32,227 nucleotides of DNA from Verrucomicrobiota bacterium (GTDB lineage: Bacteria > Verrucomicrobiota > Verrucomicrobiia > Limisphaerales > JACQFS01), in contig JACQFS010000148.1 of assembly GCA_016199935.1 (NCBI GenBank), positions 1 to 32,227 on the forward strand, in the 5' to 3' direction. Below, in pieces: positions 1 through 32,227 of this stretch. Under the pieces are notes generated by a model. It did no database searches and was not told where the DNA came from. It saw only the letters and a program-made list of their open reading frames with translations. The translations under genes were made by a program, and so were the position numbers. Within the stretch, counting starts at the first letter, position 1; each line of letters begins with the position of its first letter.

Positions 1-19
1 CTCCACGGCTGCGGAACGA

Positions 20-56
20 TTCTCCCTCTCCCCCCGGGAGAGGGCAGGGGTGAGGG
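20..56 (+). repeat. 37-bp intergenic repeat, copy 1
   Basis: A GC-rich element built around the hairpin CCCTCTCCC...GGGAGAGGG followed by a GGGGTGAGGG tail. A second copy lies at 12869-12905 in the opposite orientation and differs at only one position. Similar CCCTCTCCC/GGGAGAGGG elements are, from memory, common between genes in many GC-rich bacteria. Here it sits just upstream of the ABC permease start codon. Confidence 0.8.
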
Positions 57-86
57 TGAGCCGGCCGACCGCTCGACATTTGCCCG

Positions 87-986
87 ATGATCCCCGCTGC
101 AACCAACGTGCAACCGTCGCCCTTGCCCCCGGCCTCCTCCGCCGTTTCGCCCGCACTCGTGGCGTGGCGGAAGCTGCGGCGCAATACCGTCGCGCTCGGT
201 TGCGCCGTGGTGCTCGGCATCTTCGCGCTGCTCTGCTTCTTCGGGCCGGCGCTGATGCGGAGCAACTACTACGAGCAGGACCTCCTGCACGCGCTCGCCA
301 AACCCTCCGCCCAACACTGGCTCGGCACCGACAAGCTCGGCCGCGACCAGTTCGCGCGCATCCTCTCCGGCGGACAAATCTCGCTGCTCGTCGGGCTGGC
401 CGCGACCGCCGTCGCGATCCTCATCGGCGTGCTTTACGGCGCGATCGCCGGCTACCTCGGCGGCAAGTCGGATGCCGTGATGATGCGCGCGGTGGACATC
501 CTTTACGCGTTTCCGCTGACCATCTTCGTCATCCTGCTGATGGTGCTGTTCGGCCGAAATCTCGTGCTCCTCTTTGCCGCGATCGGCGCGGTGGAATGGC
601 TCACCATGGCGCGCATCGTGCGCGGGCAGGTGATGGCGCTGCGGCATCAGGACTTCGTCACCGCCGCCATCTCGCTCGGTTTGCGCAAACGGCGGATCAT
701 TTTGCGGCACCTCATCCCGAACGTGCTCGGGCCGATCATCGTTTACACCACGCTCACCATTCCGCAGGTGATGATGCTCGAAGCGTTCCTGAGCTTCCTC
801 GGCCTGGGCGTGCAGCCGCCGATGAGTTCGTGGGGACTGCTGATCAAGGAGGGCGCGGAGGTGATGGAGGAGGCACCGTGGCTGCTGATGTATCCCGGCG
901 GGCTCTTCGCGGCGACGCTCTTCTGCCTGAACTTCCTCGGCGACGGCCTGCGCGACGCGCTCGATGTCCGCGGGCCGAAGGAGTAG
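87..986 (+). CDS. Oligopeptide/dipeptide ABC transporter permease (OppC/DppC family)
   Basis: This is an inner-membrane permease subunit of a peptide-type ABC importer; it would pair with an OppB-like permease, two ATPases and a substrate-binding protein that are not in the window. The 299-residue length is normal for the family. The N-terminal hydrophobic helix at about residues 36-57 precedes a periplasmic loop containing HWLGTDKLGRDQFARI, a hallmark of OppC/DppC. The core has further membrane helices, with the EAA loop (contact site for the ATPase) at about 191-211, including LIPN. The C-terminus carries the conserved GDGLRDALD motif. The ATG at 87 has no clear Shine-Dalgarno site and is close to the 37-bp repeat. 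The substrate cannot be told from the permease alone. A diverged copy of its last 49 bases is present at 1372-1420. Confidence 0.93.
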   Translation: MIPAATNVQPSPLPPASSAVSPALVAWRKLRRNTVALGCAVVLGIFALLCFFGPALMRSNYYEQDLLHALAKPSAQHWLGTDKLGRDQFARILSGGQISLLVGLAATAVAILIGVLYGAIAGYLGGKSDAVMMRAVDILYAFPLTIFVILLMVLFGRNLVLLFAAIGAVEWLTMARIVRGQVMALRHQDFVTAAISLGLRKRRIILRHLIPNVLGPIIVYTTLTIPQVMMLEAFLSFLGLGVQPPMSSWGLLIKEGAEVMEEAPWLLMYPGGLFAATLFCLNFLGDGLRDALDVRGPKE

Positions 987-998
987 GGGGAAAAAGAG

Positions 999-1030
999 AA
1001 CGCTCCGTCACCGGGCGGCGACGGAGCGTT
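999..1030 (-). terminator. Rho-independent terminator between convergent genes
   Basis: Perfect 10-bp stem (999-1008 with 1021-1030) and a 12-nt loop. Read on the minus strand the stem is followed by CTCTTTTT, so it best serves the EF-hand gene. On the plus strand it has no T-run but could still end permease transcripts. Confidence 0.75.
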
Positions 1031-1047
1031 GGAAACGGTGACGAAAC

Positions 1048-1284
1048 TTACTCGGACTTCTTCTTCTTCTTGCCGCCCGAGAGGCGATCCCACTTGGCCT
1101 TGTCTTCGGGGGCCATCTTCTCGGCCTCGTCCTTGTCAATCTTGCCGTCCTTGTTGGTGTCGTATTTCTCGATGAGTTCCTTGCGGACCTCTTCCATCTT
1201 GCCTTTGCCCTTTTCGGCGGCCTTGGCGGCGAAACCGGTGGTCAGGGCGACGGCCACGATGCTGGCGATAATGATTCTCTTCAT
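1048..1284 (-). CDS. Small secreted EF-hand (calcium-binding) protein
   Basis: A 78-residue protein with a clear signal peptide (basic MKR start, hydrophobic IIIASIVAVALTTGF, AKA-A cleavage site near residue 23), so it is probably periplasmic or secreted. One canonical EF-hand loop, DTNKDGKIDKDE, has acidic or amide residues at positions 1, 3, 5, 9 and 12 and Gly at position 6, as expected for calcium binding. The mature part is very rich in Lys and Glu and ends with a run of five lysines. The 5' leader on the minus strand is A/C-rich and lacks a Shine-Dalgarno sequence. It lies convergent to the permease gene with a terminator in between. Function is unknown; small EF-hand proteins of this type are frequent in Verrucomicrobiota and Planctomycetota. 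Confidence 0.85.
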   Translation of the reverse strand: MKRIIIASIVAVALTTGFAAKAAEKGKGKMEEVRKELIEKYDTNKDGKIDKDEAEKMAPEDKAKWDRLSGGKKKKKSE

Positions 1285-1371
1285 GTGATGTGTGTGTTGG
1301 TTTGTTGTTTTGTTTTTTGCTGCGTCTCAACGCTGCGCACCCGGTGAGACGGGGCGTCTCCGCCGCGGGTT

Positions 1372-1420
1372 ACGGCAACGGCCTGCGTGATGCGCTAAAT
1401 GTTCGCGAGGCGAAAGAGTG
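1372..1420 (+). pseudogene. Diverged remnant of an OppC/DppC gene 3' end
   Basis: These 49 bases match the last 49 bases of the intact permease gene (938-986) at 39 positions. Of the nine changed sense codons, five are synonymous (CGC/CGT, GAC/GAT, CTC/CTA, GTC/GTT, AAG/AAA), and the stop TAG is now TGG. The encoded peptide GNGLRDALNVREAKE is still recognisable as the family C-terminus. No similarity extends further upstream, so this is only a scrap, either a local duplication or the end of a lost paralogue. Confidence 0.6.
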
Positions 1421-1501
1421 GCGAATGGGCTCGATGGCCCTATCAGGTCGTCCTCCGAATCTCGTTAAAACTGCATCTGGCTCGTCCCAACGAACCAGCC
1501 G

Positions 1502-1537
1502 GGGGTCAAATCGCCAATTTGCGAGGTTTTTGACCCC
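1502..1537. repeat. Imperfect inverted repeat bounding the 21-bp array
   Basis: GGGGTCAAA at 1502-1510 pairs with TTTGACCCC at 1529-1537, and inside it TCGC (1511-1514) pairs with GCGA (1521-1524). A further TTGACCCCC occurs at 1784-1792 on the other side of the array, so TGACCCC motifs bracket the array. Confidence 0.65.
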
Positions 1538-1549
1538 TCCCGAGCGGTC

Positions 1550-1780
1550 CAGTCGCACGACCGGGCGGCCCGGTCGTGCAACCGAATGGTTCAGTCGTGC
1601 GACTGAACGATCCGGTCGTCCGAACGGGCGGTTCGGTCGTGCGACCGAATGAGCCAGTCGTGCGACCGGGCGGTTCAGTCGTGCAACCGGACGAGCCAGT
1701 CGTGCGACTGAGCGGCCCGGTCGTCCGACCGAATGGTTCAGTCGTGCGACTGAACCAGCCAGTCATGTGACCGGATGAAC
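1550..1780. repeat. Tandem array of eleven 21-bp palindromic units
   Basis: Eleven directly abutting 21-bp units start at 1550, 1571, 1592, 1613, 1634, 1655, 1676, 1697, 1718, 1739 and 1760. Each begins with a 14-bp near-palindrome of consensus cRgtcgtgcgacYg (6-bp arms, 2-bp centre) and ends with a variable 7-bp spacer such as aatggtt, ggcggtt or aacgagc. Position 2 (A or G) and position 13 (T or C) form A-T in units 3, 8 and 10, G-C in units 2, 4, 5 and 9, and A/C in the other four. Because 21 is divisible by three, several frames stay open across it, but none has a plausible protein signature. Function is unknown. Confidence 0.9.
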
Positions 1781-1819
1781 GGGTTGACCCCCGGGGCGGG
1801 TGGGAAAAGGGGCCGGTAG

Positions 1820-1905
1820 GGTGCGCCGTCCTCAGCGCACCGCCGTGGGGATGACCGGACGTCCACGGCCGTTCGCGGCGCGTTGAGGACAACGCGCCCT
1901 TGGCG
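1820..1905. repeat. Pair of REP-like hairpins in inverted orientation
   Basis: Two short palindromes: GTGCGC-CGTCCTCA-GCGCAC at about 1821-1840 and GGCGCGTT-GAGGA-CAACGCGCC at about 1878-1899. The loops share the TGAGGAC motif in opposite orientation. They resemble dispersed REP-like repeats and lie downstream of the lipoprotein gene. Confidence 0.55.
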
Positions 1906-1911
1906 TGCTCC

Positions 1912-1960
1912 GTTCAACACAGCAAATACTTCTGCCGCCTTTGCCGGAACGCGTCCTGCG
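1912..1960 (-). pseudogene. Duplicate of the NamZ-like gene 3' end
   Basis: About 44 bases match the 3' end of the NamZ-like gene (2436-2479) with four differences. On the minus strand it reads DAFRQRRQKYLL followed by Cys and a stop, against DAFRQRRQKYLLY and a stop in the intact gene. The two copies are direct repeats that flank the small lipoprotein gene on both sides. Confidence 0.75.
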
Positions 1961-1977
1961 CGCGGGATTGATCAGAT

Positions 1978-2424
1978 TCACCACCACAGCCGAAGTTTTT
2001 TCCACCACGGTTTCTCCATTTCCCCGAGCATCTCCTCAAAGGGCATTCCCCGCACGCAGATAAGGTCTGCGCCATCCGGCCGACTCGTGATCGTGATAAC
2101 TGCGCCAGCAGTGGCCGCGGCCCATACTCGGGAAGATCTTCCACTGGAGGTTCCATCCTTGGACAGTTTAGGAGAGCCATAAGCCTGCTTTAGAAAGTTG
2201 TCCAAGTTCGTAAACGACGTGCCGGTGATGGTCGTCTGAAAGCCGTTCTTGTCCGGTTTGAAAGTCCAGTGGGCATCGAGCCTTGGGAATGGTCCGTTGG
2301 TGACCGTATGGCCGCCGTAGGTTGCCACTTCGCGGATGACGAAGGATCCGAAATCTCCCGAGCGCGAACAACTGACCGCTACCACGCACGCAACGAGAAC
2401 AATCATGAGCGGCTTCGTGCGCAT
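1978..2424 (-). CDS. Small predicted lipoprotein of unknown function
   Basis: A 148-residue protein starting MRTKPLMIVLVACVVAVSC: a short signal peptide followed by a lipobox-like AVSC, so it is probably lipid-anchored at about Cys19. The remainder is a small soluble domain with no family I recognise; it contains AHWTFKPDKNGF and repeated beta-prone segments (TTITGTSF, AVITITSRPDGADLICVRG) and a Trp/Lys-rich tail. The ATG at 2424 lies 13 bases after the stop of the NamZ-like gene, so the two may be co-transcribed. The gene is flanked by direct repeats of the NamZ-like 3' end, which suggests it arrived by insertion or that the segment was locally duplicated. Confidence 0.7.
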   Translation of the reverse strand: MRTKPLMIVLVACVVAVSCSRSGDFGSFVIREVATYGGHTVTNGPFPRLDAHWTFKPDKNGFQTTITGTSFTNLDNFLKQAYGSPKLSKDGTSSGRSSRVWAAATAGAVITITSRPDGADLICVRGMPFEEMLGEMEKPWWKKLRLWW

Positions 2425-2437
2425 CGGCGTTCAACGT

Positions 2438-3673
2438 TCAATACAGCAGATACTTCTGCCGCCTTTGCCGAAAGGCGTCCTCGTCCGCCTTCCACGAGTT
2501 GACGAGCGCGCGCGCGCTGGTGCCGGCGTCGAGTTGTTTGCGCACGCGGTCGCCGCCCATGATCTTGTCGAACATGGACATTTTGCTGCCGCTCTCCGCC
2601 GCGGCGGCCCAAAGATTTTTCCCGCCCAGCTTCCGCGCCGCGTCGAGGGCGTAAAAGTTGATCGCCATCAGCGGTGCCGTGGCCGGCTCGGTGAAGAAGA
2701 CCTGCACGCCGCCGTTGTGCTGCTCCTTCCCCGCGCCGTAGAACGGCGTGTAGGTGATGGCGCGGAAGCGCACGCCGCGCAGGCCGAGGCCGTTGAAATA
2801 ATTCGCCGCATCGTCGGCGTTGAGCCACGGCGCGGCGATGGTCTGGAACGGCAGCGTGTAGCCGATGCCGATGCTCACGCCGCCGATGTGCCCGAGGATG
2901 CCGGTGGAAACGTAGTGCAGCGGCGAATCGGGGAACGGCATGTAGGGCGAGGTCGGCACCCACGGCAGCCCGGTGTCGCGCCACGTCATCCAGCGCCGCC
3001 AGTTTTCCAACTTGATGACCTTGAGCGCGCACGGCTTGGCGATCCACCGCTCGCCATTGATCATCTGCGCGAGTTCGCCGGGCGTGAGTCCGTAAGCGTA
3101 AGGGATGGGCCACTGGCCGACCATCGAGCGGAAATCGAGGTGGAGCAGCGGCCCCTCGATGCGTTCGCCACCGAGCGGATTGGGGCGGTCGAGCACGACG
3201 AAGGCGACGCCGTTGCTCGCACACGCCTCCATCGCGAGGCCCATCGAGCTGATGAACGTGTAGCTGCGGCAGCCGGTGTCCTGGATGTCATACACCAGCG
3301 CGTCGAGACCCTTGAGCATGGCGGCGGTGGGCCGGCGCACGGGGCCGGGGCCGTAGAGGGAAAAAACGGGGAGGCCGGTGCGCGCGTCGGTGGCGTTGGG
3401 AAATTCCTGGCCGGCGGGCACGTCGGCGTTGAGGCCGTGCTCGGGCGCGAAGAGCGCGACGAGTTTCACGCCGGGCGCGCGGCGCAGGAGGTCCACGGTG
3501 GATTCGAGGCGGGAGTTGACGCCGGAGGGATTGGTGAGCAGGCCGACGCGTTTGCCCTGAAGCTCCTTGAAGCCGCCCGCGGCGAGCACTTCATTGCCGA
3601 GCTTCACCTGCGCGGGTGCGGGGCGGAGTGAAAGCAACGTGATGAGCGCGACGAGCGCTGGCAGCAAACGCAT
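2438..3673 (-). CDS. namZ: NamZ-like exo-beta-N-acetylmuramidase (DUF1343, GH171)
   Basis: A 411-residue secreted protein (signal peptide MRLLPALVALITLLSLRPAPA). It carries the DUF1343 motifs in order: GKRVGLLTNPSG, FAPEHG, VYDIQDTGCRSYTFI, VLDRPNPLGG, then PYAYGLTPGELA, and ends FRQRRQKYLLY as is usual for the family. The characterised member, NamZ (YbbC) of Bacillus subtilis, removes N-acetylmuramic acid from the non-reducing end of peptidoglycan fragments; a role in cell-wall turnover or scavenging is inferred here. The length is typical. It starts with ATG at 3673, five bases after a candidate -10 box, so the mRNA may be leaderless. No other muramic acid catabolism genes are nearby. Confidence 0.9.
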   Translation of the reverse strand: MRLLPALVALITLLSLRPAPAQVKLGNEVLAAGGFKELQGKRVGLLTNPSGVNSRLESTVDLLRRAPGVKLVALFAPEHGLNADVPAGQEFPNATDARTGLPVFSLYGPGPVRRPTAAMLKGLDALVYDIQDTGCRSYTFISSMGLAMEACASNGVAFVVLDRPNPLGGERIEGPLLHLDFRSMVGQWPIPYAYGLTPGELAQMINGERWIAKPCALKVIKLENWRRWMTWRDTGLPWVPTSPYMPFPDSPLHYVSTGILGHIGGVSIGIGYTLPFQTIAAPWLNADDAANYFNGLGLRGVRFRAITYTPFYGAGKEQHNGGVQVFFTEPATAPLMAINFYALDAARKLGGKNLWAAAAESGSKMSMFDKIMGGDRVRKQLDAGTSARALVNSWKADEDAFRQRRQKYLLY

Positions 3674-3678
3674 GGCGC

Positions 3679-3707
3679 AGCGTAGGCAGGGAATGTCCGC
3701 TTGCTAA
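3679..3707 (-). promoter_or_regulatory. Candidate promoter of the NamZ-like gene
   Basis: On the minus strand TTAGCA (3702-3707), 17 bp, TACGCT (3679-3684), then 5 nt to the ATG at 3673. The spacing is ideal, and the position implies a leaderless or nearly leaderless mRNA. The -35 box overlaps the candidate -35 of the divergent kinase gene. Confidence 0.4.
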
Positions 3708-3728
3708 AGATTTTTTTGCCCGTATAAA
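3701..3728 (+). promoter_or_regulatory. Candidate sigma70-type promoter of the receiver-kinase gene
   Basis: TTGCTA (3701-3706), 16 bp, TATAAA (3723-3728), in the only AT-rich stretch between the divergent genes. The start codon at 3767 would give a leader of about 30 nt. Confidence 0.4.
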
Positions 3729-3766
3729 AAACCTGTCACGCACGCGCCACTCGTCGCCGAATCATT

Positions 3767-4861
3767 TTGAAAAAAGTTCTCGTCATTGATGACACGCCGG
3801 AAGTCCGGGACATCGTCGCCGCGATGCTCGACTCGGCGGGCTTTCGGACGGTCTCGGCCGGCGACGGCCGGTCGGGGGTATCCCTGGCCCGCCTCGAGAA
3901 TCCCGACCTGATTATCTGCGACATCCGGATGCCGGGCTTCGACGGTTATGAAGTGCTGGCCGATTTGCGCCGCGACCCGGCCACGGCGACGATACCCTTC
4001 GTCTTCCTCAGCGGCGTGACGGAAAGGGCCGGCATGAGGCAGGGCATGGATCTTGGCGCGGACGATTTCCTGACGAAGCCGTTCACTTTCGACGAGTTGC
4101 TCGCCGCGGTGAACTCGCGCCTGAAGAAACAGGAGGTGGTCAACTCGATCTCCGAGCAGAAGCTCGAGAGCCTGCGCGAGAACATCAGCTTCTCGCTCCC
4201 GCACGAGCTGCTCACGCCGCTCAACGGCATCCTCGGCCTCTCCTCGATGATGGTGCAGGATTACGAGACGCTCACGCCCAAGGAGGTCTTCGAGTTCGCG
4301 CGCAACATCCACGAGTCCGGCCAGCGCCTCAACCGGCTCATCGAAAATTTCCTCACCTACTCGAAACTCGAACTCATCGCTGCCGATCCGGAAAAGGTCG
4401 CCGCCTTGCGCGCCGGCAGCCGCGTGCACACCGAGGAGATTCTGCGCGAGGTGAGCCAGCGACTGGCCGAGGCCCACCGCCGCGCCGGCGAGGTGCTGGT
4501 GATCGCCGAGGACGCGCTGCTGCCGCTCGACCCGGATCATTTCCGGAAAATCTTCGAGGAGTTGCTCGACAACGCGCTGAAATTTTCCAACCCCGGCTCG
4601 CCCGTGCGCGTCGTCGGACGCAAGGAGTCGGCCGGCTACCGGCTGGAAATCAGCGACCGCGGGCGGGGCCTGACCGCCGAGCAGATCGGCAAGATCGGCG
4701 CGCACATGCAGTTCGACCGCAAGGCGCAGGAGCAACAGGGCGCCGGCCTCGGGCTGGCCATCGCGCGGCGGCTCGCGGAATTGTATGGTGGCAAAAAAAA
4801 CATCCGCAGCGTAGTGGGTGAGGGCACCACGGTGGAGGTGGTTTTCCCACTGGCGTCGTAG
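3767..4861 (+). CDS. Soluble hybrid: receiver domain followed by histidine kinase
   Basis: A 364-residue cytoplasmic signalling protein beginning with TTG. The N-terminal receiver domain (residues 1-120) has the acidic pair D8/D9, phospho-acceptor D52 (IICDIRMPGFDG), S82 and K104 (TKPF). It is followed by a HisKA dimerisation helix with phospho-histidine H146 in SLPHELLTPLNGI, and an HATPase domain with N-box FEELLDNALKFSN (N269), G1 box SDRGRGL and G2 box GAGLGLA. There is no membrane segment or other sensor domain, so the signal probably enters through phosphorylation of the receiver by another kinase, a relay arrangement. The partner is not encoded nearby. The TTG start is supported by the receiver domain beginning directly at KKVLVIDD. 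Confidence 0.92.
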   Translation: MKKVLVIDDTPEVRDIVAAMLDSAGFRTVSAGDGRSGVSLARLENPDLIICDIRMPGFDGYEVLADLRRDPATATIPFVFLSGVTERAGMRQGMDLGADDFLTKPFTFDELLAAVNSRLKKQEVVNSISEQKLESLRENISFSLPHELLTPLNGILGLSSMMVQDYETLTPKEVFEFARNIHESGQRLNRLIENFLTYSKLELIAADPEKVAALRAGSRVHTEEILREVSQRLAEAHRRAGEVLVIAEDALLPLDPDHFRKIFEELLDNALKFSNPGSPVRVVGRKESAGYRLEISDRGRGLTAEQIGKIGAHMQFDRKAQEQQGAGLGLAIARRLAELYGGKKNIRSVVGEGTTVEVVFPLAS

Positions 4862-4889
4862 GCGGCTTCACCCGGCTTTCCTTTTCAAC

Positions 4890-4918
4890 TTGGGCGCGGC
4901 CCGCGCCTTTGCTAGCGT
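4890..4918 (+). promoter_or_regulatory. Candidate near-leaderless promoter of galE
   Basis: TTGGGC (4890-4895), 17 bp, TAGCGT (4913-4918), then 9 nt to the ATG at 4928. The layout matches other candidate promoters in this window. Confidence 0.4.
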
Positions 4919-4927
4919 CCGCGCGCA

Positions 4928-5899
4928 ATGAACGTCTTTGTCACTGGCGGCGCGGGTTACATCGGCTCGGTCTGCGTCGAGGAACTCCTCAACGCCGGGC
5001 ACGCCGTCACCGTGTTCGACAACCTCACCGAGGGCCACCGATCCGCCGTGGACCGGCGCGCGACGTTCGTCCACGCCTGCCTCAGCGACCGCGCCGCGAT
5101 CGGCGACGCGCTGAAAAAATCCGGCGCCGAGGCCGTCATCCACTTCGCGGCCAACGCGCTCGTCGGCGAGTCCATGACGAACCCCGGAAAATATTTCCGC
5201 AACAACGTCGGCTCCGGCCTCAACCTCCTCGACGCCGCCGTCGAGTGCCGCGTGCAAAAATTTGTCTTCAGCTCCACCTGTGCGACCTACGGCCCGCCCG
5301 AGCGCGTGCCGATGACCGAGGACCTGCCGCAGCGCCCCATCAATCCTTACGGCGAGTCCAAGCTCATGTTCGAGCAGGTGCTCAAGTGGTATCGCGAGAT
5401 TCACAAACTGGAGTTCGTCGCCTTCCGCTACTTCAACGCCGCCGGCGCGAGCGCGCAGTTCGGCGAGCATCACCGCATCGAGACCCACCTCATCCCCAAC
5501 GTCCTCAAGGTCGCGCTCGGCCAGGCGCGGCAGTGCGAGATTTTCGGCACCGACTATCCGACGCCCGACGGCACGTGCATCCGCGACTACATCCACATCG
5601 CCGACCTCGCGCAGGCGCACATCCTGGCGCTCGCGCCGGGCCGGGCGGGCTTCTTCAACCTCGGCAACGGCGAGGGCTACTCGGTGCGCGAAGTCATCCG
5701 CGCGTGCGAGGAGGTCACGGGAAAAAAAGTTCCGACCGTCGAGCAACCACGCCGTCCCGGTGATCCGCCGCGCCTCGTCGCCGCCGCCGCGAAGGCGTTC
5801 AACGAACTCGGCTGGAAACCGAAGTTTCCCAAACTCCACGACATCGTCGGCACCGCCTGGGGCTGGCATCAGAAGCACCCATCGGGCTACGCGGACTGA
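4928..5899 (+). CDS. galE: UDP-glucose 4-epimerase (GalE family, extended SDR)
   Basis: A 323-residue cytosolic NAD-dependent epimerase, predicted to interconvert UDP-glucose and UDP-galactose (or the N-acetyl forms). The Rossmann glycine motif TGGAGYIGS is at residues 6-14, with D31 positioned to bind NAD ribose. The catalytic residues are the Ser/Thr of FVFSSTCATYG (about 116-117) and the Y141-x3-K145 pair of NPYGESK. Further GalE signatures are RYFNAAGA, the HLIPN segment, and the GTCIRDYIHIADLAQAH motif with LGNGEGYSV following. Length is normal for GalE. The gene stands alone, with a strong terminator downstream. Exact sugar specificity cannot be read from the sequence. Confidence 0.92.
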   Translation: MNVFVTGGAGYIGSVCVEELLNAGHAVTVFDNLTEGHRSAVDRRATFVHACLSDRAAIGDALKKSGAEAVIHFAANALVGESMTNPGKYFRNNVGSGLNLLDAAVECRVQKFVFSSTCATYGPPERVPMTEDLPQRPINPYGESKLMFEQVLKWYREIHKLEFVAFRYFNAAGASAQFGEHHRIETHLIPNVLKVALGQARQCEIFGTDYPTPDGTCIRDYIHIADLAQAHILALAPGRAGFFNLGNGEGYSVREVIRACEEVTGKKVPTVEQPRRPGDPPRLVAAAAKAFNELGWKPKFPKLHDIVGTAWGWHQKHPSGYAD

Positions 5900-5901
5900 A
5901 C

Positions 5902-5949
5902 CGCGGATAAGATCCGCGCCACCCTGGGAGCGCCGGTTTCCAGCCGGCG
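5902..5949. repeat. Two short REP-like palindromes after galE
   Basis: CGCGGAT-AAG-ATCCGCG at 5902-5918 and CGCCGG-TTTCCAG-CCGGCG at 5931-5949. They are compact hairpins of the same style as those at 6061-6179. Confidence 0.6.
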
Positions 5950-5975
5950 GTTCGCCCGCCCCGATCCCAACCCCA

Positions 5976-6030
5976 ACCCAAACAGAAAAGGCTCCCGAGA
6001 AATTTTCCGGGGAGCCTTTTCTGTTTGGGT
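5976..6030. terminator. Strong bidirectional terminator between galE and the MFS gene
   Basis: A perfect 21-bp inverted repeat (5976-5996 with 6010-6030) around a 13-nt loop. The arms contain AGAAAAGG and CCTTTTCT, so a U-rich run occurs within and after the stem on either strand. It sits between convergent genes. Confidence 0.8.
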
Positions 6031-6055
6031 AGGGTTTGGGTGAACGCGAGGGCGA

Positions 6056-6184
6056 TGTAGGGCAGGCATCTTGCCTGCCGGTTCACGGGGCATCTTTGCC
6101 CCGTGTTCTCCGGTTCGGAAGGTTGCGACTCCGTTCGTCGGGCAAGATGCCCGGCGAACCGGCAGGCTGGAAGCCTGCCCTACA
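6056..6184. repeat. Composite REP-like element: nested and inverted hairpins
   Basis: Four hairpins lie in 130 bp: 6061-6079 (GGCAGGC-ATCTT-GCCTGCC), 6085-6104 (ACGGGGCA-TCTT-TGCCCCGT), 6139-6153 (CGGGCA-AGA-TGCCCG) and 6161-6179 (GGCAGGC-TGGAA-GCCTGCC). The outer pair, with flanks (6056-6084 and 6156-6184), are inverted copies of each other that differ only in the 5-nt loop. It ends six bases before the stop codon of the MFS gene. Confidence 0.8.
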
Positions 6185-6190
6185 ATTTTG

Positions 6191-7465
6191 TCACCGCGCC
6201 GTTGGCGCGTGCTCCTCGCCCGTCGGAAGATTTTTCGCGCGCACCAGCATCTGCCACGCGATCAGTCCGGTCACCAGCGCGAGGGCGGCGCACGCGAGGT
6301 AGGGCCACGTCGGATGTTTGTCGAACAGCGCGCCGGCAAAGAGCGGCCCGAAAATGCGCGCGAGGCTGCCTGCGCTTTGCGCGACGCCGAGCGTCGCGCC
6401 CTGCTCGGTGGCGTGCGTGAGATTCGAGAGCAGACCGAACAGCGGCGGCCGCGTCAGCCCCGAACCGATGGCGAGTCCGGCCAGCGCGAGCAGCAGCAGC
6501 CACCACGCACTCGCGCCCGCCGCGAAAAGCCCGCCGAACGTCAGCGATGTGTCGCCGTGAATGAAGGGCAGGGGAGCGAGGCTCACCGCGAAGACGATGA
6601 GGCTGCCGGCAATCAATTTCGGCTCGCCGAGTTTTTTCACGAGCCGCCCGATGGGTCCCGCCTGCACGAACGCGCCAATGATGCCGCAGAACGCGAACAG
6701 GGCGGCATTGGTCGTCGCGGCCCCGTGCTCGTTCAGGTGGAAGTTGCGCTGGATGAGCAGCCCGAGCGTGCTTTCGAAACAGGTGAAGCCGAACGTCGCG
6801 AGGAAGAATGTGATGATGAGAAAGCCGATCGCCGGCTGTGCGAGCGTGTGGGCGTATTGCGCGAAGCGCGCGCGGCGCGCGGCGGGAATCGCGCCGGGCT
6901 GCCAGCTCTCGGGAAGTTTGGTGAAGGCAAAGATGAAGTTGAGCGCGCAGATCGAAGCCGCGACCCAGCCCGGCCCCTGCACGCCGAACGCGAAGCTCGA
7001 CACGACCGCCAGCACCGGACCGATGATGAAGCCCAGCCCGAATGCCATGCCGATGAGCCCCATTTTTTTCGACCGCTCCGCCGGCGGCGTGATGTCCGCG
7101 ATGTAAGCCTGCGCCACCGTGATGTTCGCCGCGCCGATGCCGGCGAAAATGCGCGAGCCGAGGATGACCCAGAAGCCCACGCGCCCCGTCATGCCCGAGC
7201 CGACCGCAAAGATTCCGTAGGCGATGGCGGTGCAGGCTGTGCTCAGGAGCAGGATCGGCCGCCGTCCGATGCGGTCCGACCACGCGCCCCACACCGGCGC
7301 GAAGAGAAACTGCATCGCCGAATAGGCGGCCATGATGATGCCGACCTCGAACCCGGTCGCGTCGAAGCTGCGCGCGTAGCTCGGCAGCAGCGGCAGCACG
7401 ATGCCGAAGCCGATGAGATCAATGAAGACCGTAAAGAAGATGATTACGAGCGACGGCTTTTTCAT
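6191..7465 (-). CDS. MFS drug/H+ antiporter, TetA-like (DHA1 family)
   Basis: A 424-residue inner-membrane protein with about twelve hydrophobic helices. The N-terminus (SLVIIFFTVFIDLIGFGIVLP) closely resembles TetA-type 12-helix exporters, and the MFS motif A appears as GAWSDRIGRRP at residues 60-70 between helices 2 and 3. Helix 5 contains the antiporter-type GxxxGPxxG pattern (GLGFIIGPVLA). Such proteins exchange protons for drugs or small molecules; the true substrate is unknown and tetracycline resistance should not be assumed. The ATG at 7465 is preceded by a good promoter at 7530-7557 and a leader of nearly 60 nt. It is a single-gene unit converging on galE. Confidence 0.88.
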   Translation of the reverse strand: MKKPSLVIIFFTVFIDLIGFGIVLPLLPSYARSFDATGFEVGIIMAAYSAMQFLFAPVWGAWSDRIGRRPILLLSTACTAIAYGIFAVGSGMTGRVGFWVILGSRIFAGIGAANITVAQAYIADITPPAERSKKMGLIGMAFGLGFIIGPVLAVVSSFAFGVQGPGWVAASICALNFIFAFTKLPESWQPGAIPAARRARFAQYAHTLAQPAIGFLIITFFLATFGFTCFESTLGLLIQRNFHLNEHGAATTNAALFAFCGIIGAFVQAGPIGRLVKKLGEPKLIAGSLIVFAVSLAPLPFIHGDTSLTFGGLFAAGASAWWLLLLALAGLAIGSGLTRPPLFGLLSNLTHATEQGATLGVAQSAGSLARIFGPLFAGALFDKHPTWPYLACAALALVTGLIAWQMLVRAKNLPTGEEHAPTAR

Positions 7466-7529
7466 CGGCGGAGGATCGGCGCGGCGTCGTGAGACGGCAG
7501 CGGGCGCGGGCGGTTCAACATGGGGCGCG

Positions 7530-7557
7530 AGTCTATCGGCGAACGAACTCGCGTCAA
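7530..7557 (-). promoter_or_regulatory. Candidate sigma70 promoter of the MFS gene
   Basis: On the minus strand TTGACG (7552-7557), 16 bp, TAGACT (7530-7535). The predicted leader to the ATG at 7465 is about 58 nt. Confidence 0.5.
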
Positions 7558-7587
7558 GGGCGGTGGGCGCGGCGGTGGCCCTGCGTC

Positions 7588-7687
7588 GGGAGCGCGGCCT
7601 TTAGGCCGCTTCCGCATCCGAAGTAGAGCCGTGAATCGGTTGGCTTGTGTGGGGTCGGAAGATGAAGCGGCGTAAACGCCGCGCTCC
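7588..7687. repeat. Inverted pair of REP-like hairpins
   Basis: The element at 7588-7613 contains GCGGCC-TTTA-GGCCGC (7594-7609) and that at 7664-7687 contains GCGGCG-TAAA-CGCCGC (7667-7682). As reverse complements they share flanks GGAGC...TTC, and the base pair next to the loop has switched from C-G to G-C with pairing kept. They lie between the NHL gene and the MFS promoter. Confidence 0.75.
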
Positions 7688-7694
7688 GGCGCGC

Positions 7695-8963
7695 TCAGTC
7701 GAGCCGGAGCACTCGATAAAGTTTCGCGGCGGACGCGGCGGTGTCGCTCGCCGTCGTCTGCGTGCCCGTCGCGGCGATGGCGCCGCCGAGGTTCTGCCAG
7801 TTCGTCGAGGAGGCGTCGCGCCACTGAAGTTGATACTGCGCGCCGAGGATTGTCGGCCACGTGAGCGTGACCACGCCGCCGATGACCGACGCTTGCACCT
7901 CGACCGTGAACGGCGGCAGCAGCACGCGCAGCGTCTGGTTGTAAGTGTCGGCGATGAGCACGCGTCCGCGCGCGTCGGTGGCGAGGCCGTATGGATTGAA
8001 GAACCGTGCCGTGCCATTCGCGCCGTCAGCCACGCCGTCTGCGCCGCCGAGTCCGGAAACAGTCGTGACGAATCCGCGCGGCGAGAGCCGGCGGAGGACG
8101 TGGTTGAACGAATCGGCGATGAACAGATTTCCGTGCGCGTCGAACGCGAGACTCGCGGGTTTGCAAAAGCGCGCGTCGGCTGCCGGACCATTCACGCAGC
8201 CATCCGCGCCCGGCACGCCCGCGACGGTGCTCACCGTGCCGTCCGGCGCGACTTTGCGGATGGTGTGGTTGTTCGCGTCGGCGACGAAAAGATTTCCGGC
8301 CGCATCGAGCGCGAGGCCGACCGGGTTGTTGAAATGCGCGGTCAGACCGGGGCCGTCGTTCGTTCCCCACACGCCCTCTTCACCGGCGAGCGTGGTGACG
8401 GTTCCATCGGGCGAAATTTTTCGGAGCAGGTGATTGCCGGAGTCGGCGATGAACAGGATGCCGTTGGTCGCGACGACGATGCCGAGCGGCGAGTTGAACC
8501 GGGCCGTGGCACCCGGCCCGTTCGTCGCGCCCGCCTCGCCCGCGAGCCCGGCGAGTGTGGTGACGGTGCCGTTCGCGGCGATCTTGCGGATGGTGTGATT
8601 ACCCGTGTCGGCCACGAAAAGATTGCCCGCAGCATCCACGCACACGCCGGACGGCGAGTCGAACGCGGCGGGGCTGTCCGCGCTGCCGGCCACCTCGGGC
8701 GTGCCGGCGATGGTTGAGACGAGGCCATTGGTCGCGAACTTGCGGATGACGTGGTTCGCGCTGTCCGCGATGAAAAAATTTCCGCTCGCGTCGGCGGCGA
8801 TACCGGCCGGATCGCTAAAAAGCGCAAGCGCGGCCGGGCCGTTGCTGAAGCCGGCCTGCTGCGCCTGGCCCGCAAGCGTGGTCACCTTGTCCTGCGCGCG
8901 CGCGACCGCGACCGTTGCGATGAACGCAGCCGCCACAGAAAGGATTGGGGTGAATCGCTTCAT
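7695..8963 (-). CDS. Secreted NHL-repeat beta-propeller protein
   Basis: A 422-residue protein with a signal peptide (MKRFTPILSVAAAFIATVAVARA). About six NHL-type repeats follow; each has the pattern of a 'F.SP.Gi..D..GnlFvADtgNHtIRKi...G.V.TlAG' blade, enough for one six-bladed propeller. The C-terminal 90 residues form a separate beta-rich domain (VTLTWPTILGAQYQLQW and SSTNWQNLG) seen at the end of many secreted verrucomicrobial proteins. It begins one base after the stop of the decahaem cytochrome, so it is almost certainly translated in the same operon. A role as an extracellular protein-interaction or ligand-binding scaffold for the cytochrome/barrel pair is inferred from context only. 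Confidence 0.9.
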   Translation of the reverse strand: MKRFTPILSVAAAFIATVAVARAQDKVTTLAGQAQQAGFSNGPAALALFSDPAGIAADASGNFFIADSANHVIRKFATNGLVSTIAGTPEVAGSADSPAAFDSPSGVCVDAAGNLFVADTGNHTIRKIAANGTVTTLAGLAGEAGATNGPGATARFNSPLGIVVATNGILFIADSGNHLLRKISPDGTVTTLAGEEGVWGTNDGPGLTAHFNNPVGLALDAAGNLFVADANNHTIRKVAPDGTVSTVAGVPGADGCVNGPAADARFCKPASLAFDAHGNLFIADSFNHVLRRLSPRGFVTTVSGLGGADGVADGANGTARFFNPYGLATDARGRVLIADTYNQTLRVLLPPFTVEVQASVIGGVVTLTWPTILGAQYQLQWRDASSTNWQNLGGAIAATGTQTTASDTAASAAKLYRVLRLD

Positions 8964-8964
8964 T

Positions 8965-11900
8965 TCATTGGCCGCGGCGGACGAGGCGCTTCGACTGCGC
9001 GGGCGTGACGGTGATCTGGTCCGGCTCGGATTTGAACTCGCGGTTTGGCTTCAGCTCCACGCCGGATTTGGTCTGGAGCTTCTGATGATCGGCCGCGACG
9101 TCTTCCACGGTGTAGATCACGCCGTCGTGCTCGTAGAACGTTTTCATCTCATCGAGGCGGAAGGGCCGCGAGCCGCGCCGGCCGAAAACGACGGTCTGGT
9201 TGCCGGTCTCGTCCGCCACGCGGTCGCGGTCGAGTCCGCGCGAGACGGCGACGGCGGGTGTCTCGGTCGGGAAGGTGGCGATGAGCTTCGGATTCGGCGC
9301 GGGGCTGAAACCCATGTGGCCCGGCACATTTTCCGGCGAGATCATCTGGAGCACGCGCAGGCCATTGCGGCCGTCGGCGACGAGCGCGAACATCGAGGCG
9401 CTCACGGAACCAATCTGCACGGCGCGCGTGTCGTTGAGCGCGCCGTCGGCGTTGAACATGCGGTCGAGCTTCGGCTGCTCCGGGTTGCTGATGTCAATGA
9501 ACGCGAGACCCTCGGGCCCGTTCGCGACGTAGGCGTAGGTGCGCGCGAGGTAAAAGCGTTGCGCGTGCTTCAGTGGCACCGTCGCGCCGGGCACGAGCTT
9601 CGGCTTCGTCGGCTCGGAGATGTCCACCACCTTGAAGCCTTCGTCGTCGGTCACGAAGAGGTAGCGGAACTGCACGCCGACGGCGCGCGGGTTCTTGAAC
9701 ACACCGGTCAGTTCGCCGACGAGCGACGGCGCTTCGAGCGCGTCGTTGCGCAGGCCGACGACGAACAGTCCGTTTTGCCCGACGACGTAGAGGTTCGTCC
9801 CGGCCATGAACGAGTGCATCGCGCCGGTGAGTTTTCCCTCCGGGTTGAAGCGGATGATCTTCTCCTTGTCCAAAAAATTGTTGTTCGGATTTCCGTCCAC
9901 GAGCGTGCCGACGGAGACCATCACGAGCCCTTCCTCGCGATCCGTCACGAAAACCCACGCGTAGATGGGGCTGACCTTTTGCTCCTGGTTTTCGGGAAGC
10001 TGTTTCCGCAACGGATCAATGCCCAGCGTGCTCGGCAGCGTGACGCTCGTGGCGTATTTGGTGCGGACGTAAGTGCGCTGTCCGAGCGGCGAAACGGGCG
10101 CGGTGAGGATGCGCTCGCTGAATCCCTTCTGGTCAATGTTCGCAACGTCGAAAACCTCGAAGCCATCCGCGCCGTTGGCGGTGTAGAGGTATTCGCCGCG
10201 CAACGTGAGATCGAGAATCTCCTTCGCGTGATGGTGGTGGGCTTCCTTGAGCGTGCTGCGGTTTTCTTCGGAGTGCTTGCGGAAATTTTCGGGGTAGGCG
10301 AGGTGGTGTAAATGGCTGCCGAGCGCGGCCTGCGGCTCCTCCTGCTCCGTCCAGACGACGCCGTAGAGGCCGCCCTTGCCCGCGCCGACCCACGCGTAGC
10401 GGCCGAAGAAATTCACCGTGCCCGTGCCGAAGCCGAGCAGCGAGGTCATCCACGCGTTGTTGTCGTTGGCTTTCGCGAGATGACAGTCGGTGCAGTTCTT
10501 CGTGGTGCCCACGCCGCTCGTGGTGTGGGGGAAGTGCGGGTTGTAAGCCTGGCCGCTGTAACCCTCGGCACTGACGGTCTGCTGCTGGGAGTAAGCCCAC
10601 TCGCGATTTCCGTTTTGCGACCCGACGATGATCGCGCTGGACGAACGCAGCACCGCGAGGCGGTTGCTCTTGTAAGTCGCATCCACGCCGAGTTGGAAAA
10701 CATCGTCGCGGACGACCTGTGGATTGTAGCCGGTGAAGTTGCGCGTGGTGATGCCTTCGAACTTGTTGAGCGGCACGCGCTGGTTTGCGCGCATCGGCAG
10801 GTGGCAGCCGAAGCAACTCGTCGCCCACGAGCTGTGACAGACCTGACACGTGATGCGCGACTCGTCGTGCGCGAGATCGTTCGGGCATTGCTCGCGCGCG
10901 GGCACGCCGCCCCACGACTTGCCGTCGCGCAGGAGCGTCTTCGCGTAGGCGGACTTCGCGTTGTAGTGCGACGACTTCGGATCCACCGTGTCCATCGTCT
11001 GCGGCACCTCGTAGCGGATGTCCGGCGACATCGTCGAGCGCTGGAAAAGTTTCTTCCCTTCCCACACGAAGCGCGGGCCCCACGGCGTGTTGCTCTCGCG
11101 CAGGTCCACGCCGCCGCGCGGCTTGCCGGTCGCGGGATCAATGCGCCCGCCGTTGCCGCTCGTGATGAGCGTCGGCCGCGCGCTCACCGTGCCGTGACAG
11201 TCAATGCACTCGATGGTCGTCGCGGCGCGCGGCTCGCCGTAGAGCAGGCCGTCGCCGTGCACGTCCGTTTTGAAATGGCAGTCGGCGCACTGCATGCCCT
11301 TCGCGAGATGCGCGTCCTTGAGGTGGACGGCCTTGGCAAACTTCATCGGGTCATCGTGGGGCACGAGCTTGTCGTCGAGGTCGAGCAGGTTGCCGGTCTT
11401 GTCCTTCTTGAACACGGCGCGGAAAACCCAGCCGTGGCCGTGGTAGTCGGCGAACTGCGTGTGCTTGAGCTTCGGATTCAGCTCGGAAACTTTTTCCAAG
11501 AATTCGAGATCGCTCCACAGCCCGCGCGCGGCGGCGGCCTCGGGATTTTTGCGGATGGCCCAGACGAGTTCCTCGTCGGTCGGATCGTGCTGCTGCTTGG
11601 GATACATGAACTCGCCGTCCGTCTCCTGATCCCACCAGGTGTAGCCGAGGAAGGGATTCACGAAGAGGTTGCCCTGGTGCATGTGGCAGTTCATGCACTG
11701 CGCGGTGGGGATCGAGCGCGTGAACTCGTGCTTAATCGGATGGCCGCGCTCGTCTTTGCGGATTGCCGTGTCGCCGGAAAAACTCAGGCCCTGGTTGCCA
11801 TACTTCGCATACCAACCGGAGTGCGTGGGTGAGCGGTCGTTCGCGTAAACGACGTGGCACGCGGTGCAGCCGCTCGAACGGTAGTCGCCCGGATGATTGT

Positions 11901-13017
11901 TGCTGCCCATGAAGCCGAGCAGCGGATCGTGGAGGCGCGTCTTCTGCAAATTGAGGAACACCGGATCAATGCGGTTGAGCGTGCCGAGGCCCCGCTCGCT
12001 GAGACGGCGCGCGGGTTTGCCCGGCGACTCGAACGGGTTCGGGCTGCCGAGCGAGAGCTGCTTCTCCCCGCCGCGCTCGAAGATGCGGAGGATGTTGCTT
12101 GGCTGGCTCGCGGCGAAACGCGGGAGCGGTTCGAGGTAGGGGAGCACGCCGTATTTGATCGTCAGTTCCTCCGTGACGGGGATCGGGCTCTCGAGCCGCA
12201 ACGCCACGCCGTCAAGGCCGTAGGACTGGCCGTAGAGCGGGTTCTTGTGCGGCACGGCGCCGTTGTTGTAGAGCGCGGCACCCCAGAGCATCGCGCCGTG
12301 GTTCATCATCGAGTGACCGACGTTCCGCACGATCTCGCCGTGGCACAGGCCGCATGCCTTCTCCGCGACGCGCAGGTCGCCGGGATTCACGAACTGGATG
12401 AACTCGGCGGATTCGTGATTGAGCAGGATGGTCGAGTCGTTCGGGTTCGCGGAGCTTTCCCAAAAGAGCGGGTTCAGCGGACGCACATGGGCCTGGCGCA
12501 GCATCAGGCCGGGCGTGGGATCGCCGCCGTGGCAATCGGTGCAGCCGAGCACGACGTGCGGCGAGACGTGCATCGAGTGCGTGTCGGTGCCGGCGTGACA
12601 TTCGAGGCAGCCGCGGCTCTTGCGCGTCGCCTCGGCGGGTGATTGGTCAATGCGGTTCGAGGGCGGGCGTTTTTGCGAAGGGTCGCGCGGCAAATCTTTC
12701 GGAACGGAAATCTCCGGCCCACTCGCCGCGAGGTAGGTGAGCAGCGTGGAGCGCGTGGGGTCATCGAGCGACGCGGCGTGCGCGGTGGTGAAAGTGAGTG
12801 TGAGGAGGAGCACGGAAACGCCCAGTTTGCCAAATGCCCTCCCTCCAGCTTTTTCCTCGCGCTCGTTTCCCTCACCCCGGCCCTCTCCCGGGGGGAGAGG
12901 GAGAAACGCATTCAGCGTCGGCGTGAACAGGCACGCGCCGTTGACGGGAATGGTCGCGAGGTTTGCGGTTCGCAATTCGCAAACATTTTCTGGAGCCACT
13001 GTCGGATTCGTCTTCAT
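8965..13017 (-). CDS. Ten-haem c-type cytochrome fused to an LVIVD-repeat domain
   Basis: A large exported redox protein (1350 residues from the first ATG). Ten CXXCH haem c motifs start at residues 137, 159, 222, 384, 441, 577, 604, 724, 735 and 842. The last 420 residues are LVIVD-type beta-propeller repeats (GFEVFDVANI, GFKVVDISEPTKPKLV, GLAFIDISNPEQPKLD). The signal peptide KLGVSVLLLTLTFTTAHA is only at about residues 64-81, and the 5' region encodes a copy of the 37-bp repeat, so either the leader is unusually long or the true start is downstream at a non-ATG codon. The ATG at 13017 is two bases after the stop of the beta-barrel gene. This points to an electron carrier in the periplasm or at the outer surface, working with that barrel. 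No catalytic signature (such as NrfA CXXCK) is visible. Confidence 0.9.
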   Translation of the reverse strand: MKTNPTVAPENVCELRTANLATIPVNGACLFTPTLNAFLPLPPGEGRGEGNEREEKAGGRAFGKLGVSVLLLTLTFTTAHAASLDDPTRSTLLTYLAASGPEISVPKDLPRDPSQKRPPSNRIDQSPAEATRKSRGCLECHAGTDTHSMHVSPHVVLGCTDCHGGDPTPGLMLRQAHVRPLNPLFWESSANPNDSTILLNHESAEFIQFVNPGDLRVAEKACGLCHGEIVRNVGHSMMNHGAMLWGAALYNNGAVPHKNPLYGQSYGLDGVALRLESPIPVTEELTIKYGVLPYLEPLPRFAASQPSNILRIFERGGEKQLSLGSPNPFESPGKPARRLSERGLGTLNRIDPVFLNLQKTRLHDPLLGFMGSNNHPGDYRSSGCTACHVVYANDRSPTHSGWYAKYGNQGLSFSGDTAIRKDERGHPIKHEFTRSIPTAQCMNCHMHQGNLFVNPFLGYTWWDQETDGEFMYPKQQHDPTDEELVWAIRKNPEAAAARGLWSDLEFLEKVSELNPKLKHTQFADYHGHGWVFRAVFKKDKTGNLLDLDDKLVPHDDPMKFAKAVHLKDAHLAKGMQCADCHFKTDVHGDGLLYGEPRAATTIECIDCHGTVSARPTLITSGNGGRIDPATGKPRGGVDLRESNTPWGPRFVWEGKKLFQRSTMSPDIRYEVPQTMDTVDPKSSHYNAKSAYAKTLLRDGKSWGGVPAREQCPNDLAHDESRITCQVCHSSWATSCFGCHLPMRANQRVPLNKFEGITTRNFTGYNPQVVRDDVFQLGVDATYKSNRLAVLRSSSAIIVGSQNGNREWAYSQQQTVSAEGYSGQAYNPHFPHTTSGVGTTKNCTDCHLAKANDNNAWMTSLLGFGTGTVNFFGRYAWVGAGKGGLYGVVWTEQEEPQAALGSHLHHLAYPENFRKHSEENRSTLKEAHHHHAKEILDLTLRGEYLYTANGADGFEVFDVANIDQKGFSERILTAPVSPLGQRTYVRTKYATSVTLPSTLGIDPLRKQLPENQEQKVSPIYAWVFVTDREEGLVMVSVGTLVDGNPNNNFLDKEKIIRFNPEGKLTGAMHSFMAGTNLYVVGQNGLFVVGLRNDALEAPSLVGELTGVFKNPRAVGVQFRYLFVTDDEGFKVVDISEPTKPKLVPGATVPLKHAQRFYLARTYAYVANGPEGLAFIDISNPEQPKLDRMFNADGALNDTRAVQIGSVSASMFALVADGRNGLRVLQMISPENVPGHMGFSPAPNPKLIATFPTETPAVAVSRGLDRDRVADETGNQTVVFGRRGSRPFRLDEMKTFYEHDGVIYTVEDVAADHQKLQTKSGVELKPNREFKSEPDQITVTPAQSKRLVRRGQ
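12869..12905 (-). repeat. 37-bp repeat, copy 2, inside the cytochrome open frame
   Basis: Inverted copy of the element at 20-56 with one mismatch. It lies in frame in the N-terminal part of the decahaem cytochrome gene and would encode FLPLPPGEGRGEG, just upstream of the signal peptide. Confidence 0.85.
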
Positions 13018-13019
13018 GG

Positions 13020-15437
13020 CTAGTAGGTCAGGTTGATGGCGAGCACGCCGCTGTAGAGAAAACCGGGAACCTCGCCGGCGCGACCCGGCGGATCGAAAGT
13101 GGGGACGGGCTGAGTGTTGCGGCGGTAGATGTCTTTGTAGCCGCGGCCGGGGATGAGCGCGCCGAAGCCGGCGGAGATGATGCAGTTGTCAGTGAGGAAG
13201 GGGCGGTATTGCACGCCGAGGCTGAAGTCCCAGCCGAGTTCGCCGTCCACATTGTCGGTCAGCAGCACGTTCTTGAGGCTGTCGGTCTCGGCGAAGCGAA
13301 TGTAGTTCGCGTTGATGAACGCGCGGAGTTTCGGCGTCACGTCAATGTCCGCGCCGAGGCCGGCGACGAACGCGCCGGGATTCACGAAGTTCGCCTGCCC
13401 CTGCGTCTTGCTCGTGCGCAGGCTCGTGACGAGGCTGCCGCGTTGCTTGAGGTTCACCGCGGAGCCGCCGAGGTTGAAACCCTGCCGCACGTAGTAGCTG
13501 AACGGCCCGCCGGTGAAGTTCGGGTTGTCCACGATGGTGTCGAAGCCGCGGCCCTTCCCGTCGTCGGCGTTGCTGTCGCCCGACGCGTAAAAGACCGACG
13601 CCTTGTAGCGGATCCAATCGCGGTCGTAGCTGAGTTCGAGCGCGGCCATCTGCGCGTTGATGTCCACGGGTCGCGCGGCGATGCCGTTGAAGTCGTCGCG
13701 CCCGAGCGCCTGATAAAAAGCGTGCGAAACATTCCAGCGCCCGATGTGCCCGTCGCCCGCCCAGCCGAGGTAGTAGGCGTTTACGTTGTGCGGCGCGACC
13801 GAGCCGACGGGCGCGGGCCGGACGATGTTACCGTTGCGGTCGTAGTGAACGCCGCCGTGATCGAAGTTGGCATGGACGCTCCACTGCGCCGTGTAGCCTT
13901 TCCACAAAAAATCCTGCCAGTAAAAATTCGCGATGAGCACCTGCTGGTCGCGGCGGTCGAAGGAGTTCAGCTCCGAGTTGGTGTCCTTCTCGAAGAGGTC
14001 GAAGAGCGCGAGGTTGTATTGGTAGCGGTTGTTCGCGTAGTTGCCGAAGAGGCGGTAGCCGAGGTTCACCTCGTTGAAGATGAAACCGCGGAAGTCCGAG
14101 TTGAACACCTGGCTGCCCGCGCGCACCGCGACGAAATCATAATTGTCCGACAGGTCGCGCAGGTGCAGCTCGGCGAAAAATTCCTGCAACGCGAAAAACG
14201 TCCGCGTGCGCGTCGTGTGGGTCGTGCCGCGGTAGCTCGACGGCGCGGCGCCGACCTGGCCGGCGAGGAACGGGTCGAGGTCGCCGGGATTCACGATGCC
14301 GCCGTTGGGCGGGGGCGGCGTGTTGTTGTTGCCGCCGAGCACGCCGCGCGGATCGGGCGAGACGAGGCCGGACTCGCGCGTGTTGACGTAGTTCACGTTG
14401 AACACCGGCTGAATATGGATCGCCCACTCGACCGGCTTGAAGGCCGTCTCGCCCTTGAACAGATCGAGCGTGACCGCGAGGTTGTTCTGCACCACGAACT
14501 GCTCGCCCTGCCCGTAGAACTCCGCCTGCCCCGGCGTCGCCGCGCTCACGCCGCTGGGCACCGGCAGCCGCCGCGCCTCGAAGTCCGTCTGCGTCGAGGC
14601 GGTGAGGTTGAGAAAAATATCCTGACCGAGGACCGGCACGTCGCCCTTGAGCAAACTCTGGCGATAGGGATCCCAGATCATCGGCGTCTTCACGCCGTAG
14701 GGCGCCTCGACATCGCCGCGCGTGTAACGCGTCCACGGCACGAAGCCGATCTTCCAACGGTCCGGCCGTGGCACGGTGTTCTTCGGATAATCCGACGGCA
14801 GCAACGAATACTCCGGCACCTCGCGCTTCTGATCGAGTTTGAGGTTGCGCCGTGTGTTCTCGCGCGGGAGTTCCTGGTCTTTCGGCAGCGGGTCGTAACC
14901 AAAATTTCCCGGCGGCGGTTGCGGCGCGCTTTGGATTGTCGAACTCCGCAGGTTTATCCGCGGCAGCATCATTTCCGCCGCGATGCCCGGAGTGGGCGTG
15001 ACGACCTTTCCCGAAACCTCGTCACGGAAAAGTTGCGGCGCGGCGGGGAGCGGCGTGGGCGCGCGCAGCATCGCGCCCGGATCGGGATTGAACGGCGGGG
15101 CCGGCTGCGGCGGCGCGTTGCTGCTGATCGTGACGGGCCGGATGAGCCGGTTCGTCGCGCCGGGAAACTGGTTGGGCAGGGGACCGAGCCGGTTCGGATC
15201 GGGATCGAAAACCGCCGGCGATTTCGGCGGCGTCTCGGTGGTCATCTCCTGTCCGAACTTCAGCGGGTCCGTGCTCTTCGGCGTCGGAACGCGCCCCGGG
15301 TCAGGCAGAGCAGCCGGTGCGTTGCTTTGCGCGGACGCGGCGGACGGCAACAAAAGTCCGAACGCCATGCCTGAACAAAGACAGTTCCGGAAGCGCCGGC
15401 ACCAGGAGACTTTGGGTTGGTTCGCCCGCGGGGGCAT
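13020..15437 (-). CDS. Outer-membrane beta-barrel (porin-like) protein of the cytochrome operon
   Basis: An exported protein of about 805 residues. After a signal peptide (hydrophobic AFGLLLPSAASA ending in AQ) comes a Pro-rich periplasmic-looking segment of some 200 residues, then a long region of alternating amphipathic strands with many aromatic residues (for example YNLALFDLFEK, VNAYYLGWAG, LRAFINANYIRF) ending in ...LAINLTY, consistent with a terminal barrel strand. An internal AELHLRDLSDNYDFVAVRAGSQVFNSDFRGF segment resembles alginate-export or DUF1302-like porins; I am not sure of the family. The frame is open upstream to a TTG at 15473; ATG at 15437 was chosen, and ATG at 15368 is also possible. 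First gene of the operon with the decahaem cytochrome (2-bp gap) and NHL protein, so a porin-cytochrome conduit is a reasonable inference. Confidence 0.82.
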   Translation of the reverse strand: MPPRANQPKVSWCRRFRNCLCSGMAFGLLLPSAASAQSNAPAALPDPGRVPTPKSTDPLKFGQEMTTETPPKSPAVFDPDPNRLGPLPNQFPGATNRLIRPVTISSNAPPQPAPPFNPDPGAMLRAPTPLPAAPQLFRDEVSGKVVTPTPGIAAEMMLPRINLRSSTIQSAPQPPPGNFGYDPLPKDQELPRENTRRNLKLDQKREVPEYSLLPSDYPKNTVPRPDRWKIGFVPWTRYTRGDVEAPYGVKTPMIWDPYRQSLLKGDVPVLGQDIFLNLTASTQTDFEARRLPVPSGVSAATPGQAEFYGQGEQFVVQNNLAVTLDLFKGETAFKPVEWAIHIQPVFNVNYVNTRESGLVSPDPRGVLGGNNNTPPPPNGGIVNPGDLDPFLAGQVGAAPSSYRGTTHTTRTRTFFALQEFFAELHLRDLSDNYDFVAVRAGSQVFNSDFRGFIFNEVNLGYRLFGNYANNRYQYNLALFDLFEKDTNSELNSFDRRDQQVLIANFYWQDFLWKGYTAQWSVHANFDHGGVHYDRNGNIVRPAPVGSVAPHNVNAYYLGWAGDGHIGRWNVSHAFYQALGRDDFNGIAARPVDINAQMAALELSYDRDWIRYKASVFYASGDSNADDGKGRGFDTIVDNPNFTGGPFSYYVRQGFNLGGSAVNLKQRGSLVTSLRTSKTQGQANFVNPGAFVAGLGADIDVTPKLRAFINANYIRFAETDSLKNVLLTDNVDGELGWDFSLGVQYRPFLTDNCIISAGFGALIPGRGYKDIYRRNTQPVPTFDPPGRAGEVPGFLYSGVLAINLTY

Positions 15438-15541
15438 CGGTCGGATGAGAATTTTTCCAGGCGTCGAAAGCAAGCCGCAACTCGGCGCGTGCCGGGTTTG
15501 CGCTTGCTAATAGTGGCCGCATTTTCCAAAACCATCGCGCC

Positions 15542-17128
15542 GTGAGAAAGCTGCCCATCCTCGCACTGCTGTTCGTCATGGCGCCGCCCTGCGTCCGTGC
15601 CCAACTCACGCTGGCGGACGTGCAGACCATCATCGCCCAAGCCGTCACGCGCGCCACGGCGCTCACGCCGGGAAAAACTTCCACGAACGCGACCATCGCC
15701 GTGACGGATCGCGAGGGCTGGGTGCTCGGAGTTTGGACGCTGAGTCCGGCACCGGCCGCGATCAACCTCACCAACGTCGCCAACGCCATCGCCAAGGCCG
15801 GCACCGCCGCGTTCCTCAGCAGCGACGAAAATGCGTTCTCGTCGCGCACGGCCGGCTTCATCGTGCAGCAAAATTTTCCGCCCGGCGTGCAGAACAAGCC
15901 GCCTGGTCCGCTCGTGGGCGTGAATTTTTCCCAGCTCACTTTCTCCGACATCAACAAATACAAAGGCCCCGGCAGCGTCATCGTCGCCAACGCCACGCCG
16001 GGATTCTCCATCGTCTCCGTGCCGACGCCGATCACCGGCGGACTCGCCGGCACGCCGGGCGGGCTGCCGCTTTACAAGTCTGGCAAGCTGGTCGGAGGCG
16101 TCGGTGTCGCGGGTGATGGCGACGGGCCGTTCGACATCACGCCGCAAACCATCTCCAGCCCCGACGTGGACGAGGATGTCGCGCTCGCGGGGCAGCAAGG
16201 CTTCGCGCCGTCGCCCGTCATCTTCGGCTCGCACGTGACGATTGATGGCATCCGCGTCGCCTACGTGAGCAGCAGCACGAGCCTCGGCGCGGTGACGCCA
16301 TTCGGAAGTCTGCCGGGCGCGGCGGTCGCGCCTTACTCACCCATCGCGTCGCCGGTTCCCTTTGCGTATCCGACGCCGACGTTCGGAGGCGTGACCGGCG
16401 AATTGCGCCAGCCCATCACTGCCGACCCGTCCGCAGTGCCGTTGCCGAACGGCGTCGCACGACTCAGCGCGGCGGAGGTGACGAGCATCATCGTCGCCGG
16501 CGCGAACCGCGCGCGCACCACGCGTGCGGGCATCCGGCTGCCGCGCGGCCGGCCGATGCAGGTGTTCATCACCGTGGTCAACAACCCGAACGCCGCCGGC
16601 AGTCCGCCCGTGTGCCTCGGGACGTTCTGCACCTCGCCGGACACGACGCGGTTCAGTTGGGACGTGGCGGTGCAGAAGGCGCGCACGGCGGTTTTCTTTT
16701 CGGCGACCAATCGCGCCTACTCGTGCCGCACCGTCGGCTTTCTCGCGGAGAGCCTGTATCCGCCCGGCATCGCGAACACCACGCCCGGACTTTTCTTTGG
16801 AATGCAGGAACGCTTCTGCATCGTGACGACCGGCGTCTCCGTGCTCGCGACGAACACGGTCAACGGCGCGGTCTTCAACACCTCCGCGGCGGTGAACCCG
16901 AACCTGCCGAACGGCATCACGATTTTCCCCGGCGGCTTCCCGATCTACCGCGACGGCGTGCTCATCGGCGCCATCGGCGTCAGCGGCGACGGCATCGACC
17001 AGGACGACATCGTGAGTGCGAGCGGCGCGTCCTTGTTTCCCGCGCCCGCAGCGATTCGCGCGGACGGGATGCAATACCGGGGCGCGCGCCTGCCCTACGC
17101 GAAATTTCCGCGCAACCCGGCGTTGTGA
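15542..17128 (+). CDS. Secreted protein with two GlcG/HbpS-like domains
   Basis: A 528-residue exported protein (GTG start, signal peptide RKLPILALLFVMAPPCVRA). Two copies of the GlcG/HbpS fold (PF03928, haem-binding or haem-degrading type) are visible. The first, residues 22-215, has TLADVQTIIAQAVTRA, VTDREGWVLGV, SSRTAGF and GGLPLYKSGKLVGGVGVAGDG. The second, about 305-528, has AAEVTSIIVAGANRARTT, ITVVNNPN, RTAVFFSATNRAYSCRTVGF and GGFPIYRDGVLIGAIGVSGDG. HbpS of Streptomyces binds haem outside the cell, but GlcG-type domains have other uses and the ligand here is unknown. It is divergent from the porin/decahaem cytochrome operon, which makes a haem-related role plausible but unproven. Confidence 0.85.
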   Translation: MRKLPILALLFVMAPPCVRAQLTLADVQTIIAQAVTRATALTPGKTSTNATIAVTDREGWVLGVWTLSPAPAAINLTNVANAIAKAGTAAFLSSDENAFSSRTAGFIVQQNFPPGVQNKPPGPLVGVNFSQLTFSDINKYKGPGSVIVANATPGFSIVSVPTPITGGLAGTPGGLPLYKSGKLVGGVGVAGDGDGPFDITPQTISSPDVDEDVALAGQQGFAPSPVIFGSHVTIDGIRVAYVSSSTSLGAVTPFGSLPGAAVAPYSPIASPVPFAYPTPTFGGVTGELRQPITADPSAVPLPNGVARLSAAEVTSIIVAGANRARTTRAGIRLPRGRPMQVFITVVNNPNAAGSPPVCLGTFCTSPDTTRFSWDVAVQKARTAVFFSATNRAYSCRTVGFLAESLYPPGIANTTPGLFFGMQERFCIVTTGVSVLATNTVNGAVFNTSAAVNPNLPNGITIFPGGFPIYRDGVLIGAIGVSGDGIDQDDIVSASGASLFPAPAAIRADGMQYRGARLPYAKFPRNPAL

Positions 17129-17146
17129 GCAATGCCGCTGGCCCGC

Positions 17147-17175
17147 TTGCTTTGCCCCGCGCGCCGGCCTAAGCT
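17147..17175 (+). promoter_or_regulatory. Candidate near-leaderless promoter of the small gene/nucleotidyltransferase pair
   Basis: TTGCTT (17147-17152), 17 bp, TAAGCT (17170-17175), then 9 nt to the GTG at 17185. The geometry is the same as at galE. Confidence 0.4.
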
Positions 17176-17184
17176 GCGCCCGCC

Positions 17185-17412
17185 GTGAAACCGCCCTTCA
17201 TCAACGTCGAGGAAAAGATTGACCGCTTCGTCGGCCGGCGGACCGCGACGCCGGACGCGCTCTCCATTCTTACGAGCAACAAGGCCGCGGCCGAAGGATG
17301 GCGCCGGGCGTTTGGCGGGCTGCGGGTGCGGCCGGGAATCTATCGTTTCAAAACCCACGAGGAGGCGGATGCATGGCTGCTCAAGATGATGGCCCGCCGG
17401 GATCTCCGCTAG
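17185..17412 (+). CDS. Small protein of unknown function paired with a nucleotidyltransferase
   Basis: A 75-residue, strongly basic protein starting with GTG. No family is recognised. The second half (RVRPGIYRFKTHEEADAWLLKMMARR) looks like a small alpha/beta DNA- or partner-binding segment, and there is no signal peptide. Its 3' end overlaps the start of the nucleotidyltransferase reading frame by 40 bp, a layout usual for two-gene toxin-antitoxin or AbiE-type modules, so it may be the partner (possibly antitoxin-like) of that enzyme. That assignment rests on context only. Confidence 0.6.
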   Translation: MKPPFINVEEKIDRFVGRRTATPDALSILTSNKAAAEGWRRAFGGLRVRPGIYRFKTHEEADAWLLKMMARRDLR

Positions 17413-17889
17413 AATCGCGCCAGCCGAGTGCCGAAGACTTGCGCGACTTGTGCCGCGAGTTGAACCAGCGCGGCGCGAGTTACGTGGTGATTCGCCATTC
17501 GCGCCGCGGGCTACGCGCGCGAGACAATGGACGTGGATCTCATGGTCGCGCGTGATTCGGAAAACGAAGCCCGCGTCTTCGGCGCGCTCTCGACGCTGCC
17601 CGACAATGCGGTGCGCGAACTTCAGCCGGGGGAACTCCAGCAATACAACGTCATCCGCGTGGGCGACGAAATCCTCGTGGACCTGATGTGCTCGGCGGGC
17701 GGGATTGATTACGAGGAGGCGGCGAAACACGTCGTGGTGCATGAGGTCGGCGGCGTGCCGATTCCGTTCGCCTCGCCGCAGTTGCTCTGGCGGATGAAGG
17801 TCGTCACGCACCGCGCGAAGGACGCGGGCGATCTGGTCTTCCTGCGGCAATGGTTCGCCGAGCGCGGCGAGGAACCCCCCGCGGTGTGA
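17373..17889 (+). pseudogene. Frameshifted nucleotidyltransferase (AbiEii/DUF6036-like)
   Basis: The frame opens at ATG 17373, seven bases after a good Shine-Dalgarno GAGGAGG (17359-17365), and encodes MAAQDDGPPGSPLE...LCRELNQRGASYVVI. It then shifts at about 17492/17493 and continues in another frame as FAIRAAGYARETMDVDLMVARDSE... to a stop at 17889. The family motif expected at the junction is VVIGGFAI; the sequence is explained exactly by loss of 8 bases, removing the two glycines of the GG[FS] nucleotide-binding motif. The metal-binding DVD of MDVDLMV is intact, as is the C-terminal LLWRMKVVTHRAKDAGDLVFLRQWF. An intact gene would encode about 174 residues. As it stands no active enzyme should be made, unless this is an assembly error. 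Confidence 0.75.
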
Positions 17890-17896
17890 CCCGCGC

Positions 17897-19888
17897 TCAT
17901 TTCCCCCGCAGATCAATTTCGCCCGCCCAGTCCGCGGGGAGTTGCTGCTGCTTTAGTTCGGCGATCTGATCGAGGTAGAAGCGGGCCGGGCCATCGTCGG
18001 GGCGGAGTTCGAGGGTCTGGCGGAAGGCGAGTTCGGCCGCATCAAACGCCTTGCGTTGAAACTGGTGCAGGCCTCGCGCGAAACTTTCCCGCCACGCGGC
18101 CGAGGGTTCCTTCTCCGCCGTCGGAATCAGTTCATACACCTCGACCACCTTGTCGAAGCCCTTGAACTTGAAATGCCCGGCCAGCCGGCTGACGAGCCGG
18201 TCCTCGACGTGCCGCTGGACTTCGCGCGTGGCGAGGATGTGCGTGCCGAGAAATTTGTTCAGCCCCTCGAGGCGCGAGGCCAGGTTCACGTTGTCACCGA
18301 TGGCCGTGTAGTCGAAGCGCGTCGAGCTGCCGATGTTGCCCACGCAGACCGGGCCGGTGTGCAGGCCCACACGCGTGCGCAACGGGAGGTTGCGCTGCGT
18401 GGCGTCGAAATAAACCAGTTGCTCGTGGAGCCGCAGCGCTGCGCGGCAGGCGCGCTCCGCGTGGTCGGCCTGCGGATACGGGGCGTTCCAGATCGCGAAG
18501 ATCGCATCGCCGATCAGGTCCATCACCGTGCCGTCCTCGGCGTGGATGCAGGCGATGGCGGCTTCGTAGTAATTGTTCAAGAGCCGCACCAGATCGTCGG
18601 GGTGCAGCCGCTCGGCGATCTTGGAAAAGCCGGCGATGTCGCTGAACAGGATGCTCACTGTCTGCTGGGTGGCGCCGGGCTTCAGCAATTGCGGCTGGGT
18701 GAGCAACTGCCGCACGCGCGCTGGCGAGAGATGCCGCCCGACCGACTCGGCGAGCACGGCCTTCTCGAACTGCTCGCGCAGCGCGCTGCAACCGTTGGAC
18801 CACGTCAGCCCCGCGGGCACCACCACGCCCGCGATGATCAGCCAGCCGAACCAGCAATGCAGCCAGGCCATCAGGACGACGGCCAGCACGGCGAACAAAG
18901 CGAACACCGCCAGCGCGAACAGCCCCGCCCTTACCGGCCGGAACGTCGAGAAACCCCAGCCGGCCAGCGCGCCGATGATGACCGCCAGCAGCGACTCCAG
19001 CCACCGCGGCGCGCGCACCAGCCAGTCGGTGTAGAGCAGGTTCTGGAACGCCGTCGCGTGCAATTCGATGCCCGTGGCGAGGCCGTGCTGACCGAAGCGC
19101 GAATAGGGCGTGGCAAACTCGTCCTTGCCCGCGCTGGCGAATCCCACGGACAGCCGCGAGCCGATGAAGACAAATTTGTTTTTGAAAAATCCGTCCGGCA
19201 ACCCTTCGCCGCCCAGAGCTTGGTGATAACTCACTGCCGCGAAGGAGCCGGGTGGGCCGTGGAAATTGAGCCAGCGCGGCGCGAGCCGTTCGTCGGGCCG
19301 TTGCGTGACCGGGGCGCCGAGCAATCGCGCGGCTTCCCACGTGAGGGCCGGCGTGTTGCTGGTGCCGGTGGATAATTTGCGCACGCCGTGGAAGGCATCG
19401 TCGCGCTCGAACACGGCCAGACCCCACGCGGCGGCGGCCTGCTTTAACGCGGGCGTCGGTTCGCGAACCACCGGTTGTGGCGCGCCCACGGGCCGGTCGT
19501 TCGCCGCGGCCAGCACCACGCGGCCGTGCGCGCGCATCGCCTCGGCGAGGGCTGCATCCGCCGGCTCGGAGTCGGAAAACACGAAGTCGAACACCAGGAG
19601 CGTGGCCCCTTCGCGCGTGAGTTTGCTGATGAGTTGCGAGTGCAGGCGGCGGTCCCACGGCTGATTGAAATTTTGGTGGAGCTTCGCGTGCGACTCGTCG
19701 TCGAGGTAAACCAGCACGACATCATTGGGGCGCTCGCGGGTCAGGAATAAAAACGGGAGGTCGTAACTCAGCCGTGCCAGACCGTCGCCGATGGGAAACC
19801 AGACCAGCGCGAGACCCAGCACGGCGAGCAGCGCGGCGCCCGCCGGTTTGCTCCAGGTCAGGAACCCTTTTTGGACGGGCGTGGGCAT
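17897..19888 (-). CDS. CHASE2-domain class III nucleotide cyclase
   Basis: A membrane signalling enzyme of 663 residues from ATG 19888. After a first membrane helix (residues 16-34) comes a periplasmic CHASE2 sensor domain to about 290 (VVLVYLDDESHAKL, TLLVFDFVFSD, KFVFIGS), then about three closely spaced helices (300-370), and a class III cyclase domain. The metal aspartates are in SILFSDIAGFSKI (D417) and IGDAIFAIWNAP (D461), with GLHTGPVCVGNIG and YTAIGDNVNLASRLEG following. A TPR-like C-terminus (FQRKAFDAAELAFRQTLELRPDD) ends the protein. Oddly, the position that is Lys in adenylate cyclases (GTVxK) is Asp457 here. An upstream ATG at 19936 would overlap the FecR gene by 41 bp; 19888 leaves a 7-bp gap. 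It is co-oriented with the FecR-barrel gene. Confidence 0.9.
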   Translation of the reverse strand: MPTPVQKGFLTWSKPAGAALLAVLGLALVWFPIGDGLARLSYDLPFLFLTRERPNDVVLVYLDDESHAKLHQNFNQPWDRRLHSQLISKLTREGATLLVFDFVFSDSEPADAALAEAMRAHGRVVLAAANDRPVGAPQPVVREPTPALKQAAAAWGLAVFERDDAFHGVRKLSTGTSNTPALTWEAARLLGAPVTQRPDERLAPRWLNFHGPPGSFAAVSYHQALGGEGLPDGFFKNKFVFIGSRLSVGFASAGKDEFATPYSRFGQHGLATGIELHATAFQNLLYTDWLVRAPRWLESLLAVIIGALAGWGFSTFRPVRAGLFALAVFALFAVLAVVLMAWLHCWFGWLIIAGVVVPAGLTWSNGCSALREQFEKAVLAESVGRHLSPARVRQLLTQPQLLKPGATQQTVSILFSDIAGFSKIAERLHPDDLVRLLNNYYEAAIACIHAEDGTVMDLIGDAIFAIWNAPYPQADHAERACRAALRLHEQLVYFDATQRNLPLRTRVGLHTGPVCVGNIGSSTRFDYTAIGDNVNLASRLEGLNKFLGTHILATREVQRHVEDRLVSRLAGHFKFKGFDKVVEVYELIPTAEKEPSAAWRESFARGLHQFQRKAFDAAELAFRQTLELRPDDGPARFYLDQIAELKQQQLPADWAGEIDLRGK

Positions 19889-19895
19889 GACGGGT

Positions 19896-22800
19896 TCAGA
19901 AGTGGAACTTGAGCCGGGCGTAGAACTGCCGTTCACGCGGCAGATCGGGGAAGGGCGTCAGCGGGTTGAGCCGGTAATCAGCCCCGGTGAGGTTCAGCAC
20001 ACCGACCGTCAGTTCCCCGCGTTGACGCCGCCAGCGCCAGCCCGCGAACAGATTCAACTGCGGCACGGACTCATTGGCCAGCGCCGACGCGTAGCCGTCA
20101 TTGTCCTGCACGAACCACTGGAGTTCCCCGCGCGCGAAGAAGCCGCTGCGGTGATTGTAGAGCAACTGCGCGGCGGCCCGGTGCAGGAGGGCGCTCTCGT
20201 CGGTCTGGGCGCCGGCATACACGGCGGGGTCAATGAGCGGGAGTTGGCGTTGCAGCCGCGAGTGGATGAGCCGGTAGCTCGCGCCCCAGGACCATTCGTC
20301 GCCAAGCAGTTGGTTAAAGGTGGCCGCCAGCGACTGCTCGGCATAATCGAGATGCTCGCGCGTGGTGCTGGCGGTGATGTTCGGCGGCGGGTTCGCCGCC
20401 ACGGAATCAAACGCGCCAATCGTGCGGTCCACTTCCGACCAGAGCCACTCGCCTTGCAAGCCGAAGTAACAATTGGCGGGGAGTTTCAAATCGAGCGCCG
20501 CGCCGGCGGTCTGATAGCGCGGCGCGGCCACCGAGCCGACGATGGATTCGGAGATGATGGTGCGGAACGCCTGATTGAAGCCGGCGAGTTGCGTCGGTTC
20601 GAGTCGCACGCTTTCGTCAAACGTCACGCCGCCCAGCGAACGCGTGAAGACACCGCGCACCGTGACCGCCGGGTCTGGTGTCCAGATGATCGCGGCCTTG
20701 GGCGACCAGCGTTCGCTGGTGGATTCACCCGGGCTGACGGGCACGCTGCGGAAATTATCGGGAAACGACAGATGATCGTAAGCCAGCCCGCCCAGCAGGT
20801 GCAATTCCTCGCCGAACTTGTGGGTGTAGTAGGCGTAGCCGGACAGGCGGACCAGATTTTCCGTCATGTCGGCGGCCGACGGATATCCAAACTGATTGCT
20901 GATGCCGGGCTGGTAAGTCGCGACATTGGTGATGAGGTTGTGGGTGGCGATGTCCCCCGCCTGAAAGCGTCCGCCGATCACCAGCGTGCAGTGTTCCGAG
21001 TCGAAAATCTGGTTGGCCTCGCCGCTGTAGATCACCGGGCGGCTCCGATATTCAAGATCATACAGTCGCTTGAGGTTGCTGACGCCGTTCGTGCCGCCGT
21101 CGAACAGCATCAGGCCCGGCACCGCCAGATCCGTCACCTGCTGGTCGCTTTCCAGCCGGCCCGCGAGCAGCAGCGTATGCACGCCGGGTTGCCACTCGTG
21201 GTGGAAGCCGGCGAACAGCAGCGGATTTTCGGACTGCGAAAAAGTTCGCGCCGGCCGCGCCCGGACTGGGTCGTAATACTGGGTCACATCGCCGGCGCTG
21301 ACGTCCTGATACTTGGTCTGAAAGAAAACCGAGTCGGAGGGCGTGAGTTGCAATTTGGTTTGGGTATAGAACTCGATCCGGTCCAGCGTGGTGTTGGGTG
21401 CGTCACCACGTTGATGGATCTTTTCCACATCCAGCGCGTAGCTGACGCGATCCAACGTGCCGAACTGCGACGCCACCTCGCGCCAGTCGCCGTGGCTGGT
21501 GTATTCGGTGGCGGAACTCAGGCCGAGCCGGTTGCCCTCGAAGAACCGGGAATACTCCTGCTGGGTGATGTGCTGCGAGAGCGAGCCGCCGCCCACGGGG
21601 GCAAGGAGATTGGCGAGGAGGCGTTCACTGAACCACGCCGTCTCGTAACGCAGGTTGACGCGCTTGGGATCGCGCAACGCGTCGAAACTGTCCGCGAGAA
21701 ACAAATGCGCCGAGTGATTCGCGTAATCACCGCTCACCGCGCGGGCGGCTTCGCGCACGCTGACCTCGGGCAGGCCGGCGTCCTGATAGATCGTGGCCAG
21801 TTGCGCGTTGCGCACCGCGCGGTCCTGGTCGAGGAGCAGGCGCGAACGGTAAACGCGGCGGTTGTCGTTGAGCGCAAGCGAGAGTTCGAGTTCGCGGATG
21901 GCGGCGTTGATCTGAAGTTCCTGCCGGCTGAGCAAGGCGGCGTAAAGCCACGGTGTGGGATCGGCCGGGTCGAGGCTCGCGGCCAGGTCGAGTTCAGCGC
22001 GGGCGTGGCGGTTGTCGCCCACGGCGCTGAAAGCCTTGCCAAGATAACTGCGCAGCAGCGAGCGGTTCGGTTCGAGCGCGACCGCGGTCTGAAGATCGGC
22101 CCGGCCCGCCGCCAGCCGGCCTTGCCGCAGGCGGCAAAGTCCGCGTCCGAGCCAGGCGTTGCCCAGCGCGCCATCCAGCGTGATCTCCTCGTCGAACATC
22201 GCTTCCGCCTCGCCGAACCGACCCCGGGCGCTGAGCAGAAAGCCACGCAGCGCGCGGGCCTGCGCGTGGCGCGGCGACAAGGTCTGCGCGCGCGCGAGCG
22301 CGGCCTCCGCCTCGGCGGTCCGGCCGAAGCTGAATTCCAGTTCCGCCACGCGCACCCACGCAAATCCAAAATCCGGGGCGCGTGTCGTGGCCGCACGCGC
22401 GGCGGCCAGCGCATCCAGCAGCGCACGCGGCGAATTGGTTTGCGATTGCAACCAGTAAGACTCGGCGAGCCATTCCGAGGCGGAGACCGGGGGGGTCGTG
22501 TCACGCGGCGGGCGCAGTTGTGCGGCGGCGATCATTCGTCGCAACGCGCGCGTCGGAGGAAACGCTGCCGGCAAGTCGCCGAGCAATCTTTCGGCAGTCT
22601 CGACTTTTCCGACGGACAGGAGGAGTGCCGCGCGGTAAGCGCGCGCGGATTCCGAGACCGATTCGTCATCCGGCGGCCACAATTCCAGCGCCGCCAGGAG
22701 GTCTCCACTCCGATACGCCGCCAGCGAAGGTGCGAGGCGCGTTTGCTCCGCCGAGGTGAACGCCAGTTCGCCGGGGTCGAGCGCGGCCGGATAGTAGAGC

Positions 22801-23426
22801 CACCATTGCACCACGTTGACGGTTTCGATGACGGCGGTTTTGCGCGGAGCCTGGCCGGGTTCCACCACGCCTTGTTCGCCGGTGCGCAACGTCAGCGTGC
22901 CGAAGCGATTGGTGAGATCAACTTCCCCGTCGAACACGGTCAGGCGCGTGCGTCCAGTCGCCTCGTCCACGTCGAGATGAAACTCGGTGCCGCGATTGGC
23001 GCCGTTGACCAGCGGCGTCTCAAACGGCGCGCCGCCCGGCGGCTGCCGGCTGAAGAAATAGAAGAGGCCGCGCAGGAAATTGATCTTCGCCGGGGCGCGG
23101 CCCGCGGGCGGGAGCACTTCGAGCGTGGAGAGTTCGCCGAGCCGCAGTTCGGTGAGATCGGTTAGCTTGAGCGTGGCGCGGCTTTGCGCCAGCGTGCGGA
23201 GTCGGTCGTTGAACGTGAGCAACTGGCCGGCGCGGACCGCAGCCCAATCGGCCCGCGCGCGGGAGATTTCCGCCCGCCCCGCGAAGGTCACCAACTCGGC
23301 CGGCTGGGTGGTGACCACGGGGGCCGGTTGGGCGGAGGCCGGATTTGCAAATCTGACGAAGAGGACGAACCACGCGAAGCAGCGCCAGTTGGAAAAGACC
23401 TTGTCGGCGAAGGGCGCGCGGCGCAT
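19896..23426 (-). CDS. FecR domain - TPR - outer-membrane beta-barrel protein
   Basis: A 1176-residue exported protein. A signal sequence (hydrophobic CFAWFVLFVRFANPASAQ) is followed by a FecR-type domain at about residues 50-165 (RAGQLLTFNDRLRT, LTDLTELRLGELSTLEVL, GANRGTEFHLDVDEATGRTRLTVFDGEVDL), a stretch of TPR helices at about 280-530 (AEAALARAQTLSPRHAQARALRGFLLSARGRFGEAEAMF), and a barrel-like C-terminal half resembling TonB-dependent receptors (EELHLLGGLAYDHLSF, WSPKAAIIWTPDPAVTVRGVFTRS) ending in ...YARLKFHF. No TonB box or plug is visible. ATG 23426 was chosen because it precedes the signal peptide and lies 10 nt after a promoter; the frame is open further upstream. FecR-like domains beside CHASE2 cyclases recur in bacteria, so a shared sensing pathway is inferred. 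Confidence 0.87.
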   Translation of the reverse strand: MRRAPFADKVFSNWRCFAWFVLFVRFANPASAQPAPVVTTQPAELVTFAGRAEISRARADWAAVRAGQLLTFNDRLRTLAQSRATLKLTDLTELRLGELSTLEVLPPAGRAPAKINFLRGLFYFFSRQPPGGAPFETPLVNGANRGTEFHLDVDEATGRTRLTVFDGEVDLTNRFGTLTLRTGEQGVVEPGQAPRKTAVIETVNVVQWWLYYPAALDPGELAFTSAEQTRLAPSLAAYRSGDLLAALELWPPDDESVSESARAYRAALLLSVGKVETAERLLGDLPAAFPPTRALRRMIAAAQLRPPRDTTPPVSASEWLAESYWLQSQTNSPRALLDALAAARAATTRAPDFGFAWVRVAELEFSFGRTAEAEAALARAQTLSPRHAQARALRGFLLSARGRFGEAEAMFDEEITLDGALGNAWLGRGLCRLRQGRLAAGRADLQTAVALEPNRSLLRSYLGKAFSAVGDNRHARAELDLAASLDPADPTPWLYAALLSRQELQINAAIRELELSLALNDNRRVYRSRLLLDQDRAVRNAQLATIYQDAGLPEVSVREAARAVSGDYANHSAHLFLADSFDALRDPKRVNLRYETAWFSERLLANLLAPVGGGSLSQHITQQEYSRFFEGNRLGLSSATEYTSHGDWREVASQFGTLDRVSYALDVEKIHQRGDAPNTTLDRIEFYTQTKLQLTPSDSVFFQTKYQDVSAGDVTQYYDPVRARPARTFSQSENPLLFAGFHHEWQPGVHTLLLAGRLESDQQVTDLAVPGLMLFDGGTNGVSNLKRLYDLEYRSRPVIYSGEANQIFDSEHCTLVIGGRFQAGDIATHNLITNVATYQPGISNQFGYPSAADMTENLVRLSGYAYYTHKFGEELHLLGGLAYDHLSFPDNFRSVPVSPGESTSERWSPKAAIIWTPDPAVTVRGVFTRSLGGVTFDESVRLEPTQLAGFNQAFRTIISESIVGSVAAPRYQTAGAALDLKLPANCYFGLQGEWLWSEVDRTIGAFDSVAANPPPNITASTTREHLDYAEQSLAATFNQLLGDEWSWGASYRLIHSRLQRQLPLIDPAVYAGAQTDESALLHRAAAQLLYNHRSGFFARGELQWFVQDNDGYASALANESVPQLNLFAGWRWRRQRGELTVGVLNLTGADYRLNPLTPFPDLPRERQFYARLKFHF

Positions 23427-23436
23427 TCTGCGGCCC

Positions 23437-23465
23437 CGAATAGCAAGGCGGTGCGCTGATTGCAA
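23437..23465 (-). promoter_or_regulatory. Candidate near-leaderless promoter of the FecR-barrel gene
   Basis: On the minus strand TTGCAA (23460-23465), 17 bp, TATTCG (23437-23442), then 10 nt to the ATG at 23426. TTGCAA is palindromic and could also serve the divergent gene (19 bp to TATGGA at 23485-23490). Confidence 0.4.
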
Positions 23466-23485
23466 TCGCTGAATCCAAGAACGAT

Positions 23486-26047
23486 ATGGAAATCCTGCCG
23501 ATGAGTGACTTGGATGCGTTCCAGCCCGACCGGTGCAGATGCGGGTTCGCTCCGGTGCCATCGCTTCGCAAAGTCTGCCTCCTGTCGCTCATCGCCCTTT
23601 GGTTGACTACGCCAGTCCTCAGTCGCGGCCAGGGTTGGATGTATCAAGATCCACCGGCCGGCTGGACTTACATTTTTCGCGGCCACGCGGCCAAGGGCGG
23701 GGCGCACGACAGCGGCGTGCCCGCACTGGACGGCACCTGGAGCAATGGCCCGGGCGTGGATTCCGATCGCTGGGCGGGCGATGGCCGCGGCACCGGCAAC
23801 GGACCGAAAGGCGGGGTGGAAACTTCGTTCGGGGTGCTGACGATGGAGGACGCGGAAACCAGTGGTTCCGGCAACAGCAACCAGAAGCTCTACTTCATCC
23901 ACACGCTTGGCCAGGACGGCGTGACCAACAACAACCTGCTCGACACCGGTGTCACGCTCAGCTTTCGCGCGCGCCTGACGCCGCCGGACGGGCGCGAAGA
24001 AATCACCCTGCCCAACGGCTCGGGAATTTTTTCCGCCGGCCAGGGAATGTTTTCCATCCGGCAGAACAACCCCTTCTCCATCATCTCCTTCAGCCTCGTG
24101 CGCACCAACGAGGACAAGGATGCGAGCGGCAACCTGCTTCGTTTCTCGGCCGCCGGTCTCACCATGAACCGGCTGAACGGCAACTCGCCCGCCGGCGCCG
24201 CGGTCGAGTCCACGACCAACGCCGCCGACAATCCGATTGTGCCGCTGGATCCGACGGTATTCCATGAGTTTTGGATCACCATCCAATCGAATGGCGCGGC
24301 GGCGGGGACGCATTTGGTGAATGTCTATGTGGACGGCGATCTGGTCGGAACCAACATCCACGTCACCGCCGGCACCAACAACTCCAACGGCGGCTCCAAC
24401 TTTCTCGCGCTGGGTCTGAACCAGACGGCGGCCGTCGGCGCCTTTGACACGGATTTCTTCGCCTACACGACGAACGTGATCGCGCCGGCCGCGCCGGTCA
24501 CCGTGACGCTCGGTGGCGCCACCAACACGCAGGTCTTCACGAATCCGGTCAGTCTGCCGCTCGACTCCGAGGCGCAAGCCAGTCCCTCCGGCACGCTGTT
24601 GATCTATGACGGGGCGCGGCTCGTCTTCGTCCAGCCAAACCCGGGTGCCAACATTTTTACGAATCTGGATGTCCCCTTGGGTGTGCATTCCTTTCAGGCT
24701 GCCTACCGGGAAGGGCTGGGCATTCCCAACGGGCCGACCAATCGCAGCCCGGTGATCAACGTTCGCGTGGACGGCGGCACTTTTGGCTTTTACGCCGTCT
24801 CCAATCTCGTCACCCGGGAATTGGCCAACGTCGGCACGCTCATCAGTTGCGACCTCGCCGTGCGCAACGACACATCTGCCGCCTCCAATCCGTTGCGCAT
24901 CCGTTTGCTGAGCACGCAAACTTTTTCCTACAACCGCCGGCTGAGCAACGCGCCCCCGGCATTCCCGCCGCCGGCGGAAACCAATCTGTTCGTGACGAAC
25001 CTGACCCTCGGGCCGTCGAGCTCGTTTGTTTTGAATCTGCCGACCAATCTGAACCTCATTTGCCCGCTGTTTCAGAAGGGTAATAATCCCTATCCACCAC
25101 CGCCCGACAACTTCGCCGAGGCGGGCACCAATTTTCACATCTATGCCGTCCTCGAAGAACAACTGGGCACCAACTGGACGAAAGTGGATCGCACCCGGAT
25201 CATCTCCGGCGAGCCTCAGCCGCTCTACCCGCCCGATCCCGGGCAGATCCAGGTTCTCCCGGACAATGGCAACGACAATTTCCTGCTGTCCCTCGCCATT
25301 CTTGGCACCAACCGCGTGAATGAAGGTTCCCTCACCAACTACTTCGCGGTCGCGGCGTTTAGCGATGGGGCCAGCGGGGCCGTCAATGCCGCGTGGTCCG
25401 TGTTGCCCACGAACTTTGCCAGCGCCTTTTCCACCCTTGGATTCACCGGCCGGCTGGCGGCACCGGCGGTTTCCAGCAGCACGACCATCACCTTGCAAGC
25501 GCAGTATCAGCGCGGCCAGACCAAGTCCAACTTCATCTCCGTGCAGATTCTCGACCTCGGCGACCCGCCGACGATCAGCCTCCAGCCCACCAACACGAAC
25601 GTCTTCTCCGGTTTGCCCGCCAGCTTCAGCGTCATCGCCACGGGCGCGAGCCCGCTGGCGTATCAGTGGCAGTTCAACGGACAGCCCGTGGCCGGCGCGC
25701 TCACGAATCTGCTTTCCATCAACCCCGCGCGCCCATCCAACACCGGGCCCTACACGGTCGTCATCGCCAACCTCCTCGGCGCGATCACCAGCGCGCCGGC
25801 CACGCTCACCGTCAATCTGCCGGCGGTTCCGGTCTTCACCAGTGCCATCTTGAGCAACCAGCAGATGTCCCTCACTTACACGGGCGAGGTTAGTTATCCC
25901 TATTTTTTGGATTACTCGACCAATCCGGCCTCCACCGGTGCCGTTCAGTGGCTCCCGCTCATCCAGCTCGTCAACACGAACGGCACCACGCGCTACCTGG
26001 AATCATCGAGCAATACGCTGCGCCTGTATCGCGTGCGCGGCCTTTGA
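23486..26047 (+). CDS. Large secreted Ig-like domain protein
   Basis: An 853-residue exported protein; ATG 23486 or ATG 23501 may be the start. The signal peptide lies inside a long N-region (SLRKVCLLSLIALWLTTPVLSRGQG). Residues 50-330 look like a concanavalin/jelly-roll type beta-sandwich (DTGVTLSFRARLTPPDG, FHEFWITIQSN, LVNVYVDGDLVG). A Thr/Asn/Pro-rich middle follows. An Ig-like domain at about 694-778 has the YQWQFNGQPV and GPYTVVIANLLG signature frequent in Verrucomicrobiota. The C-terminus (SLTYTGEVSYPYFLDYSTN ... LRLYRVRGL) is again the family-typical sandwich tail. No catalytic motif is recognised; a surface or adhesive role is inferred. Codons for Asn and Thr are more abundant than in neighbouring genes because of the linkers. 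Confidence 0.85.
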   Translation: MEILPMSDLDAFQPDRCRCGFAPVPSLRKVCLLSLIALWLTTPVLSRGQGWMYQDPPAGWTYIFRGHAAKGGAHDSGVPALDGTWSNGPGVDSDRWAGDGRGTGNGPKGGVETSFGVLTMEDAETSGSGNSNQKLYFIHTLGQDGVTNNNLLDTGVTLSFRARLTPPDGREEITLPNGSGIFSAGQGMFSIRQNNPFSIISFSLVRTNEDKDASGNLLRFSAAGLTMNRLNGNSPAGAAVESTTNAADNPIVPLDPTVFHEFWITIQSNGAAAGTHLVNVYVDGDLVGTNIHVTAGTNNSNGGSNFLALGLNQTAAVGAFDTDFFAYTTNVIAPAAPVTVTLGGATNTQVFTNPVSLPLDSEAQASPSGTLLIYDGARLVFVQPNPGANIFTNLDVPLGVHSFQAAYREGLGIPNGPTNRSPVINVRVDGGTFGFYAVSNLVTRELANVGTLISCDLAVRNDTSAASNPLRIRLLSTQTFSYNRRLSNAPPAFPPPAETNLFVTNLTLGPSSSFVLNLPTNLNLICPLFQKGNNPYPPPPDNFAEAGTNFHIYAVLEEQLGTNWTKVDRTRIISGEPQPLYPPDPGQIQVLPDNGNDNFLLSLAILGTNRVNEGSLTNYFAVAAFSDGASGAVNAAWSVLPTNFASAFSTLGFTGRLAAPAVSSSTTITLQAQYQRGQTKSNFISVQILDLGDPPTISLQPTNTNVFSGLPASFSVIATGASPLAYQWQFNGQPVAGALTNLLSINPARPSNTGPYTVVIANLLGAITSAPATLTVNLPAVPVFTSAILSNQQMSLTYTGEVSYPYFLDYSTNPASTGAVQWLPLIQLVNTNGTTRYLESSSNTLRLYRVRGL

Positions 26048-26168
26048 TGATTTTTCCGTTCACCGTTCATCAGCCTGATATGGCGGAGGTGCCTGATTGC
26101 CAATCGACGACGGTGGTGGCAAAGCGCGGGGCGGCGCTTCCAACGCAGCTTCTGGCGGGGCCAGAGAT

Positions 26169-27860
26169 TCACCTCCCCTTGAGCGTGACCATTTCGCGCC
26201 GCTCGGTGTGATACGCGTGGCACGTGGAGCAGCCGTCCTTCACGCCGCCGCGCGGGCTGTGGCAGGTGACGCAGGAATTTTTGGAAGGGAGAATGATGTC
26301 GGCGGTGTCGCGGCTTTTCTCGGCGGCGTGGCAGTCGGCGCATTTCATGTTCGTGTGCTTCGCGTGGTTGAAGTCGCCGCGAATCATCCAGCGGTCGGGA
26401 ATCACCGGCGGCGTCACCGTCGGACTCGCGTCCCCCGTGGCCTTCACTTCGTGGCAGTAGGCGCAGCCCGAGTAGAGCGCGCGGCCCTGGCCGGTGAGCG
26501 TGCTGACGTTCACGGCGGGCGCGAGCGTGGCGGTGCTGAAGAAAACGCGCCGCTCCAGTTCCTCGCCCGTGCCGAACTGGCCGAGCAGCGACTGCAACCG
26601 CTCCTGCGTGTAGCTGCGCACCGCCGCATCGCCGGTCGCGAGGCCGTTGGTGCGCGCGTGGTCGGCGTATTGCTTGCCGAGGCTGCGGAGAAAGGCGCTG
26701 ACGAACGCGGGGTTGCCGTGCGGCAGTTGCAGCCGCGGCGTCGCGGGATCGAACTGCAACGAGTGGCACGCGCGGCAGTGCTGCTCGAAGTTGATCCGCC
26801 GGAAATACGCGCCCGCCGCATCAGGCTGATGGCAGTCGGCGCACGCGAGCTTTCGGCCGTCGCCGAAACTCACGGTGTCGCCCGTGAGGTGCAGCGCGTG
26901 GCCGAACTTGAGCGTGTTCCCTTCGCGCTGATTTTCCGCGAGCACCTGAAACTCCGGATGGTCGGTGGCAAAATGGTTGATGAGCCTGGTGTAGCCGCCG
27001 GTCGCCGGCCGGGCGGATTTGAAAATGCGCTGGCCGCGATCCGGCCGGAAGTCGAACGCCGCGGCCGCGAGTGTCGCGCCCTTCGCGGCCGAGGCGGTCA
27101 TGATGCCCGCGTCGCCATGGCACGAGGCGCAGTTCGCATCCGTCGGCGGCTGGAGCGCGCCCGCGCCCTGATGCTCGCGGTGGCAGAGCGAACACGAGTG
27201 ATCGCGCACGACGTTCGGTTGGTGGAACAGATGATTCGCGTGGCACTTCTGGCACGAGCCATCAATCGCCGTCATCTCCGTGCGCGTGATGCTCGCGAGC
27301 TTGTGAAATTCCAGCGGGCCGGGCGCGGCGTTGAACGCGGCTTTGATCAACTGTCGCGGGCCCGCGAGTCCGGCCGCGTGACAACCGGCGCACGTGTGGT
27401 CGGTGGCGTTGGTGCCGCCGTGCAGCACGGAGAAAGCGGAGCCGGAGTGCGGCGAGGAAAGCGTGCCGGGATTGATGAAGCCCGGCCGGCCCGGTCCGCC
27501 GATGAGCGCGAGCAACGCCGCCGCCGTCGCCGCGATCACCACCCACGTGAAACGTCCGCGTTGTCCGCGCAGGCTGCGCGCCGGCGTGCAGGGCGCGGTC
27601 TGGCGGCAGCATTGGCCGTCCGGCAGCGGGCCTTGTTCGCACGCGCCACCCGCGCGGTTGCAGCGCCAGCGGCCTTTTGCGTCGCCCTCTTTTTTCTCCA
27701 GCACCGGCGAACATTCCGCGGCGGCGCGGCAGTGGCCGAAGCGGCTCGGGCCGGCGGGGCAGGTGGCGTCGCCGTCGCAAGCGCGGCCGCAAATCCAATT
27801 CGCGTTCGGCCGCGCGTATTTCGCGGCGTCGAAATCGGGCGAGGGAAGTTGCTCGCTCAT
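26169..27860 (-). CDS. Membrane-anchored ten-haem c-type cytochrome with Cys-rich N-terminus
   Basis: A 563-residue protein, last gene of the redox operon. Residues 20-95 form a Cys-rich region with ten cysteines (24, 28, 34, 44, 50, 67, 74, 84, 85, 91; NWICGRACDGDATCP, GQCCRQTAPCTP) and no CXXCH. A single membrane helix at about 104-122, preceded by RSLRGQRGR, places this region in the cytoplasm and the rest outside. Ten CXXCH motifs follow at 157, 203, 223, 244, 340, 362, 466, 507, 530 and 544. Its length and haem spacing suit a cytochrome c3/c7-like multihaem electron carrier. Its ATG overlaps the stop of the di-haem b gene by 4 bases, so translation is coupled. It probably takes electrons from the membrane b-type subunit. 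Confidence 0.9.
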   Translation of the reverse strand: MSEQLPSPDFDAAKYARPNANWICGRACDGDATCPAGPSRFGHCRAAAECSPVLEKKEGDAKGRWRCNRAGGACEQGPLPDGQCCRQTAPCTPARSLRGQRGRFTWVVIAATAAALLALIGGPGRPGFINPGTLSSPHSGSAFSVLHGGTNATDHTCAGCHAAGLAGPRQLIKAAFNAAPGPLEFHKLASITRTEMTAIDGSCQKCHANHLFHQPNVVRDHSCSLCHREHQGAGALQPPTDANCASCHGDAGIMTASAAKGATLAAAAFDFRPDRGQRIFKSARPATGGYTRLINHFATDHPEFQVLAENQREGNTLKFGHALHLTGDTVSFGDGRKLACADCHQPDAAGAYFRRINFEQHCRACHSLQFDPATPRLQLPHGNPAFVSAFLRSLGKQYADHARTNGLATGDAAVRSYTQERLQSLLGQFGTGEELERRVFFSTATLAPAVNVSTLTGQGRALYSGCAYCHEVKATGDASPTVTPPVIPDRWMIRGDFNHAKHTNMKCADCHAAEKSRDTADIILPSKNSCVTCHSPRGGVKDGCSTCHAYHTERREMVTLKGR

Positions 27861-28681
27861 TTCGCGCCTCCCGAAAACGCATACACGATCACGATGTGCG
27901 CGAGCGTGAAGAGCATCAGCCCGTAGGTGAACGGCAGGTGGACGAACAGCCAGAGCTTGAGCGTGGTCTGGAGCGCGTGGTGGTAATCGAGTCCGTCCTT
28001 CTGGCGGACGAGCGCGGCGATCTTGTCCAGCGCGGCGCGCTCGTCGTTGTTGAGGAAGCGGCGGAGATCATTCAACTCGTCCATCACCGAACTCAGCGGC
28101 CGGCGCGACTCGGCGAGGTGCAGCCAGAAATCGCGCGGGCCGTTGAAGTAGTCGCGCAGCCGCCGCGCGTAAAAATCGGCGATGGTCGTGGACTTCGCGC
28201 CGGGGATGGCGGCAAGCGCGAGCGACTCGGCCTGTTGCTGGAGTGAGCGGCGCACGGTGGGAATTTTTTCGTAAATGACTTCGCCGCCGCGTGTCGTGAG
28301 CCGGCGCGGCAGCACGCGCGTGAGCACGAGCCCGGCGATCCCGCTCCCGGTGACGATGGCGTAGAGCACGAAGAGCGTGATGCCGAACCCGCTCCCCGGC
28401 GGACGGAACCGCAGATGCACGAGCAGCAGCGCGATGGTGAGGTAGCCCGAGTAGATGTGAAACTGGAGCCAGCCTTCCGAAGTGCCGAGCGGGAGGAACG
28501 GAATTTTTTTTCGCGCGTTGAAGACGGTGAGCATCACCATCACGGCGAAGAGCACCCAGCCCGTGAAGTAATCCCACGCCGTGAGCCGCGCGCTCCAGTG
28601 CGCGTGGGCGAACCACGCGACCGCCGTCGCTCCGATGAGGAACAGCAGGCCGGCCCAGCGTTGGCGCGTGAAGGAGGTCAT
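27857..28681 (-). CDS. Membrane protein with two H-X13-H pairs (predicted di-haem b subunit)
   Basis: A 274-residue integral membrane protein with about five helices. Helices at 72-92 and 243-270 each contain two histidines 14 residues apart, H75/H89 (FHIYSGYLTIALLLVH) and H248/H262 (VHLPFTYGLMLFTLAH). This is the spacing by which two helices hold two b-type haems, one on each side of the membrane, as in cytochrome b-type subunits. A soluble stretch (about 130-235) separates these helices and includes an amphipathic, charged segment. I cannot assign a named family. Located between the ferredoxin-like subunit and the decahaem cytochrome (4-bp overlap with the latter), it is well placed to pass electrons across the membrane between them. 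Confidence 0.82.
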   Translation of the reverse strand: MTSFTRQRWAGLLFLIGATAVAWFAHAHWSARLTAWDYFTGWVLFAVMVMLTVFNARKKIPFLPLGTSEGWLQFHIYSGYLTIALLLVHLRFRPPGSGFGITLFVLYAIVTGSGIAGLVLTRVLPRRLTTRGGEVIYEKIPTVRRSLQQQAESLALAAIPGAKSTTIADFYARRLRDYFNGPRDFWLHLAESRRPLSSVMDELNDLRRFLNNDERAALDKIAALVRQKDGLDYHHALQTTLKLWLFVHLPFTYGLMLFTLAHIVIVYAFSGGAK

Positions 28682-28684
28682 CGC

Positions 28685-30412
28685 TTATCGTTTAAGCCAC
28701 TTTGCGAAGGTGTCGAGATCGCCCATGTTCATGCGGGTGAGCGCCCCGTGCGGGCACGCGCGCTCGCACGCGGGGCCGCCGTGGTTCTCCACGCAGAGGT
28801 CGCACTTTGTCGCCTTGGAAATCGGGCGGAGACTTTTGTCCACGAGGAACGCGCCGTCGGTGTCGCGAATTTCCGTCATGCGGATGGCTTCGTAGGGACA
28901 GTTGTTCGCGCAGAGCGAGCAGCCGATGCACGTGAGCGGATTGATGACGACCTGGCCCGCGGCGGACTCGCGATGAATCGCGCCGGTCGGGCAGCCGATC
29001 ATGCACACCGGATCGGCGCAATGCATGCAGGCGTTGGCGACCATCACGCGGCCGTTGCTCGGGCCGTGGCGGAGGAAGCGTGGATTGTTGTCGTGCGTCG
29101 AGGCGCAGGCGCGCACGCAGTCGTCGCAGCGCGTGCAGCGGTCGAGGTCAATGAGCATCGTCGCCGTGCCGTTGAAGAACCGGTGCTCGGCGAGAAACTC
29201 CATCAGGTCGGTCCCAATTTTCTCCGCGGCGTGCGAGTCGCGGCGCGAGGAAATTTCCTCCGCCTTCGGCTCGATCAGTTCCGGCAGCTCGCGCACGGGC
29301 ACGGTGGGCAAAACAATTTTCTCCATCACCTCCGTCGGCACGATGATGAAGTGCGCGTAGCCGATGGCGCGGAGCGAGTGCTGCAAATCCACCGGCGCGT
29401 CGCGCTTGCGCCAGTTGTGGGCGATCTCGCGGAAGCCGAAGTTCTGGCCGGCGCCGAGATAGTTGAGCGTGCGCTGGCCGTTGCCGAACTTCTGGCTCAT
29501 GCGCGCGAAGCCGGCACGGACGAACACCACGCCGTTCGGATAATCGCCCTCGGCCGCGACGACAGGCTCCTGGTCGGGACGCGCGGCGCCGCCGGACTTG
29601 AGCAGCTTCTTGTAGTCGCCCGACCAGTCGTAGTCGCCGTAGGTCGCGAACTCGGTCTGGCCCACGACCACGTTCTCCTGTTCCTTCGTGAGGTGTTTGA
29701 AAATCGGGATCGCGCGCAGATACGAGCGCAGCGCCCGCTCGCGATAGACCGACTCGATGTGTTTCTGAAGCGCGTCGTCGTATTTCATCAGGTCGCGCAA
29801 GCCCTGCCAGCGCACCTCGAGCAACTCCGTGTCGTCGGTGTCGGCAAAAATCGTGGAGGTGCGCGGCATTCGGCTGAGCGCGGCGATTTCGCCGAAGAAC
29901 TCGCCGCCCTGCATCGCCTCGGTGCGGTGCTGATTCAGGACGCGCGGGAGGTCCTGAAGAAAAACGTGGACGTCCTCGCCGGTGCCGGTGCGTGCGTCCA
30001 CGCCCACGTCGGCGCGGAGTTGCGCGAGGCGGAAACTTTCCGGCTCGCGCCACGAGTTCCAAGCCTGGCTGAGCATTCGGAATACATTTTTCTTCTTAGA
30101 TTCCGCCCGGCCGAGCATCCGCGCGGGCAAGGGCGGTTTGAGCACGACGCGCGCGGCGCCGTTGAGGATGAGGAACGCGGACGTGCCGTAATCGCCATGG
30201 CGGACGATGATTTCGCCCTGCTTGAAACGGCGGATGCGCGAGTCGTTGCGGAGGATGTCGCGCAGCGGGGTGCGTTTTGGAAATTTCTCCTCGCTCATCT
30301 GGCTGAACGGTGCGGTGAACATCAGCCGCTGTGCGTCCTCGTCGGTCATCGCCGGGTCGAACGCGGCGTCCCAGCGCTGCGGACGGTTGACGATCAGCGG
30401 CGTGGTCGGCAT
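28685..30412 (-). CDS. Cyclic-nucleotide-binding domains fused to a four-cluster ferredoxin
   Basis: A 575-residue soluble protein. Residues 45-220 form a cNMP-binding domain: LRRF-type start (IRRFKQGEIIVRHGD), a 65-residue insertion, and an intact phosphate-binding cassette GEFFGEIAALSRMPRTSTIFA-like segment (E175 and R184 present). A second cNMP-like domain (about 232-365) has a degenerate cassette. The C-terminal 160 residues are a DmsB/NrfC-type ferredoxin with sixteen Cys in four groups (426/429/432/436, 462/465/470/474, 495/498/501/505, 537/540/549/553), predicted to hold four 4Fe-4S clusters. It lies 3 bp from the genes on either side. It would pass electrons from the flavoprotein to the membrane subunit, possibly gated by cAMP or another cyclic nucleotide; the gating is inference. 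Confidence 0.9.
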   Translation of the reverse strand: MPTTPLIVNRPQRWDAAFDPAMTDEDAQRLMFTAPFSQMSEEKFPKRTPLRDILRNDSRIRRFKQGEIIVRHGDYGTSAFLILNGAARVVLKPPLPARMLGRAESKKKNVFRMLSQAWNSWREPESFRLAQLRADVGVDARTGTGEDVHVFLQDLPRVLNQHRTEAMQGGEFFGEIAALSRMPRTSTIFADTDDTELLEVRWQGLRDLMKYDDALQKHIESVYRERALRSYLRAIPIFKHLTKEQENVVVGQTEFATYGDYDWSGDYKKLLKSGGAARPDQEPVVAAEGDYPNGVVFVRAGFARMSQKFGNGQRTLNYLGAGQNFGFREIAHNWRKRDAPVDLQHSLRAIGYAHFIIVPTEVMEKIVLPTVPVRELPELIEPKAEEISSRRDSHAAEKIGTDLMEFLAEHRFFNGTATMLIDLDRCTRCDDCVRACASTHDNNPRFLRHGPSNGRVMVANACMHCADPVCMIGCPTGAIHRESAAGQVVINPLTCIGCSLCANNCPYEAIRMTEIRDTDGAFLVDKSLRPISKATKCDLCVENHGGPACERACPHGALTRMNMGDLDTFAKWLKR

Positions 30413-30415
30413 GGG

Positions 30416-31720
30416 TCAGGCGTCCAGCACGAGATCGCCCTTGGGCTTGCAGACGCAGGTCAGGCACGTCCCGGCCTCCGGCTCGACGTCGGGCTTCTTC
30501 GCGTAGTCCACGGCACCGGACTTGATGGCGACGGCGCACGAGCCGCAACTGCCCGCGCAGCAGCCGGAGTCAATCCGCACGCCCTGCGCCTGCGCGAACT
30601 CCAGGAGGTTCGCCGCGGCCGGATCCCAGCGCACCGTCTTGCCGCTTTTGCCGAAGGTGACGGAGAGCTTGGCGAGGAAGCTCGTCTCGCTCGGGGTCGG
30701 CGGCGGGGTTTTCTTTTTCACCGTCGCGGGACCGAACGCCTCGAAGTGAACATCCTTCTCCGGCACGCCCCACGCTTCGAGACCGTCGGTGATGCTCTTC
30801 ATGAACGCGCCGTTGCCGCAGAGGTAATACTCGAAGTTGGACGAGGGCAGAACCTCCTTGAGCAACTCGATGCCGACGCGACCTTCGTGCTGGTAGTCGC
30901 GGTCCTTCACCTCTTCGGGGCTGGGGCGGCTGTAGCAGACGTGCAGGCGGATGTTGTCATTCGCGGCGACCAGCTTCTCGATTTCCTCCTTGTGGATGTG
31001 CTCGCGGCGGTTGCGCACGCCGAAGAAGAACCACACCTCGCGCCCCGAGCCGCTCGCGGCAATCGCGTTGGCCATCGCGAGCATCGGTGTGATGCCGACG
31101 CCGCCGGCGATGAGCACGACGGGATTTTTTTTCTCCATGTCCAAATAAAAATGGCCAGTGGGTGCCTTCGCGTTGAGGATATCGCCCTCTTTCACCACGT
31201 CGGCGAAGTAGCAGGAGGCCGCGCCGGGTGGCACGTCGGGTTTGTCCGGCGGCGCCTTTTCCTTTTTGATCGTGACGCGGTAGTAGTCCGCACGCGTCGG
31301 GCTGTCCGAGAGCGAGTAGCAGCGCACGAGCGGTTTGTCGCGGCCAGGCAGATCGAGTTGGAAGGTGAGATACTGGCCCGGCTTGTAAGGCGGGAGCGGC
31401 TTGCCGTCGTGCGGCGCGAGGTAGAACGCGAAAACGTCGTCGCACTCGCGGACTTTGCGCGTGACCTTGAACTTGCGGCAGCCGTTCCACACGAGCTTCT
31501 GCTGCTCGGCCTCCTCGCAACGGATCGCGGCCTCCTTGATTTGCAGCCGCAGCCGGTCCAGCGAGAGCCGGCGGTGACGGCGCTCGTAGAACGCGCGGCG
31601 CGCGCTGCCGGCGAGCATGAGAAAAAGTTGCAAGGCAAGTGCCGCCAGGATGGCAAGGCCCAAGGTGAGACTCAGCCGTCCGCCCAATTCCGACTGCAAC
31701 TTTTCGATAAGGGGTTGCAT
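30416..31720 (-). CDS. Membrane-anchored FAD/NAD(P)H oxidoreductase with 2Fe-2S domain
   Basis: A 434-residue protein, first gene of the redox operon. A single membrane helix at residues 17-36 anchors it. Residues 80-330 are an FNR-type reductase: FAD-binding RCYSLSDS (133-140), flavin-phosphate binding further on, the NAD(P) site GGVGITPM (206-213) and the C-terminal CGNGAFMKSI (301-310). The C-terminal 85 residues are a plant-type 2Fe-2S ferredoxin with Cys387, Cys392 and Cys395 (SGCCAGSCGSC) and Cys422 (LTC). The domain order resembles NqrF turned around, and phenol-hydroxylase-type reductases. It would feed electrons from NAD(P)H to the ferredoxin-like subunit encoded next. Confidence 0.93.
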   Translation of the reverse strand: MQPLIEKLQSELGGRLSLTLGLAILAALALQLFLMLAGSARRAFYERRHRRLSLDRLRLQIKEAAIRCEEAEQQKLVWNGCRKFKVTRKVRECDDVFAFYLAPHDGKPLPPYKPGQYLTFQLDLPGRDKPLVRCYSLSDSPTRADYYRVTIKKEKAPPDKPDVPPGAASCYFADVVKEGDILNAKAPTGHFYLDMEKKNPVVLIAGGVGITPMLAMANAIAASGSGREVWFFFGVRNRREHIHKEEIEKLVAANDNIRLHVCYSRPSPEEVKDRDYQHEGRVGIELLKEVLPSSNFEYYLCGNGAFMKSITDGLEAWGVPEKDVHFEAFGPATVKKKTPPPTPSETSFLAKLSVTFGKSGKTVRWDPAAANLLEFAQAQGVRIDSGCCAGSCGSCAVAIKSGAVDYAKKPDVEPEAGTCLTCVCKPKGDLVLDA

Positions 31721-31743
31721 CGCTGCCGCGGATTCATTACCAA
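31715..31743 (+). promoter_or_regulatory. Weak candidate promoter of the c554-like cytochrome
   Basis: TTGCAT (31715-31720), 17 bp, TACCAA (31738-31743), then 7 nt to the GTG at 31751. The -10 is poor, but the spacing matches other near-leaderless candidates. It overlaps the flavoprotein promoter region. Confidence 0.25.
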
Positions 31744-31762
31744 CGCGCTCGTGGCGAGTAAA
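31734..31762 (-). promoter_or_regulatory. Candidate promoter of the redox operon
   Basis: On the minus strand TTTACT (31757-31762), 17 bp, TAATGA (31734-31739), then 13 nt to the ATG at 31720. The -35 lies inside the first codons of the divergent cytochrome gene, so the two genes may compete or be co-regulated. Confidence 0.35.
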
Positions 31763-32227
31763 TGGCTAAGTGTCAATCGGGCGTGGCCGACGTGGCGCGG
31801 ATTGTCGCTCGCGCTGGGCATGGCGGCGGCGTTCGACGCGCGCGCCGGCCAGCCGGAACCGCCGGCGGTGCCGCATTTCCTCGGCGCGACCTCGTGCAGC
31901 AGCTCCGGCTGTCACGGCGGCGCGAGTGAAAAGCTGAATCAAAACCTCGTCTGGTCCACGCGCGACTTCCACTCCTTCCGACCTTACGCGACGCTCACCA
32001 CCGCGCGCTCGAAACAGATCGCCGACGCCGCGAAACTCGGCGACGCCACCCAGGCCGCGCAATGCACCGTGTGCCACGCGCCGCTGGAAAATGTTCCGCC
32101 GACGCAGCGCGGCACGCAGTTCAGTGCGCGCGAAGCGATCTCGTGCGAGAGTTGCCACGGCCCGGCCGAGGAATGGTTTCGTTTCCACACGCGCCCCGAC
32201 ATTTCCCACGGCGATCGCGTTCAGGCC
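31751..32227 (+). CDS. Multihaem c-type cytochrome (c554-like), truncated by window end
   Basis: Open from GTG 31751 to the end of the window (159 residues so far), so the 3' end is missing. A signal peptide is present (SVNRAWPTWRGLSLALGMAAAFDARAG). A CX4CH motif CSSSGCH at about residues 48-54 is followed by CTVCH and CESCH. The arrangement FLGATSC...SGCHGG...FHSFRPYATL...CTVCHAPLE...SCESCHGPAEEW is that of octahaem/tetrahaem c554-type cytochromes; the CX4CH form of the first motif is known in such families. It starts only 31 bases from the flavoprotein gene on the other strand and so is likely part of the same electron-transfer cluster. Confidence 0.85.
   Translation, partial: MASKWLSVNRAWPTWRGLSLALGMAAAFDARAGQPEPPAVPHFLGATSCSSSGCHGGASEKLNQNLVWSTRDFHSFRPYATLTTARSKQIADAAKLGDATQAAQCTVCHAPLENVPPTQRGTQFSAREAISCESCHGPAEEWFRFHTRPDISHGDRVQA

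Follow-up and report, generated by a model that had tools for sequence, protein, structure and literature searches.

A conserved redox operon in Verrucomicrobiota predicted to link NAD(P)H to an outer-membrane porin–cytochrome pair

Gene content of the locus

The window analysed here is an entire contig (G000:C252) of 32,227 bp from a Verrucomicrobiota bacterium, and its relevant features are collected in Table 1. Four genes, FLAVO, CNMP, MEMB, and CYTC, lie in a tight block, and their computed junctions (two gaps of 3 bp each, then a 4-bp overlap between MEMB and CYTC) agree with the packing claimed in a preliminary description of this DNA. The divergent c554-like cytochrome named there is likewise present as a PF13435 gene starting at about 31751; it is cut by the contig end and its start codon is uncertain.

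Table 1 Features of the window discussed in the text
Feature	Length	Coordinates	Strand	Assignment
cl7	1350 aa	8965..13017	minus	decahaem/LVIVD cytochrome; 10 CxxCH, PF08309, PF14522
cl6	817 aa	13020..15473	minus	predicted outer-membrane beta-barrel, porin of partner module
cl5		15542..17128	plus	secreted double HbpS-like protein, PF03928
CHASE2 cyclase		17897..19936	minus	CHASE2 - class III nucleotide cyclase; PF05226, PF00211
CYTC	563 aa	27860..26169	minus	ten-haem periplasmic cytochrome c with one TM helix
MEMB	274 aa	28681..27857	minus	five-helix membrane protein, probable di-haem b
CNMP	575 aa	30412..28685	minus	two cyclic-nucleotide-binding-type domains and four [4Fe-4S] sites; PF00027, PF13247/Fer4
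FLAVO	434 aa	31720..30416	minus	NAD(P)H/FAD/[2Fe-2S] flavoprotein; PF00970, PF00175, PF00111
C554		31751..32227	plus	tetrahaem c554-like cytochrome, PF13435

Conserved co-occurrence in other gene neighbourhoods had been put forward as a check on this block, and it was borne out: all four genes are found together in 74 of 80 named loci and, with one exception among the 74, on a single strand. The hosts of the 80 loci are mostly Verrucomicrobiota, with Planctomycetota, Alphaproteobacteria, SAR324, and others also represented. Nearly every complete locus retains an NAD(P)H flavoprotein of some kind. Nearly every cofactor ligand is invariant in the homologue alignments, the ligand residues being 98–100% conserved, and this conservation, together with the linkage in 74 of 80 loci, indicates that the arrangement is not due to chance.

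Cofactor and nucleotide sites of the operon proteins

Sites for the cofactors assigned to the four proteins in the preliminary description were all recovered. FLAVO, read there as a [2Fe-2S] flavoprotein, matches FAD_binding_6, NAD_binding_1, and Fer2 domains and has one N-terminal hydrophobic helix; its [2Fe-2S] ligands, Cys387, Cys392, Cys395, and Cys422, are 99% conserved across 74 homologues. The closest solved structures are the flavohaemoglobin and NqrF reductase domains. An Rnf/Nqr complex was considered and rejected because FLAVO scores 113 bits against TIGR01941 (NqrF), well below the cut-off of 295, and its domain order differs, the [2Fe-2S] domain being C-terminal in FLAVO but N-terminal in the NqrF subunit of Na+-NQR. 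None of the Nqr partners (NqrA-E) was found within the four-gene block.

CNMP, for which cNMP binding and four [4Fe-4S] clusters had been proposed, contains a cNMP_binding domain, a PF13247 match (37.1 bits, cut-off 26.2), and 16 cysteines in four sets that are 99–100% conserved in 87 homologues. In the first cNMP domain, F173-G174-E175, A178, and R184 are found in all 87 sequences, including the phosphate-binding Glu and Arg, and the nucleotide site aligns to those of PKG and PKA when the inter-motif loop is removed from the query. By its sequence, this domain contains the FGE...R phosphate-binding cassette of ligand-binding-type cNMP domains; its role could still be structural.

MEMB carries the two H-X13-H pairs attributed to the membrane subunit (H75-x13-H89 and H248-x13-H262), with all four histidines 100% conserved in 75 homologues. 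Its sequence motifs are W71/H75/H89, S113-G114-I-A-G117, and W244/H248/H262, in which the W, G, and H residues are 95–100% conserved, and its AlphaFold2 model (pLDDT 93.6) has five TM helices. These features predict that MEMB is probably a di-haem b protein. A comparison of its fold with the PDB gave no match below E 0.001, and its profile gave zero matches to PDB sequences. Membership of the NOX/ferric-reductase family found no support in Pfam or the fold search; PF01794 was not matched in MEMB and only DUF4405 appeared, below threshold.

CYTC contains exactly ten CxxCH motifs, in keeping with the ten haems previously claimed. It consists of a Cys-rich cytosolic N-terminus (residues 24–91), a TM helix (~104–122), and a periplasmic ten-haem part. 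The haem-binding Cys and His residues are 98–100% conserved in 81 homologues, as are eight additional histidines, which are candidate distal ligands. Overlooked in the preliminary description were eight cysteines in the N-terminal region, conserved at 99%. The idea that this region is an obligatory Fe-S relay is weakened by a Sphingobium relative that has an FHA-type domain in its place, a replacement that favours docking or regulation. CYTC and the large cytochrome cl7 gave no match to PDB sequences. The C554 family has four haems in 69 of 69 clustered homologues, and among the periplasmic neighbours of the operon C554 is the most constant (69 loci).

An outer-membrane module and a cyclase in the same window

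While the preliminary description was correct for the operon genes, it fell short of the full extent of the system, missing a cyclase and an outer-membrane module in the same window; the latter was overlooked because the description ended at 26169. The outer-membrane genes are 9–17 kb away from the four-gene block, and the DNA between holds other genes. The cl6 model matches solved outer-membrane barrels (best AlgE, E 3.6e-13; model pLDDT only 57), and cl7 adjoins cl6. With a barrel encoded beside a multihaem cytochrome, cl6 and cl7 are predicted, from sequence and model, to form a porin–cytochrome conduit. In many loci cl6 is a neighbour of the operon, and cl5 is linked to the porin–cytochrome pair in many.

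The barrel and decahaem cytochrome lie near the operon in 36 loci, and in each of the 18 tested operon-bearing genomes without a nearby copy the cl7/barrel partner was found at another genomic position (18 of 18), compared with 9/289 for the pair in a phylum sample. The operon and this pair are coupled at the genome level. Three genomes have the decahaem/porin pair and no CNMP match, and in two of these CysJ-type NADPH flavoproteins adjoin it. In the CNMP tree the sequences separate cleanly according to their outer-membrane partner, the two groups (38 and 11 rows) each falling on one side of a 100% branch. Sphingobium pMSHV carries genes for the same porin (1e-148) and decahaem (E=0) proteins, for HbpS, and for c554; they adjoin a gene whose product joins the cNMP/4Fe-4S protein to an NAD(P)H flavoprotein of another kind. 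As Sphingobium is culturable, this homologous system makes direct testing possible.

Between the operon and the outer-membrane module lies the CHASE2 cyclase, which aligns to CyaB with the metal Asp and an NLASRLE motif. It is a candidate source of the cyclic nucleotide for CNMP. The same cyclase gene is near the operon in 13 of the 80 named loci, a linkage mostly confined to one clade, and such cyclases also occur at other places in this genome.

Relation to known systems

Earlier surveys of gene clusters already cover part of the four-gene layout. PCC4, a putative porin–cytochrome cluster described in 2017 by He et al., occurs in Fe(II)-oxidising Zetaproteobacteria and Hyphomicrobium and was modelled as carrying electrons inward to quinones, with quinone activity proposed for its inner-membrane protein (PMC5566968). 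MEMB resembles that protein in its five TM helices, SGxxG motif, and two W-x3-H-x13-H motifs; a PF13247-type Fe-S gene, here CNMP, 3 bp upstream of MEMB recalls PCC4 subgroup II, and both systems have 4-haem and 10-haem cytochromes (PMC5566968). The PCC4 set is 4-, 5-, and 10-haem (PMC5566968), however, whereas a 5-haem cytochrome is missing from the window operon; no 5-haem gene was found near type I loci, which have the decahaem/LVIVD protein instead. The main text on PCC4 mentions neither cyclic nucleotides nor flavins, though its supplementary domain figure may list them (PMC5566968). The same genome also has a complete PCC4-like locus on another contig (C25; paralogue L097), with 4-, 5-, and 10-haem cytochromes, a barrel candidate, FLAVO, CNMP, and MEMB, and the window operon is a sister form of it. 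The PCC4-type counterparts are not detectably homologous to the window porin or the large decahaem/LVIVD cytochrome; for cl6 against the PCC4-type barrel cl10, a proxy for the published porin, the hhalign probability was 1.2%.

Group-1 PCCs of ghost-rock MAGs (2026) pair a 4-5 kb decahaem cytochrome gene with a ~20-strand porin, often near a ferredoxin-NADP reductase gene (PMC13264449). Their homology to the window module is suggested by size and layout only, and the passages on these clusters do not describe cNMP/4Fe-4S, di-haem b, or ten-haem inner-membrane proteins (PMC13264449). Novel porin and multihaem cytochrome clusters are also known from Verrucomicrobia, and homologues of them have been reported for strain IMCC26134 (PMC5615132), where we find the present operon adjoining cl6/cl7 (L061). 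The periplasmic cytochromes described for those clusters are eight-haem, a possible difference from the window cluster in a comparison by text only.

The window path would resemble that of FRE/NOX enzymes in drawing on NAD(P)H from the cytosol, in using FAD and two b haems held by pairs of the H-x13-H type, and in delivering electrons outside, but would add four 4Fe-4S clusters and c haems. To our knowledge, the Gram-negative inner-membrane entry points for extracellular electron transfer (CymA, ImcH, CbcL) are all quinol oxidases. As is proposed for the window operon, these modules feed porin–cytochrome conduits, but they include neither an NAD(P)H flavoprotein nor a domain for nucleotide binding (PMC6295460 and general knowledge). 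No paper on the four-gene complex emerged when the literature was searched for cyclic nucleotide, 4Fe-4S, and multihaem in combination, searches on LVIVD with multihaem gave none, and no biochemical test of the four-gene machine was found. The earlier statement that this was not recognised as a characterised complex agrees with the absence of any solved structure matching MEMB or CYTC, and has to be qualified by the part known as PCC4 (PMC5566968).

Proposed electron path and alternatives

The path previously claimed, from NAD(P)H through FAD, 2Fe-2S, and 4Fe-4S to b and c haems, agrees with the ligand conservation, with how strictly the genes are linked, and with the Sphingobium fusion; we infer the order of transfer, its outward direction, gating, acceptor, and quinone independence. 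NAD(P)H would reduce the FAD of FLAVO, anchored at the cytoplasmic face. From the [2Fe-2S] centre of FLAVO, electrons would move to CNMP with its four [4Fe-4S] clusters, across the membrane via the two MEMB b haems to the ten CYTC haems in the periplasm, and on through the tetrahaem carrier C554 to the cl7/cl6 decahaem cytochrome/porin pair and a final acceptor outside the cell, for example humic quinones or Fe(III)/Mn(IV). The first cNMP domain of CNMP sits where it might gate this flow on cAMP or cGMP, and no quinone would be required between NAD(P)H and the outside. Overall, we consider such a nucleotide-gated, quinone-independent chain probable. As outward flow from NADH would dissipate membrane potential and not build it, the chain most likely serves as a regulated valve for electron overflow or redox balancing when O2 is limiting.

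The PCC4 precedent raises the opposite direction, in which electrons from extracellular Fe(II) or Mn(II) would enter through the porin, periplasmic cytochromes, and MEMB to reach the quinone pool, with FLAVO and CNMP making NAD(P)H or forming a side branch. The Fe(II)-oxidising hosts and inward model of PCC4, and the motifs its protein has in common with MEMB, favour this route (PMC5566968), but the near-constant NAD(P)H flavoprotein does not, reducing NAD+ with electrons from Fe(II) would be a strongly uphill reaction, and the block has no ion-pumping subunit. Most of the named hosts, moreover, are represented by uncultured MAGs that are not known to oxidise iron. Taken together, these points make inward flow unlikely.

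Electrons might instead leave through a quinol-reactive MEMB, menaquinol feeding CYTC while the flavoprotein/4Fe-4S arm serves as a further point of entry for NAD(P)H or as a regulator. Quinol-oxidising cytochrome b proteins also have two H-x13-H pairs, and He et al. suggested quinone activity (PMC5566968). The PDB fold search returned no quinol-reactive cytochrome b below E 0.001, and we think this reading decidedly unlikely. Ending the chain in the periplasm, on a small substrate handled by C554, is favoured by the constancy of that cytochrome (69 loci) but opposed by the genome-level coupling of the porin/decahaem pair to the operon, and seems very improbable.

Returning to the outward, nucleotide-gated chain, a more specific version, which we hold only tentatively and think somewhat doubtful, is that cAMP or cGMP from the neighbouring CHASE2 cyclase directly switches a quinone-independent NAD(P)H-to-outside valve that is present in several phyla and served by at least two unrelated outer-membrane conduits. 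If true, a second messenger would directly gate an enzyme of extracellular electron transfer, electron export would be controlled at the protein rather than the transcript level, and uncultured members of the Verrucomicrobiota and Planctomycetota in lakes and soils could export electrons without quinones.

A PRT sequence within a nucleotide site hints at cGMP and a DYT motif in a cyclase at cAMP. The first cNMP domain of CNMP carries PRT, and the window cyclase carries the DYT motif.

Conservation of the four-gene operon

The preliminary description placed four closely packed genes in this region. They encode an NAD(P)H/FAD/[2Fe-2S] flavoprotein (FLAVO), a protein with two cyclic-nucleotide-binding-type domains and four [4Fe-4S] sites (CNMP), a five-helix, probably di-haem b membrane protein (MEMB) and a ten-haem cytochrome c (CYTC). 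This placement is correct, with junctions of 3 bp, 3 bp and -4 bp. Pfam models FAD_binding_6, NAD_binding_1 and Fer2 match FLAVO, cNMP_binding and several Fer4 models match CNMP, and cytochrome c7/c3 models match CYTC; for MEMB the sole Pfam match was a sub-threshold DUF4405. The divergent c554-like gene (C554) was also confirmed (PF13435 match) and is truncated, being cut at the contig end as the window is the entire contig.

A CNMP profile search of the named genomes revealed 535 related stretches, the best 80 of which were retained as loci. Family HMMs located all four genes in 74 of these best 80, upholding their conserved co-occurrence, with FLAVO on the opposite strand in only one of the 74; the remaining six loci are missing one gene or two, and several of these lie at a contig end. 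Over 74–87 homologues per family, the 16 Fe-S cysteines of CNMP, the 2Fe-2S cysteines of FLAVO and the ten CxxCH motifs of CYTC are almost fixed and the four MEMB histidines are 100% conserved. Eight extra CYTC histidines, conserved at 98–100%, could, judging from sequence, act as distal haem ligands. The cytosolic CYTC N-terminus (residues 24–91) contains eight invariant cysteines arranged as two similar tandem four-Cys repeats (CxnCxxGPxxxGxC...CxP), which have no Pfam match and may form a metal or Fe-S site. The genes are linked and their ligands conserved, and the system is real and widespread. CNMP occurs in 11 of 289 sampled genomes of the window's phylum (E 1e-60) and in 26 of 246 Planctomycetota genomes (E 1e-80).

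Coordinates of features in the window and in related loci.
Feature	Sequence	Position	Remark
cl7	window	8965-13017	ten haems + LVIVD repeats
cl6	window	13020-15473	modelled beta-barrel
cl5	window	15542-17128	secreted, two HbpS-like haem-degrading-type domains
CHASE2 class III cyclase	window	17897-19936	
FecR-TPR-barrel protein	window	19896-23561	adjoins cyclase; in relatives its place is taken by a shorter gene from a different size class
CYTC	window	26169-27860 (-)	
PCC4-like set (L097)	G000:C25	8000-22942	complete; adjoins ATP synthase genes
pMSHV locus (L120)	NZ_CP020539.1	798000-827000	
FHA-containing CNMP homologue	L099	9645-11714	
FHA-containing CNMP homologue	L083	9683-11695	

Two outer-membrane partner modules

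Clustering of genes neighboring the 80 loci yielded two sets. Type I, mostly in Verrucomicrobiota, has the porin cl6, the decahaem cytochrome cl7 and cl5 near the operon; type II has a 5-haem cytochrome (cl12) and a beta-barrel candidate (cl10), usually with C554 inside the block, and occurs in Planctomycetota, Poribacteria, Latescibacterota, SAR324, Alphaproteobacteria and some Opitutaceae. Partners lie within the flank of 36 (type I) and 9 (type II) of the 80 loci, with both in none, and no homology was detectable between cl6 and cl10. The low-confidence cl6 model is a putative beta-barrel matching AlgE and other porins. The preliminary description had not linked the window's cl5, cl6 and cl7 to the operon. 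cl5 co-travels with the porin/decahaem pair, and cl7 has a local match to the selenite/tellurite-reduction cytochrome ExtM (53 bits against a cut-off of 800).

In all 18 operon genomes searched that lack cl7 in the flank, cl7 is found elsewhere. Only 9 of the 289 phylum-sample genomes carry cl7, including all six type I operon carriers; five of these six belong to one family, so the six do not count as separate events. The CNMP tree separates type I from type II loci at a branch with full support, and the window's genome holds both, the type I operon here and a complete type II set (L097). The latter comprises a 5-haem gene, a barrel candidate, and FLAVO converging on C554-CNMP-MEMB-CYTC.

Relation to described systems and proposed electron path

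The PCC4 cluster was described as a porin, cytochromes carrying 4, 5 and 10 haems, and an inner-membrane protein that bears SGxxG and a pair of W-x3-H-x13-H motifs. In subgroup II the gene for this protein has a PF13247 gene upstream, and electron flow in PCC4 is drawn toward quinones (He et al. 2017, PMC5566968). MEMB satisfies this motif definition and the L097 gene list matches that of PCC4; in its inner half the window operon agrees with PCC4, in its outer half it does not. A 2026 survey describes a ~20-strand porin encoded next to a large decahaem gene, frequently accompanied by a ferredoxin-NADP reductase (PMC13264449); judging by size and layout, these are probably the type I pair. A novel porin-multihaem cluster was likewise noted in Verrucomicrobia including IMCC26134 (He et al. 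2017, PMC5615132). The system is a variant of porin-cytochrome electron conduits, not a separate kind. Term searches of the main text of PMC5566968 and PMC5615132 found no mention of cyclic nucleotides or a flavoprotein, and our literature search found neither a paper proposing NAD(P)H as direct donor of this chain nor a biochemical test of the four-gene system.

The simplest reading using all conserved sites is that electrons would pass from NAD(P)H through FAD, 2Fe-2S and the four 4Fe-4S clusters to the b haems and ten c haems, and then via c554 and the porin/decahaem pair to the outside; we infer the direction, acceptor and quinone independence. Because outward electron exit lowers membrane potential, no energy would be conserved and the system would have to be controlled, which a nucleotide sensor gating the chain would fit.

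In the first cNMP domain of CNMP, F173-G174-E175, A178 and R184 are present in 87/87 sequences. In an alignment whose query had lost the inter-motif loop, they correspond to the ligand-binding cassettes of PKG and PKA; this cassette is absent from the second domain. The window encodes a CHASE2 class III cyclase, and one lies near the operon in 13 of the 80 retained loci. With just four CHASE2 genes and five class III cyclases in the window's genome, a chance association is unlikely, though the cases come mostly from a single clade.

Alternative flavoprotein arrangements

In Sphingobium herbicidovorans MH, plasmid pMSHV encodes a fusion of a pyridine-nucleotide-disulphide-type flavoprotein (Pyr_redox) with two cNMP domains and a 4Fe-4S domain. 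Next come a MEMB relative and a ten-haem cytochrome, the latter having an FHA-type domain as its cytosolic end. Relatives of c554 (3e-49), cl5 (7e-72), cl6 (1e-148) and cl7 (E=0) adjoin this fusion. Its cNMP/4Fe-4S part is also matched in nine other Sphingobium plasmid records. Three sampled genomes have cl6/cl7 without a CNMP match, and in two of them CysJ-type NADPH flavoproteins adjoin the cytochrome. Hence, the NAD(P)H flavoproteins that accompany this outer-membrane pair, FLAVO among them, belong to three different families; the CysJ example is weaker, since CysJ-type genes also serve sulfite reduction. At loci L129 and L130, where cl5/cl6/cl7 occur without CNMP, CysJ-type flavoproteins lie nearby, as do class III cyclase domains. 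Some CNMP homologues (L099, L083) carry an N-terminal FHA domain, which suggests phosphothreonine as a second input.
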